This document shows, one piece after another, positions 1-64,000 of a DNA stretch of 64,000 nt; within the stretch, counting starts at the first letter, position 1; every line of letters starts with the position of its first letter. This DNA is from Marinobacterium stanieri. GTDB taxonomy: Bacteria > Pseudomonadota > Gammaproteobacteria > Pseudomonadales > Balneatricaceae. The stretch covers positions 62,001-126,000 of the forward strand of contig NZ_FTMN01000011.1 of assembly GCF_900155945.1 (NCBI RefSeq), given 5' to 3'. The translations under genes were made by a program, and so were the position numbers. The notes beneath the pieces were generated by a model. The model searched no databases. It was not told the DNA's origin and was given only the letters and a program-made list of their open reading frames with translations.

Positions 1-608
1 CTTCGGGCAATCTTTGGCGCAAGCCGGGTTTACGCATCGGTTATATGCCACAGAAGCTGCATATCGATCATACACTTCCATTGTCAGTGGAACGTTTTCT
101 GCAAACACCGGTAAAAACCGATAAGCAGCTGATGATAAAGGCACTTGAGGATGTGGGAGCCGCCCACCTTATCAAACATTCCATCCACAATCTTTCGGGT
201 GGCGAGACCCAGCGGGTGCTGCTGGCCCGCGCACTGCTGCGCGACCCTCAGTTGCTGGTGTTGGATGAACCCGTACAGGGTGTGGACCTGAGCGGTCAGC
301 TTGAGCTGTACCAACTGATTGCCGATATTCGCAAACAGCGCCATTGCGGCGTGCTGATGATCTCCCATGATCTGCACCTGGTCATGGCGTCTACCGACCA
401 TGTCATCTGCCTGAATCGACATATCTGCTGCTCGGGCAATCCCGAACATGTCAGCAACGATCCGTCATTCATTGAGCTGTTTGGCCCCGCACAGGCCAGT
501 ACCCTGGCACTGTACAACCATCACCACAGCCACCAGCATGACGCCCATGGCGATATCATCGTCGACCACCCTCAACCCCATAATTGTGACGGACACCACT
601 GTGGCTGA
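1..608 (+). CDS. znuC: Zinc ABC transporter ATP-binding protein ZnuC (5' end outside window)
   Basis: ATPase subunit of the ZnuABC high-affinity zinc importer, acting at the cytoplasmic face of the inner membrane. The reading frame is open from base 3, so the N-terminus and Walker A lie to the left. Visible are the Q-loop region ([10 protein letters not shown]), the ABC signature LSGGE, Walker B (LLVLDEP), the D-loop and the H-loop histidine (ISHD). The last 30 or so residues are rich in His, Asp and Cys, as in several ZnuC proteins, and could bind zinc. The stop overlaps the start of znuB, implying translational coupling. Neighbour and sequence both favour zinc over manganese, but the solute-binding protein is not visible. 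Confidence 0.93.
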
Positions 609-1398
609 GTTTCTGATTCTGGCTCTGGCCGGCGGCCTGGGTATTGCAGCACTGGCCGGTCCGCTGGGCGCCTTTGTCGTCTGGCGCCGCATGGCCTACT
701 TCGGCGATACCCTGGCACACTCGGCACTAATGGGTATCTCGCTGGGTTTTCTGTTCGATATAAACCTGAACCTGGCCGTCGTTTTTTGCTGTGTCCTGCT
801 ATCGGTATTGCTGGTCAGCCTGCAGCGCCAGCATCTGGTCGCGACGGACACCCTGCTGGGGATCATGGCACATAGTTCACTATCGCTGGGCCTGGTCGCC
901 GTTGCCTTGCTGGATAACGTGCGAATCGACCTGATGGAATACCTCTTTGGTGATCTGCTGGCCATCGCGCCTGCTGATCTCTACTGGATTTATGGGGGCG
1001 GAGCACTGGTACTGCTGTTGCTCTGGCGCCTGTGGAACCCCTTGCTCGCCATCACCATCAACGAGGAACTGGCCCAGGTCGAGGGCGTCCCGGTTGCCCG
1101 CACCCGGCTGGCCCTGATGCTGCTGATTGCCGTGGTGATCGCTGTTGCCATGAAGCTGGTGGGCATTCTGCTGATCACCTCGCTGTTGATCATCCCGGCG
1201 GCTGCAGCACGGCGTCTGTCCAACACACCGGAGCAGATGGCCATTTTCGCATCGGTGCTGGGCATGCTGGCAGTGCTGGGCGGTATCAGCGCCTCCTGGT
1301 TCTGGGATACGCCGGCCGGCCCCTCGGTCGTGGTGACCGCCCTGATTGAATTCCTGCTGCTCTACACACTGCCGATCCGGGGCCTGCAGGCACGATGA
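601..1398 (+). CDS. znuB: Zinc ABC transporter permease ZnuB
   Basis: Membrane permease of the zinc importer, ABC-3 family. The frame is open further upstream, but the GTG at 601 is chosen because the protein then begins [12 protein letters not shown] and runs straight into the family-typical [20 protein letters not shown], giving 265 residues, the usual size. This start overlaps the znuC stop by 8 bases. The rest is a succession of hydrophobic helices, with the conserved region around [11 protein letters not shown] and the later [12 protein letters not shown]. It pairs with ZnuC; the periplasmic binding protein ZnuA is not in the window. Confidence 0.93.
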
Positions 1399-2741
1399 TC
1401 CAACCCGAACACTGGCCCGACCGCGCCACCCACAGCCGGGTCTGGGCGCTGGCCTGGCCGATGATGCTGTCCAACATCACCGTACCCGTGCTGGGGCTGG
1501 TAGATACCGCCGTGATTGGCCACCTGCCCGAGCCTCACCACCTGGGTGCCGTGGCGGTGGGCAGCATGATTTTCTCGATCCTCTACTGGGCCTTCGGGTT
1601 TCTGCGCATGGGCACCACCGGCATGGTGGCCCAGGCCTGCGGTCGCAATGATGGTGCCGCCATTCGCACACTCCTGGGCCAATCACTGGTACTGGGTGCA
1701 GTCATCGGTCTGGTGATCCTGCTGCTGCGCACTCCGCTGACTGAGCTGGCGTTGCAGCTGATGGACCCGGCGTCGGATGTCCTCGCCTCCGCCACTGAAT
1801 ATACCGCCATCCGCGCACTGGGTGCGCCCGCCGTACTCTGCAATTTTGCCCTGCTGGGCTGGTTTGTCGGCAACCAGAACACCCGCATTGCGCTGATATT
1901 GCTGACCAGTACCAACCTGCTGAACATGCTGCTGGATCTGCTGTTCGTGTTTGGCCTGGGAATGGCCGCCGACGGGGTTGCTCTGGCGACTGTCTGTGCC
2001 GAGTATTTCAGTCTGCTGTTGGGCCTCTGGTTCTGCCGCCGCATGCTGGCACGACTGCCCGGCGAATGGATCTGGCAGCGCCTGCGCCGGCTCAGTGATT
2101 ACCGTGAACTGATCAGCGTGAATCGCTACCTGTTCGTGCGTACTCTGCTGCTGTTGATGACGCTGGCCTTCTTTACCGCCCAGGGCGCACAACAGGGCAC
2201 TACGATCCTGTCGGCCAATGCCGTGCTGCTCAACTTCATGCTGCTAATCTCCAATGCTCTGGATGGCTTTGCCCATGCCACCGAAGCATTGACCGGCCGG
2301 GCACTGGGCCAGCGCCAGCGACGGCCGTTCTACCAGGTACTGGTATGTACTACGCTCTGGTCTGCGGTCAGTGCGGTACTGCTGACGCTGGTGTTCTGGC
2401 TTGGAGGCCAGCCGATCATCCACCTGCTCACCGATATTCCCGACGTGCGTGAAGCCGCGGTACGCTATCTGCCCTGGATCATTCTGCTGCCACTGGTCAG
2501 CACCTGGGGCTTCCTGCTGGATGGCATCTTCATCGGCACCACCCGCGTCAAGGCGATGCAGGATACGATGCTGGTCTCGGTGCTGCTGGTATTCGCACCT
2601 GTCTGGTGGCTCACACAGTCGATGGGCAATCAGGGGCTCTGGCTTTCCTTCCTGTGTCTGTTTGCCGCACGCGGCATCACCGGCGCCTGGGTGTTCTGGC
2701 GCCTGAACCGGCGCGATGCATGGTTTGAGCAGCGCACCTGA
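1395..2741 (+). CDS. MATE family efflux transporter, DinF type
   Basis: A 448-residue inner-membrane protein of the MATE family, drug/cation antiporters with about 12 membrane helices. The N-terminal segment (WPMMLSNITVPVLGLVDTAV, then IGHL) is characteristic of the DinF branch rather than NorM. The ATG overlaps the znuB TGA (ATGA), so the gene is translated as part of the znuCB transcript. In E. coli dinF follows lexA; coupling to a zinc importer is a different context and gives no direct clue to substrate. Assignment to the family is firm; the transported compound is unknown. Confidence 0.88.
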   Translation: MIQPEHWPDRATHSRVWALAWPMMLSNITVPVLGLVDTAVIGHLPEPHHLGAVAVGSMIFSILYWAFGFLRMGTTGMVAQACGRNDGAAIRTLLGQSLVLGAVIGLVILLLRTPLTELALQLMDPASDVLASATEYTAIRALGAPAVLCNFALLGWFVGNQNTRIALILLTSTNLLNMLLDLLFVFGLGMAADGVALATVCAEYFSLLLGLWFCRRMLARLPGEWIWQRLRRLSDYRELISVNRYLFVRTLLLLMTLAFFTAQGAQQGTTILSANAVLLNFMLLISNALDGFAHATEALTGRALGQRQRRPFYQVLVCTTLWSAVSAVLLTLVFWLGGQPIIHLLTDIPDVREAAVRYLPWIILLPLVSTWGFLLDGIFIGTTRVKAMQDTMLVSVLLVFAPVWWLTQSMGNQGLWLSFLCLFAARGITGAWVFWRLNRRDAWFEQRT

Positions 2742-2801
2742 GGTGGCAAAAAACCGCAGGGGCAGCCACACTCTCCCTTGAACCGGGAAGGAGATAGCCT
2801 G

Positions 2802-3902
2802 ATGCACCTGAGACTGACATCCTTACTTGCTCTTGCCCTGGCCAGCACGGTACAGGCGCTGCCGCTGGAGCAGCTGCAGCTGCAGCTGCCTCCCGGCTAC
2901 CGCATCCAGGTCGCGGCAGAAGTGCCCAACGCCCGCCAGATGGCACTCAGCCCCAAGGGCGTACTGTATGTCGGCACACGCAGGGACGGCCGGGTATTCG
3001 CTCTGCAGGATCTGGATGGCGACCAGCACTACGAAACCCGCCATACCCTGATGTCGAATCGCCGCCTGCCCAACGGCGTCAGCTGGTCCGACGGCGACCT
3101 CTACGTCGCTGAACTGACACAACTGGTGCGCCTGCCTGACATCGGTTCACGCCTGAGTAACCCGCCAGCACCTGAGTCCATACTCACCGGGCTGCCGGAT
3201 ATCACCCACCACGGCTGGAAATATCTTAAGCAGGCACCCGATGGCGCCTTCTTCTTTACCCTGGGCGCGCCCTGTAATGTGTGTCTGGAATCGGACCCTC
3301 GCTTTGCCAGCATCATGCGCTTTGACCCTGCCACAGGAGATGCTTCGCCCTGGGCGCACGGCGTGCGCAATTCCGTCGGTTTTACCTGGCACCCCAATGA
3401 CGGTAGCCTCTGGTTTACCGATAACGGACGCGACCATCTGGGCGATAACCAACCGGATGATGAGTTGAACCGGGCCGGACAGGAGGGACTGCATTTCGGC
3501 TTCCCGTTCCGGCATGCCAGGGAGGTGGTGGACCCGGACTTTGGCGAGGGAGCCAACGCGGTTAACAGTCAGGCCCCGGCTGCCTTGCTCGGCGCCCATG
3601 TCGCCGCTCTGGGCATCAGCTTCTACACCGCCGACCAGTTTCCGGACACGCCTGAAACCACCCTGTTCATGGCACAGCATGGCTCCTGGAACCGTTCCAG
3701 CAAGGTCGGCTACCGTGTCATGCGTGTTGAGACAGAAGGCAAGCAGGTCAGGTCGGTTGAGCCCTTTATTACCGGTTGGCTGCAGGGCGAACAGGCCTGG
3801 GGACGGCCAGTGGATGTATTGGTAGAGCCGGATGGTGATCTGCTGATTTCCGATGACCGGGCCGATGTGATTTATCGGGTCTGGTACCAGCCGGATAGCT
3901 GA
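2802..3902 (+). CDS. Secreted sorbosone dehydrogenase-like beta-propeller protein
   Basis: A 366-residue exported protein of the PQQ-dependent sugar dehydrogenase/L-sorbosone dehydrogenase family. The start at 2802 is chosen over the TTG at 2778 because an AAGGAG site sits at 2788-2793 and it leaves a clean signal peptide (MHLRLTSLLALALASTVQA). Family motifs include PNARQMALSPKG, RNSVGFTWHPN, the FTDNGRDHLGDNQPDDELN segment, AQHGSWNRS and the C-terminal GRPVDVLVEPDGDLLISDD. Such proteins are periplasmic six-bladed propellers that use PQQ in characterised members; no PQQ biosynthesis genes are visible here. It may share the znuCB-MATE transcript (60-bp gap). Confidence 0.82.
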   Translation: MHLRLTSLLALALASTVQALPLEQLQLQLPPGYRIQVAAEVPNARQMALSPKGVLYVGTRRDGRVFALQDLDGDQHYETRHTLMSNRRLPNGVSWSDGDLYVAELTQLVRLPDIGSRLSNPPAPESILTGLPDITHHGWKYLKQAPDGAFFFTLGAPCNVCLESDPRFASIMRFDPATGDASPWAHGVRNSVGFTWHPNDGSLWFTDNGRDHLGDNQPDDELNRAGQEGLHFGFPFRHAREVVDPDFGEGANAVNSQAPAALLGAHVAALGISFYTADQFPDTPETTLFMAQHGSWNRSSKVGYRVMRVETEGKQVRSVEPFITGWLQGEQAWGRPVDVLVEPDGDLLISDDRADVIYRVWYQPDS

Positions 3903-3911
3903 AAAGGCGAC

Positions 3912-3955
3912 AACAGCCAAGGGCATCCGGTGCTGACCGAATGCCCTTGGCTGTT
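3912..3955. terminator. Bidirectional hairpin between convergent genes
   Basis: A perfect 15-bp inverted repeat (AACAGCCAAGGGCAT / ATGCCCTTGGCTGTT) with a 14-base loop lies between the convergent dehydrogenase and yheV genes. There is no long T tract, so it may be an imperfect terminator or a transcript-end stabiliser. Confidence 0.65.
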
Positions 3956-3968
3956 CTATAAAGCCGGC

Positions 3969-4244
3969 TCAGTGGTCCCGGCGCAAGGTGCCTGGATCCA
4001 TGATGCGAATAGGCTGGGGATTGTCATCGGCAACGGCCGCCGGCGCCTTATCAGAACGGTCACCGCTGACCCGGGTCTCAATCTGTTCCGGGTCCGGGCG
4101 GCCATCCAGGCGCAGGGAGTCGGAAAAACCGCACTTCACGCACTCGCGGTGCTCGCGCTCCTCATCCCGGTACATGCGTACCGTATCCATCTCCCCGCAA
4201 CGCGGGCATACCGCCCCGGCAATAAAGCGTTTCTGTACACTCAT
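3969..4244 (-). CDS. yheV: YheV family putative zinc-ribbon protein
   Basis: A 91-residue protein with two cysteine pairs, C13-x2-C16 and C35-x2-C38, spaced as a small zinc ribbon. The first half (SVQKRFIAGAVCPRC, then ECVKCGFSDSLR) matches the YheV/DUF2387 family; the second half is polar and probably disordered. No biochemical function is established for the family. It follows prlC by 11 bp on the same strand, an arrangement common in Pseudomonas relatives, so the two are probably co-transcribed. Confidence 0.85.
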   Translation of the reverse strand: MSVQKRFIAGAVCPRCGEMDTVRMYRDEEREHRECVKCGFSDSLRLDGRPDPEQIETRVSGDRSDKAPAAVADDNPQPIRIMDPGTLRRDH

Positions 4245-4255
4245 GTCGGTTCCTC

Positions 4256-6286
4256 TCAGCGAATACCGGAGTGACGCAGCAGGGCGTCCACACTGGGCTC
4301 ACGGCCACGGAAGGCAACGAACAGATCCATGGGATCACCGGAGCCACCCTGTTCCAGAATTTCCTGACGGAACGCCAGGCCCGTATCCGTATTAAAGATG
4401 CCTTCCTCCTCGAAGCGGGAGAATGCATCTGCAGACAGGACTTCGGCCCACTTGTAGCTGTAATAGCCTGCCGCATAACCACCGGCGAAGATATGGCTGA
4501 AGCCATGCTGGAAACGGTTTTCAGAAGGCGGACGAATCACCGCCACCTGGTCACGCACACGATCCAGTACCGCCTGAATTTCAGTTTCACCCGGCTGATA
4601 TTCATGGTGCAGACAGAAATCAAACAACGAGAATTCCAGCTGACGCATCATCATCATACCGGACTGGAAGTGCTTGGCTGCCAGCATCTTGTCGAGCAAC
4701 GCCTGCGGCAGCGGCTCGCCTGATTCGTGGTGACCGGAGATCAGCGCCAGCGCTTCCGGCTCCCAGCACCAGTTTTCCATGAACTGGCTGGGCAGCTCCA
4801 CCGCATCCCAGGCTACGCCGTTAATACCGCTGATATCCGCTTCTTCCATCTGCGTCAGCATATGGTGCAAACCGTGGCCGAACTCATGGAACAGCGTGGT
4901 CACTTCGTCATGGGTCAGCAGGGCCGGCTGGCCTGACAGCGGCGGGGTGAAGTTACACACCAGGTAGGCCACCGGCAGCTGCAGATCGGCATCGTTCAGG
5001 CGACGGCGCACACGGCAGTCATCCATCCAGGCACCGCCACGCTTGCCACTGCGGGCGAAGGGGTCCAGGTAACAGTAGGCCAGAGGTTCGCCGTTGCGCT
5101 TGAGCGCAAACAAACGGGCATCACTGTGCCAGCTGTCGAAATCCTGCTGCTCCTCGACCTCGATATCAAACAGACGGCCGGCAATGGTGAACATGCCGTC
5201 CAGCACTTTGGGCAACGGGAAGTAGGGGCGCAGTTCCTGCTGGGAGATTTCGTAGCGCGCCTGCTTCAGCTTCTCGCCGTAGTAGGTCACATCCCAGGCG
5301 TTCAGGGTGTCGATACCATCCTGTTCACGGGCAAAGGCCTGCAGTTCGGCCAGTTCCTGCTCCGCAACCGGTCGGGTTTCGGTGGCCAGGTCTTCCAGGA
5401 AGCTCACCACCTGCTGCGGTGACTGCGCCATCTTGGTCGCCAGCGAGTAATCGGCATAGGTATCAAAGCCCAGCAACTTGGCCATCTCGTGGCGCAGATC
5501 CAGAATTTCGGTCATTACCGCAGAGTTGTCCCACTCACCGGCCTTGGGCCCCTGATCAGAGGCGCGGGTGCTGAACGCACGGTAAAGTTCTTCCCGCAGG
5601 CTGCGGTTATCGGCAAAGGCCATCACGGCATAGTAGGCGGGGAAGTCCAGAGTGATCACCCAGCCATCCACGTCTTTGGCCCGGGCGGCTTCTTTCGCGG
5701 CGGCAATGGCATGCTCGGGCAGGCCAGACAGTTCCGCTTCATCGCTGATCTCTTTCCACCAGCCCTGGGTCGCATCCAGAACATTTTCGGCGAACTTGGT
5801 GGTCAGCTCGGACAGGCGCTGCTGCAGCTCGGCATAACGCTTCTGCTGCGCTTCCGGCAGGGCAATGCCGGACAGACGGAAATCGCGCAGGGCGTTATCC
5901 ACCACCTTGCGGCGTGCCGGGCTCAGCTGCTGGTAGGCATCGCTGCCCGCGAGGGATTCAAAGGCCTTGAACAGGCCCTGATGCTGACCCAGTTCGGTCC
6001 AGTATTCAGACAGCTTGGGCAGGCAGGCGTTATAGGCTTCGCGCCATTCATCGGAGTTCATCACCCCGTTCAGGTGCGATACCGGTGACCAGGCCTGCGC
6101 CAGCTCGTCATTGAGCTGCTCAAGCTCGGCCACCAATGCCCAACCACTGACCGCTTCATCGGCAGTCAGCTCGGCAATACGGCTGCGGTTCCGCGCCAGC
6201 AATTCGTCAACGGCAGGTTCGGCATGTTCCGGCAGAATACGGCTGAACGGCGGCAGCAGATGGCGTTCGAGCAGGGGGTTGGACAT
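4256..6286 (-). CDS. prlC: Oligopeptidase A (M3 metallopeptidase)
   Basis: Cytoplasmic zinc metallopeptidase that degrades short peptides, including cleaved signal peptides. At 676 residues it has the family's usual length. The zinc site is intact: H467-E-F-G-H471 with the following GLHHML, and a downstream glutamate-containing segment (INGVAWDAVELPSQF). The N-terminal helical half (SNPLLERHLLPPF) matches OpdA/PrlC. It is divergent from the carbonic anhydrase gene, with about 100 bp between them for both promoters, and is followed by yheV. Confidence 0.96.
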   Translation of the reverse strand: MSNPLLERHLLPPFSRILPEHAEPAVDELLARNRSRIAELTADEAVSGWALVAELEQLNDELAQAWSPVSHLNGVMNSDEWREAYNACLPKLSEYWTELGQHQGLFKAFESLAGSDAYQQLSPARRKVVDNALRDFRLSGIALPEAQQKRYAELQQRLSELTTKFAENVLDATQGWWKEISDEAELSGLPEHAIAAAKEAARAKDVDGWVITLDFPAYYAVMAFADNRSLREELYRAFSTRASDQGPKAGEWDNSAVMTEILDLRHEMAKLLGFDTYADYSLATKMAQSPQQVVSFLEDLATETRPVAEQELAELQAFAREQDGIDTLNAWDVTYYGEKLKQARYEISQQELRPYFPLPKVLDGMFTIAGRLFDIEVEEQQDFDSWHSDARLFALKRNGEPLAYCYLDPFARSGKRGGAWMDDCRVRRRLNDADLQLPVAYLVCNFTPPLSGQPALLTHDEVTTLFHEFGHGLHHMLTQMEEADISGINGVAWDAVELPSQFMENWCWEPEALALISGHHESGEPLPQALLDKMLAAKHFQSGMMMMRQLEFSLFDFCLHHEYQPGETEIQAVLDRVRDQVAVIRPPSENRFQHGFSHIFAGGYAAGYYSYKWAEVLSADAFSRFEEEGIFNTDTGLAFRQEILEQGGSGDPMDLFVAFRGREPSVDALLRHSGIR

Positions 6287-6386
6287 CAGACTCTCTCCAA
6301 TATGGATCGGCTTTCAGGGTGTATACGTCAATTACTATACAATGGGGCTCAGGTAAGTCGATTTCAATCAGCATCAGGAGAGCCTC

Positions 6387-6926
6387 ATGAACGTACGACC
6401 CTACCAGGGGATGACCCCGCAACTGGCTGACAATGTGTTTGTGGACCCCAGCGCTGTGGTTCTGGGGGATGTAGAGATCGGCGAGCACAGTTCCGTCTGG
6501 CCCATGACCGTGATTCGGGGTGACATGCATCGCATCCGTATCGGTCGCTACTCCAGCATCCAGGACGGTTCGGTGCTGCACATTACCCATGCAGGCCCCT
6601 ATAACCCGGACGGCTTCCCGCTGATTCTGGGGGATCATGTCACCGTCGGCCATCAAGCCATGTTGCACGGTTGTACCCTGGGCAGTCGTATTCTCGTCGG
6701 TATGGGCGCCATGATCATGGATGGTGCCGTGGTTGAAGACGAAGTGATCATCGGCGCAGGTAGCCTGGTTCCGCCCGGCAAAACACTGAAAAGCGGCTAT
6801 CTCTATGTAGGACGCCCGGCCAAGCCCCAGCGTGAACTGACGCAGAAAGAGAAGGAATTCTTCACCTACACCGCTGAAAATTACGCCCGCCTGGCAGCCA
6901 AGCATCAGGCAGAAGACTGGGCCTGA
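6387..6926 (+). CDS. Gamma-class carbonic anhydrase family protein (YrdA-like)
   Basis: A 179-residue left-handed beta-helix protein built from hexapeptide repeats (for example VVLGDVEIGEHSSVWP). The three expected metal-ligand histidines are present, in VLHITHAG, VTVGHQA and MLHGC. Gamma-CA homologues such as YrdA, CaiE and PaaY occur as trimers; many lack strong measured carbonic anhydrase activity, so catalysis is inferred. A CAGGAG ribosome site precedes the ATG. It is transcribed alone, with its own terminator immediately after. Confidence 0.88.
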   Translation: MNVRPYQGMTPQLADNVFVDPSAVVLGDVEIGEHSSVWPMTVIRGDMHRIRIGRYSSIQDGSVLHITHAGPYNPDGFPLILGDHVTVGHQAMLHGCTLGSRILVGMGAMIMDGAVVEDEVIIGAGSLVPPGKTLKSGYLYVGRPAKPQRELTQKEKEFFTYTAENYARLAAKHQAEDWA

Positions 6927-6944
6927 TTAAAGAATAAGACACTG

Positions 6945-6969
6945 ACCGGCCCCAGGGCCGGTTTTTTTG
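6945..6969 (+). terminator. Rho-independent terminator after the gamma-CA gene
   Basis: G/C-rich hairpin (ACCGGCCC / GGGCCGGT) followed by seven or eight T residues, 18 bp after the stop codon. It separates the gene from the iron-regulated operon. Confidence 0.88.
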
Positions 6970-6983
6970 ACCTCAAGCAAATA

Positions 6984-7008
6984 ATACTATTGATAACGAT
7001 TTGCATTT
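6984..7008 (+). promoter_or_regulatory. Fur-box-like operator upstream of the imelysin operon
   Basis: TGATAACGATTTGCA at 6991-7005 fits the 7-1-7 Fur recognition pattern TGATAAT-N-ATTATCA at about 11 of 14 positions, within an A/T-rich leader about 45 bp before the imelysin start. The second site at 13136, a closer match in the same cluster, supports iron regulation. The call rests on motif similarity only. Confidence 0.6.
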
Positions 7009-7050
7009 AGTTTATTGTGATTTGATAAATTCAGATCTAAGGAAGCAGTC

Positions 7051-8364
7051 ATGTCACTTAAACGCCTTCTGCTGCCGGCCGCTATCGCAGCTGCCGTCAT
7101 GTCCCCGCTTACACCGGTTGCCATCAGCCAGGCCAGTGCCGCCACGGCGACCGTCGAAGCACAAGCCAACAGCGTAAACACCCACTACGCCGACATTGCC
7201 GAAGCCGTTTTTGCCGACTCCCTGAGCGCTGCCAAACAACTGCAGCAGGCCATCAACACGCTGCTCGATGATCCCACTGACGCCAACCTTGCTGCGGCCC
7301 GTGAAGCCTGGGTCGCCGCGCGTGTGCCTTATCAGCAGTCCGAGGTTTACCGTTTCGGCAATGCCATCGTGGATGACTGGGAAGGCAAGGTAAACGCCTG
7401 GCCGCTGGACGAAGGCCTGATCGATTACGTCGATACCACTCATTACGGTACCGAATCCGACTTCAACGGCTGGTACAGCGCCAACATTATCGCCAACCCC
7501 GAGCTCAACATCGGTGGCAAGTCTGTTGATGCCTCCACCATCGACAAGGCGCTGCTAGCCGAAACCCTGCACGAGATCGACGGCGTCGAGGCTAACGTGG
7601 CTACCGGTTACCACGCCATTGAATTCCTGCTCTGGGGCCAGGATCTGAACGGTACCAACAAGGGTGCCGGCAACCGTCCTGCCAGCGATTTTGATGCCGA
7701 CAACTGCAGCAACGGCAACTGCGAACGCCGTCGCGACTACCTGAAAGCCGCCACCGAGCTGCTGATCGATGATCTGACCGAGATGGCCGATGCCTGGAAA
7801 ACCGGTGGCGAAGCACGCCAGCAATTGATGGCAAAAGGCGAGCTGGGTGGTCTGGCCACCATCACCACCGGTATGGGCAGCCTGTCCTACGGTGAGCTGG
7901 CCGGTGAGCGCACCAAGCTGGGTCTGATGCTGCATGACCCGGAAGAAGAGCATGACTGCTTCTCCGACAATACCCACTGGTCGCACTACTATGACGCCCT
8001 GGGTATCCGTAACGCTTACCTGGGTGAATACAGCCGTATTGATGGCAGCCAGGTAACAGGGCCGTCCCTGTCCGATCTGGCCAAGGCTGCTGACCCGGCA
8101 TTGGACCAGAAGATGCGTGACCACCTGAATGCGACTCAGGCCGCCGCTCAGGCGATGGTCGATGCTGCCAAGCAGGGTGAAACCTTTGATGTACTCATTG
8201 CCGCCGGTAACACCGAAGGCAATGCCAAGGTACAGGCATTTGTTGATGCCCTGACCGAGCAAACACAGGTCCTCGAAGAGGTGATGGCAACACTGGGTAT
8301 TTCCGATGTGGAACTGGAAGGTTCCGACAGTCTGGATAATCCCTCAGCTGTTCTTGGCGGCTGA
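7051..8364 (+). CDS. Imelysin family periplasmic protein (IrpA/IcmP type)
   Basis: A 437-residue exported protein with a signal peptide of about 30 residues (cleavage probably near ISQASAA). It carries the imelysin/M75 signature GxHxxE as G186-Y-H188-A-I-E191, followed by FLLWGQD. Known members are IrpA of cyanobacteria and IcmP of Pseudomonas; they are iron-regulated and appear to bind or deliver iron rather than act as clear peptidases. An insertion after the motif contains two Cys in a CSNGNCERRR segment. The start is supported by an AAGGA site. It is the first gene of a tightly packed operon behind a Fur-like box. Confidence 0.9.
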   Translation: MSLKRLLLPAAIAAAVMSPLTPVAISQASAATATVEAQANSVNTHYADIAEAVFADSLSAAKQLQQAINTLLDDPTDANLAAAREAWVAARVPYQQSEVYRFGNAIVDDWEGKVNAWPLDEGLIDYVDTTHYGTESDFNGWYSANIIANPELNIGGKSVDASTIDKALLAETLHEIDGVEANVATGYHAIEFLLWGQDLNGTNKGAGNRPASDFDADNCSNGNCERRRDYLKAATELLIDDLTEMADAWKTGGEARQQLMAKGELGGLATITTGMGSLSYGELAGERTKLGLMLHDPEEEHDCFSDNTHWSHYYDALGIRNAYLGEYSRIDGSQVTGPSLSDLAKAADPALDQKMRDHLNATQAAAQAMVDAAKQGETFDVLIAAGNTEGNAKVQAFVDALTEQTQVLEEVMATLGISDVELEGSDSLDNPSAVLGG

Positions 8365-8372
8365 ATGACTCG

Positions 8373-9809
8373 ATGACCCGTTATGCACACAGTCTGACAG
8401 GCTGGCTCTCCCTCTGGCTGGCGTTGTGCACCAGCCAGGCCGCTATGGCAGTGGCGGCCGAACCGAGCCGGGCTCTACCTGATGAGGGTAAGCCCGGTTC
8501 TTCTTTTTCAGTCGCCGAGCGCAAGGCCTTCATGCAACCGATGGCACAGATCGGTTTCGATACCCGCATGGACTTCGTGCTGGGCCGCGCCATATTTGAA
8601 AAAATCTGGGTGCCCTCGCCTTCATCCACTACCGCCAGTGATGGCCTGGGGCCGCTCTACAACGCCCGCTCCTGCCTGCAGTGCCACATCAATAATGGCC
8701 GTGGCTTGCCGCCCGACGAGCAGGGCAGTGCCAACCGCAACGGACTGCTGATTCGGCTGGGCATCCCCGGAGATGGCCACAATTCGCCTCTGGGCGTCAC
8801 CCCTGAGCCTACCTACGGCACTCAGCTGCAGACCTTTGCTGCCACTGGCCTGCCGGCCGAAGCGCGGATCAATGTACGCTACCGTACCCGACTCGTCGAA
8901 CTCAACGGGGGTGAGCAGGTTGAACTGCGCCAGCCCGAGTACCGGCTCAGCCAACCGGGCTATGGCAACTTCCATCCGGACTTGCAGCTGTCACCACGCC
9001 TGGCACCGGCCATGATCGGCCTCGGACTGCTGGAACAGATCCCGGAAGCCGATATCCTGGCGCAGGAAGACCCTGATGACCGTGACGGAGATGGTATCTC
9101 CGGGCGCGCCAACCGGGTATTTCATCCTGAATACGAACAGCCACAACTGGGCCGTTTTGGCTGGAAAGCCGGAGCACCCTCTCTGCAGCTGCAAAATGCC
9201 AGTGCGTTGAATACAGACCTGGGTATTTCCAACCCCGACTACCCCATGGCGGCAGGGGACTGCACAGCCCGGCAACCGGGATGCCTTAAGGCGCCTCACG
9301 GCAACACTGAGTTGCAGGGCGGTTTTGAGGCCTCAGCCCAAATGATGGATGTGTTACTGTTTTATACACGACATTTGGCGGTACCCGCGCGCCGTAACCG
9401 CGACCAGCCGGACGTTAAAGCCGGTGAGCAGCTGTTTACGGCAATCGGCTGTGCCAGCTGCCACACCCCTATACAGAGGACGGGCAACAACCCGGCACTG
9501 CCGGCGCTGAGCGAACGCCGCCTTGAGCCCTATACCGATCTGCTGCTGCATGACATGGGCGAAGCCTTGGCTGACCAGCGTCCCGAATTCGGTGCCAATG
9601 GCCATGAGTGGCGTACCCCGCCGTTGTGGGGTCTGGGCCTTCATCAGGCCGTTACCGGCGAACGGGCACTGCTGCATGATGGCCGCGCGCGCACCCTGGC
9701 GGAAGCCATCCTCTGGCATGGCGGTGAAGCCGAATCTGCACGTGAGCGTTTCCGCCAACTGTCTCCACATGCTCGTAAGCAACTGATCCTGTTTCTGGAG
9801 TCACTTTGA
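8373..9809 (+). CDS. Di-haem oxidoreductase family protein (DUF1111)
   Basis: A 478-residue exported c-type cytochrome of the DHOR/'thiol oxidoreductase' family. A signal peptide occupies roughly the first 28 residues. Two haem c attachment sites are visible: C101-L-Q-C-H105 and C360-A-S-C-H364. Family segments include FDTRMDFVLGRAIFEKIW, DGLGPLYNARSC, DRDGDGISGRANRV and the C-terminal RTPPLWGLG and LLHDGRARTLAEAILWHGG. These proteins resemble di-haem peroxidases in fold; the reaction is not established. It starts 8 bp after the imelysin gene, and its TGA overlaps the next ATG. Confidence 0.9.
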   Translation: MTRYAHSLTGWLSLWLALCTSQAAMAVAAEPSRALPDEGKPGSSFSVAERKAFMQPMAQIGFDTRMDFVLGRAIFEKIWVPSPSSTTASDGLGPLYNARSCLQCHINNGRGLPPDEQGSANRNGLLIRLGIPGDGHNSPLGVTPEPTYGTQLQTFAATGLPAEARINVRYRTRLVELNGGEQVELRQPEYRLSQPGYGNFHPDLQLSPRLAPAMIGLGLLEQIPEADILAQEDPDDRDGDGISGRANRVFHPEYEQPQLGRFGWKAGAPSLQLQNASALNTDLGISNPDYPMAAGDCTARQPGCLKAPHGNTELQGGFEASAQMMDVLLFYTRHLAVPARRNRDQPDVKAGEQLFTAIGCASCHTPIQRTGNNPALPALSERRLEPYTDLLLHDMGEALADQRPEFGANGHEWRTPPLWGLGLHQAVTGERALLHDGRARTLAEAILWHGGEAESARERFRQLSPHARKQLILFLESL

Positions 9810-10879
9810 TGCAACCGATTCATACTCGCCGGTGGCCACGAGGCCTGCTGGCGTCCACAGTGATGTTCATGTCCAGCCTGGCCTGCGCGGCGACACCGGA
9901 CTGGTCCCACTACAACTATCAGGCGGTCCAGCAGCATGTGCTGCCGCGTTATGCGGCTCTGGACGAAGCCAGCGCAGCGCTGTCAGCCTCAGCCCAAACC
10001 TTCTGTGCGGCCCCTTCGGAAGCGGGGCTGGTGCAAGTGCAGGACCAGTGGCGCCAGACCATGCTGAGCTGGCAGGGCATACAGCACGTTCAGTTTGGCC
10101 CGGTGCAGTTTCTGATGCGTAACTTTGGCCTCCAGTTCTGGCCTGACCGCAAGAACATCGGCGCCCGCCAGCTCCGTCAGGCTCTGGCGAGCGACCAGCC
10201 CTATGATGCCGAATTCTTCCGCCATGCCAGTGTCTCCATTCAGGGCTTCCCGGCGCTGGAACGACTGCTGTTTGCCGATAACGCCCTGCAAACGCTGCAA
10301 AACGGTCGCGGCTGTGAACTGACCCAGGCCATTGCCGGCCATGTCGCGCAGATGAGCCATGCCATTCACAGCGAATGGTCAGCACAGGCCAAAAGCGATT
10401 TTCAGCCCGAGCAGGATCCGGATGTTGCCGCTGAACTGGCAGTGGAGCTGATGGCATCTCTGGTGGAACCCATCGAAGCCATTCGCGACAGCAAGCTGCT
10501 CAAGCCCATGGCTGAGTCTGCCGAATCCGCCCGTCCCAAATTGCTGGAAAGCCATCGCAGCAGTGCCTCACTGGCTAACATTCGGGCCAATCTGGAGGCG
10601 TTGAACGCGCTCTACCAGGGCACTGATCCCAGCGTGCGCAGCCTGCTGGAGGAGGCAGGGTCAGAACAGCTGGCCAAGGATATTGCCGAGCGTTTTGAGC
10701 ACATCAACGCCCAGCTGGACGCTGTTCAGGGGCCGTTGAAGCAGGCCGTCACCCGGGCTGAAACCCATACCCGCCTGCTGGGCGTTGCCACATCGCTGAA
10801 ACAGCTGAGTGAACAGCTGGATACCGCCATGGAAGTGCTGAACATCCAATTGGGGTTCAACAGCCGTGATGGAGACTAA
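9809..10879 (+). CDS. Second imelysin-like protein, signature His missing
   Basis: A 356-residue exported protein of the imelysin family, with a signal peptide ending near SLACA. The ATG at 9809 overlaps the upstream TGA and is preferred to an in-frame TTG three bases earlier. At the place of the GxHxxE signature it has G146-F-P-A-L-E151, followed by RLLF: the glycine and glutamate remain but histidine is replaced by proline. Pairing of a canonical and a divergent imelysin occurs in related iron-regulated clusters. It may have a structural or partner role instead of direct metal binding; that is inference. Confidence 0.82.
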   Translation: MQPIHTRRWPRGLLASTVMFMSSLACAATPDWSHYNYQAVQQHVLPRYAALDEASAALSASAQTFCAAPSEAGLVQVQDQWRQTMLSWQGIQHVQFGPVQFLMRNFGLQFWPDRKNIGARQLRQALASDQPYDAEFFRHASVSIQGFPALERLLFADNALQTLQNGRGCELTQAIAGHVAQMSHAIHSEWSAQAKSDFQPEQDPDVAAELAVELMASLVEPIEAIRDSKLLKPMAESAESARPKLLESHRSSASLANIRANLEALNALYQGTDPSVRSLLEEAGSEQLAKDIAERFEHINAQLDAVQGPLKQAVTRAETHTRLLGVATSLKQLSEQLDTAMEVLNIQLGFNSRDGD

Positions 10880-11993
10880 TCGCCGCCGTTTCCTGAGCCT
10901 TCTGGCCGCGGGTTGCCTGCTGCCTGCCACCCGTGTCCTGGCCAGTGGCACAACCACAGGGCAGACCGATGCAGGCCTGCTCGTCAGTGCCGCCAGTGAC
11001 CGGCGCCAGCACTGGCTGCTGGTAACCGATGCCGAAGGGCAGACGCAACTGCGCTACCCGCTGCCCGAGCGTGCCCATCACGTGGAACTGCATCCGCAGC
11101 AGCCCTGGGCAGCCGCCGTTGCACGTCGCCCGGGCCGGTTTATTGAGATAGTCGACTATCACAGCGGTCAGCAGGTTCAGCGGGTGGATGCAGGGGAGGG
11201 GCATCACTTTTTTGGCCACGCCCTGTTCACTCCCGATGGCCACTGGCTGGTCAGCACCGAGAACGATATCGCCAGCGGGCAAGGCCAGATCGTCATTCGT
11301 GATGTAAGCAATCACTTCGCCGAGGTAAGCCGTACACCAAGCTATGGCATTGGCCCCCATGAGCTGCTGCTGAATGGCAACCAGGTCCTGGTCGCCAACG
11401 GCGGTATCCTTACACACCCGGATCATGGCCGTGAGAAACTTAACCTGGACAGCATGCAGCCCAGCCTGGCCTATATCGACTTGAAGTCGGGTGATCTGCT
11501 GGAACAGGTGAGCATGAGTGCGGATAACCACCAGCTCAGCATCCGCCACATGGATCAAAGTGCTGCGGGTACCGTAGCCATTGCCTTGCAGTACCAGGGT
11601 GCCATCAGCGACAACAAGCCACTGGTTGCCGTCCACCGCCGGGGCGAGCCTCTCAAGCTGCTGCGCGCACCTGAGCCGATCAACAACCAGATGGAGCAGT
11701 ATGCCGGCAGTGCCCGTATCGACCGATCCGGACGGGTTGCGGCGATCTCGGCGCCACGCGGTAACCTGATCACCTTCTGGGATATTGAACAGGACCGCTT
11801 TATCAACGCCATGCGCTGTCGCGACGGCTGCGGCCTGGCGGCAACAGACCAGGCTGGTGAGTTTCTGGTGAGTTCAGGATTGGGCCACCTGTACCGCATG
11901 CGTCCTCTGGATAACCTGCGCGAGCGCCTGCCACTGGACCCAATCGCCGCCCAATTAGCCTGGGACAACCACATGAATCTGCGTTTGGGCTAG
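10869..11993 (+). CDS. DUF1513 domain protein with Tat signal
   Basis: A 374-residue protein of the DUF1513 family, predicted beta-propeller-like and of unknown function. The N-terminus METNRRRFLSLLAAG is a twin-arginine signal (RRxFL pattern), suggesting folded export, possibly with a cofactor or metal. The ATG at 10869 is chosen over the GTG three bases earlier; it overlaps the preceding imelysin-like gene by 11 bases. Repeated segments such as GHHFFGHALFTPDGHWLVS, IGPHELLL and RSGRVAAISAPRGN look like propeller blades with conserved His. In related genomes DUF1513 genes occur in imelysin clusters, so a shared role in iron handling is likely. Confidence 0.82.
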   Translation: METNRRRFLSLLAAGCLLPATRVLASGTTTGQTDAGLLVSAASDRRQHWLLVTDAEGQTQLRYPLPERAHHVELHPQQPWAAAVARRPGRFIEIVDYHSGQQVQRVDAGEGHHFFGHALFTPDGHWLVSTENDIASGQGQIVIRDVSNHFAEVSRTPSYGIGPHELLLNGNQVLVANGGILTHPDHGREKLNLDSMQPSLAYIDLKSGDLLEQVSMSADNHQLSIRHMDQSAAGTVAIALQYQGAISDNKPLVAVHRRGEPLKLLRAPEPINNQMEQYAGSARIDRSGRVAAISAPRGNLITFWDIEQDRFINAMRCRDGCGLAATDQAGEFLVSSGLGHLYRMRPLDNLRERLPLDPIAAQLAWDNHMNLRLG

Positions 11994-11995
11994 GA

Positions 11996-13123
11996 ATGTC
12001 ATCCAAATGGACCTACCGACGACTGATCTGCACCTTAAGTCTGCTGTTATATCTGGGTATTCCGCATCAGGCATGCTCCAGCACTTTTTCCGCCGAAGCC
12101 TACCGCCAGCCACCTGAACGCTGGCCAGCAGCAACCACCCACCCGGAAGCAGGCAAGGTGCCAGAATTGGCCCCTCTGCCTCCATTGCCGCCTGAGGACT
12201 GGCATACTCCTGCCAGTGAAGCACTAGGGCGGCAACTATTCTTCGACCCACGCCTGTCGGGCTCAGGCCAAGTTGCCTGTGCCAGCTGCCATGACCCGGA
12301 CCTGGGCTGGGCTGACGGCAGGCGTGTTGCATTCGGCCATGACCGCCAAAGCGGAACCCGCAACAGCATGAGCATCCTCAATGCCGCCTGGTTCGATCAG
12401 CTGTTCTGGGATGGCCGTGCCGGTGGTCTGCTGGATCAGGCACTGCAACCGATCACCAACCCGATAGAGATGAACGCCAACCTGGAGGACGTCCTGTCCC
12501 GGCTCAACCGTATTCCGGGCTACCGCCAGGCCTTCAGTGCAGCCTTCGGTGTAGGCCCTATCGACGCCGATCAGCTGGCCAAGGCCCTGGCGGCTTTCGA
12601 ACGCCGCATCGTTTCCCGACCCAATCGGCTGGACCGTTTCATCAGCGGGCAATATGACGCCCTCAACGATCAGGAGATCTTCGGCTTGCACCTGTATCGC
12701 ACCAGGGCCGGGTGCCTCAACTGCCATAACGGCTCACTGTATTCGGACGGCCAGTTCCACCATACCGGCCTGAGTTACTACGGTCGTCAATACCAAGATA
12801 TCGGTCGCGAACTAGCCACCGGGCAGGCGGCAGATCGCGGTAAGTTCCGTACGCCCAGCCTACGCGACCTGGCCTATACGGACCCCTGGATGCATAACGG
12901 TTTATTCCCCAGCCTGCGCGGCATCCTCAACATGTACAACGCCGGCATGATCGGCAGCAGCCAGCTGCACCCGGACCTGCCACCGCTGTCACCACTGATT
13001 CGCCCTCTGCAGCTGGACACTGCGGAGCTGAATGCACTAGAGGCATTTCTCGCCAGTCTCAGCCACCGACCTTTGAAGCTACGGCCCCCGGAGTTGCCAA
13101 CTGGAATCCCGCAGAAGGAATAG
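11996..13123 (+). CDS. Di-haem cytochrome c peroxidase / MauG-like protein
   Basis: A 375-residue exported di-haem protein. After a hydrophobic N-terminus it shows the family opening ALGRQLFFDPRLSGSG, haem site C95-A-S-C-H99, and a second site C240-L-N-C-H244. KFRTPSLRDLAYTDPWMHNG is the usual C-terminal signature. Classical CcpA proteins reduce hydrogen peroxide in the periplasm; MauG relatives use the same fold to oxidise protein substrates. The iron-regulated context with a second di-haem enzyme makes a specialised role plausible. It begins 2 bp after the DUF1513 stop and is the last gene before the second Fur-like box. Confidence 0.88.
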   Translation: MSSKWTYRRLICTLSLLLYLGIPHQACSSTFSAEAYRQPPERWPAATTHPEAGKVPELAPLPPLPPEDWHTPASEALGRQLFFDPRLSGSGQVACASCHDPDLGWADGRRVAFGHDRQSGTRNSMSILNAAWFDQLFWDGRAGGLLDQALQPITNPIEMNANLEDVLSRLNRIPGYRQAFSAAFGVGPIDADQLAKALAAFERRIVSRPNRLDRFISGQYDALNDQEIFGLHLYRTRAGCLNCHNGSLYSDGQFHHTGLSYYGRQYQDIGRELATGQAADRGKFRTPSLRDLAYTDPWMHNGLFPSLRGILNMYNAGMIGSSQLHPDLPPLSPLIRPLQLDTAELNALEAFLASLSHRPLKLRPPELPTGIPQKE

Positions 13124-13129
13124 CCAACC

Positions 13130-13156
13130 CTCAAATGATAATGATTATTGTGTTTA
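13130..13156 (+). promoter_or_regulatory. Fur-box-like operator upstream of the TonB receptor
   Basis: TGATAATGATTATTG at 13136-13150 matches the 7-1-7 Fur consensus fully in the left arm and at five of seven positions in the right arm. It lies just after the peroxidase stop and about 105 bp before the receptor start, in an A/T-rich stretch that differs from its surroundings. This suggests the receptor can be transcribed separately under iron control. Confidence 0.75.
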
Positions 13157-13256
13157 ATTAGTTTATTATCCCTATGGCTGCCGGCTATTCTATTGCGCCC
13201 CAGGAATGGCCGCAACCACATAGCACTCCCCCCATGTTTGCCTGTAAAGGGATGAT

Positions 13257-15743
13257 ATGCGATCTCACAACGCCTTAACGCCATTCATCGCGGTCCTGGC
13301 GGGGCTATATGCCACCCCGGCAGCGGCCGACACCGCCGCGAAGACCAGTAACACTTGTAACCAGGATCAATCGGACACCTGTATGCAGACACTGCCGGAC
13401 GTCACCGTCACCGGTCGTGAAATCGCTTTCGGTCTGCAGGTCATCAATCAGGAACTGATCGAGCAGCTGCCCACCGGAGAGGGTAACCTGGCCGACCTGC
13501 TGCGTACCAACCCGGCGGTGGACTTCTCTCGCAACGGCCGAAGCTCGGCAAACAGTGGCGTAATGCGTCCAGAAGAGTTCTCCTTTCATGGTCAGGCGTA
13601 CTACCAGAACCTGTTCATGATTGACGGCATCGACACCACCAGCGATATCAACCCCGGCTCCGGCGGCGACCTGTTCAGCAGCCCTAGTCTGACCGGTGTG
13701 ATAGGTGGCAGCTCGCCCCAGGGCTACTATCTGGACGTGGACCTGCTGGAACAGATCGAAGTCTACGACAGCAACGTGCCCGCCAGCTTCGGCGGCTTTA
13801 CCGGCGGGGTGGTCAGCGCCAAGGTCAAGCGTTACGACGGCAACGACTTCGTCGACCTGCGCTACGGCATCCAGCGTGACGAATGGGAGTCTTTCCATAT
13901 CGACGAACGTGACCAGGAAGAGTTCGACACAGCTGACAGCTATGGTGCGGAATACACCCCTATTTATCGCAAGGACAACTACACCCTGTCAGCTCAACAG
14001 GGCATCGGTGAGGATACCGGACTGACCCTAGGTGTCAGCCGACGCAGCTCCAGCTTCCTGCAAAGCTACAGTGATGGTCTAGACAGACTGCACCGGGTTT
14101 ACTATGACGACCGAATCAACAACCTGCACGCCAAGCTGGATCACCGCTGGCATGAGCGACTGCACACCAGCTTCAGCCTGAGACATTCCGATCGTAGCCA
14201 TGACGGTCTGACTTCCACTCGCTATGACGACATGTTCACCAAGAGCCATGGCGGCTGGGGCTTGGGCGGCAATCTGGAATACACGCTCGACTCCGGTGCA
14301 CGCTTCAACCTCGACATGGCGATGGATCGCATGAGCGACGAACTGGACAGCGGCAGCAACCTGTTCACCCGCCACGAGTCACTTGAAGGCATCCTGCCAA
14401 CCCAGTCCGGAGGCTATGGCGATACCACCCAGCGACAGACTGCCTTTTCCCTGTCGCCCGAACTGGAGCTGGCCCCCATGTCCTGGGGCAGCAGCCGCCA
14501 TAACCTGATCGTCGGAGGCGACCTGAAATACACCGAAAGCTTCTATGAGCGACCTGAGGGTGCTTTCTTCCGTGAATACAGCTGCCTTTCCGACAGCGAC
14601 ATCAACGGCTGTATTGACCAGAATGGCAGTGGTGACAGTGACTTCGGCGATGAATATCTGGCCCGTGCCTTCGATTATGGCGCCGGCAAAGTTTCTCTGG
14701 ACTACACCACTGCCGCTTTGTACGTGGATGACCATATCGAACAAGGTAACTGGCAATTCCGGCTTGGCCTGAGAGCTGATTACAACAGCTGGCTGGAAAA
14801 TCTGGACATGGCCCCACGACTAAGTGCGACCTGGGATAGCTTCGGTGACGGAAGCACCCGACTGACAGCCGGCGCCAACCGTTATTACGGTCGCAACTTC
14901 CTGCGCTATGCCATCAATGATGTGATTAAAAGCTGGAACACGCTCACCTTTTATGACACCAATGGCAACATCACCCGAGAAACTACATACGATGACAGCT
15001 CTCGCAACAATAGCCTGGCCACCCCCTATTCAGATGAACTGATGCTGGGTTGGGCACAACGCATGGGGCCATTTAACAGCCATCTGAAATTTGTTCACCG
15101 CGCCAGCCGTGACAGTATTCGCCGAATCGAAGACGGTGATGGCAAATATTACTATGACAATACTGGCCGCAACGATACCGACAGCCTTACCTGGACCTTG
15201 GATCATGCCGATCACCCTCTAAAGCTGGCAGGCAGTGAAACCATTACCAGCTTGTCGGTCGGCTGGAAACAGACCGAAACGGACCTCCAGAGCGACGATG
15301 CATATGATCAAGAGCCCGAACCGGTCTATTATGAGGGGCGCGTTATCGACGGCAGCGAGCTTCCTGCCTGGGATTACAATATTCCGCTCAATATCAGCCT
15401 GAGCACCCAGACCCGAGTCCCGCACTGGCATTTGACCTGGTCAAACTTTGTCAGCTTGCGAAGTGGAAGCACTATTGCCCGTGACAGCGGCGATAGCTAC
15501 ACCGATAGCAATGGCAATCGCTACGATGTCTATGAAGACTACACGCTTGCAGATTTGGTAACGCTCGACACCAAAGTACTTTGGAAACCTCGTCTATGGT
15601 CATCTCAGCAGGGGTATATGATGATCGAGGTAAGCAACCTTTTCGATCAATCGATCAGCACTAAAACCAGCCGCTTTGACAGTATCAGTGACAGCTATAC
15701 CCCTGGACGCAAAGTCTGGCTGGAAGTGGGAATGCGATTCTAG
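13257..15743 (+). CDS. TonB-dependent outer-membrane receptor
   Basis: An 828-residue outer-membrane receptor with a signal peptide (cleavage near TPAAA) and a TonB-box-like segment at residues 46-53 (LPDVTVTG). A plug domain follows to about residue 200 (NLADLLRTNPAVDFSR, QNLFMIDGIDTTSD, then LLEQIEVYDSNVPASFGGF), then a long beta-barrel ending in phenylalanine. Cys pairs occur near residues 34 and 42 and in an Asp-rich loop encoded around 14580-14640. The substrate cannot be read from sequence; the Fur-like box and neighbours suggest an iron complex or haem. No siderophore biosynthesis or ABC importer genes are adjacent. Confidence 0.9.
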   Translation: MRSHNALTPFIAVLAGLYATPAAADTAAKTSNTCNQDQSDTCMQTLPDVTVTGREIAFGLQVINQELIEQLPTGEGNLADLLRTNPAVDFSRNGRSSANSGVMRPEEFSFHGQAYYQNLFMIDGIDTTSDINPGSGGDLFSSPSLTGVIGGSSPQGYYLDVDLLEQIEVYDSNVPASFGGFTGGVVSAKVKRYDGNDFVDLRYGIQRDEWESFHIDERDQEEFDTADSYGAEYTPIYRKDNYTLSAQQGIGEDTGLTLGVSRRSSSFLQSYSDGLDRLHRVYYDDRINNLHAKLDHRWHERLHTSFSLRHSDRSHDGLTSTRYDDMFTKSHGGWGLGGNLEYTLDSGARFNLDMAMDRMSDELDSGSNLFTRHESLEGILPTQSGGYGDTTQRQTAFSLSPELELAPMSWGSSRHNLIVGGDLKYTESFYERPEGAFFREYSCLSDSDINGCIDQNGSGDSDFGDEYLARAFDYGAGKVSLDYTTAALYVDDHIEQGNWQFRLGLRADYNSWLENLDMAPRLSATWDSFGDGSTRLTAGANRYYGRNFLRYAINDVIKSWNTLTFYDTNGNITRETTYDDSSRNNSLATPYSDELMLGWAQRMGPFNSHLKFVHRASRDSIRRIEDGDGKYYYDNTGRNDTDSLTWTLDHADHPLKLAGSETITSLSVGWKQTETDLQSDDAYDQEPEPVYYEGRVIDGSELPAWDYNIPLNISLSTQTRVPHWHLTWSNFVSLRSGSTIARDSGDSYTDSNGNRYDVYEDYTLADLVTLDTKVLWKPRLWSSQQGYMMIEVSNLFDQSISTKTSRFDSISDSYTPGRKVWLEVGMRF

Positions 15744-15757
15744 TTAATCAAACTCTA

Positions 15758-15798
15758 TTACCCGGCTGGTGGGCTATCCCACCCATTAGCCGGGTTAT
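15758..15798. terminator. Hairpin between the TonB receptor and the Lon-like gene
   Basis: Long inverted repeat with ACCCGGCT / AGCCGGGT outer arms and GGTGGG / CCCACC inner arms, between two convergent genes. It is flanked by A/T-rich bases on both sides and probably serves both directions. Confidence 0.75.
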
Positions 15799-15809
15799 AG
15801 TGCCCAGAT

Positions 15810-18182
15810 TTACGCCTTGGCCTTGGCGATCTCCCGCAAGCGTTTCACCACCTGTGCATTGATACTGCGCTGGGTGAAATGGCCATCGTCCTTGAGTACA
15901 CCGGCCGTGCGGCCCATCAAAATCTCAAGACAGTCGTCCACCGTGGACACCGCATGGATATGGAACATGCCATCCTCCACGGCCTGAACCACTTCTGCCT
16001 TGAGCATCAGATGGCGTACATTGGCCTTGGGAATGACACAGCCCTGCCAACCGGTCAGGCCTCGGGTTTTACACAGGTGGAAGAAGCCTTCAATTTTCTC
16101 GTTTACGCCACCAATCGCCTGCACCTCACCATACTGGTTGATCGAGCCGGTGATGGCGTACTGCTGGCGAATGGGGATATGGGTGAGTGCCGAGATCAGA
16201 GCGCAGATTTCAGCCAGAGAGGCACTGTCTCCGTCCACATAGCCATAGGACTGCTCCATGGCCAGACTGGCCGAGAGCGCCAGCGGGAAGTCACCGGCAT
16301 AGGTGTGACCGAGGAAACCGGACAGGATCAGGACCCCCTTGGAGTGAATCGGCTGCCCCAAAGTAACCTCACGTTCGATATCGATAATGCCCTTGTTACC
16401 CGGATGTACCGTAGCAGTGATGCGTGCCGGGCTACCGAAGGAGACATCGCCCACCTGCAGCACCGTCAGGCCGTTGGCCTTGCCTACGGCTTCCCCGTCG
16501 GTGTCGATCAACACCGTTTCATTGAGGATGCTTTCCAGTATTTTCTGTGACAGCCGGCCGGTACGACGCTCCTTGGCTTCCAGCGCCAGCTCCACATGTT
16601 CGGCGTTGATCTGGGTGTCACCCTGTTCACGACGACGAAAATCCGACTCGCACAGCAGGTCCACCAGCTCTCCTACATGCGCCGACAGCAGATCCTGATC
16701 ACCCGACAGCCTTGAACTGTGCTCCACCAGACGGGCAACGGCACGGCGCGTCAGAGGCGCCAGGTTTTCTTCCGTAGCCAGCGTTTTCATCAAACGGGCA
16801 TACTGGCGAATGGAGTGGGGCGTACGGTGCACATCCTCATCGAAGTCCACCACTACACGGAACATCTTCTCGAAGTCATGATCCAGCTCCTGCAGTAGAT
16901 AGTAGGTATCCCGTTCACCTACCAGAACCACTTTCACTTTCAGCTTGGCCGGCTGGGGACTGAGGGTAATGGCGCTGATACCGGTGTATTCGCTGACCGG
17001 ATTTTCGATGCGAATCTCGTGCGATTTGAGCGCGCGTTTGAGCGCGCCATAAACGAACGGCTGCTCCAGCAGCTTTTCCGCTTCCAGCACCAGGTAGCCG
17101 CCATTAGCGCGATGCAGGGCACCGGAACGAATCAGCGTGTAGTTGGTGACCATCGCCCCCATGTCACTGATGTATTCCACCCGGCCAAACAGGTTTTCAT
17201 AACTGGGATGCGCCTCGAACACCACCGGCGCACCTTTGGTCTTGTGATTGTCGACCAGCAGATTGAGCCCGTAGTTACGCTCAAGATAGTCGCGCCGCAT
17301 GGCATCGGTCTTGGCTTCCAGCGGGTTGTCATCATTGACGATCTCGCCGGCGTTGCGGATCAGGTCCGATTCAACATGCTTCAGGTAGTCGACAATGCAT
17401 GAGATGTTGGCGTACTTGTCGCGCAGGGGCTGCAGCAGCGGCGACACTGCCTGGCGCGCGGTATTACGATCCAGCGTTTCTATCCGCTCCGAGGCTTCAC
17501 GACGCCACACCGGCAGCTCGGTCAGGCTATCGTTGAGCATCTCCTCCAGCTCGGAGATATGTGCCTGAATGGCATCCCGCTCCTCCTCGGGTAACTGCGA
17601 GAACGCCGCCTCATCAATGGCCTGGCCATTGGCGACCGGGGTAAAGCCGACGGTAGCCCCATCACGAAAGACGGCAATGTTGTATTCGCGTCCCTTGCGC
17701 TCCACCTGATTCAAGGCTTCGTCATAGTGGCCGTTGAATTCTCGCTCGATCTGGCTCTTCATGCGTTGATAGGCCGGATTCTCGAACGCGGCCGGCAACT
17801 CGGCCAGCACCCGGTCGAGCAGGTGGCGAATATCACGTTTAAGCTGATTGGCACGCCCGGAAGGCAGTTCCAAAATAACGGGGTAGCGGTTATCGCTGAG
17901 GTTGTTGATGTAGCACCAGTCACTGGGCTTGTGCTGTTTTTTCGCCGATGCCTTGAGGCTTTCCATGGCAAAGGAGAAGCGGCCGGTATGCGGGTTGCCC
18001 ATAACGAAGAGGTTATACCCCGGACGTTGCATGCCGATGCCAAAGGCCATGGCTTCGATGGCCCTTTCCTGGCCAAAGAATCCGGAGAAGGGTTCCAGCG
18101 ACTCGGTCGTTTTGAACGGCAGGAGTTCAGGGTCGCAGCGGCAGTAGAGCGCCTCGGGCGCCAGCGGCAGATGCTTGTCCAT
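15810..18182 (-). CDS. Lon-like ATP-dependent protease (COG1067 type)
   Basis: A 790-residue AAA+ protease-like protein. The start at 18182 (MDKHLPLAPEALYCRCDP) is chosen over a further upstream start because GGAG lies just ahead of it. The C-terminal Lon protease domain is intact: serine S653 in GDSASLAE and lysine K696 in NEKIEG give the 43-residue Ser-Lys spacing seen in Lon. The expected N-terminal Walker A reads GNPHTGRFS, lacking the usual lysine, as in other degenerate Lon-like relatives. Substrates are unknown. It is separated from aroE by about 100 bp on the same strand. Confidence 0.88.
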   Translation of the reverse strand: MDKHLPLAPEALYCRCDPELLPFKTTESLEPFSGFFGQERAIEAMAFGIGMQRPGYNLFVMGNPHTGRFSFAMESLKASAKKQHKPSDWCYINNLSDNRYPVILELPSGRANQLKRDIRHLLDRVLAELPAAFENPAYQRMKSQIEREFNGHYDEALNQVERKGREYNIAVFRDGATVGFTPVANGQAIDEAAFSQLPEEERDAIQAHISELEEMLNDSLTELPVWRREASERIETLDRNTARQAVSPLLQPLRDKYANISCIVDYLKHVESDLIRNAGEIVNDDNPLEAKTDAMRRDYLERNYGLNLLVDNHKTKGAPVVFEAHPSYENLFGRVEYISDMGAMVTNYTLIRSGALHRANGGYLVLEAEKLLEQPFVYGALKRALKSHEIRIENPVSEYTGISAITLSPQPAKLKVKVVLVGERDTYYLLQELDHDFEKMFRVVVDFDEDVHRTPHSIRQYARLMKTLATEENLAPLTRRAVARLVEHSSRLSGDQDLLSAHVGELVDLLCESDFRRREQGDTQINAEHVELALEAKERRTGRLSQKILESILNETVLIDTDGEAVGKANGLTVLQVGDVSFGSPARITATVHPGNKGIIDIEREVTLGQPIHSKGVLILSGFLGHTYAGDFPLALSASLAMEQSYGYVDGDSASLAEICALISALTHIPIRQQYAITGSINQYGEVQAIGGVNEKIEGFFHLCKTRGLTGWQGCVIPKANVRHLMLKAEVVQAVEDGMFHIHAVSTVDDCLEILMGRTAGVLKDDGHFTQRSINAQVVKRLREIAKAKA

Positions 18183-18285
18183 GCGCGTACTCCACAGCAG
18201 AGGGTCTGCCTCTGTTATACCGCCTCGCATTTGCCGGATGCAAGGCGGTGAGTGAAAACGCGTTGAGATTCAGCTGACTAGCTGA

Positions 18286-19116
18286 TCATTTTGTATCCAG
18301 GCTGGCACGCAGCTGGTCAATCACACTGGCCGTCTCCGGGGTCACACCGCGCCACACTGAAAAAGCTTCAGCAGCCTGTTCAACCAGCATGCCCAGGCCA
18401 TCAATGACACGACCGGCATCCAGATCCATGGCCCACTGACAGAAAGGCGTAGGTTCTGCGCCGTACATCATGTCATAGCAGGCGGTGTTGGCGGCAACAA
18501 CCGCCGCAGGAACCGGTGGCAGCTCCCCCTGAAGACTGGCAGAGGTGCCATTGATCACCAGATCAAACGCCTCGGCGGGGATGGCATCAAAGCCACAGGC
18601 CGATACCTCGCCTTCGTCGGTGAACAGACTGGCCAGCTCTTCAGCACGGGAGACCGTTCGGTTGGCAATCAAAACCGAACCCACACCGGCTTCCAGCAGC
18701 GGGTGCATCACACCGCGTACCGCGCCACCGGCACCCAGTACCAGAACACGCGCGCCTGCCAATTTGACGCCATGGTTATCCCTGAGATCACGGACCAGAC
18801 CAACCCCGTCGGTATTGTCCGCCGCCAGACGGCCGTCTTCCAGGCGGTACAACGTATTGGCCGCCCCTGCACGTTCAGCACGTTCACTGCGCCACTGCGC
18901 CAGCGCCCAGGCACGCTCCTTGAACGGAACCGTGATATTCAGTCCTTTGCCATCGCCCTGCAGGAAACGCCCGACTTCGGTTTCAAAATCGGGTGATTCT
19001 ACATGCACAGCACCATAGGTCAGCGCCTGGTCGGTCAGCTCGGCAAAGCGGGTATGGATCTGCGGCGATTTACTATGGGCAACCGGATTTCCCATGACTG
19101 CGTAACGATCGCTCAT
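18286..19116 (-). CDS. aroE: Shikimate dehydrogenase
   Basis: Cytoplasmic NADP-dependent enzyme reducing 3-dehydroshikimate to shikimate in aromatic amino acid synthesis. The 276-residue form starting at 19116 (MSDRYAVMGNPVAHSKSP) is chosen because GGAGGTT precedes it. Substrate-binding SKSP, the catalytic lysine in ITVPFKERAW, the NADP-binding GAGGAVRG and the NGTSASL motif are all present. The start lies 1 bp beyond the hemF stop, so the pair is probably translationally coupled. Confidence 0.96.
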   Translation of the reverse strand: MSDRYAVMGNPVAHSKSPQIHTRFAELTDQALTYGAVHVESPDFETEVGRFLQGDGKGLNITVPFKERAWALAQWRSERAERAGAANTLYRLEDGRLAADNTDGVGLVRDLRDNHGVKLAGARVLVLGAGGAVRGVMHPLLEAGVGSVLIANRTVSRAEELASLFTDEGEVSACGFDAIPAEAFDLVINGTSASLQGELPPVPAAVVAANTACYDMMYGAEPTPFCQWAMDLDAGRVIDGLGMLVEQAAEAFSVWRGVTPETASVIDQLRASLDTK

Positions 19117-19117
19117 C

Positions 19118-20050
<933 letters not shown>

Positions 20051-20064
20051 TTAGCGAACGCTCA

Positions 20065-20622
20065 CTACGCCCGTATTGTTTGCATATCCTGAATGTTTCG
20101 AATCACTGTTGGCCTGCCAAGGCCACCCAGCTCGCCTGGCAATACAAAATCAAGGCTGGAGCCGAAGTAAGTACTGACTTTCAGTTTTGACCTTGCAGGC
20201 TCTGCAGCACTGCGATTGGCCGAGGTCGAAACGATGGGGCCACCGTATTCACGGCACAGCGCCTGAACCAGCGGATGCGCACTGACACGCACCGCCACCG
20301 GCGAATGGCAACCTTTAACCCAGCTCGGAATCATCTGCTTGGGATCCGGCAGCAACCAGGTGTTCGGGCCAGGCCAGGTGTCACGCAGGCACTGGCGCTG
20401 CTCTTCGTTCAGAGGGCTCAGCAGGGGTTCGATCTGGGATTCATCGGCCGCAACAAGTATCAGGCCCTTGTGCTCAGGGCGGCGCTTCAGCGCCAGCAAT
20501 CGTTGCACGGCAGCCTGGTTGTAGGGGTCACAGCCCAGGCCCCAGACGGCTTCGGTGGGATAGGCGATCACGCCCCCGGAATTCAGACAGCGTACCGCTT
20601 CTTTCAGTTGCCAGTGATTCAT
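20065..20622 (-). CDS. tsaC: L-threonylcarbamoyladenylate synthase (YrdC/Sua5 family)
   Basis: Makes threonylcarbamoyl-AMP from threonine, bicarbonate and ATP, the first step of t6A37 tRNA modification. The ATG at 20622 (MNHWQLKEAV) gives 185 residues, the usual size; an in-frame GTG three codons upstream is the alternative. The signature GGVIAYPTEAVWGLGCDP and the later AVRVSAHPLVQALC and PIVSTSANRS segments are intact. This is the short single-domain TsaC form, not the longer Sua5. hemF follows 32 bp later. Confidence 0.93.
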   Translation of the reverse strand: MNHWQLKEAVRCLNSGGVIAYPTEAVWGLGCDPYNQAAVQRLLALKRRPEHKGLILVAADESQIEPLLSPLNEEQRQCLRDTWPGPNTWLLPDPKQMIPSWVKGCHSPVAVRVSAHPLVQALCREYGGPIVSTSANRSAAEPARSKLKVSTYFGSSLDFVLPGELGGLGRPTVIRNIQDMQTIRA

Positions 20623-20653
20623 GGATGTCACCGAGAATGAAAACAGAAGGGAA

Positions 20654-20682
20654 GCCGGGCCGTCAGGGGCGACGCCCGGCCA
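20654..20682 (-). terminator. Possible hairpin terminator after purK
   Basis: Inverted repeat GCCGGGC / GCCCGGC between the purK stop and the tsaC start. It is followed on the minus strand by a pyrimidine-rich stretch ending in TTTT. The stem is strong but the T tract is broken, so this is tentative. Confidence 0.4.
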
Positions 20683-20697
20683 ATATCAGGTCAGTTT

Positions 20698-21762
20698 TTA
20701 GCCCTGCAGCTGATCAATACTCCACTCAAAGACAATCTTGTCTTCGTCATCAACCAGCGCCTGCAGCGCCTTGAGGCTCTCGATCAGGGAAGCCTGGTCG
20801 GCACGGCAGATATTCACGTGTCCTACCTTGCGGCCCGGGCGGATCTCCTTGCCATACCAGTGGACATGAACGCCGGGGACCTGCAGCCACTCGGGTTTCC
20901 AGTTTCGTCCCAGCAGGTTATACATCACTGAAGCGCCATCAACCGGCGGAGTGATAAGCGGCAGATCTGCCAGCGCACGCAAGTGCAGCTGGAACTGGCT
21001 GATAGCCGAGCCTTCCTGAGTCCAGTGGCCAGAGTTGTGTACACGCGGCGCCAGCTCATTCACCAGCAGCTTGCCATCAACAACGAAGCACTCCATCGCC
21101 ATCACGCCGATATAGTCTTCGTCGTCCATGATACGGCCGAGCCAGTCTTCCGCATCCTTCTGCTGCTGTGCGGGCACCTGCAGATTGGATACGCTGGCAC
21201 GCAGAATACCGTTTTCATGCCAGTTGCGTGTCAGCGGGTAAAACACCTTTTCGCCAGCGGCGTTGCGTGCACCGACCAGGGATACCTCATGGCTGAACGG
21301 GATCATCGCTTCGGCGATGCATTCGCCGGCCCACTCGGCCTCCGGCTGGTCACCTTTCTGCCAGCGCCACTGGCCACGACCGTCATAACCGCCACGGCGG
21401 CGCTTGACGATCACCTTGTCTGCCACGGACTCCAGCTGCGCATTCAGGTCACCGGATTCCAGGCTTACCCAGGGCGAGGTTGGTACATCCAGTCGGTCCA
21501 GCAGTGCTTTCTGACGCTGGCGGTCGATCACCGCATGCAGGGCAGCGGCATTACGAAAATTGGGGTGCTGCTTCAGCTGCAGCCCGCTGACACTGTCAGA
21601 CCAGTGTTCGATTTCAACGGTGATGACATCATCAGGGCGCAGGCCCAGCTCGATATCGGCATTGGGATCAACCGGCATCACCTCCAATTGCAGGGGTGCG
21701 CCAGCCTGCTGCAGCATCTGGCCCAGCTGGCCGTTACCGGCAACGACGATTCGTGGCAGCAT
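20698..21762 (-). CDS. purK: N5-carboxyaminoimidazole ribonucleotide synthase
   Basis: ATP-grasp enzyme converting AIR and bicarbonate to N5-CAIR in purine synthesis. The ATG at 21762 (MLPRIVVAGNGQLGQML) is preferred over a TTG three codons upstream because a GAGG site is correctly spaced from it; the protein is then 354 residues. ATP-grasp features include VIVKRRRGGYDGRGQW and the metal-binding NELAPRVHNSGHWT segment. It starts 5 bp after purE, forming a purEK operon. Confidence 0.95.
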   Translation of the reverse strand: MLPRIVVAGNGQLGQMLQQAGAPLQLEVMPVDPNADIELGLRPDDVITVEIEHWSDSVSGLQLKQHPNFRNAAALHAVIDRQRQKALLDRLDVPTSPWVSLESGDLNAQLESVADKVIVKRRRGGYDGRGQWRWQKGDQPEAEWAGECIAEAMIPFSHEVSLVGARNAAGEKVFYPLTRNWHENGILRASVSNLQVPAQQQKDAEDWLGRIMDDEDYIGVMAMECFVVDGKLLVNELAPRVHNSGHWTQEGSAISQFQLHLRALADLPLITPPVDGASVMYNLLGRNWKPEWLQVPGVHVHWYGKEIRPGRKVGHVNICRADQASLIESLKALQALVDDEDKIVFEWSIDQLQG

Positions 21763-21767
21763 CTGTA

Positions 21768-22256
21768 TCAACCTCGCGGATCGGGATTATCAAGAACGGT
21801 CTGGGTCTGGGCCTGACGCCAGTCGGACAGGCGCCGGGCCAGCTCGGAGTCATCGGTTGCCAGCATCTGCGCAGCCAGCAGGCCTGCATTGAACGCACCG
21901 GCACCACCGATGGCCAGGGTACCGACAGGCACGCCACGCGGCATCTGCAGGATCGACAGCATGCTGTCCTGACCGCTCAGCGCCTTGCTCTGCACCGGCA
22001 CACCCAGTACAGGTACCAGTGTCTTGGCCGCAATCATGCCCGGCAGGTGGGCCGCACCGCCGGCACCGGCGATAATGACCTTATAGCCGTTTTCAGCGGC
22101 CTGCTCGGCGAAGCGGAACATCTTGTCCGGCGTACGGTGCGCTGATACCACCTCGGCATCATATTCAACACCCAGTGTATCGAGAATTCCGGCCGCTTCT
22201 TCCATGGTAGGCCAATCCGAACGCGAACCCATCACGATCGCCACTTTTGCACTCAT
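21768..22256 (-). CDS. purE: N5-CAIR mutase
   Basis: Rearranges N5-CAIR to CAIR, acting directly after PurK. The 162-residue size and motifs GSRSDWPTM, the histidine in [19 protein letters not shown] and [11 protein letters not shown] define class I PurE. The 163-bp leader to dprA contains an inverted repeat (TTTCCGGCC / GGCCGGAAA) of unclear role; I see no convincing PurR-type operator. Placement of purEK between dprA and tsaC differs from the usual dprA-tsaC adjacency. Confidence 0.97.
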
Positions 22257-22419
22257 CGGTTACTCCCGTCATCACTCTGACCGCGCAGCAGGGCAGAGGC
22301 GCCGCTACCACTTCAGGGTCTGGCTTTCCGGCCTGGCCGGAAAAAAGGAAAGTCAGCGATTATAGCAAGCACTGGACGAAAATTCCCCACTCCAGTCCCT
22401 GCAGATGAACAGAAGGAGA

Positions 22420-23529
22420 TCAGCCGCGAATGCGCTGTACACGGGCGCCGAGCAATTCTACCCAGCCTGACATTTCCAGGCGGATCAACTGCACCTGCAA
22501 GTCGGCTGATGAGAGGCCGCTATCCACGGCCAGCTGGTCGATCCACAGGGGTTCGAAGGGGATCAGTGCCAACAAGGGGTCATCAGGTACCGGTGGAGGT
22601 TCCTCGGTCTGAACAGACGGCGCGGAAGTATCCAGAGCTCCCAGCAGGGGGCCCAGATGTTCAATAATATGTTCGACCTGCTCTACCAGCACCGCACCCT
22701 CACGAATCAGGGCATGGCAACCACGGCTGAGCGGATTATTGACCGAACCGGGGATGGCAAAGACTTCGCGCCCCTGCTCCAGAGCCTGGCGCGCCGTAAT
22801 CAGCGAGCCGCTGCGTGGCGCAGCCTCAACCACCAGCGTTCCCACCGACAGGCCGCTGATAATCCGGTTACGCCGGGGAAAACTGGCCGGGCGGGGCGGA
22901 GTGCCCGGCGGATACTCAGAGACAATCAGGCCGCCTGCATTCAGTATCTGCTGCGCCAGCCGCGCGTTGCGCCTTGGATAGACCTGGTCCAGTCCGGTGC
23001 CGACCACCGCCAGCGTTGGCTGTGCATGGTCAACACACCCGCGATGCACCTCCGCATCGATACCCAGAGCCAGCCCGCTGATCGGCATAATGCCAACCTG
23101 ACTCAGGGCCGCGGCAAAATCATAAGCCAGGCGCAGGCCGGGGCGGCTGGCATTGCGACTGCCGACGATACCGAGCATGGGGCGCGCCAGAGCATCCAGA
23201 TCACCCTGACACCAGAGTACCAGTGGCGGGTCCGGAATTTCGCGCAGCAGTGGCGAATAGAGGGGATGACTGGGCGTCAGTAAACTCCAGCCGTTATCAT
23301 GGGCCTGCTGAACAAGGCTGTCGGCTCGTTGTTGAAGTTCGCCGCCGCGTTGAAAGTCATGGAGGGCATCGAGCGTCTGTCGACGCAGGCGCACATGCGC
23401 CGGAAGACCACATTCACCTCGCAGCAACTGTGGCAGGGAGACGCCTTCCTGGCTTAATCGGGTTGCTGTTGCCGGACCCAGGCCCGGCAACAGGCCGGCG
23501 GCGATCCATTCCCTTGGATCACCGTGCAT
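22420..23529 (-). CDS. dprA: DNA-processing protein DprA
   Basis: Single-strand DNA-binding protein that loads RecA on incoming DNA during natural transformation; widely conserved even where competence is unproven. The 369 residues comprise an N-terminal helix-hairpin-helix-like segment (LLPGLGPATATRL), the Rossmann-like DprA core (GIVGSRNASRPG, ISGLALGIDAEVH, FPRRNRIISGLS and GSLITARQALEQGR) and a C-terminal winged-helix domain (residues about 305-365). It follows the LysM gene by 14 bp and is probably co-transcribed with it. Confidence 0.95.
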   Translation of the reverse strand: MHGDPREWIAAGLLPGLGPATATRLSQEGVSLPQLLRGECGLPAHVRLRRQTLDALHDFQRGGELQQRADSLVQQAHDNGWSLLTPSHPLYSPLLREIPDPPLVLWCQGDLDALARPMLGIVGSRNASRPGLRLAYDFAAALSQVGIMPISGLALGIDAEVHRGCVDHAQPTLAVVGTGLDQVYPRRNARLAQQILNAGGLIVSEYPPGTPPRPASFPRRNRIISGLSVGTLVVEAAPRSGSLITARQALEQGREVFAIPGSVNNPLSRGCHALIREGAVLVEQVEHIIEHLGPLLGALDTSAPSVQTEEPPPVPDDPLLALIPFEPLWIDQLAVDSGLSSADLQVQLIRLEMSGWVELLGARVQRIRG

Positions 23530-23543
23530 TGCATTATCCTGTG

Positions 23544-24566
23544 TTAAGGCTGGTGCAGGCTGTCACCCACTGAAATAACGTTGGTGGCATCCATCACCAG
23601 ACCGTAACTGACGCGTTCAAAGGTCTTGAACACCATCAGTTCACCGGCGTGCTCATCCGGCAACTTAACCATTTCACCGTTAACCGGGTCTTTTACCATC
23701 TCGCCTTTCTTGTAGATGGCAAACACGTGACCGGGCTCAACACCTTCCTGGTCACCGAAGCTCAGTGCTACCGCATCGAACTGACCGATCTTGGCCACGC
23801 CACCCAATACATCGATGATCAGCGCATCTTCAATGGCCGGACCCGGCTTCGGATAAAACACCGATTCAATGCGCGAGGTATCGTTGGGCAGCAGACGGTC
23901 GCGGGTACGTACTTCTTCGCGGGTTTTGGTCAGGTCAAGCGTCAGGATGTCGCCTTCTTCGGCTCTTACCAGTGCATCCGCTACTTTATAAAGTTCATAA
24001 CCCAACAGCTCACCGGTCACCGGATGGGTGTACTGGCGTGCCGGACGGTACAGGCTCTGCTGATCGATATCCTCGTCGATACGCTGACCACGGGCATAGA
24101 CACGATCACCGGCACCGGCAATGATGCTTTCATTACGGCCACCGATAACATACGGCGCAGTAATCAGGGTATCGTCCTGCACCACACGGTTTTCATTCAG
24201 GAAGCTGGAGATATCACGCAACGGAATCGCCGGTATCGGCTGTTCCAATTGCTGAACGCGTACCTGTGGCGACAGTTTGCGTACGCCACGACGCAGGCTC
24301 AAACGGGGTTGGCCGTCGACCCAGGTCAGGTAAATCACGTCACCAGGATAGATCAGGTGCGGGTTATCGATCTGCGGGTTGACGTTCCAGACTTCTGGCC
24401 AACGCCAGGGGCTGCGCAAAAAGCGGCCCGAAATATCCCACAGGGTATCGCCCTTAACCACTACGTACTCGGTCGGATGACCCTCCTGCAACTGCACACG
24501 ATCCGCGTTGGCGGCACCGGCCCAGAGCAGACAGCCCCCGATCAAGCCATACAGCACTCCTCTCAT
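23544..24566 (-). CDS. LysM domain-containing exported protein
   Basis: A 340-residue exported protein with a signal peptide (residues 1-21, ending GAANA). One LysM domain follows at about residues 32-80 (YVVVKGDTLWDISGRFL, then LIYPGDVIYLTW), which should bind peptidoglycan. The rest is a conserved region without an obvious catalytic motif. A homologue occupies the same position, divergent from def and upstream of dprA, in Pseudomonas and relatives. The function is unknown, probably cell-envelope related. Confidence 0.88.
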   Translation of the reverse strand: MRGVLYGLIGGCLLWAGAANADRVQLQEGHPTEYVVVKGDTLWDISGRFLRSPWRWPEVWNVNPQIDNPHLIYPGDVIYLTWVDGQPRLSLRRGVRKLSPQVRVQQLEQPIPAIPLRDISSFLNENRVVQDDTLITAPYVIGGRNESIIAGAGDRVYARGQRIDEDIDQQSLYRPARQYTHPVTGELLGYELYKVADALVRAEEGDILTLDLTKTREEVRTRDRLLPNDTSRIESVFYPKPGPAIEDALIIDVLGGVAKIGQFDAVALSFGDQEGVEPGHVFAIYKKGEMVKDPVNGEMVKLPDEHAGELMVFKTFERVSYGLVMDATNVISVGDSLHQP

Positions 24567-24719
24567 CGCTCAACTCCCTTGTCTTGTTCCGGCCTTGGAC
24601 CACCCGACCCTTAAGGTCCCCAAAGCAATGCATTAGGCACGTTATTCAGTATAATGAGGGTAGCTCATTTATTTTGCCACCAAATGGTCGGAATTTAACC
24701 TCCGAAAAAGCATATACCT

Positions 24720-25235
24720 ATGGCCAAGCTCAATATTCTCGAATTCCCTGACCCGCGTCTAAGAACCATCGCTGAACCGGTGGAGCAAGTTGACGACGAA
24801 ATCCGCAAAATCGTGGATGACATGTTCGAAACTATGTACGACGCGCCCGGAATTGGCCTGGCTGCGACCCAGGTAAACGTACACAAGCGCATCGTGACCA
24901 TCGACATTTCCGAAGAGGGCAATGACCCCCTGGTCATGATCAACCCCGAATTTACCGTCCTTCAGGATGAACTCGAGGAAATGCAGGAAGGTTGCCTGTC
25001 GGTTCCCGGTTTTTATGAAGAGGTAAAGCGCCCCAATCGCATTTTGCTCAAGGCGCTGGATCGAGACGGCAACCCCTACGAACTGGAAGCCGAGGGCCTG
25101 CTGGCCGTTTGCATTCAGCACGAACTGGATCACCTCAACGGCAAGCTCTTTGTCGATTATCTGACCGCTCTCAAGCGCAACCGCATCCGCGGCAAGCTGG
25201 AGAAAAAGCACCGCCTGGAATCACAGCAGGCCTGA
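24720..25235 (+). CDS. def: Peptide deformylase
   Basis: Removes the formyl group from nascent proteins. All three family motifs are present: GIGLAATQ, the metal cysteine C92 in EGCLSVPG, and H134-E-L-D-H138. At 171 residues it is a typical type I enzyme. A perfect -10 hexamer TATAAT lies at 24650-24655 in the leader shared with the divergent LysM gene, though a matching -35 is weak. No strong Shine-Dalgarno is seen directly ahead of the ATG. Confidence 0.97.
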
Positions 25236-25250
25236 GCCGCTGGTCACTAG

Positions 25251-25278
25251 AACAGGTTTGCAGATGCAAACCTGTTTT
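25251..25278 (+). terminator. Rho-independent hairpin between def and fmt
   Basis: A 12-bp inverted repeat (AACAGGTTTGCA / TGCAAACCTGTT) followed by a T run. It sits between two genes usually co-transcribed, so it may reduce rather than end transcription into fmt. Confidence 0.75.
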
Positions 25279-25295
25279 TGTATGGAGCCTACCTG

Positions 25296-26246
25296 ATGAG
25301 TCAGACCCCTCTGCGTATTATTTTTGCCGGCACACCCGATTTCGCAGCGTCCAGCCTGGCGGCTGTTCTGGCCAGCGAACATGACGTGGTGGCCGTGTAT
25401 ACCCAACCAGACCGGCCTGCCGGTCGTGGCCGCAAATTACGCCCCAGCCCGGTAAAGAGCCTGGCCCTGGAGCACGACATTCCGGTGTATCAGCCTTTAT
25501 CGTTGAAAGATGAAACCGAACAGCAGACGCTGGCAAGCCTCAATGCCGATCTGATGATCGTGGTCGCCTATGGCCTGATTTTGCCACAGGCAGTGCTGGA
25601 TACGCCGCGACTGGGCTGCATTAACGTGCATGCCTCACTGCTGCCACGCTGGCGGGGCGCTGCGCCCATTCACCGGTCACTGCTTGCGGGTGACACACAA
25701 ACAGGCATCACCATAATGCAGATGGATGCGGGGCTTGATACCGGCGACATGCTGAGCAAAGCCGTTTGCGATATTGAAAGCAGCGATACCAGTGGCAGCC
25801 TGCATGACCGCCTGGCAGACCTCGGCGCTCAGACTTTGATCAGCACACTGGCACCACTGGCTGCAGGTGAACTGACCCCTGAAGTACAGGATGACAGCCA
25901 GGCAACCTATGCACACAAGCTGGAAAAGCGGGAAGGGCAGATCGACTGGACCCAGCCGGCCGCTGAAATTGCGCGTCGCATTCGTGGTTTCAACCCCTGG
26001 CCGGTGTGCTTCAGTGCACTTGAGGGCGATAACCTGCGCATCTGGGCCGGTCACGCTGATGAACAGCCTACTGATGCAGCTCCAGGTACCATTATGTCCG
26101 CCGATGCCGAGGGCATTCGCGTCGCAGCAGGCTCTGGCAGCGTTTATTTAACTGAACTACAGCTTCCCGGCGGCCGCCCGCAAACCGCCCGCAACCTATT
26201 GAATGCACACAGTGCCCGCCTGGCACCGGGAGTCACCCTTGGTTGA
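25296..26246 (+). CDS. fmt: Methionyl-tRNA formyltransferase
   Basis: Formylates initiator methionyl-tRNA using 10-formyl-tetrahydrofolate. The ATG at 25296 is preferred to an upstream in-frame TTG because GGAG lies at 25283-25287, giving 316 residues. N-terminal IIFAGTPDFAASSL, the catalytic region HASLLPRWRGAAPIHRSLL and DAGLDTGDML, and the C-terminal OB-like domain are visible. It overlaps the beginning of rsmB, consistent with the def-fmt-rsmB arrangement. Confidence 0.97.
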   Translation: MSQTPLRIIFAGTPDFAASSLAAVLASEHDVVAVYTQPDRPAGRGRKLRPSPVKSLALEHDIPVYQPLSLKDETEQQTLASLNADLMIVVAYGLILPQAVLDTPRLGCINVHASLLPRWRGAAPIHRSLLAGDTQTGITIMQMDAGLDTGDMLSKAVCDIESSDTSGSLHDRLADLGAQTLISTLAPLAAGELTPEVQDDSQATYAHKLEKREGQIDWTQPAAEIARRIRGFNPWPVCFSALEGDNLRIWAGHADEQPTDAAPGTIMSADAEGIRVAAGSGSVYLTELQLPGGRPQTARNLLNAHSARLAPGVTLG

Positions 26247-27567
26247 GTCAATCAATGTGCGTGCCCTGGCAGCTCAGGTGCTGGCACCTCTATTGCGCCA
26301 GCACGGCTCTCTGAGTACCCACCTACCGGCACACCTGGCGCACTGCCCTGAACGTGATCGCGCACTGCTGCAGCAACTTTGCTACGGCACCATGCGCGAA
26401 CTGTTTCGCCTTGAGCAGCTTGCCAACCATTTTCTGCGCAAGCCCTTCAAACAGCAGGACCTGGATATCCATGCGCTGCTGCTGATCGGCCTTTGGCAGC
26501 TGCGTTCCAGCCGCATTCCGGCACATGCGACGCTGAACGAAACCGTTGATGCCTGTGCTGCACTGAACAAGCCCTGGGCGAGCAAGCTGCTCAACGCCAT
26601 TCTGCGCCGCTACCAGCGCGAGCAGAAGCAGGCTGAAGAAGCACTGGCGCAAGATCCTGCCTTTCAGTGGAACCACCCTCAGTGGATGATCAGCAAACTG
26701 CAGCCCAACTGGCCGGAGCATTGGCAGAGCATCCTGCAGGCCAACGATCAGCAGGCGCCGATGACACTCCGCGTTAATAAGCGCTTACTTACTCGCGAAA
26801 AGGCTCTGCAAAAGCTGCAAGAGGCAGATATTCCCGCAGCGGCCTGCCAGTTCAGTGATGATGGTATTGGGCTGGACTCACCCTGTGATGTCAGCGCCTT
26901 GCCCGGTTTCGCCGAGGGGGAGTTGAGCGTTCAGGATGAAGCGGCGCAGTTGGCTGCCGGTCTTCTGGCTGCCGAAAACGGCCAGCGCGTCCTGGATGCC
27001 TGTGCAGCCCCGGGCGGCAAGCTTTGCCACCTGCTGGAGCAGAACACGCACTTGCAGGATGTCATTGCCGTCGAGCTGGAGCCGGAACGGGGACAGCGAA
27101 TTCACGACAACCTGCACCGCCTGGGTCTGCAGCTGGGTTGCGAAGTGCTGACCGCTGATGCCAGCAGCCAGGATTGGTGGGATGGGCAACTGTTCGATCG
27201 TATCCTGATCGACGCGCCCTGCAGCGGAACGGGCGTGATTCGCCGTCATCCCGACATCAAGCTCTTGCGTCGCGGTGAAGATATCGCTGCACTGGCCAGC
27301 GTACAGCTCAGCATTCTCAATAACCTCTGGTCCATGCTGCAGCCGGGTGGACGCCTGGTGTACGCCACCTGTTCCATCTTTGGACAAGAGAATGAACGGG
27401 TGATTGAGCGCTTCATCAAGCAGCATCCCGACGCCATCCATCAGCCGATCGATGCCCCCTGGGGCGAAGCACGTCCCTTCGGCCGCCAGCTGTTCCCGCA
27501 GCCTGACGGCCATGATGGTTTCTACTATGCCGTACTGGACAAACAGGTAGACGACAAACTCGCATGA
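26239..27567 (+). CDS. rsmB: 16S rRNA (cytosine-967-C5)-methyltransferase
   Basis: Methylates C967 of 16S rRNA. The TTG at 26239, which overlaps the fmt stop and has GGGAG six bases ahead, gives a 442-residue protein starting [15 protein letters not shown]. An ATG at 26203 inside fmt is an alternative without a good ribosome site. An N-terminal NusB-like RNA-binding domain spans about residues 1-135. The methyltransferase domain has [31 protein letters not shown] and the second cysteine in ATCSIF. trkA overlaps its stop by ATGA. Confidence 0.94.
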
Positions 27568-28940
27568 AGATCATTATCCTGGGCGCCGGCCAGGTCGGTG
27601 GCTCACTCGCCGAACACCTGGCCAACGAAGCCAACGACATCACTGTGATCGATACCAATGGCGCACGCCTGCGCGAACTGCAGGACCGCCTCGATATCCG
27701 CACGGTAGAAGGCAAAGCCTCCTACCCAAGTGCTCTGGATCAGGCTGGTGCCCAGGACGCCGACATGCTGATTGCTGTGACCAACAGCGATGAAGTCAAC
27801 ATGATCGCCTGTGAGGTGGCGCGCAGCCTGTTCAACATCCCCACCAAGATTGCCCGTGTACGAGAGCATGATTACCTGCAGCGGGATCATGCCATTTTCA
27901 GTGACAAGGGCATTCCGGTGGATGTTTTGATCAGCCCCGAGGAACTGGTAACTCAGCACATCAAGCGCATGATCCAGTACCCCGGTGCGCTGCAGGTGCT
28001 CGACTTTGCTTCCGGCCAGGCCCAGCTGGTGGCGGTAAAGGCCTACTATGGCGGACCGCTGGTCGGGCGCGAAATTTCTTTCCTGCGCTCTCACATGCCC
28101 AATATCGATACCCGCGTCGCGGCCATCTTCCGTCAGGATCATCCAATGATCCCGAAAGGGGATACGGTCATCGAAGCCGATGATGAAGTGTTCTTTATTG
28201 CCGCCCGACGCGATATCCGTGCCGTAATGAGCGAGCTGCGCCGTCTGGACCGTTCCTATAAACGCATCATCATTGCCGGTGGCGGTAATATCGGTGCACG
28301 GCTGGCAGGCTCCCTGGAGCGGGACTATCAGGTCAAATTGATTGAGCGGGATCTGACCCGCTGCAATCTGCTGGCACGGAACCTGAACAACACCATCGTA
28401 CTGCATGGCAGCGCCTCCGACCGTGACCTGCTGGTCGAAGAGAACATCGAAGACACCGATGTGTTCTGTGCGCTGACCAACGACGATGAAGCCAACATCA
28501 TGGCTTCCATGCTGGCCAAGCGTTTGGGCGCACGCACCGTGATGACCCTGATTAACAACCCGGCCTATGTTGACCTGGTGCAGGGCGGGGTGATCGACAT
28601 CGCCATTTCACCGCAGCAGACCACAATTGGCGCACTGCTGACCCATGTACGCCGAGGCGATGTGGCGGCGGTGCACTCGTTGCGTCGCGGTGCTGCCGAA
28701 GCGCTGGAAGCCGTGGCACATGGTGACAAGCGCAGCTCACGCGTGGTTGGCCGTGCCATTGAAGAGATTGATCTGCCGCCCGGAACCACCATCGGCGCAA
28801 TCATTCGCGGCAGCGAAGTACTCATCGCACACGATGATCTTGTTATTGAAAACGACGACCATGTAATCCTGTTCCTGGTAGACAAGCGCCGCATTGCCGA
28901 GGTCGAGCGCCTGTTCCAGGTGGGTCTGACTTTCTTCTGA
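27564..28940 (+). CDS. trkA: Trk potassium uptake regulatory protein TrkA
   Basis: Cytoplasmic NAD(H)-binding gating subunit of the Trk potassium transporter. At 458 residues it has the duplicated RCK architecture: nucleotide-binding loops [13 protein letters not shown] near the start and [14 protein letters not shown] near residue 238, each followed by a TrkA-C domain. It is translationally coupled to rsmB and followed 10 bp later by trkH, so subunit and channel genes are adjacent here. Confidence 0.97.
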
Positions 28941-28950
28941 GGCTCTGTCG

Positions 28951-30399
28951 ATGCACTTTCAAGTGATTCTGCGCATTCTGGGTATTCTGCTGATGATCTT
29001 CAGCATTACCCAGCTGCCGCCGCTACTGGTCTCTGCCTACTACCAGGACAACACCCACTGGGCCTTTATTACCGCCTTCATCATCACGCTGACTACCGGC
29101 TTTATTATCTGGGTACCGGTGTACGCCGTGCGTCAGGAGCTGAGTATTCGCGACGGTTTTCTTGTCACGGTGCTGTTCTGGACGGTACTGGGGGTGTTCG
29201 GTTCGTTGCCGTTGATGCTATCGGAACAGCCCGGACTCAGCGGCGTCGATGCCGTTTTCGAGTCCATATCCGGCCTGACGACGACCGGGGCAACGGTCAT
29301 GACAGGGCTGGACCAGCTGCCGCACTCCATTCTCTACTACCGCCAGCAGCTCCAGTGGCTGGGCGGTATGGGTATCATCGTACTGGCCGTGGCTATTCTG
29401 CCCATGCTCGGTATCGGGGGGATGCAGCTGTATCGTGCTGAAGCGCCTGGGCCGGTGAAGGACAACAAGCTGACGCCACGCATCACGGAAACGGCCAAGG
29501 CACTCTGGTATATCTACCTGTCCCTGACCATCGCCTGTGCCGCCGCATACTGGCTGGCGGGCATGACGCCCTTTGACGCTATTGGTCACAGCTTCTCGAC
29601 GGTCGCCATCGGCGGGTTTTCTACCCATGACGCCAGCATCGGCTACTTCAATAACCCCACCATCGAGATGATCGCCATCTTCTTCATGGTGATTGCCGGC
29701 ATCAACTTTGGCCTGCACTTTTTTGCCTGGCGTCATCACACGCTGCTGCACTATCTGCAGGATCCGGAGGTACGTTTTTACCTGTCGCTGCTGGGCCTGA
29801 TCACGCTGTTGACGCTGTTCGTACTGGTGATCACCGAAACCTATCCAGCCGTTGAGTCGCTGCGCAAGGCTGCCTTTATGGTGGTATCGGTTGCTACGAC
29901 CACCGGCTTTGCCACCGCAGACTTCGCCCACTGGCCCGCCATGCTGCCCTTTATGCTTTTTGTACTGGCCTTTGTCGGCGGTTGTGCCAGCTCCACGGCG
30001 GGTGGCATGAAAGCGATCCGCATCCTGTTGATCCTGAAGCAGGGCTACCGCGAGATTCTGCGCCTGATTCACCCCAACGCGGTGATCCCGGTCAAACTGG
30101 GGCAGCGACCCATTTCAGACCGAATTCTGCAGGCGGTCTGGGGCTTCTTCTCGGTCTATCTGATCGTATTTGTGGTGATGCTGTTGGCGTTGCTGGCCAC
30201 GGGTCTGGATCAGGTCACGGCCTGGTCAGCGATCGGTGCCACATTGAACAACCTGGGCCCGGGCCTGGGAGATGTCTCGGCGCATTTCGGCGGCCTCAAT
30301 GAGACCGCCAAATGGATTCTGTGCTTTGCCATGTTGCTGGGGCGATTGGAGGTGTTCACCATGCTGGTCCTGTTCACCCCCGCCTTCTGGCGCCGCTGA
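28951..30399 (+). CDS. trkH: Trk potassium transporter membrane subunit (TrkH/TrkG)
   Basis: Pore-forming inner-membrane subunit of 482 residues with repeated M1-P-M2 units. Selectivity-filter-like segments are visible as SGLTTTGATV, STVAIGGFSTHD, VATTTGFATADF and ATLNNLGPGLGD, each with the conserved glycine. It is placed directly after trkA. Its TGA is immediately followed by the stop of the convergent acyltransferase gene, leaving no spacer for a terminator. Confidence 0.95.
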   Translation: MHFQVILRILGILLMIFSITQLPPLLVSAYYQDNTHWAFITAFIITLTTGFIIWVPVYAVRQELSIRDGFLVTVLFWTVLGVFGSLPLMLSEQPGLSGVDAVFESISGLTTTGATVMTGLDQLPHSILYYRQQLQWLGGMGIIVLAVAILPMLGIGGMQLYRAEAPGPVKDNKLTPRITETAKALWYIYLSLTIACAAAYWLAGMTPFDAIGHSFSTVAIGGFSTHDASIGYFNNPTIEMIAIFFMVIAGINFGLHFFAWRHHTLLHYLQDPEVRFYLSLLGLITLLTLFVLVITETYPAVESLRKAAFMVVSVATTTGFATADFAHWPAMLPFMLFVLAFVGGCASSTAGGMKAIRILLILKQGYREILRLIHPNAVIPVKLGQRPISDRILQAVWGFFSVYLIVFVVMLLALLATGLDQVTAWSAIGATLNNLGPGLGDVSAHFGGLNETAKWILCFAMLLGRLEVFTMLVLFTPAFWRR

Positions 30400-31299
30400 T
30401 TACTTATAGAAGCGCGGCTCATCTTTACTGGGGCGAGTATTGAAACGGCGGTACTCCCACTGGTACTGCTCCGGAAAGTCTCGCACACAGGCTTCCATCG
30501 AGCGGTTCATGGCAGCAGCGGATAGTGCCAGATCCTTGCTGTTGATGTCCCCTTCCGCTTCACGAAAGTAGAGATCAAACCCCTCTGCATCCGGCAGGCG
30601 CTTGCTGTACGCACAGAGCACTGTAGCGCCGGTTTGTGCCGCCAGTTGCGGTACCAGCTTCATGGTAAGGGCATCGATGCCAAAGAAGGGCGCATGAATA
30701 CCGCCCTTACGGTCAGGCTCCTGGTCCGGCAGTATGCCCACCATTTCACCTTTCTTCAGTGCCTTCATCACCATACGAACCCCGCGACTGTCGGCTGGAG
30801 CCATCCGTGTTCCCAGGCGGGCACGCATCTTCTTGATCAGATCATCCATCAGTTTGAGGCGAGGGGGCTTGTACATCGCCGTAAACGGGTAGTGGTTAGC
30901 CAGGTAGAGATTGATCAGCTCCCAGTTACCCAAATGAGGAGCGATCAGAATAACGCCTTTGCCTCGTGCCTGGGCTTCCTGCAGTAACTCTTCCTTATGG
31001 ATATTGCGTACCTTCTTCAAGGTTCGCTTCGATGACCAGAACCAGGCCATTCCCATTTCACACATGACACTGCCGGTATGCTCCAGACTTTCCTTCATCA
31101 GTTTCTCCCGCTCTGCCTGCGGCAATTCCGGAAAGCACACATCGATATTGCGTCGTGTCTGACGCACCATCTGTGAACGCTCCCCCTTGTTCCAAAGGCG
31201 ACGTCCCACCCAGCGACCCAAAGCCTGAGCTGCGCCCAGGGGCAATAATGACAACAGCCCCAGCAGCATAACCGCCAACAGCGATTTAATCAGTTTCAC
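30400..31299 (-). CDS. Lipid A biosynthesis-type acyltransferase (LpxL/HtrB family)
   Basis: Inner-membrane acyltransferase that adds a secondary acyl chain to lipid A or a related lipid. The GTG at 31299 (VKLIKSLLAVMLLG) is chosen because GGGAG is seven bases ahead of it, whereas a TTG two codons upstream is too close; length is 299 residues. An N-terminal membrane anchor, the HxxxxE catalytic motif in APHLGNWELINLY, and the later ILPDQEPDRKGG segment are seen. The position near glyQS recalls htrB2 in Pseudomonas; exact acyl specificity is not predictable. Confidence 0.88.
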   Translation of the reverse strand: MKLIKSLLAVMLLGLLSLLPLGAAQALGRWVGRRLWNKGERSQMVRQTRRNIDVCFPELPQAEREKLMKESLEHTGSVMCEMGMAWFWSSKRTLKKVRNIHKEELLQEAQARGKGVILIAPHLGNWELINLYLANHYPFTAMYKPPRLKLMDDLIKKMRARLGTRMAPADSRGVRMVMKALKKGEMVGILPDQEPDRKGGIHAPFFGIDALTMKLVPQLAAQTGATVLCAYSKRLPDAEGFDLYFREAEGDINSKDLALSAAAMNRSMEACVRDFPEQYQWEYRRFNTRPSKDEPRFYK

Positions 31300-31462
31300 A
31301 GCCAAGCTCCCTTCATTTACGCGTATGACTCAGGATTATAGTCAGTGCCGACACGGCGGTTAAGAGGGGAGGCTTTCACGCCAGATTTTCCCCTGAGGGT
31401 CAAGCTTTACCCCCTCCAAATCATGTATAATTCGGCTCCTATTTCGACCACATTCAACAGCA

Positions 31463-32428
31463 ATGGTGATTTCTGTGACTGACAAGGTGACTCCAGACGT
31501 TAGCACATTCCAGGGACTGATCCTGGCCCTGCAACAATACTGGGCCGAACAGGGCTGTGTCATCGTGCAGCCACTGGACCTGGAGGTAGGTGCAGGGACC
31601 TTCCACCCGGCAACTTTCCTGCGGGCAATCGGACCCGAGACCTGGCGCTCGGCCTACGTGCAGCCCAGCCGCCGTCCGACCGATGGCCGCTACGGCGACA
31701 ACCCCAACCGCCTGCAGCATTATTACCAGTTCCAGACTGTACTCAAGCCTTCACCCGACAACATTCAGGAACTGTACCTGGGCTCGCTTGAGCGGCTGGG
31801 CATCGACCTGTCCGTGCACGACGTGCGCTTCGTAGAAGATAACTGGGAATCCCCGACACTGGGTGCCTGGGGACTGGGCTGGGAAGTCTGGCTCAACGGC
31901 ATGGAGGTGACTCAGTTCACCTACTTCCAGCAAGCAGGTGGTCTTGAGTGCTACCCGGTGACCGGTGAAATCACCTACGGTCTGGAGCGTATCGCCATGT
32001 ACCTGCAGGGCGTCGACAGCATCTATGACCTGATCTGGACCCGCTACCCGGATGGCAGCGTTGTTACCTATGGCGATGTTTTCCACCAGAATGAAGTGGA
32101 AATGTCGACCTACAACTTCGAACACGCTGATGTACCGGCACTGTTCGGCAGCTTTGACCACTACGAGTCCGAGTGCCAGAAACTGCTGAAAGCCGGCCTG
32201 CCGTTGCCGGCCTACGAGATGGTGCTGAAGGCGTCACACACGTTCAACCTGCTGGACGCCCGCCACGCCATTTCCGTTACTGAACGCCAGCGCTACATCC
32301 TGCGTGTCCGCACTCTGGCGCGTGAAGTAGCCCACGCCTATTTCGAAGCCCGTCGCAAGCTCGGCTTCCCCCAGGCACCTGAAGCGATCCGTGCCGAAGT
32401 CCTGGCTGCCTGTGAGGAGGAGAAGTAA
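31463..32428 (+). CDS. glyQ: Glycyl-tRNA synthetase alpha subunit
   Basis: Catalytic subunit of the tetrameric bacterial glycyl-tRNA synthetase. Conserved blocks include [38 protein letters not shown] and [20 protein letters not shown]. The ATG at 31463 is given; the GTG at 31475 (VTDKVTPDV) is an equally plausible start because no clear ribosome site distinguishes them. A TATAAT at 31426-31431 in the leader is a likely -10. It is followed by glyS after 2 bp. Confidence 0.96.
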
Positions 32429-32430
32429 TC

Positions 32431-34479
32431 ATGTCACAACACGATTTTCTGGTTGAGCTGGGCACAGAAGAACTGCCTCCCAAAGCACTGCCAACCCTGT
32501 CCGCTGCCTTTATGAATGGCATCACCGCGGGCCTGGATGCTGCCGGCATCAAGTATACCGAGGCCAAGCCTTATGCCAGCCCGCGCCGCCTGGCTGTACT
32601 GATCACCAATATCGATGCTCAGCAGCCTGATCGCGCCATCGAAAAACGTGGTCCCGCTACCCAGGCCCCCGAGAAGGCGGTTCAGGGCTTTGCCGGTTCC
32701 TGTGGCGTCAGCGCCGACCAGCTGGAAGTCATGGAAACACCCAAGGGCAATTACTATGTCTACCGTGGCGTGGAAGCAGGGCAGAGCACTGCGTCTCTGT
32801 TGCCGGGTATCATTTCAGAATCCCTGAACAAACTGCCGATTCCCAAGCGCATGCGCTGGGGCGCGTCTCGCACCGAATTCGTTCGTCCGGTCAAATGGCT
32901 GTGCATGCTGCTGGGTGACGAAGTGGTTGAAGCCGAAGTACTGGGCCTGAAAGCCGGTCGCAAGACCCGTGGTCACCGCTTCCACTATAACCATGATATT
33001 GAGCTGATGGCCCCCGCTGACTATGCCCAGGTACTGAAAAATACCGGCAAGGTTCTGGCGGATTTTGCCGAGCGCCGTGAACTGATCCGTGAGCAAGTTA
33101 AACGTGAAGGCGAACGCCTTGGTGGCATCGCACAGATTGATGAAGACCTGCTGGACGAAGTGACCGCGCTGAATGAATGGCCCGTTGCTCTGACCGGCCG
33201 CTTTGAAGAGCGCTTCCTGGAAGTGCCGGCGGAAGCCCTGATCTCTTCAATGAAAGAGCATCAGAAATATTTCCACGCGCTGGATAAAGACGGCAAGCTG
33301 ATGCCATTCTTTATCACCCTGGCCAATATTGAATCCAAGGATCCGCAGCAGGTCATCGAGGGTAACGAAAAGGTTATTCGTCCTCGCCTGGCTGATGCGC
33401 TGTTCTTCTTTGAGACCGACAAGAAGCACCCGCTGGCTAACCGTATTGAGAAGCTCAAAAGCGTGGTTTTCCAGCAGCAGCTGGGTACCGTTTTTGACAA
33501 GACTCAGCGTATCGAAAACCTGAGTGCAGCCATTGCTGAACTGATCGAAGGCGATGCCGATATGGCTCGTCGCTCCGCCCAGCTGAGCAAGTGCGACCTC
33601 ATGACCGACATGGTGTTCGAATTCACCGACCTCCAGGGCCTCATGGGTTACCACTATGCGCTGCATGATGGTGAAGCTGAAGAAGTCGCGCTGGCCCTGA
33701 ACGAGCAGTACATGCCACGCTTTGCCGGCGATGAACTGCCCACTACCAAGTCCGGTATCGCACTGGCTATCGCTGATCGTCTGGACACACTGACCGGCCT
33801 GTTCGGTATTAACCAGCCACCAACAGGCTCAAAAGACCCGTTCGCACTGCGTCGTGCCGCTCTGGGTGTGCTGCGCATTATTGTTGAGCACAAACTGGAT
33901 CTGGATCTGCACCAGCTGCTTAGCATCGCTGCTGAACAGCACGGCGACTTACCGGGTAGCGAAGGCCTGGCCGACCGCGTGTTGGACTTCATGCTGGAGC
34001 GTTTCCGTGCCTGGTATGAAGATCGTGAGATCAGTGCTGAGACTTTCCTATCTGTTCACGCACTGCGCCCGACCAGCCCGCTGGACTTTGACCGTCGCGT
34101 TCAAGCCGTGAGCCACTTCCGCAACTTGGCAGAAGCAAACTCCCTGGCTGCCGCCAATAAGCGTGTAAGCAACATTCTCAGCAAGCAGCAGGCTGACGTG
34201 GCTGCCGATATTGATGAGTCCCTGCTGTCGGAAGATGCCGAGAAGGCACTGGCAACTGCCATTACCAATATCGAGTCTGAAATTCAGCCGCTGTGCGAGC
34301 AGGGTGACTACCGCTCGACACTGGAGAAACTTGCATCCTTGCGCGCGCCTATCGACAGTTTCTTCGATAACGTCATGGTTATGGCTGATGATGCAGCTGT
34401 GCGTGCCAATCGCTTGGCTCTATTGAAACGTCTGCGCCGTCTATTCCTGGGTGTTGCTGATATTTCTCTGCTTGGCTAA
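32431..34479 (+). CDS. glyS: Glycyl-tRNA synthetase beta subunit
   Basis: Beta subunit of the same enzyme, carrying tRNA-binding and HD-type domains. Its 682 residues are normal for the family. The N-terminus ([18 protein letters not shown]), [19 protein letters not shown] and the C-terminal anticodon-binding-like region are recognisable. It is preceded by a strong GAGGAG site within the end of glyQ and followed by a good terminator. Confidence 0.97.
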
Positions 34480-34504
34480 ATAAAGCACCAGTTCCGGCTA
34501 ATCT

Positions 34505-34541
34505 AAAGCCCCGTGCTCCTTTATGGACGCGGGGCTTTTTT
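34505..34541 (+). terminator. Rho-independent terminator after glyS
   Basis: Stem AAAGCCCCG / CGGGGCTTT with a 16-base loop and a T run, 25 bp after the glyS stop. Its T tract runs directly into the first parS site. Confidence 0.9.
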
Positions 34542-34556
34542 GTTTCACGTGAAACA
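34541..34556. other. parS: parS site 1 (ParB binding)
   Basis: TGTTTCACGTGAAACA, a perfect 16-bp palindrome identical to the canonical chromosomal parS sequence. parA and parB lie about 16 kb to the right. ParB nucleates here and spreads to form the segregation complex near the origin. Confidence 0.95.
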
Positions 34557-34598
34557 CACCCCCTGTCTTTGTCTCCCGCTCATAATCCAATTGATAGA

Positions 34599-34614
34599 TG
34601 TTTCACGTGGAACA
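34599..34614. other. parS: parS site 2 (one-base variant)
   Basis: TGTTTCACGTGGAACA differs from the perfect palindrome at one base. Its reverse complement, TGTTCCACGTGAAACA, fits the broader parS consensus TGTTNCACGTGAAACA. It is 42 bp from site 1. Confidence 0.9.
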
Positions 34615-34710
34615 TTGTTCGATATATTCCAAAAGCATGATCGCTGAGATCGTATTTACCTATTATTCCAACCCGAACGACTGACCTATACTCGAAGCTA
34701 CAAAGTAATA

Positions 34711-34726
34711 TGTTTCACGTGAAACA
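34711..34726. other. parS: parS site 3 (ParB binding)
   Basis: A second exact TGTTTCACGTGAAACA, 20 bp before the start of the GST-like gene. Three sites within 186 bp make a compact cluster; ParB occupancy could also affect transcription of the downstream gene. Confidence 0.95.
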
Positions 34727-34745
34727 AACCCAGAAGGACAAAGCA

Positions 34746-35321
34746 ATGGAACTGATAGGATCGAGTACATCACCGCTCGTGAGACGCATACGGATACTGT
34801 TGGCAAACACACCACATACCTATACAGAACTCGACATCTATGCAGGTGGGCGCAACGCCCTGGCACAGCAAACACCGATCATGAAAATTCCGGTATTGGT
34901 TGATAAGGGTATGCACCTCTATGACTCCCGAGTCATAGCACGTTATCTGCAACAGGAACACGGATTGGGAAGGGCGCTCAGCTGGGAGGAAGAGAACCAG
35001 CTCACGCTCATAGACGGCGCCCTGGACTCGCTGGTCGTGCTATTGCTGAGCCAACGATCAGGGCTGGATACAGAAGCTGATGCCATGTATTACAGGCTAC
35101 AGAAGGAACGAATCAGCAGCACCTTGAGTGCACTGGAAGAAAGCCTGAATCAGGGGCAATTTTCAGAATGGGATTACCCGGGTATCTGCCTGTACTCTTT
35201 GGTCGACTGGGCCAGCTTCCGCGAGCTGATCGAACTGAACGACTACCCGCAACTACAACAGTTTCGTGAACGCTTCTGTGGCAGAGATGAAGTCCTGGCC
35301 ACAGACCCAAGGAGCGCCTGA
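34746..35321 (+). CDS. Glutathione S-transferase family protein
   Basis: A 191-residue protein with a thioredoxin-like N-terminal GST domain and a helical C-terminal domain. The start at 34746 is fixed by AGAAGGA at 34732-34738; an apparent earlier start reads through the parS site. Family features are LIGSSTSPLVRRIRILL, the cis-proline segment KIPVLVDKG and the following YDSRVIARYL. Ser replaces Cys in the usual position near the N-terminus. It resembles SspA/YibF-like GSTs of unknown substrate. A strong hairpin separates it from convergent gyrB. Confidence 0.85.
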   Translation: MELIGSSTSPLVRRIRILLANTPHTYTELDIYAGGRNALAQQTPIMKIPVLVDKGMHLYDSRVIARYLQQEHGLGRALSWEEENQLTLIDGALDSLVVLLLSQRSGLDTEADAMYYRLQKERISSTLSALEESLNQGQFSEWDYPGICLYSLVDWASFRELIELNDYPQLQQFRERFCGRDEVLATDPRSA

Positions 35322-35334
35322 ACGATAGACACAA

Positions 35335-35360
35335 AAAAGCCGCTCAAGTGAGCGGCTTTT
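35335..35360. terminator. Bidirectional terminator between the GST gene and gyrB
   Basis: Symmetric hairpin AAAAGCCGCTCA / TGAGCGGCTTTT between convergent genes. A and T tracts on either side let it work for both strands. Confidence 0.9.
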
Positions 35361-35381
35361 CGGTATGGCATCCAACGAGCA

Positions 35382-38908
<3,527 letters not shown>

Positions 38909-38956
38909 GAAGAGGGGGATAGAAGCCCCTTGATCGGCAAGGGGCCCCTGAGAGCA

Positions 38957-40063
38957 TTACATGCGCATGGGCATGACGACGTAGAGTGCATCAGGCTCAT
39001 CATAACCCTGGATAAGGGCACTGCTGTTGGAGTCCAGCAGAGTGAAGCGCACTACATCGGAGTTAAGGATCGACAGCACATCCAGCAGGTAGTTGACGTT
39101 GAAGCCAATCTCCAGCGGACCACCCTGATAATCCACGGCAACAGTCTCTTCCGCTTCTTCCTGTTCAGGGTTATTGGCCATTACCTGCAGGTAGCCGTTG
39201 TTCAGTGTCAGGCGCACGCCGCGGTATTTCTCATTGGAGAGGATGGCAATACGACTGAATACCTGACGCAGCTCCTGACGGTCACCCAGAAGCTCCTTGT
39301 CACCATTGCGCGGAATCACGCGTTGGTAGTCCGGGAACTTGCCGTCGACCAGTTTGGAGGTGAAGGTAAAGTCTCCTACATTGGCCCGGATATGGTTTGC
39401 ACCGATCACCAGGCGCACATGCTCGTCGCCGCCCTGCAGCAAACGCGCCAGCTCCAGGATGCCCTTGCGCGGAACGATAATCTGCTGCTGTGACGCCGTA
39501 TCGGTCTGCACGGTGTTGACGGCAGTAGCCAGACGATGACCGTCCGTAGCCACGCTGCGCAGCTCACCATCCTTCACTTCCAGCAGCATGCCGTTGAGGT
39601 AATAGCGAACGTCCTGCTGAGCCATGGAAAAACCGGTCTGCTCGATCAGGCGACGCAGGGCCGACTGAGGCAATTCCAGCTCAAAGGTTTCCGGGCTGTC
39701 TTCCACATTGGGGAATTCATGTGCCGGCAGTGTGGACAGACTGAAGCGGCTGCGACCTGACTTGATCATCATTTTCTGACCAGACAGCTCAAGTTCGATA
39801 CGCGCATCGTCAGCCAGTGACTTACAGATGTCCATCAGCTTGCGTGCCGGTACGGTGACCGAGCCGGCTTCGGCAACGGGCTCATCCAGCTGCACACGGC
39901 CGACCAGTTCCACTTCCAGATCGGTGCCGGTCAGTGCCAGTTGCTCACCTTCTGCGACCAACAGGATGTTGGACAGCACCGGCAGAGTCTGACGGCGTTC
40001 CACAACACCAGCTACCAGCTGCAGTGGTTTGATGAGCGCTTCGCGAGATATAACAAGTCTCAT
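38957..40063 (-). CDS. dnaN: DNA polymerase III beta subunit (sliding clamp)
   Basis: Ring-shaped clamp that tethers DNA polymerase III. Its 368 residues and three repeated clamp domains are typical. The N-terminus (MRLVISREALIKPLQLVAGV), FSLSTLPAHEFPN and the C-terminal PDALYVVMPMRM match the family. It lies 30 bp downstream of dnaA and 48 bp upstream of recF. Confidence 0.98.
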   Translation of the reverse strand: MRLVISREALIKPLQLVAGVVERRQTLPVLSNILLVAEGEQLALTGTDLEVELVGRVQLDEPVAEAGSVTVPARKLMDICKSLADDARIELELSGQKMMIKSGRSRFSLSTLPAHEFPNVEDSPETFELELPQSALRRLIEQTGFSMAQQDVRYYLNGMLLEVKDGELRSVATDGHRLATAVNTVQTDTASQQQIIVPRKGILELARLLQGGDEHVRLVIGANHIRANVGDFTFTSKLVDGKFPDYQRVIPRNGDKELLGDRQELRQVFSRIAILSNEKYRGVRLTLNNGYLQVMANNPEQEEAEETVAVDYQGGPLEIGFNVNYLLDVLSILNSDVVRFTLLDSNSSALIQGYDEPDALYVVMPMRM

Positions 40064-40093
40064 GATTCGGGCTACCCTGTTCAGGTCCTTTCA

Positions 40094-41737
40094 CTACGCC
40101 GTCAGATGACGCAGCAGGTTTTTGTAATCTTCAGCAATATCGGTATCGGTTTCGCGCAATTCCTTGATCTTGCGACAGGCATGCAACACCGTCGTATGAT
40201 CGCGCCCCCCGAAAGCGTTGCCGATCTCCGGCAAGCTGTGGTTGGTCAGCTCCTTCGCCAGGCTCATGGCCATCTGGCGAGGACGCGCTACCGAACGACT
40301 GCGTCGCTTGGACAGCAGGTCGGCGACCTTAATCTTGTAGTAATCCGCCACAACCCGTTGAATGTTATCAATACTAACCTGTTTATCCTGTAACGCCAGC
40401 AGGTCCTTCAGCGATTCCTTAATAAAGGGCGTATTAATGGCATTCCCGGTAAAGTGGGCGTTGGCGATGACGCGTTTCAGCGCGCCCTCAAGCTCACGCA
40501 CATTGGAGCGAATTTTCTGCGCCAGGAAGAAGGCAGCATCATCCGGCAGGTTGACCTGGGCTTCCTGCGCCTTTTTCATCAGAATCGCAACACGGGTCTC
40601 AAGCTCAGGCGGCTCAATGGCAACCGTGAGGCCCCAGCCGAAACGTGACTTAAGACGCTCTTCAACACCGCTGATCTCTTTCGGATAGCGGTCACTGGTG
40701 AGAATCATCTGCTGACCGCCTTCCAGCAGGGCGTTGAAGGTATGGAAGAACTCCTCCTGCGAACGCTCCTTGCCGGCAAAGAACTGGATATCATCGATCA
40801 GCAGCGCATCAACGGAACGGTAATAACGTTTGAAATCGTTGATTGCATTGAGCTGCAACGCCTTCACCATATCGGCTACGAAGCGCTCGGAGTGCAGATA
40901 GACGATTCGAGCATTGGGATTACGCTTGAGCATCTCGGTACCCACCGCATGCATCAAGTGCGTTTTACCCAGGCCCACACCACCATAGATGAATAGCGGG
41001 TTGTAAGAACCGCCCGGGTTGTCCGCGACCTGCTGTGCAGCTGCAAGCGCCAGCTGGTTGGACTTACCCTGAACAAACGACTCAAAGGTGAACATGGGAT
41101 TGAGATTGGACTGATGGCGAACACCGCCTTCAACCTCAACCCGACGACCGCCCGGTGCACTGACAGGGTGTTCCGGCGCCGTTTCAAACTGGTCAAAGAA
41201 GCCCATTTGCGGCGTTGCATCATCTGCAGACGCAGGCTCAACCGCCGGTCCCTGACCAGCAAATGATGGCACAGGAGGTTCTGCTGGCGCGGACATCTGC
41301 TCGGCGGCCGGCATGACCGGGGCAGGTGCCTGGGTCGTTTGCAGGCTGTCGTTATGGTTCAACACCGTATCCGGAACCGGTGAGGGGGCGGGGCGCTGGG
41401 GTGCAGGAGCCGGCGCAGGCTGCATATCAGCCGTGCGCTGCTGACGCATACGCGACATACCCGTACGAGCCCGTGGCGCAGCGGCAGAGCTGCCACCGGA
41501 AACTTCCAGTCGCACTTCAGTATTCATGCTGCCGGTCACTTCACAGACGGCCTGTTGAATGCGGGCAAGAAACTTGTCGGCCACCCAGTCACGCACAAAC
41601 CGGTTGGGCGCCATCAGCACCAGCTCGGACGCCGAGCAGGTTCCGGCCTGCAACGGTCTGATCCAGGTGTTGAATTGCTGGGACGGGAACTCCTGTTGCA
41701 GCGAGTTCAAGCACTGTTCCCAAAGGTCAACCGACAT
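40094..41737 (-). CDS. dnaA: Chromosomal replication initiator DnaA
   Basis: AAA+ initiator that binds DnaA boxes and melts the origin. Domain I starts at [18 protein letters not shown]. Domain III has Walker [10 protein letters not shown] (K258) and Walker [13 protein letters not shown]; domain IV ends with the DnaA signature [15 protein letters not shown]. At 547 residues it is about 80 longer than the E. coli protein. The excess lies in linker domain II (about residues 85-215), which is rich in Pro, Ala and Gln. A DnaA box in its upstream region suggests autoregulation. Confidence 0.98.
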
Positions 41738-41823
41738 CCATTAAGCTCCCAAGCGTAAAGCCTGCCACCAATATGCGCGCAGTAAAAATGCTACTGCCAG
41801 CATTCTACCTGCTGAAGCAACGG

Positions 41824-41832
41824 TTATCCACA
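41824..41832 (+). promoter_or_regulatory. DnaA box, exact consensus
   Basis: TTATCCACA, the strongest DnaA-binding 9-mer, 87 bp upstream of the dnaA start. It is suited to autorepression of dnaA or to origin function. Confidence 0.85.
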
Positions 41833-42098
41833 ATACTCGGATATTTTTTTATGCCCCTCTGAATAACTTTATTCGAGGTATGAAAAAACAGCCAAAAAAG
41901 CCCCAAAAAGGGCAAAAATCAGGTTTAAAACAGCTTCTCCTCATGGTTATCAACACGCTAACATGTATGTTTTGAAAAGATATTTATTAATTACTAACAG
42001 AAATCACTGATCTAAGTAGGCTTTTTACTCTCCGACTCCCCGAATACCTAACCCGGGCCTGAAAGCCGGAATTTCTTTGCCTCAAGGCCAAAAAGTGT

Positions 42099-42127
42099 TT
42101 GCAAGATAACCAGTAATTCCTTAGAAT
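42099..42127 (+). promoter_or_regulatory. rpmH promoter
   Basis: TTGCAA (42099-42104), a 17-bp spacer and TAGAAT (42122-42127) form a good sigma-70 promoter about 70 bp before the rpmH start, implying a short leader. Confidence 0.65.
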
Positions 42128-42197
42128 TTCGCGTCTTGATTTTTTACCCGTGGATATCAGCCACCTCACGTACATCAGTGTAAGTAGGACTGAGGCA

Positions 42198-42332
42198 ATG
42201 AAAAGAACATTCCAACCCAGCGTTCTGAAACGCAAACGTACTCACGGTTTCCGTGCTCGCATGGCCACCAAAAATGGTCGTCAGGTTCTGAACCGTCGTC
42301 GTGCAAAAGGTCGTAAGCGTCTGTCTGCCTAA
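42198..42332 (+). CDS. rpmH: Ribosomal protein L34
   Basis: The 44-residue, very basic large-subunit protein, starting [14 protein letters not shown] and ending KGRKRLSA, full family length. An in-frame upstream start is ignored because conservation begins at this Met. It is the first gene of the rightward rpmH-rnpA-yidC cluster. Confidence 0.98.
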
Positions 42333-42369
42333 TATCAGACTTTGCATCTGCATAAGGTCGCATGACTGA

Positions 42370-42738
42370 ATGACCGATTTCCGATATCCCCGCCGGCTAC
42401 GTCTGTTAACCGGCGGGGATTTCAAGCGCGTGTTTGATCGTGCTGACGTTAAAGTACCAGACCAGCGCCTGCTGATACTGGCCCGCCCCAACAATCTGGG
42501 TCATCCCCGGATTGGCTTCGTCATATCCAAGAAAAATGTCCGTCGGGCGGTGCAACGTAACCGTGTTCGGCGTATCATTCGCGAATCCTTTCGCCTGCAC
42601 CAGCATCAACTTCCGGCACTGGACATGATCATTCTCGCCCGCAAGGGTCTGGATGAACTCGACAATGCGGATGTGCATGCAATGATCAGGCGGTGCTGGA
42701 CCCGCGCCGGCAAAAAAGCCCGAAAGCTCACACAATAA
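42370..42738 (+). CDS. rnpA: Ribonuclease P protein component
   Basis: Protein cofactor of RNase P, which matures tRNA 5' ends. Its 122 residues include the RNR motif region (KKNVRRAVQRNRVRRIIRESF) followed by the helix typical of RnpA. It lies 37 bp after rpmH. The next gene is yidC after 18 bp, so the yidD gene often found between them is absent. Confidence 0.96.
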   Translation: MTDFRYPRRLRLLTGGDFKRVFDRADVKVPDQRLLILARPNNLGHPRIGFVISKKNVRRAVQRNRVRRIIRESFRLHQHQLPALDMIILARKGLDELDNADVHAMIRRCWTRAGKKARKLTQ

Positions 42739-42756
42739 ACTGATGGTTCTACCACC

Positions 42757-44430
42757 ATGGATGTACAGCGAGTCATTTTGATCGCCGCTCTGGCACTGGT
42801 CTCCTACCTGATGGTGCTGCAGTGGAATGAAGATTACGGCCCCGCACAGCAACCCCAGCAGCAACAGACGGCCACTGTTTCAGCGTATGGCGACAGCAAT
42901 AGTCAGCCTGTTTCTGAACTGCCCCTGGCTTCTGATGCAAACCAGGATGCCGACGTACCGGTCAGCGGTCAGGAGGCAGTTGCCACACCTGTCGACAGCA
43001 ACAAGCTGATCTCTGTTCGTACCGATGTACTCGAACTGCTGATCGACCCCAAGGGTGGCGATGTTATTCACGCCGCACTGCCTGAGCACGAGTCAGCACT
43101 GAGTTCCGGTCAATCCTTTGTCCTGCTTGAGCAGAACGCCAACCGTACCTATGTCGCCCAGAGCGGCCTGGTGGGTCAGGATGGTCCGGATGCCAACAGC
43201 GAAGGTCGCCCGGTCTACACCAGTGCCCAGTCGGAATACACCCTGGAAGGTGACAGCCTCACTGTTGATCTGAACTTGAACACTGAGACGGGTGTACAGA
43301 TCACCAAGCGCTTTATATTCCAGCAGGGCCAGTATGATGTAGCTGTCGAATACCTGGTGAACAACACCGGTGCAGAGCCCTTCGATGCCGTACTCTTTGG
43401 CCAGATCAAACGTGATGGCACTGCAGACCCGTCCCAGCAGACCTCCATGGGCATGCAGTCCTACCTGGGTGCAGTCTTCTCCACAGCCGAGAACAACTAT
43501 CAGAAGGTTGATTTTGGTGACATGGATGAAGAGCGCTTCAAGGCAACCAGCCCTGATGGCTGGGTTGCCATGGTGCAGCACTACTTCCTGAGTGCCTGGA
43601 TTCCGGCACCGGGTGCCGAGTACACCTACCAGTCACGCAAGATCAATGGCCAGTACCTGGTCGGCTTCCTGTCGCCGAGCTTTACCGTTGCTCCGGGCCA
43701 GGAACAGACGGTTTCCGCGACTTTCTATGCCGGTCCCAAAGACGTGGACCAGCTGGAGCAGATCGCACCGAACCTGGAGCTGACGATCGATTACGGCTGG
43801 CTCTGGTGGATTGCATCACCGCTGTACATGCTGCTGAAGTGGATCCACTCGGTAGTTGGCAACTGGGGTCTGGCGATCATTGGTATCACTATCCTGGTGA
43901 AAGCGGCCCTGTTCCACCTGAACGCCAAGGCGTTCAAGTCCATGGCCAAGATGCGCAAGTTCGCACCTGAGATGACACGCCTGAAAGAGCTGTACGGCGA
44001 CGACCGTCAGAAGATGTCTCAGGAAATGATGAAGCTTTACCAGAAGGAGAAGATCAATCCTCTGGGTGGCTGTCTGCCGATCCTGGTACAGATGCCGGTG
44101 TTCATCGCGCTGTACTGGGTACTGATGGAATCCGTCGAACTGCGTCACGCGCCTTTCTTCGGCTACATTCAGGACTTGTCGCAGATGGACCCGTACTTCA
44201 TTCTGCCGATTCTGATGGGTGCGACCATGTTCATCCAGCAGATGCTGAACCCGACACCGCCTGACCCCATGCAGGCCAAGATGATGAAGATGCTGCCCAT
44301 TATCTTCACATTCTTCTTCCTGTGGTTCCCGGCAGGTCTGGTTCTGTACTGGCTGGTCAACAATATGCTGTCCATTGCCCAGCAGTGGGTGATCAACAAG
44401 CAGATCGAATCCGGCGAAGCCAAAGACTAA
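42757..44430 (+). CDS. yidC: Membrane protein insertase YidC
   Basis: Inner-membrane insertase/chaperone acting alone or with SecYEG. At 557 residues it has the Gram-negative layout: an N-terminal anchor (VILIAALALVSYLMVLQW), a variable acidic linker, a large periplasmic domain, then the conserved core from about residue 350 (PLYMLLKWIHSVVGNWG), the coiled cytoplasmic loop and GGCLPILVQMPVFIALYWVL. It presumably inserts Fo subunit c, encoded 9 kb away. Confidence 0.97.
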   Translation: MDVQRVILIAALALVSYLMVLQWNEDYGPAQQPQQQQTATVSAYGDSNSQPVSELPLASDANQDADVPVSGQEAVATPVDSNKLISVRTDVLELLIDPKGGDVIHAALPEHESALSSGQSFVLLEQNANRTYVAQSGLVGQDGPDANSEGRPVYTSAQSEYTLEGDSLTVDLNLNTETGVQITKRFIFQQGQYDVAVEYLVNNTGAEPFDAVLFGQIKRDGTADPSQQTSMGMQSYLGAVFSTAENNYQKVDFGDMDEERFKATSPDGWVAMVQHYFLSAWIPAPGAEYTYQSRKINGQYLVGFLSPSFTVAPGQEQTVSATFYAGPKDVDQLEQIAPNLELTIDYGWLWWIASPLYMLLKWIHSVVGNWGLAIIGITILVKAALFHLNAKAFKSMAKMRKFAPEMTRLKELYGDDRQKMSQEMMKLYQKEKINPLGGCLPILVQMPVFIALYWVLMESVELRHAPFFGYIQDLSQMDPYFILPILMGATMFIQQMLNPTPPDPMQAKMMKMLPIIFTFFFLWFPAGLVLYWLVNNMLSIAQQWVINKQIESGEAKD

Positions 44431-44451
44431 CGTCTGCTTCCACAGTAGAAT

Positions 44452-44477
44452 AAAAAGGCTCCTTCGGGAGCCTTTTT
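44452..44477 (+). terminator. Rho-independent terminator after yidC
   Basis: AAAAAGGCTCC-TTCG-GGAGCCTTTTT, a stable UUCG tetraloop hairpin with a T tract between yidC and mnmE. Confidence 0.93.
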
Positions 44478-44501
44478 GCGTTCAAGCGTCAGGAGACCCG
44501 C

Positions 44502-45869
44502 ATGCTCGGCACACAACAGGACACCATTGCAGCCCAGGCGACCCCACCCGGACGTGGCGGTGTCGGTATTATCCGCCTGTCAGGCCCGGAAGCTCTGACT
44601 CTGGCCGAACAGTTGCTGGGCTTCACCCCCAAGCCACGTCATGCTCATTACACTCCCTTTTTGGGCGAAGATGGAGAGGAGCTGGACCAGGGCATAGCAC
44701 TCTACTTCCCGAACCCGCACTCCTTTACCGGTGAAGATGTGGTCGAACTGCAGGGACATGGCGGCCCGGTGATCATTGACCTGTTACTTCAGCGCGTAAT
44801 CAAGCTGGGCGCACGTCTGGCACGACCGGGCGAATTTTCCGAGCGCGCCTTCCTTAATGACAAACTCGACCTGGCCCAGGCTGAGGCGATTGCCGACCTG
44901 ATCGACAGCTCATCGGAGCAGGCTGCACGCTGTGCCTTACGCTCACTTCAAGGAGCGTTTTCCGAGCGTGTACATGCGCTGGTGGAATCACTGATCCAAT
45001 TGCGTATCTATGTGGAAGCGGCCATCGACTTCCCCGAAGAGGAGATCGACTTCCTGGCCGACGGCAAGGTTCAGAATGATCTGGACCAAATTCTGAACCA
45101 TTTGCAGACCGTACGTCAGGAAGCACGCCAGGGCAGCCTGCTGCGTGAAGGCATGAATGTGGTGATTGCCGGCCGCCCAAATGCCGGCAAATCAAGCCTG
45201 CTCAATGCGCTGGCCGGGCGTGAAACCGCTATCGTGACGGATATCGAAGGCACCACCCGCGATGTGCTGCGCGAACATATCCACATTGATGGCATGCCGT
45301 TGCATATCATCGATACCGCCGGCCTCAGGGATGCACCTGATGCCGTGGAACGCATAGGTATTGATCGCGCCTGGGAGGAGATTCGCAAAGCCGACCGCAT
45401 CCTGATGATGGTCGACAGCACCCAATCTGCCACCACCAATCCGGCGGAGCTCTGGCCTGAGCTGGCCGATCACCTGGATGACTTCAGTCACGTCACGCTC
45501 ATCCGTAACAAGGCAGATCTGACCGGGGAAAGCATCGGGCTTGAGCAGCAGGGCGAATACACCCTGATCCGGCTCAGCGCCAAAGGCGGTGACGGCGTCG
45601 ACCAACTGCGCCAGCACTTGAAGGAAGTCATGGGGTTCAGCAGCACGACAGAAGGCGGCTTCATGGCACGTCGTCGTCATATCGATGCACTTGAGCGCGC
45701 ACGCGAGCTGCTGGAGACAGGATCTGAACAATTACAAATGCACGGAGCCGGTGAGCTGTTGGCAGAAGATCTGCGTCAGGCTCAGCAGGTACTCAGCGAA
45801 ATCACTGGCGAATTCACCTCCGATGATCTCCTGGGCAGGATCTTCAGTTCTTTCTGTATTGGTAAATAA
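44502..45869 (+). CDS. mnmE: tRNA modification GTPase MnmE
   Basis: GTP- and folate-dependent enzyme that, with MnmG, makes the cmnm5 modification at U34 of certain tRNAs. Its 455 residues hold an N-terminal tetrahydrofolate-binding domain, a G domain with P-loop G224-R-P-N-A-G-K-S231, DTAGLRDA and NKAD, and the C-terminal CIGK containing the catalytic cysteine. The usual partner mnmG is not directly downstream; 2.1 kb holding two genes and a long spacer intervene. Confidence 0.97.
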
Positions 45870-45996
45870 GTAATTCGAATAACCACCCCTTATTAAAGAC
45901 TAATATCGAATATATTGATCATTTTGGTCAAATTACTCTGATTCATCTCCTCCAAACAGGCTGCCACAATAAGCCTATTAAATTGGAGGAGACCCC

Positions 45997-46563
45997 ATGC
46001 AGCTGAACAACCACACATCATCCTATGGCTGGATCGCCATTTTCATACACTGGGGTATGGCGATTACACTCATTGGCCTCGCTATTGTCGGACTCTGGAT
46101 GGTGGATCTGGGCTATTACAGCCCCTGGTATCAGGTCGCACCCTTTTGGCATAAAAGCATCGGTCTCCTGCTGATCCCGCTGCTCCTGTTCCGTTTTTAC
46201 TGGCGCTGGCGCCAGCCCACACCCGCAGCCCCCAAAGGTCATAGCCAGTGGGAGCGAGTGATGGCGGGCATGACACACACCCTTCTTTACGCACTGCTGG
46301 CCGTGATTCTGGTCAGTGGTTACCTGATTTCCACCGCCAAGGGCGAAGGCATCAGCCTGTTCGGCTGGTTTGAGGTGCCTGCCATCATCAGCGGCATCGA
46401 AGGCCAGGCCGATCTTGCCGGCAAGGTGCATTATTGGGCCGCCATCAGCATGCTGGCTCTTGCGGCACTTCACGCCCTGGGCGCAGTCAAACATCACCTG
46501 ATTGACCGGGATACCACTTTGGTTCGCATGCTTAAACCTTCATCACCGACATACGAGGATTAA
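45997..46563 (+). CDS. Cytochrome b561 family protein (YceJ-like)
   Basis: A 188-residue inner-membrane b-type cytochrome with four hydrophobic helices. It has histidines in helix positions expected to ligate two haems (AIFIHWGMA, APFWHKSIGLL, the helix with GMTHTLLYALLAV, and ALAALHALGAVKHH). GGAGGAG gives a strong ribosome site. It forms a two-gene unit with yceI, 3 bp apart, matching E. coli yceJ-yceI. A role in periplasmic electron or quinone transfer is presumed. Confidence 0.9.
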   Translation: MQLNNHTSSYGWIAIFIHWGMAITLIGLAIVGLWMVDLGYYSPWYQVAPFWHKSIGLLLIPLLLFRFYWRWRQPTPAAPKGHSQWERVMAGMTHTLLYALLAVILVSGYLISTAKGEGISLFGWFEVPAIISGIEGQADLAGKVHYWAAISMLALAALHALGAVKHHLIDRDTTLVRMLKPSSPTYED

Positions 46564-46566
46564 TCT

Positions 46567-47145
46567 ATGAAAAAAACTCTGGGCTCCATCGTTCTGGGCG
46601 CATCTCTGGCACTGACAGGTATATCGGCACAGGCTGCTGATTACGCCATCGACACTCAGGGCCAGCATGCTTTCATCAACTTCAAGATCAGCCACCTGGG
46701 TTTCAGCTGGCTGTACGGACGTTTCAACGATTTCGAAGGTACCTTCAGCTGGGACGCGGAAGCCCCCGAAGCCAGCCGCATCAGCGTCAATATTGATCCT
46801 GCCAGTGTTGATTCCGACCACGCCGAGCGTGATAAGCACCTGCGCAGCGGTGACTTCCTGGATGTCGATGCATACCCGGAAGCCAGCTTTGTATCCACCG
46901 GTGTCGAAGCGCTGGATAATGGTCGTCTGGCCGTTACCGGTGACCTCACTCTGCACGGCGTAACCAAGGAAGTGGTTATCGATGCTGCGGTCGTCGGCGA
47001 GGGTAATGACCCCTGGGGTAACTACCGCGCCGGTTTTGAAGGCACCACCAAGATCCGTCTGGCCGATTTTGGCATCAATGCACAGTTGGGCCCCAAGTCT
47101 GAAGAAGTCTTCCTGACCCTCAGTGTTGAAGGCATTCGCCAGTAA
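46567..47145 (+). CDS. YceI family periplasmic protein
   Basis: A 192-residue exported lipocalin-like protein with a signal peptide ending near ISAQAAD. Family segments are [21 protein letters not shown], the [20 protein letters not shown] block and [14 protein letters not shown]. Members bind long isoprenoids such as polyprenyl lipids or quinones. Pairing with a b561 cytochrome suggests a lipid or quinone redox function. The gene ends with a G/C-rich hairpin at 47163-47184 that lacks a T tract. Confidence 0.93.
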
Positions 47146-47162
47146 CTGTCAGCCTCCCTGCC

Positions 47163-47184
47163 TGCGGCCGCTCCAGCGGCCGCA
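47163..47184 (+). terminator. Hairpin after yceI
   Basis: TGCGGCCGCT / AGCGGCCGCA inverted repeat with a 2-base gap, 18 bp beyond the stop. No T run follows, so termination strength is uncertain. Confidence 0.5.
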
Positions 47185-47980
47185 ACTTACCCACAGCTCA
47201 TTTTACGCCCGCCTGAAATTTTTTTCACTTTCCACAGGCCAATTTTCAACCCACTCAAGTGTATAAATACCAATCAATGATTGAGTTCAACGACTTGCAC
47301 AGCTGTTGAAAAGTACACTACTCACATACATACCCACATACAAAAGACCTACAACGCACTGATTTTGCTGGTGTTTTCAGGATACGCCTGCTTTCATGGG
47401 AACTTTATTAACAACGAACGCTTGTCTGCCGCTGACAGGTTATACACTTCATTCACAGACTTACGCACATAGGGGACCACAGATTTTCTGTATTAAATTT
47501 TGCATTCCAGAAGGATATCCATAAGATATGAGGTGCTTATCCAAAGCTGATTCACAGTGTTGTGCAATCAAAATGTTATGCACAAGAGGCTGAAGATTTG
47601 CTGTGATACTGACCGGTGAATAACTGTGATCAGGTTCGGGACAGTTTTACCCTGTGCATAAACAGCCATTCTGCCCACAAGCTGTCCTCAGCACACAACC
47701 AGCTCCAGGGGATTCGGACAACAGGGTTTGGATCGCTATAAGATGATGATTTATAAAGAAAAATCACAGATATCCCGAAAAAATGCTGTCGCCATACATA
47801 ACAAACAATAACAATCTTCTTTAAATATATATTCTCTCTTCTTTCTATATATAAGGAGAGAAAGGTCAAACAGGGCCAGATAGGGTCTGATTAAATTTTG
47901 ACCATTTCTTAACGCTTCCCGGAACGCTATACTTGTCATCCTTTTCTCCGGCCATACACGGCCAGCTCTAACCTGTAATC
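47185..47980. other. mnmG upstream region with DnaA-box cluster, candidate oriC
   Basis: A gene-free spacer (848 bp in all) in the position of E. coli/Vibrio oriC, beside mnmG (gidA). DnaA-box-like 9-mers occur at 47187 (TTACCCACA), 47228 (CTTTCCACA), 47440 (TTATACACT), 47461 (TTACGCACA), 47537 (TTATCCAAA) and 47576 (TTATGCACA). On the other strand they occur at 47615 (GGTGAATAA) and 47653 (TGTGCATAA). The 47576 and 47653 boxes fit TTWTNCACA exactly; the others differ by one base. A strongly A/T-rich stretch at about 47740-47860 could be the unwinding element. Small open frames here look spurious. Confidence 0.65.
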
Positions 47981-47993
47981 TGTGAGGCCTTCA

Positions 47994-49898
47994 GTGGACT
48001 ACCCTGACCGCTTTGATGTGATCGTGATTGGTGGCGGACATGCCGGCACCGAAGCTGCTTTGGCAGCCGCCCGCATCGGTGCCAAAACGCTGCTGTTAAC
48101 CCATAACATCGAGACGCTGGGACAGATGTCCTGCAATCCGGCAATTGGTGGCATCGGCAAAAGTCATCTGGTGAAAGAGATTGATGCTCTGGATGGCGCC
48201 ATGGCGCGTGCAACGGATCGAGGTGGTATTCAATTCAGGGTACTGAACGCGCGTAAGGGACCAGCGGTACGTGCAACCCGTGCTCAGGCAGACAGGGTCT
48301 TGTACAAGGCAGCGGTGCGCTCGATTCTGGAAAATCAGGTCAACCTGCAGATTTTTCAGCAGGCAGCCGATGACCTGATCATGGATGGCGAACAGGTTGC
48401 TGGGGTTGTCACCCAGACCGGTATCCGTTTCCATGCCAAATCAGTGGTACTGACCGCAGGAACATTCCTCGGGGGTGTCATCCATATCGGTCTGGATAAT
48501 CATGATGGTGGCCGTGCCGGGGACCCGCCATCCATTCGTCTGGCACAGCGCCTACGTGAAATGCCATTTCGTGTAGACCGACTTAAAACGGGAACACCGC
48601 CACGTATTGATGCGCGCAGTGTTGATTTCTCGGTCATGGAAGCACAGCCCGGTGATACGCCAACACCGGTAATGTCGTTCATGGGCAGCCAGGACGAACA
48701 CCCGCAGCAGGTGAACTGTTTCATCACCTACACCAACAATCGCACCCATGACATCATCCGCAACGGCCTCGATCGTTCGCCCATGTATACCGGTGTGATT
48801 GAGGGCATAGGCCCGCGTTACTGCCCGTCGATTGAAGACAAGATCAACCGTTTTGCCGACAAGGATCGCCACCAGGTGTTTGTCGAGCCGGAAGGTCTGA
48901 CCACCCATGAGCTTTACCCCAACGGTATCTCCACCAGCCTGCCCTTTGATGTACAGATGGAACTGGTGCGATCGATCACAGGGTTTGAGCAGGCCCATAT
49001 TACGCGCCCGGGTTACGCCATTGAGTATGACTTCTTCAATCCTCAGGATTTGAAGCACACGCTGGAAACCCGTCATGTACCGGGTCTCTTCTTTGCCGGC
49101 CAGATCAACGGCACCACAGGCTATGAAGAGGCGGGTGCCCAGGGTTTGCTGGCCGGTTACAACGCAGCGGCTCGCTCACTGGAGCGCGACAGCTGGTATC
49201 CGCGCCGTGATGAAGCCTACATCGGTGTCATGGTGGATGACCTGATAACCCACGGTACCTCCGAGCCCTATCGCATGTTCACCAGCCGTGCGGAATACCG
49301 TTTGATCCTGCGCGAAGACAATGCTGATCTGCGCCTCACCGAGAAGGGCCGTCAGCTCGGTCTGGTGGGTGACCAGCGCTGGGCGCGTTTCGAGGCCAAG
49401 CGCGAGGCGATGGAGCAGGAGTTACAGCGCCTGCGCAGCACCTGGGTTCACCCGGCTACACCTGAAGCGGAACAGCTGGATAGCAAACTGAAAACTCCGT
49501 TGGGACGCGAATACAACCTGGCTGACCTGATCAAGCGCCCCGAGTTGGGCTACGCCGATGTGGCGAGTCTGAAAGGCGAGGCGGTTGAGGATGTTCAGGC
49601 AGCTGAACAGGTCGAAATCCAGCTCAAGTATTCCGGCTACATCGATCGCCAGAAAGATGAGATCGACCAGATGCGCCGCCAGGAAAATACGCCGCTGCCG
49701 GACGATTTTGACTATGAGCAGGTGAGTGGCCTGTCCAACGAGCTGAAGGCAAAGCTGATGCAGCAGCGTCCGGCCACTCTGGCACAGGCCTCAAGAATCC
49801 AGGGGATGACCCCGGCAGCCATTTCCCTGTTGCTGGTATACCTCAAGAAACGCCATATGAAAAAGGCAGTCGCTTCACAGGAGCAGGTGGCGCGTTAA
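47994..49898 (+). CDS. mnmG: tRNA uridine-34 modification enzyme MnmG (GidA)
   Basis: FAD-dependent partner of MnmE. The GTG at 47994 is chosen because the protein then begins [18 protein letters not shown], matching the usual start, with GAGG six bases ahead; another GTG four codons upstream is less likely. Its 634 residues include the FAD dinucleotide loop [10 protein letters not shown], the conserved [18 protein letters not shown] segment and the C-terminal helical MnmE-binding domain. It leads a unit with rsmG, parA and parB. Confidence 0.97.
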
Positions 49899-50521
49899 TG
49901 CAGGAATATCGTGAACTTTTGCTGCAGGGCATCAAGCCGCTGCAGATTGAACTGACCGACACCCAAATCGACCAATTGCTGGCCTACCATGGTCTGCTGG
50001 TGAAATGGAACAAGGCCTACAACCTGACCGCGGTCAGGGATCCGGCGGCCATGATTGGACGCCATCTGATCGACAGCCTCAGTGTCCTGCCCTGGATCGG
50101 CGAAGGGCGCTTGCTGGATGTGGGCAGTGGTCCCGGCTTGCCCGGCATTCCGCTGGCCATCTGCCGACCGGACCTGCAGGTGACAACACTGGACAGCAAC
50201 GGCAAAAAGACTCGTTTCCAGGTGCAGGTCAAGGCAGAACTGGGGCTGGATAACCTTCAGGTCATCAATGGCCGTGTTGAAGCGGTTGAAGAGCCGCCGT
50301 TTGACATGGTGATCTCCCGCGCCTTCGCATCCTTGCAGGATATGCTCGATCTGAGTGGCCATCTGTGTGCGCCCTCAGGTGTTTTTCTTGCCATGAAAGG
50401 GCTGTATCCTGATTCCGAAATCGAACAGATTCCATCAGGGTATACCCTCAAGGAAAGCCACCGGCTTGAGCTGCCGGTCAGCGACGGCGAGCGGCACCTG
50501 CTGGTTCTAGGGAGCGTATAA
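49898..50521 (+). CDS. rsmG: 16S rRNA (guanine-527-N7)-methyltransferase
   Basis: SAM-dependent methyltransferase (GidB) acting on G527 of 16S rRNA. Its 207 residues show KWNKAYNLTAVRDP, the SAM-binding LLDVGSGPGLPGIPLA and the SRAFASLQDML segment. The ATG overlaps the mnmG stop (TAATG), and parA begins 2 bp after it, so the four genes are closely coupled. Confidence 0.97.
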   Translation: MQEYRELLLQGIKPLQIELTDTQIDQLLAYHGLLVKWNKAYNLTAVRDPAAMIGRHLIDSLSVLPWIGEGRLLDVGSGPGLPGIPLAICRPDLQVTTLDSNGKKTRFQVQVKAELGLDNLQVINGRVEAVEEPPFDMVISRAFASLQDMLDLSGHLCAPSGVFLAMKGLYPDSEIEQIPSGYTLKESHRLELPVSDGERHLLVLGSV

Positions 50522-50523
50522 GC

Positions 50524-51366
50524 GTGGCCAAGATCATCACCATCACCAACCAGAAAGGTGGCGTGGGCAAGACAACGACCTGCGTCAATCTGGCAGCCTC
50601 ATTGGCGGCAACCCATAAACGGGTACTGATGATTGATCTGGACCCCCAGGGTAATGCCACCATGGGCAGCGGTATCGACAAGCATGCGCTGGAGCACTCG
50701 GTGTATGAGCTGCTGACCGGTCAGGCCGATGTACGCGCCTGCATCCTCACCGATACCGAATGTGGTTACCATGTAGCCGGTGCCAACGGTGATCTGACTG
50801 CGGCCGAAGTGGAGCTGCTGCAGCTGCCACGACGCGAGTTCCGCCTCAAGATGGCACTGACCGATGTCATGGATGACTATGACTACATCCTCATCGACAA
50901 TCCGCCCTCACTGAGTCTGCTGACGGTCAATGCACTGGCGGCCTCATCCGGTGTCATCATCCCGATGCAGTGTGAATACTATGCGCTGGAAGGGATCAGT
51001 GCGCTGGTGGGCACCATCAACAAGATCAATCAGCGCCTCAACCCTTCGCTGCGTATCGAAGGCATACTGCGTACCATGTTTGATCCGCGCATGAGCCTGA
51101 CCAAAGACGTTTCCAGTCATCTGGTCGAGTATTTTGGCGATAAGGTATACCGCACGGTCATTCCGCGTAACGTACGCCTGGCCGAAGCGCCCAGTCATGG
51201 CCTGCCGGCACTGCAGTATGACAAGCACTCCCGTGGTGCCCTGGCCTATCTGGCACTGGCCGGCGAGCTGATTCGACGCACGGAACAAGAAGCCGGTGAT
51301 AGCGCAGCTGAAGCAGCGACAGCGGAAGAGGTTACAGAGGCAACAACGGAACAGGAAACGGATTGA
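50524..51366 (+). CDS. parA: Chromosome partitioning ATPase ParA (Soj)
   Basis: Deviant Walker ATPase that moves ParB-parS complexes during origin segregation. It starts at a GTG (MAKIITITNQ) with the P-loop K11-GGVGKTTT and the later DLDPQGNATMGSGID and DYILIDNPPSLS. The 280 residues lack an N-terminal helix-turn-helix, so it is the chromosomal type. The C-terminal tail is Glu/Ala/Thr-rich and longer than usual. parB overlaps the stop by one base. Confidence 0.97.
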   Translation: MAKIITITNQKGGVGKTTTCVNLAASLAATHKRVLMIDLDPQGNATMGSGIDKHALEHSVYELLTGQADVRACILTDTECGYHVAGANGDLTAAEVELLQLPRREFRLKMALTDVMDDYDYILIDNPPSLSLLTVNALAASSGVIIPMQCEYYALEGISALVGTINKINQRLNPSLRIEGILRTMFDPRMSLTKDVSSHLVEYFGDKVYRTVIPRNVRLAEAPSHGLPALQYDKHSRGALAYLALAGELIRRTEQEAGDSAAEAATAEEVTEATTEQETD

Positions 51367-52262
51367 TGGTGGCGAAAAAAAGGGGATTGGGGCGCGGTCT
51401 GGATGCGCTCCTGTCGGATGTATCTGCCGACAATGTGCAGGCAAACGACTCAGCGGACAACACCGCCGGCGTAACAGCAGACCAGCCTCTGCGTGAGCTG
51501 GCGCTGGAAGATCTGCAACGCGGCCGTTACCAGCCGCGTCGCGATCTGGAACCCCAGGCGCTGGAAGATCTGGCCAGCTCCATCAAGTCCCAGGGCGTCA
51601 TGCAGCCCATCGTTGTACGCCCGCTGGATGATGGCCGCTATGAGATCATCGCCGGCGAGCGCCGCTGGCGTGCGGCGGAAATGGCGGGCCTGAGCCGTAT
51701 CCCGGCCATGGTGCGGGATGTGCCTGATGAAGCGGCCATTGCCATGGCGCTGATCGAAAACATCCAGCGCGAGAACCTGAACCCGATCGAAGAAGCCATT
51801 GCGCTGCAACGCTTGCAGACCGAGTTTGAGCTGACGCAGCAACAAGTGGCCGATGCGGTAGGCAAGTCCCGCTCAACCATTGCCAACCTGCTGCGTCTGA
51901 TGAGCCTGAGCGATGAAGTGAAGCGGATGCTGGAATACGGTGACCTCGAAATGGGCCACGCCCGTGCCTTGCTGGCGCTGGAAGGTCTGCTGCAGATCAA
52001 GGCGGCCGATGAAGTGGTCGCCAAGGGGCTGTCGGTACGTGAAACCGAACAGCTGGTAAAACGTTATCAGCAGCAGGGCGAGGCACCCGAACCCAAGCCG
52101 GCGGTTCAGCCGGATCCCGAGTTGCAGCAGCGTGCAGGTGAACTGTCACAGCGCTTTTCGGCGCCTGTCAGCATCAAGGCAAGCAGCAACGGCAAGGGCC
52201 GGATTGCGATCGATTTCAAATCCCGTGAAGAGCTTGATGCCATTCTGCAGCTGCTTGGCTAG
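51366..52262 (+). CDS. parB: Chromosome partitioning protein ParB
   Basis: CTP-dependent clamp that loads at parS. Its 298 residues start KKRGLGRGLDALL. The N-terminal CTPase region has the GERRWRAAEMAGLSRIPAMV motif and ALIENIQRENLNPIEEA. A helix-turn-helix follows (TQQQVADAVGKSRSTIANLLRL in part), then a C-terminal dimerisation domain. Its binding sites are the three parS copies at 34.5-34.7 kb. Confidence 0.97.
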   Translation: MVAKKRGLGRGLDALLSDVSADNVQANDSADNTAGVTADQPLRELALEDLQRGRYQPRRDLEPQALEDLASSIKSQGVMQPIVVRPLDDGRYEIIAGERRWRAAEMAGLSRIPAMVRDVPDEAAIAMALIENIQRENLNPIEEAIALQRLQTEFELTQQQVADAVGKSRSTIANLLRLMSLSDEVKRMLEYGDLEMGHARALLALEGLLQIKAADEVVAKGLSVRETEQLVKRYQQQGEAPEPKPAVQPDPELQQRAGELSQRFSAPVSIKASSNGKGRIAIDFKSREELDAILQLLG

Positions 52263-52333
52263 GCCGCTGCAGAGGGGGAGGGGTTAAAGGGATGATCCTG
52301 CTAAGACCTTAGTGCAAAAGGGTCCGGTTTCAG

Positions 52334-52362
52334 TTGAGAATATGAGGGCAAATGCCTATAAT
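52334..52362 (+). promoter_or_regulatory. Promoter of the atp operon
   Basis: TTGAGA (52334-52339), exactly 17 bp, then a perfect TATAAT (52357-52362). Transcription would start near 52369, before the atpI start chosen below. Confidence 0.8.
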
Positions 52363-52407
52363 CGGGCCGCAATTTGGGCACTGTTCAGGCTGAAAGCAGG
52401 ATCGAAA

Positions 52408-52830
52408 TTGAGAAAAGATGAGGCAGGACAGGCGCCGGCAGCGCGCAGTCGCCATGGGCGACGCAGCTTTGGCGGCTTCATGCGCATCTTTGCCTACCAG
52501 GCCGCGTTGGTACTGTTGGTATCTGCGGCCTGTTTGCTGCTCGGCACAGTAGAAGCCTATTCAGCCCTGCTGGGCGGGCTGCTTTACCTGCTGCCCAACT
52601 TGTATTTTACCTGGCGTGCCCTGGGTAACCGGCACGACAGTAGCGCACGACACGTACTGGTCAGTATGTACGCGAGCGAAATAGGGAAAATGATGCTGGC
52701 GGTCGCGCTTTTCAGCGCAACCTTCCTGCTGGTTCGACCTCTGAGCCCATTTTCCCTATTTGGCACCTTCATATTGCTGCAACTATCCGGATGGATGCTG
52801 CAATTGAAGCTGTTCAAGACCAGTTCCTGA
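52408..52830 (+). CDS. atpI: ATP synthase protein I
   Basis: Small membrane protein that assists assembly of the subunit c ring or Mg2+ supply. The TTG at 52408 is preferred: it lies after the predicted transcription start and has AGGA at 52398-52401 six bases ahead. Longer in-frame starts would begin upstream of or inside the promoter. The 140-residue product has four hydrophobic segments (IFAYQAALVLLVSAACLLLG and following) and the family-typical LLGGLLYLLPNLYFTWRAL and YASEIGKMMLAVALF. Confidence 0.85.
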   Translation: MRKDEAGQAPAARSRHGRRSFGGFMRIFAYQAALVLLVSAACLLLGTVEAYSALLGGLLYLLPNLYFTWRALGNRHDSSARHVLVSMYASEIGKMMLAVALFSATFLLVRPLSPFSLFGTFILLQLSGWMLQLKLFKTSS

Positions 52831-52844
52831 AAAACTTTGAATGA

Positions 52845-53696
<852 letters not shown>

Positions 53697-53738
53697 GTGC
53701 GATCGGATAGCTAACGATTTACTTTTGTAAAACTCTGA

Positions 53739-54546
<808 letters not shown>

Positions 54547-54558
54547 GCGAGGTTTACG

Positions 54559-55095
54559 ATGGCTGAACTCAATACAGTCGCTCGGCCCTACACCAAAGCC
54601 GCGTTCGAATTTGCGCGCGACAAGGGCAACCTCGATCAGTGGTCCAATCTGCTGTCCCTGGCCGCTCAGGCGGTCCAGGACAGCGATCTGGATCAACTGC
54701 TGGGTAATCCGGCACTGACAGCTGAACAGAAAGCGGGGCTGGTCATCGCCGTCTGCGAAAAGCAGATTGACGATGCCGGCAAGAACTTTATCAGCCTGCT
54801 GGCTGAAAACCGCCGTCTGGCGCTGTTGCCGGAAATTTCTGCACAGTTCGACATTCTGAAAGCAAACCTGGAAATGAAGGTCGATGTTGACCTGACCACC
54901 GCGTTCGCTCTGGATGACGCACAGCAGGAAAAACTGGCGCAAGCCCTCAGCAGCAAGCTGGGTCGTGAAGTGAAGCTAACCTCCCAGGTGGACAAGTCCA
55001 TCATCGGTGGTGTGGTCGTTCGCTCCAGTGACCTTGTGATCGATGGTTCCGTTCGTGCACGACTGGCGAAACTGGCCGAAGCGATGAATTCCTGA
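54559..55095 (+). CDS. atpH: ATP synthase subunit delta
   Basis: Connects the b stalk to the top of the F1 alpha/beta hexamer. Its 178 residues match the family, with TVARPYTKAAFEFARDKG at the N-terminus and VDKSIIGGVVVRSSDLVIDG near the C-terminus. It lies 12 bp after atpF. Confidence 0.97.
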   Translation: MAELNTVARPYTKAAFEFARDKGNLDQWSNLLSLAAQAVQDSDLDQLLGNPALTAEQKAGLVIAVCEKQIDDAGKNFISLLAENRRLALLPEISAQFDILKANLEMKVDVDLTTAFALDDAQQEKLAQALSSKLGREVKLTSQVDKSIIGGVVVRSSDLVIDGSVRARLAKLAEAMNS

Positions 55096-55110
55096 GTGTG
55101 AGGAATAACA

Positions 55111-56655
55111 ATGCAGCAACTGAATCCTTCTGAGATCAGCGAGATTCTCAAGAAGCGCATCGAAAAGCTCGACGTGTCTTCTGAAGCCCGTAACGAGGGC
55201 ACCATCGTCAGTGTTTCCGATGGTATTATCCTGATCCACGGTCTTGCCGACGTTATGTACGGCGAGATGATCGAATTCCCGGGTGGCGTCTACGGTATGG
55301 CGCTTAACCTGGAACGTGACTCTGTAGGCGCCGTAGTACTGGGCGACTACCAGGGTCTGGTAGAGGGCATGACTGCCCGTTGTACTGGTCGTATCCTTGA
55401 AGTACCGGTAGGTCCGGAACTGCTCGGTCGCGTTGTAGACGCGCTGGGTAACCCGATCGACGGCAAGGGTCCGGTCGACGCGAAAATCACCGACGCTGTT
55501 GAAAAAGTAGCGCCGGGCGTAATCGCACGTCAGTCTGTTGATGAGCCGGTTCAGACCGGTCTGAAAGCAATCGACGCGATGGTGCCGGTTGGTCGTGGTC
55601 AGCGTGAGCTGATCATCGGTGACCGTCAGATCGGTAAGACTGCTATCGCTATCGATGCGATCATCAACCAGAAAGGCACTGGTATTAAATGTATCTACGT
55701 TGCGATCGGGCAGAAACAGTCCACTATCGCTAACGTGGTACGCAAGCTGGAAGAGCACGGCGCAATGGATCACACCATCGTCGTGGCTGCAGGTGCTGCC
55801 GATCCGGCTGCCATGCAGTACCTGGCACCGTACGCCGGTGCAACCATGGGTGAATACTTCCGTGACCGCGGTGAAGACGCGCTGATCGTATTTGACGACC
55901 TGACCAAGCAGGCTTGGGCATACCGTCAGATCTCTCTGCTGCTGCGTCGTCCGCCGGGCCGTGAAGCATACCCGGGTGACGTATTCTACTTGCACTCCCG
56001 TCTGCTGGAACGTGCGTCCCGCGTCAATGCCGATTACGTTGAACAGTTCACCAATGGCGAAGTGAAAGGCCAGACCGGTTCCCTGACCGCGCTGCCGATC
56101 ATCGAGACCCAGGGTGGCGACGTATCTGCGTTCGTACCGACCAACGTTATCTCCATCACCGACGGTCAGATCTTCCTGGAAACCAGCCTGTTCAACTCTG
56201 GCGTACGTCCTGCAATCAACGCAGGTCTGTCCGTATCCCGAGTTGGTGGTTCTGCCCAGACCAAGATCATCAAGAAGCTGGGTGGCGGTGTGCGTCTGGC
56301 ACTGGCTCAGTACCGTGAGCTGGCAGCGTTCGCACAGTTCGCTTCCGACCTGGATGATGCTACTCGTGACCAGCTGGAACACGGCCAGGCCGTTACCGAG
56401 CTGATGAAGCAGAAGCAGTACTCGCCGATGTCCGTCGCTGACATGGGTCTGAGCCTGTACGCTGCCAACGAAGGCTTCCTGAAAGGTGTCGAGCTGGACA
56501 AGATCGGTGCTTTCGAAACAGCCCTGGTCGCCTACTTCAACAGCGAACACGCTGATCTGATGGCGAAAGTGAACGAGAAAGGCGGTTACGACGACGAAAT
56601 CGCGGCTCAGTTCAAGGCTGGCATCGAGAAGTTCAAGTCTACCCAAACTTGGTAA
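55111..56655 (+). CDS. atpA: ATP synthase subunit alpha
   Basis: Non-catalytic nucleotide-binding F1 subunit of 514 residues. The P-loop is G170-D-R-Q-I-G-K176-T, as in E. coli but with Ile for Thr. The N-terminus ([15 protein letters not shown]) and the C-terminal domain are complete. Codon use is strongly biased toward a few preferred codons, as expected for high expression; this leaves a long spurious open frame on the opposite strand. Confidence 0.99.
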
Positions 56656-56729
56656 TCGCTCGTCAGAGCTGGTGACCGGCCAGTAACACCGGCCGGTCCA
56701 ATACTGAGTCAAGTTTAATAGGCGGAACT

Positions 56730-57593
56730 ATGGCAGTCGGAAAAGAGATTAAGACGCAGATTGCGAGCATTGGCAGCACGCGCAAGATCACCAGCGCCAT
56801 GGAAATGGTTGCTGCGTCGAAAATGCGCAAGGCCCAGGATCGCATGCAGTCTTCACGTCCGTACGCCCAGCGCATCCGTGGTGTGATTCAGCACCTGGCG
56901 AAAGCCAACCCTGAATACCAGCACCTCTATATGCAGGAGCGTGAGGTCAAACGAGTCGGTTTCATTGTTGTGGCATCCGACCGTGGCCTCTGTGGCGGTT
57001 TGAACGTTAACGCGTTCAAGGCAGCTGTAAGCAAAATGAAGGAATTCCATGATCAGAACATCGAAGTTGATGTCTGTGCACTGGGTTCCAAGGCAATCAC
57101 CTTCTTCCGTAACTTCGGCGGTAACGTCGTAGCAGCGAAAGGCGGTCTCGGCGATGCGCCGGAACTGGAACAGCTGATCGGTTCGGTCAAGGTGATGCTG
57201 GATAACTTCGACGAAGGCAAACTGGATCAACTGTTCATCGTGTCTAACGACTTCGTGAACACCATGACCCAGAAGCCGACCGTTGAGCAGCTGCTGCCGC
57301 TGAAGGCGGAAGACGATGATGAGAATCTCAACCATCACTGGGACTATCTGTATGAACCTGACGCGGAAGAGCTGTTGAACGGCCTGCTGACGCGTTACAT
57401 CGAGTCCCTGGTCTATCAGGCCGTGGTTGAGAACAATGCCTGTGAGCAGGCAGCACGTATGCTGGCGATGAAGAACGCAACCGATAACGCCGGCAACCTT
57501 ATTGATGAGCTGCAATTGGTATACAACAAGGCTCGTCAGGCGGCGATTACTCAGGAAATTTCCGAGATCGTCGGTGGTGCTGCTGCTGTTTAA
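56730..57593 (+). CDS. atpG: ATP synthase subunit gamma
   Basis: Central rotor shaft of F1, 287 residues. Conserved ends are present: [31 protein letters not shown] at the N-terminus (two adjoining segments) and [19 protein letters not shown] near the C-terminus, which form the coiled coil inside the hexamer. The GLCGGLN segment is intact. Confidence 0.98.
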
Positions 57594-57618
57594 CGCAGTG
57601 AACAGGTTTAAAAGTTAA

Positions 57619-59028
<1,410 letters not shown>

Positions 59029-59063
59029 TCGTTCCGAGCGGAACCTTTTAAGAGGTAATCAAG

Positions 59064-59489
59064 ATGGCTATGACTGTTCATTGTGACATCGTAAGTGCTG
59101 AGGAGGAGATCTTCTCCGGCCTTATCGAATTTGTCTCCGTGACAGGTAGCCTGGGTGATCTGGGTGTATACCCGGGTCACGCTCCGCTTCTGACGGAACT
59201 GAAACCAGGCCCTGTCGAGCTGCGTACGCAGGGCGGTAAAGAAGACGTGTTCTACGTCTCCGGTGGCTTCATTGAAGTCCAGCCGCACAAAGTGACAGTG
59301 CTGGCTGATACAGCACTGCGCGCGGGTGATCTGAGTGAAGCTGCAGCAATTGAAGCCCAGAAGCATGCCGAGCATGCGATGGCCGACAAGACCGGCGAGT
59401 TTGAATACTCCCGTGCTGCGGCCCAGTTGGCTGAAGCAGCTGCCCAGCTGCGAACCCTGCAGCAGATTCGTCGCAAGGCCGGCAAGTAA
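59064..59489 (+). CDS. atpC: ATP synthase subunit epsilon
   Basis: Rotor subunit that also inhibits ATP hydrolysis. Its 141 residues comprise the N-terminal beta sandwich ([30 protein letters not shown]) and C-terminal helices. It is the last gene of the operon and is followed by a strong terminator. Confidence 0.98.
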
Positions 59490-59509
59490 CCGGTTTTCCG
59501 ACAACGCAC

Positions 59510-59538
59510 AAAAAAGCAGCCTTCGGGCTGCTTTTTTT
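59510..59538 (+). terminator. Rho-independent terminator of the atp operon
   Basis: AAAAAGCAGCC-TTCG-GGCTGCTTTTTTT, a tetraloop hairpin with a long T tract 20 bp after atpC. Its A-rich left arm may also serve the convergent regulator gene. Confidence 0.95.
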
Positions 59539-59581
59539 GTGTCCTGAAAAAGCCTTGGATCTTGACCCTTTCGTATGCCTG

Positions 59582-60322
59582 TTACAGCAGGCCCCAGAGC
59601 GTATTAAAGATAATCTGCTGAGCTGCTGCCACTTCCCGTGAATCGATTACCACCGCCGTCGGGTAATTATCGGACGCCAGCGAAATGATGGCACAGCGGG
59701 GCGGATAAATAGCGATATAGGCCGCATCCACAGGCCCTTCGGTACGAATCCATTTGCGCTCCGACAGCTCTGCGCTTTCCCCCCCTTCACCAATGGCAAT
59801 GGCGCGCACACGAATCCCGCGTGCGATACGCTGCGCAGTAAAGTTCGGGAAAGGCCGGTAGAGCAGAGGCCGTATGGGCTTGGAGGAGAATACGGAATAG
59901 ACCGGATCGTCCTGGGCACCGACACGATTAAGTACGTCACGCAGGACCTGCTCGATACCGGCGTCACCTTCATAGAACTCCACATTGGCGATGCTGAAGT
60001 CCGGCTTGAGATGATGCAGATCAGGAATCACCGAGGTTTTCAGCTGGTCGATGGCACGGTCCAGCTGTTCGCGCCGTTCATCGGCCAGTTGCAGCAGAAC
60101 CTCAGGCTCACGGGCAGAAAAGTAACGCCGCTTGCCACGGGGCTGGTAGGTGACAATACCGCGCTGCTGCAGGCTCTTCAGGCATTCGTATGTACTGCCG
60201 CGATTGACACCGGCACGTTCAGCAATGGTTCGAATTGAGCTTGGGCCGGATGCCAGTAATGCCCTGTATACAAGGACATCCCGCTCACTCAGGCCAAGTT
60301 GTTCGAAGAGAGTTTGATTCAT
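59582..60322 (-). CDS. TrmB family transcriptional regulator
   Basis: A 246-residue DNA-binding protein. The N-terminal winged helix-turn-helix (LGLSERDVLVYRALLASG, IRTIAERAGVNRGSTYECLK) matches TrmB-type regulators. A short coiled helix follows, then a C-terminal domain that probably senses a ligand or provides dimerisation. TrmB proteins often respond to sugars. Its place, divergent from glmU-glmS, suggests control of amino-sugar synthesis, comparable in position to GlmR of Pseudomonas but from a different family. There is no clear Shine-Dalgarno ahead of the ATG. Confidence 0.82.
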   Translation of the reverse strand: MNQTLFEQLGLSERDVLVYRALLASGPSSIRTIAERAGVNRGSTYECLKSLQQRGIVTYQPRGKRRYFSAREPEVLLQLADERREQLDRAIDQLKTSVIPDLHHLKPDFSIANVEFYEGDAGIEQVLRDVLNRVGAQDDPVYSVFSSKPIRPLLYRPFPNFTAQRIARGIRVRAIAIGEGGESAELSERKWIRTEGPVDAAYIAIYPPRCAIISLASDNYPTAVVIDSREVAAAQQIIFNTLWGLL

Positions 60323-60323
60323 T

Positions 60324-60344
60324 TTGTCATTTTATTTGTGACAA
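60324..60344. promoter_or_regulatory. Inverted repeat, possible operator of the TrmB-like regulator
   Basis: TTGTCA-N9-TGACAA lies immediately upstream of the regulator's start codon and about 95 bp before glmU. Its symmetry and position fit autoregulation and possibly shared control of glmU-glmS. No binding data are known to me. Confidence 0.5.
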
Positions 60345-60438
60345 TTGGTCTTGATCGTTGAGCAGTATAAGCTAAAGTCGTGCCAAACGTATATGAAGGT
60401 GGTGTGACAGATCCCGCACTGCCGAGGCATGAGACTTT

Positions 60439-61806
60439 ATGAAAACGGATGTAGTGATTCTGGCTGCCGGACAGGGTAGTCGCATGAAATCGGCGCTGCC
60501 CAAGGTGATGCATACCCTGGCGGGAAAACCCATGCTGCAGCACGTAATCGACAGTGCGCGTCAACTCCAGCCGCATGGCCTTCATGTGGTCATCGGTCAT
60601 GAGGGCGAGCAGGTCGAGCAGGCGATGGCAAACCAGAGCTTGAGTTTTGTCTGGCAGCGCGAGCAGCTGGGCACCGGCCACGCGGTGGCGCAGGCGATGC
60701 CGAATATCGATCAGGAATCTGTTGTGCTGGTGCTCTACGGTGATGTGCCGTTGACGCGCCCGGATACGCTGGAAAAGCTCACGCAAATTGCTGCCCAGGG
60801 TGATCTGGGCCTGCTGACGGTGACACTTGAAGACCCGACTGGCTATGGCCGTATTATCCGTAACGCTGTGGGTGATGTGGTGGCGATCGTTGAGCACAAG
60901 GATGCTACCGAGCAGGAAAAGTTGGTGCGTGAAGTGAATACCGGCATTCTGGCACTGCCATCGGCTGCGCTGCATGAGTGGCTGCCGCGCCTGTCCTCCG
61001 ACAATGCCCAGGGCGAATACTACCTCACGGATGTGATTGCCATGGCTGCAGAAGAAGGTGTGCGTGTGCGTGCGATTCAGCCGGAAGCCGAGCAGGAAGT
61101 CCAGGGCGTTAACAACCGTATGCAACTGGCACAACTGGAGCGCTGGTATCAGCGTCAGCGAGCAGAGACGCTGATGGCATCGGGCGTAACCCTGGCCGAC
61201 CCGGCACGCATCGATATTCGGGGCGAACTGACGGTTGGCCAGGATGTGCTGATCGATATCAATGCCATTTTTGAAGGCGAAGTGGTGTTGGAGGACGGTG
61301 TCGAGATCGGCGCCAACTGCATTATCCGTAACGCCCGTATTGGCGCCGGCACATGTATTGAAGCCAACTCCATGATCGACGGTGCGGTTGTTGGGGAACA
61401 TGCCCAGATTGGTCCTTTTGCACGACTGCGCCCCGGCACTGAGCTGTCGGCCGGGAGTAAGGTCGGCAACTTTGTCGAAACCAAGAAGGCACGTATCGGC
61501 GCCGGCTCCAAGGTCAATCATCTGAGTTATATCGGTGATGCCGAGGTAGGGGCTGACGTTAACGTGGGCGCGGGTACGATTACCTGCAACTATGACGGGG
61601 TCAATAAATCCACCACCCGGATCGGTGACGGCGTTTTTATCGGTTCCAACAGCGCACTGGTAGCCCCTGTCGACATCGAGGCGGGCGCAACCGTGGGGGC
61701 CGGCTCGACCATCACCAAAACAGTTGGTGAAGGACAACTGGCAGTGGCCCGTGGCAAGCAGGTGAATCTGAACAACTGGCCCAAGCCAACCAAAAAGGAA
61801 TCCTGA
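60439..61806 (+). CDS. glmU: Bifunctional N-acetylglucosamine-1-phosphate uridyltransferase/acetyltransferase
   Basis: Acetylates glucosamine-1-phosphate and then forms UDP-GlcNAc for peptidoglycan and LPS. The 455 residues comprise an N-terminal uridyltransferase domain (LAAGQGSRMKSALPKVMHTL, LYGDVPL, the GTGHAVAQAM segment) and a C-terminal left-handed beta-helix acetyltransferase domain (hexapeptide repeats, VGAGTITCNYDGVNK). glmS follows after 2 bp. Confidence 0.98.
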   Translation: MKTDVVILAAGQGSRMKSALPKVMHTLAGKPMLQHVIDSARQLQPHGLHVVIGHEGEQVEQAMANQSLSFVWQREQLGTGHAVAQAMPNIDQESVVLVLYGDVPLTRPDTLEKLTQIAAQGDLGLLTVTLEDPTGYGRIIRNAVGDVVAIVEHKDATEQEKLVREVNTGILALPSAALHEWLPRLSSDNAQGEYYLTDVIAMAAEEGVRVRAIQPEAEQEVQGVNNRMQLAQLERWYQRQRAETLMASGVTLADPARIDIRGELTVGQDVLIDINAIFEGEVVLEDGVEIGANCIIRNARIGAGTCIEANSMIDGAVVGEHAQIGPFARLRPGTELSAGSKVGNFVETKKARIGAGSKVNHLSYIGDAEVGADVNVGAGTITCNYDGVNKSTTRIGDGVFIGSNSALVAPVDIEAGATVGAGSTITKTVGEGQLAVARGKQVNLNNWPKPTKKES

Positions 61807-61808
61807 GC

Positions 61809-63635
61809 ATGTGTGGAATTGTTGGTGCCATTGCAGAGCGCCCGGTTGCCGGTATTTTGCTGGAGGGCTTGCGTCGACTGGAATATCGCGGTTATGACTC
61901 GGCGGGGGTGGCCCTGCTGGAACAGGACCATATTCACCGCCTGCGTCGTATCGGCAAGGTGAAAGCGTTGGCCGACGCCTGTGAGCAGACGTCGATGCCC
62001 GGACGTCTGGGCATTGCGCACACCCGTTGGGCCACCCATGGCAAACCCTCTGAAGCCAACGCCCATCCGCATATGTCAGGTGAACGCCTGGCGGTGGTGC
62101 ATAACGGCATTATTGAAAATTTTGAACCGCTTAAGCAGGAGCTGCAGCAGCAAGGGTACAGTTTTTCATCGGAAACCGACACCGAGGTGGTCGCACACCT
62201 GATCGACAGTGCCATGCAGTCTGGCGCGACCGTGCAGCAGGCGCTACAACAGACGCTGACCCGTCTGGAAGGTGCCTTTGCATTGGGTGTTATCCATGCC
62301 GATCAGCCGGATCAACTGCTGACAGCGCGAAAAGGCAGCCCGCTGGTGATTGGTGTGGGCATTGGTGAAAACTTTATCGCCTCGGATCAACTGGCACTGT
62401 TGCCGGTTACGGACCGCTTCATGTTCCTGGAAGATGGCGACATTGCCATCCTCAAGGCGGACAGCATTCAGGTGCTGAATGACGCGGGTCAGCCGGTTGA
62501 GCGGGCGATTTCGACCTACGAGCATGGCCAGGGCAGTGCCGAAAAGGGCAGCTTCCGCCACTTTATGCTCAAGGAAATCTACGAGCAGCCTGCAGTCATG
62601 CAAGCGGTGCTGGAAGGGCGTGTTGCCTCTGGTCATCTGCTGGAGCAGGCGTTTGGCAGTGAAGCCGCAGCCGTGTTTGATCAGGTCAAGCAGGTTCAGA
62701 TTGTTGCCTGTGGCACCAGTTTCCATGCCGGTATGGTCGCCAAGTACTGGATTGAGGAACTGGTGGGCATTCCCTGTATGGTCGAAGTGGCCAGTGAATT
62801 CCGCTATCGCCCGGTGGTACTGCCGCAAGGCACCTTGCTGCTGACCTTGTCCCAGTCGGGTGAGACTGCCGATACCCTGGCGGCACTGCGTGAAGTGAAA
62901 GAACGTGTGCTGGCGACACTGGCAATCTGCAATGTGCCGGGCAGTTCACTGGTGCGCGAGTCCGACCTCAGTTTGATGACCAATGCCGGCCCGGAAATCG
63001 GTGTTGCTTCAACCAAGGCGTTCACCTCACAGCTGGTGGCCTTGATGCTGACGACTATTGCACTGGGGCGTCGCCATGGTCTGGAGAAGCAGAAGGAATC
63101 GGAACTGATTGCAGCCCTGCAGCAGCTGCCTGCTCTGCTGGAGCAGTTGCTGGCGCTGGATGGTCCCATTGAAGCCATGTCGGCTCACTTTGCCGAGAAG
63201 CATCACGCCTTGTTCCTGGGGCGCAACAGCCTGTATCCAGTGGCCATGGAAGGGGCGCTCAAGCTCAAGGAGATCTCCTACATCCATGCCGAGGCCTATC
63301 CGGCCGGAGAGCTCAAGCACGGCCCTCTGGCGCTGGTGGACAAGGAGATGCCGGTCATCGCCGTGGCGCCGCGTAACGGCATGCTGGACAAGCTCAAGGC
63401 GAATCTGCAGGAAGTGAAGGCGCGTGGCGGTGAGCTGTTTGTGTTTGCCGGCTGTGAGGAGAGTATCCAGCCGCAGGAGGGCATGCACGTTATACATCTG
63501 CCGGCGATGCCATCAGTACTGGACCCGATCGCTTTTACCCTGCCGCTGCAACTGTTGTCCTACCATGTAGCGGTGCTCAAGGGCACGGATGTAGATCAGC
63601 CGCGTAACCTGGCCAAAAGTGTGACCGTGGAATAA
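61809..63635 (+). CDS. glmS: Glutamine-fructose-6-phosphate aminotransferase (isomerising)
   Basis: Makes glucosamine-6-phosphate from fructose-6-phosphate and glutamine, the entry to amino-sugar synthesis. Its 608 residues begin MCGIVGAIAERPVAG, where Cys2 becomes the catalytic N-terminus. An N-terminal glutaminase domain (HTRWATHGKPSEANAHPH) is followed by two SIS domains (ACGTSFHAGMVAKYW, LSQSGETADTLAAL) and the C-terminal DQPRNLAKSVTVE. It is co-transcribed with glmU, and no terminator separates them. Confidence 0.98.
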   Translation: MCGIVGAIAERPVAGILLEGLRRLEYRGYDSAGVALLEQDHIHRLRRIGKVKALADACEQTSMPGRLGIAHTRWATHGKPSEANAHPHMSGERLAVVHNGIIENFEPLKQELQQQGYSFSSETDTEVVAHLIDSAMQSGATVQQALQQTLTRLEGAFALGVIHADQPDQLLTARKGSPLVIGVGIGENFIASDQLALLPVTDRFMFLEDGDIAILKADSIQVLNDAGQPVERAISTYEHGQGSAEKGSFRHFMLKEIYEQPAVMQAVLEGRVASGHLLEQAFGSEAAAVFDQVKQVQIVACGTSFHAGMVAKYWIEELVGIPCMVEVASEFRYRPVVLPQGTLLLTLSQSGETADTLAALREVKERVLATLAICNVPGSSLVRESDLSLMTNAGPEIGVASTKAFTSQLVALMLTTIALGRRHGLEKQKESELIAALQQLPALLEQLLALDGPIEAMSAHFAEKHHALFLGRNSLYPVAMEGALKLKEISYIHAEAYPAGELKHGPLALVDKEMPVIAVAPRNGMLDKLKANLQEVKARGGELFVFAGCEESIQPQEGMHVIHLPAMPSVLDPIAFTLPLQLLSYHVAVLKGTDVDQPRNLAKSVTVE

Positions 63636-63649
63636 TCACTGAAACTGGC

Positions 63650-64000
63650 TCAGCGCTTGGAAGGATCCGAGTGCTTGAGCCAGCTTAGCTGGCGGGACGC
63701 GGGTTCAGGTCGGGACCAGACTACCCAGGCGCCGGTGGCGAGCAAAGCCAGTACGGGCATCAGCACCAACGGGTGGCGAATAAACACCAGTATCAGTGCC
63801 AGCGCGACCAGCATGCCACCACTGGCAACCCACTTGGTGTGTCGGTCGATGTAACCGCCGGCTTCCCAGTTACGCAGACGGGGGCCAAACAGACGGTGCT
63901 GTTCGATCCAGCGGCGCAGGCGGGGTGAGCAACGTGAAGCGCTCCAGGCGGCAATCAGCACAAACACCGTCGTCGGCATGCCCGGCAATACCACGCCAAT
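63650..64000 (-). CDS. DUF454 (YbaN-like) inner-membrane protein, 5' end outside window
   Basis: The C-terminal 116 or so codons of a small membrane protein reading leftward; the frame is still open at the right edge (IGVVLPGMPTTVFVLIAA), so the true start lies beyond 64000. The GMPTTVFVLIAAWSASRCSP segment and RLRNWEAGGYIDRHTK match the DUF454/YbaN family, followed by two membrane helices. The function is unknown. It converges on glmS with only 14 bp between stops. Confidence 0.85.
   Translation of the reverse strand: MGVVLPGMPTTVFVLIAAWSASRCSPRLRRWIEQHRLFGPRLRNWEAGGYIDRHTKWVASGGMLVALALILVFIRHPLVLMPVLALLATGAWVVWSRPEPASRQLSWLKHSDPSKR

Follow-up and report, generated by a model that had tools for sequence, protein, structure and literature searches.

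What kind of system is encoded by the run of six exported-protein genes at 7051-15743 of a 64-kb stretch of Marinobacterium stanieri DNA (the whole stretch analysed, hereafter the window), and do its products work as one? Open reading frames and a profile scan identify two imelysins, a DHOR/DUF1111 di-haem protein, a DUF1513 protein, a MauG-type di-haem enzyme and a TonB receptor, in the positions and families that the first-pass annotation had given them (Table 1). Signal peptides were assigned by visual inspection alone. That annotation saw in these genes a tightly packed, self-contained machine, perhaps acting on iron through a redox step. Our analysis retains the iron role and, as an idea already in print, the redox step, but not the self-contained machine. 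The cluster is two modules: A (imelysin, DUF1111, imelysin, DUF1513) and B (MauG-type enzyme and receptor). The tight packing holds for the first five genes, which are joined by a gap of 8 nt, overlaps of 1-4 nt and 11-14 nt, and a gap of 2 nt, but not for the TonB receptor, which follows only after 133 nt.

Table 1. Features of the window discussed in the text (profile matches with E-values; box matches to the 7-1-7 consensus)
Feature	Position	Strand	Profile or consensus match	Remarks
ABC-3 permease	448-1398
Fur-like box TGATAACGATTTGCA	6991-7005		11/14	before imelysin A
Imelysin A	7051-8364	+	PF09375, 4e-88	ICMP/IrpA type
DHOR/DUF1111 di-haem protein	8373-9809	+	PF06537, 9e-89
Imelysin B	9806 (TTG start) or 9809 (ATG) to 10879	+	PF09375, 1e-53	IPPA/PA4372 type
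DUF1513	10866 or 10869 to 11993	+	PF07433, 1e-100	Tat-type signal
CCP_MauG, MauG-type di-haem enzyme	11996-13123	+	PF03150, 4e-54	two CXXCH
Fur-like box TGATAATGATTATTG	13136-13150		12/14, highest in window	before TonB receptor
TonB receptor, FusA/YddB family	13257-15743	+	Plug PF07715, 3e-9

Two modules at one chromosomal site

Relatives within the genus speak against a self-contained unit, since either module can be found without the other at one and the same place in the chromosome. At the opdA/gamma-CA - lonB/aroE site, the core genes of module A stand alone in G274 and G275, the receptor-enzyme pair of module B stands alone in G279, and both are present in G000, G276, G277 and G278. For a wider comparison, we used the best-matching 80 of 556 confirmed loci, which lean to near relatives; 73 of these named loci were testable, the remaining 7 having less than 4.5 kb of upstream sequence. 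All four core genes are together at 68 of the 73, so that the expectation of co-occurrence is borne out for the core. The same holds at 9/13 testable loci of a class sample of 15, from which L037 and L047 were left out as too short. These counts omit L055, whose weak DUF1513 match passes only thanks to its neighbours, as well as four weaker matches under the cut-off. The expectation fails for the complete set of six genes: among the loci examined no such unit was found outside the genus, and a FusA-type receptor lies beside the core at 2/73 testable named loci (among the best 80 of 556), both in Marinobacterium. Adjacency of core and pair was seen in one genus only; Marinobacterium halophilum DSM 17586 (L070) is among the strains with both modules. 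A and B are each known and separable, and their joint layout is a new combination.

The Fur-like box that had been noted before the TonB receptor is present, and another precedes imelysin A. By score, neither exceeds the Markov expectation for 64 kb. The top 7-1-7 score per window was 10-12 in 20 Markov windows, and the score of the imelysin A box is shared by two other sites within the window; on a 19-base consensus the receptor box reaches 14/19, level with a site at 43875, where the Markov range is 12-14. What counts is their position before genes, and their conservation appears to be better support than their score. The imelysin A box is kept in 5/5 same-site relatives holding module A, being identical in L052, L053, L054 and L056 and different by one base in L057; the receptor box has 12/14 matches to the 7-1-7 consensus in L051, 11/14 in L052 and L054, and 10/14 in L053. 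Judged by sequence only, this conserved box suggests that the core may be Fur-regulated. The proposed role in iron limitation is supported by these boxes, by the Fur-regulated PA4370-4373 operon, and by the induction by dipyridyl of the related Leptospira imelysin-DHOR-imelysin genes, reported in the accessible part of PMC13066512.

It is quite possible, although we lean against it, that core and pair are independent neighbours, sharing a Fur-controlled site and no common pathway. The occurrence of core alone, pair alone and both at one site argues for this, as does G279, where a separate box (13/14) precedes the MauG-type gene of the pair and the core lies on another contig and belongs to another lineage, with 31-53% identity to the core of the window. 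The slightly lower G+C of the receptor (0.555, vs 0.588-0.615 in the other five genes; window 0.571) points in the same direction. Against independence stand the start of the MauG-type gene only 2 nt past the end of DUF1513 in the window, and the adjacency of core and pair in four of the five genus genomes that have the pair. In addition, 8 more of the 73 named loci (best 80 of 556), all outside Marinobacterium, carry a gene of the MauG/peroxidase type close to the core, although these genes belong to other clades.

The imelysin core and its DUF1513 protein

Module A is of the known Fur-regulated PA4370-4373 type, in which we take PA4373 to be the DUF1513 member. Imelysin A carries the canonical GxHxxE motif as GYHAIE at residue 186 and matches PDB chain 7xrx, an insulin-cleaving metalloproteinase outer membrane protein, at E 1.5e-119, while imelysin B has the variant form GFPALE. 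A variant class of imelysins without the His is described in the available part of PMC3143127, and Pro occupies that place of the motif in IPPA (PMC9174327). The features of an ICMP operon are thus found here, namely a GxHxxE imelysin, a DUF1111 protein (two CXXCH, at residues 101 and 360) and a second imelysin without the His, with the operon judged by spacing. Imelysin A scores 15.3 bits against the EfeO model, below the cut-off of 270, and the FTR1/EfeU permease (PF03239) of the EfeUOB system was not found in the one genome searched, that of the window (0/1). On the function of such proteins, the part of PMC3143127 at hand reports that neither of two imelysin-like proteins bound the tested ligands specifically.

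The cluster had been described as lacking an inner-membrane importer, which is correct for the cluster itself but not for its surroundings and relatives. An ABC-3 permease is encoded nearby (Table 1), and ABC importers accompany the core in two relatives: in L046 the core is followed by binding-protein, permease and ATPase genes within 23 nt, and in L043 genes of the same three kinds lie between the core genes. We read such ABC systems as carriers of ferric iron. Elsewhere in its own genome, M. stanieri has an FbpAB-like binding-protein/permease pair resembling the importer of these relatives, with no convincing Fur box (best 10/14) and no ATPase gene seen beside it.

The DUF1513 protein is predicted to fold as a beta-propeller of seven blades, whose inner strands carry six invariant His. 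Its Tat twin Arg (R6 R7) is kept without exception in 16 sequences and is present in 92% of 50 rows, a few of which start after the site. The propeller model offers a concrete, mutable His site for the family, comprising His 71, 114, 118, 165, 228 and 369, and it also allows a bolder proposal, in which the folds of DUF1513 and DHOR are both predicted ones. The two proteins might associate on the plan of hydrazine synthase beta-gamma or MauG/methylamine dehydrogenase, and the six His would make a metal site at the propeller's hub, where iron is loaded and oxidised before it is handed to the imelysins. Such a redox iron-extraction enzyme would be widespread in Proteobacteria, and in Marinobacterium the receptor and the MauG-type enzyme would supply it directly with iron proteins brought into the cell envelope. 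We consider this unlikely; if true, the DUF1513/di-haem unit would be a previously unrecognised iron-extraction enzyme.

The receptor and its MauG-type neighbour

Homology near full length places the receptor in the FusA/YddB family. The only two PDB sequences matching it at E up to 1 are 6ofr (E 1e-85 over residues 65-828), titled TonB-dependent outer membrane receptor, and 4zgv (E 2e-72 over residues 49-825), the ferredoxin receptor FusA. We take 6ofr to be E. coli YddB, in line with the account of a YddB structure in PMC6793856. Homology to FusA/YddB does not prove protein import, and for E. coli YddB/PqqL the available part of the literature states that growth in LB under iron limitation is not supported. 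A scan of the nine proteins at 4256-18230 found neither a FusC/PqqL M16 protease nor a TonB-domain match that would indicate a TonB-like FusB. FusC is present in 12/24 receptor clusters in PMC6793856, which in 2019 described receptors of this type beside cytochrome c peroxidases, proposed redox release of iron, and suggested peroxidases as stand-ins where FusC is absent. The idea that an iron-bearing ligand undergoes a redox step is thus already in print; the main text of that paper contains 0 occurrences each of imelysin and MauG.

The link between receptor and di-haem enzyme recurs beyond the window. A profile search for the receptor in 369 genomes scored no more than two candidates per genome, which makes its count a lower bound. 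At 11/15 of the FusA-like receptor loci examined, the receptor gene has a MauG-type gene next to it. Five of these 11 loci are orthologous ones from the genus and six are L063-L067 and L069; L060, L061, L062 and L068 lack an adjoining MauG-type gene. The paralogous pair at L063 is further accompanied by genes for FecR, an ECF sigma factor, an ABC ATPase, a FecCD permease and a binding protein. As MauG/peroxidase homologues are common (117/229 class genomes at E 1e-20), single adjacencies mean little. In the tree (12 duplicates of 62 rows removed; L155 and L067 form long branches), the window enzyme belongs to a 13-member clade with support of 99/95, and 11 of the 13 adjoin a FusA-like receptor; L151 and L155, also in this clade, have none inside their 20 kb.

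By alignment, the enzyme shares two features with MauG, the two CXXCH motifs and a Tyr at the axial-ligand position, where Tyr314 would correspond to MauG Tyr294. Tyr occupies this position in all 13 enzymes of the receptor-linked clade and also in 17/26 background homologues, and the same position is Met or His in peroxidases, according to the accessible part of PMC7567364. The residue hints at oxidation over reduction. Grinter and colleagues suggested that the iron protein, once imported, is reduced by the di-haem enzyme (PMC6793856, section 6), but this one aligned residue would suit an oxidant better, and reductive release seems to us very unlikely here. Searched alone, the window enzyme has cytochrome c peroxidases as its top PDB matches, which would fit a plain peroxide-detoxifying cytochrome c peroxidase. 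With profile A2, which includes four core-linked sequences, MauG chains rank first instead; together with the putative axial Tyr, the frequent pairing with the receptor and the Fur-like control of a haem enzyme, this leaves detoxification with almost no probability.

The same observations bear on whether the enzyme acts on imported cargo at all. It might instead mature a protein of the cluster, modifying a Trp or Tyr of the receptor, an imelysin or DUF1513, as in MauG/methylamine dehydrogenase and the proposed MbnH/MopE-type pairs. Both the Tyr in 13/13 and the A2 ranking are compatible with maturation, and so is the MbnH/MbnP precedent, in which a MauG-like di-haem protein is paired with a partner that binds metal, frequently in the neighbourhood of a TonB receptor (PMC3621798, in the part available). 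However, no match to the MbnP family was found among the six cluster proteins (NCBIfam, E 0.1), and the enzyme scores below the NCBIfam cut-offs for both MauG (TIGR03791; 217.7 vs 443.85 bits) and MbnH (TIGR04039; 188.6 vs 362.85 bits). In G279, G302 and others the pair is found with no core next to it, so that the enzyme's most constant partner is the receptor (11/13), and the Trp of FWDGRA, present in 13/13 clade rows and 26/26 background rows, does not discriminate. We regard maturation as improbable.

A proposed pathway and its relation to known systems

The reading we prefer, with chances somewhat short of even, is that two iron-starvation modules stand in line, B importing and oxidatively opening an iron-bearing protein or large ligand and A capturing the iron. 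The FusA/YddB-type receptor would bring an iron-bearing protein, or some other large ligand of iron, through the outer membrane. In the periplasm, the MauG-type enzyme would stand in for the protease (FusC/PqqL) that classical Fus systems use and, by means of peroxide-derived high-valent haem, oxidise the cargo so that iron or a cofactor is released. Docking on the DUF1513 propeller or cooperating with it, the DUF1111 di-haem protein may then set the redox state of the iron so released. The two imelysins would bind this iron and carry it to an inner-membrane importer, which in some relatives may be an ABC system of the ferric-iron kind. The presence of A alone, B alone and A with B at one chromosomal site in the genus is a ready natural experiment, and a comparison of such strains on iron proteins would show whether the core acts downstream of a Fus-type receptor.

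Parts of this arrangement have clear counterparts. In P. aeruginosa PA4370-PA4373 and V. cholerae VC1264-1266 there are likewise two imelysins (GxHxxE and one without the His) and a DUF1111 di-haem protein in one operon under iron control; the available part of PMC3143127 names PA4370, PA4371 and PA4372 by type and mentions neither a MauG-type gene nor a FusA-type receptor. The Leptospira LruB operon (imelysin, di-haem, imelysin) shares the core gene types, induction by iron limitation and a nearby TonB receptor, but differs in that, within the accessible part of PMC13066512, a DUF1513 gene is unmentioned and mauG1 lies elsewhere in the genome. MbnH/MbnP and MauG/methylamine dehydrogenase likewise have a MauG-type di-haem enzyme, to which an action on a partner protein is ascribed there; unlike these, the present cluster is without an MbnP match or mau gene, and its scores fall under the family cut-offs. 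Variants of the Fus and YddB-PqqL systems combine a FusA/YddB receptor with a neighbour of the cytochrome c peroxidase family, as here, whereas the window pair adjoins an imelysin core and its enzyme appears to carry the MauG Tyr. The joint mechanism had been thought undescribed: both of its halves are in print, and it is the joint layout that is new. With it come the Tyr position in 13/13 enzymes, the predicted DUF1513 propeller with six His, and, in one relative, the ABC importer that immediately follows module A.

The gene cluster and its Fur-like boxes

The first-pass annotation had read six exported genes as one self-contained periplasmic iron machine, and the genes and their spacings were borne out. 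The order is imelysin A, DHOR (DUF1111), imelysin B and DUF1513 (hereafter the core), then a CCP_MauG protein and a TonB receptor (the pair). The first five are tightly packed (an 8-nt gap, overlaps of 1-14 nt, then a 2-nt gap), and the receptor gene follows 133 nt downstream of the CCP_MauG gene with its own Fur-like box ahead.

Against the 7-1-7 consensus the first Fur-like box matches at 11/14, level with two other sites, and the second at 12/14, the top match of the window; 20 Markov windows each gave a top score of 10-12. Scored on the 19-base consensus, the second box is level with an unrelated site at 43875. Because the scores lie within the Markov range and there are ties with other sites, score alone is weak, and it is position and conservation that bear the claim. 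The box ahead of imelysin A is kept in five further genomes of this genus, identical at L052-L054 and L056 and with one change at L057; at L058, which has a more distant core, only 9/14 is reached. Boxes ahead of the receptor score 12/14 at L051, 11/14 at L052 and L054, and 10/14 at L053.

Window positions 3-2741 include an inner-membrane metal importer near the cluster; to judge from its family, the metal is probably zinc.

Positions of the cluster and of side observations in the window and in fetched loci
Sequence	Positions	Strand	Feature
Window	7051-15743	+	Six exported genes
Window	3-608		ABC-transporter ATPase fragment (this and the next two genes ~4.3-7 kb upstream of cluster)
Window	448-1398		ABC-3 (ZnuB-type) permease
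Window	1395-2741		MatE efflux protein
L043	1-12665		Rearranged imelysin locus, two DHOR genes; ABC importer genes between core genes
L061	2809-3858		FusA-family receptor with ChaN-type haem-binding protein 3' of it; same genus
L062	710-1669		FusA-family receptor with ChaN-type haem-binding protein 3' of it; same family
L063	7791-15923		Paralogous pair of receptor and enzyme; genes for FecR, an ECF sigma factor and a FecCD-type ABC importer lie on the same strand
L104	11113-13302		Different, ordinary-type TonB receptor directly 3' of DUF1513; uncultured gammaproteobacterium
L183	1731-2882		Unlinked MauG-type gene (own genome, C17) of the clade that elsewhere adjoins imelysin cores

Two modules at one chromosomal site

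The site between opdA/gamma-carbonic anhydrase and lonB/aroE, flanks whose orthology was checked by tblastn in six relatives, holds the core alone in G274 and G275, the pair alone in G279, and both in the window's own genome (G000) and in G276, G277 and G278. The G279 enzyme is preceded by a Fur-like box of its own (13/14), and the core of this genome is of another lineage, on another contig. DUF1513 occurs in all eight genomes of the genus searched, and orthologues of the receptor (at least 58% identity) and of the enzyme (at least 79%) in the same five. With core, pair or both found at one site, each is a unit and the two are joined facultatively. The four core families do stand together in 68 of the 73 named loci (the best 80 of 556 confirmed, less seven too short upstream), but among the loci examined this co-occurrence does not extend to all six genes outside the genus. 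The gene cluster stands as an observation, and the first interpretation of it is supported in part.

The receptor and its MauG-type neighbour

At E up to 1, just two PDB sequences match the receptor, 6ofr and that of the ferredoxin receptor FusA, each over nearly the full length. FusA relatives are described as widespread and often accompanied by an M16 protease; in multiple cases without the protease, genes for cytochrome c peroxidases are reported, perhaps reducing the imported protein to release iron (PMC6793856). A MauG-type gene adjoins the receptor in 11 of the 15 FusA-like loci examined (the window, L051-L054, L063-L067 and L069), five of them orthologues. It is missing there at L060, L061, L062 and L068; at L061 and L062 a ChaN-type haem-binding gene takes its place, a hint that the cargo is linked to haem. 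With the receptor profile (A3) at E 1e-40, at least four of 369 class-sample genomes pass besides our own, a lower bound as scoring was limited to two candidates per genome; three of the four have a MauG-type neighbour (L066, L067, L069).

In a 50-row tree the window enzyme falls in a clade of 13 (support 99/95). Eleven of these lie beside a FusA-like receptor; the receptor profile found no match in the 20 kb around the other two, L151 and L155 (surroundings L180 and L181). Most MauG-type genes that lie near a core in other genomes form a separate clade of 11 rows (100/100), which includes L183 of our own genome, and that of L084 belongs to a third group. Given these separate positions, enzymes of this kind adjoin imelysin cores from at least three tree branches. 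The L183 enzyme perhaps acts with the core in trans. MauG/peroxidase-type genes lie near the core in 10 of the 73 named loci (from the best 80 of 556), two of them Marinobacterium, and are common overall (117 of 229 class genomes at E 1e-20).

Residue 314 of the window enzyme (position counted by hand) aligns with MauG Tyr294. Tyrosine occupies this position throughout the receptor-linked (13/13) and core-linked (11/11) clades; of the 26 other rows, 17 have it and nine show a gap. A Tyr294-type ligand is described as marking MauGs, with Met or His there in peroxidases (PMC7567364). This one aligned residue would favour an oxidative role over the reductive role proposed in 2019. As the enzyme scores under the NCBIfam cut-offs of both MauG and MbnH, we file it under neither.

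The imelysin core and its known relatives

Judging by titles, the named loci (best 80 of 556) span Gamma-, Alpha- and Betaproteobacteria; five of the 73 (L117, L133, L142, L144, L147) are without the full core. In an even class sample, DUF1513 exceeds the cut-off in 17 of 274 genomes, our own included. Fifteen loci were counted apart from the window's, and the full core is present in nine of the 13 that are long enough upstream; L041 is without imelysin A, L043 is rearranged, and L049 and L050 have DUF1513 alone.

Genes for a solute-binding protein, an ABC permease and an ATPase, the last recognised by its sequence, start 23 nt 3' of the core at L046 and lie inside the core at L043. We take them to be a candidate Fbp-type ferric importer, the best hint to the iron's destination. 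Homologues of the L046-type binding protein and permease occur elsewhere in our own genome (46% and 49% identity), where FTR1 permease has no match.

PA4373 is presumably a DUF1513 protein. The PA4370-PA4373 operon is described as Fur-regulated, encoding two imelysin-like proteins, the second without the motif His, and an EfeB homologue of the type termed DUF1111 (PMC3143127). The window's imelysin motifs, GYHAIE and GFPALE, likewise show a second imelysin without this His, and the core is of an already known type. Related Leptospira imelysin-DHOR-imelysin genes are reported to be induced by iron limitation with a TonB receptor close by (PMC13066512), so a core beside a receptor is not unique. 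In the open-licence literature, supplementary tables apart, we found no paper on DUF1513 and none joining imelysin with YddB or ferredoxin uptake. Our analysis offers a testable new idea on DUF1513 and on the direction of the redox step, and the core with its receptor-enzyme pair joins two known kinds in a new way.
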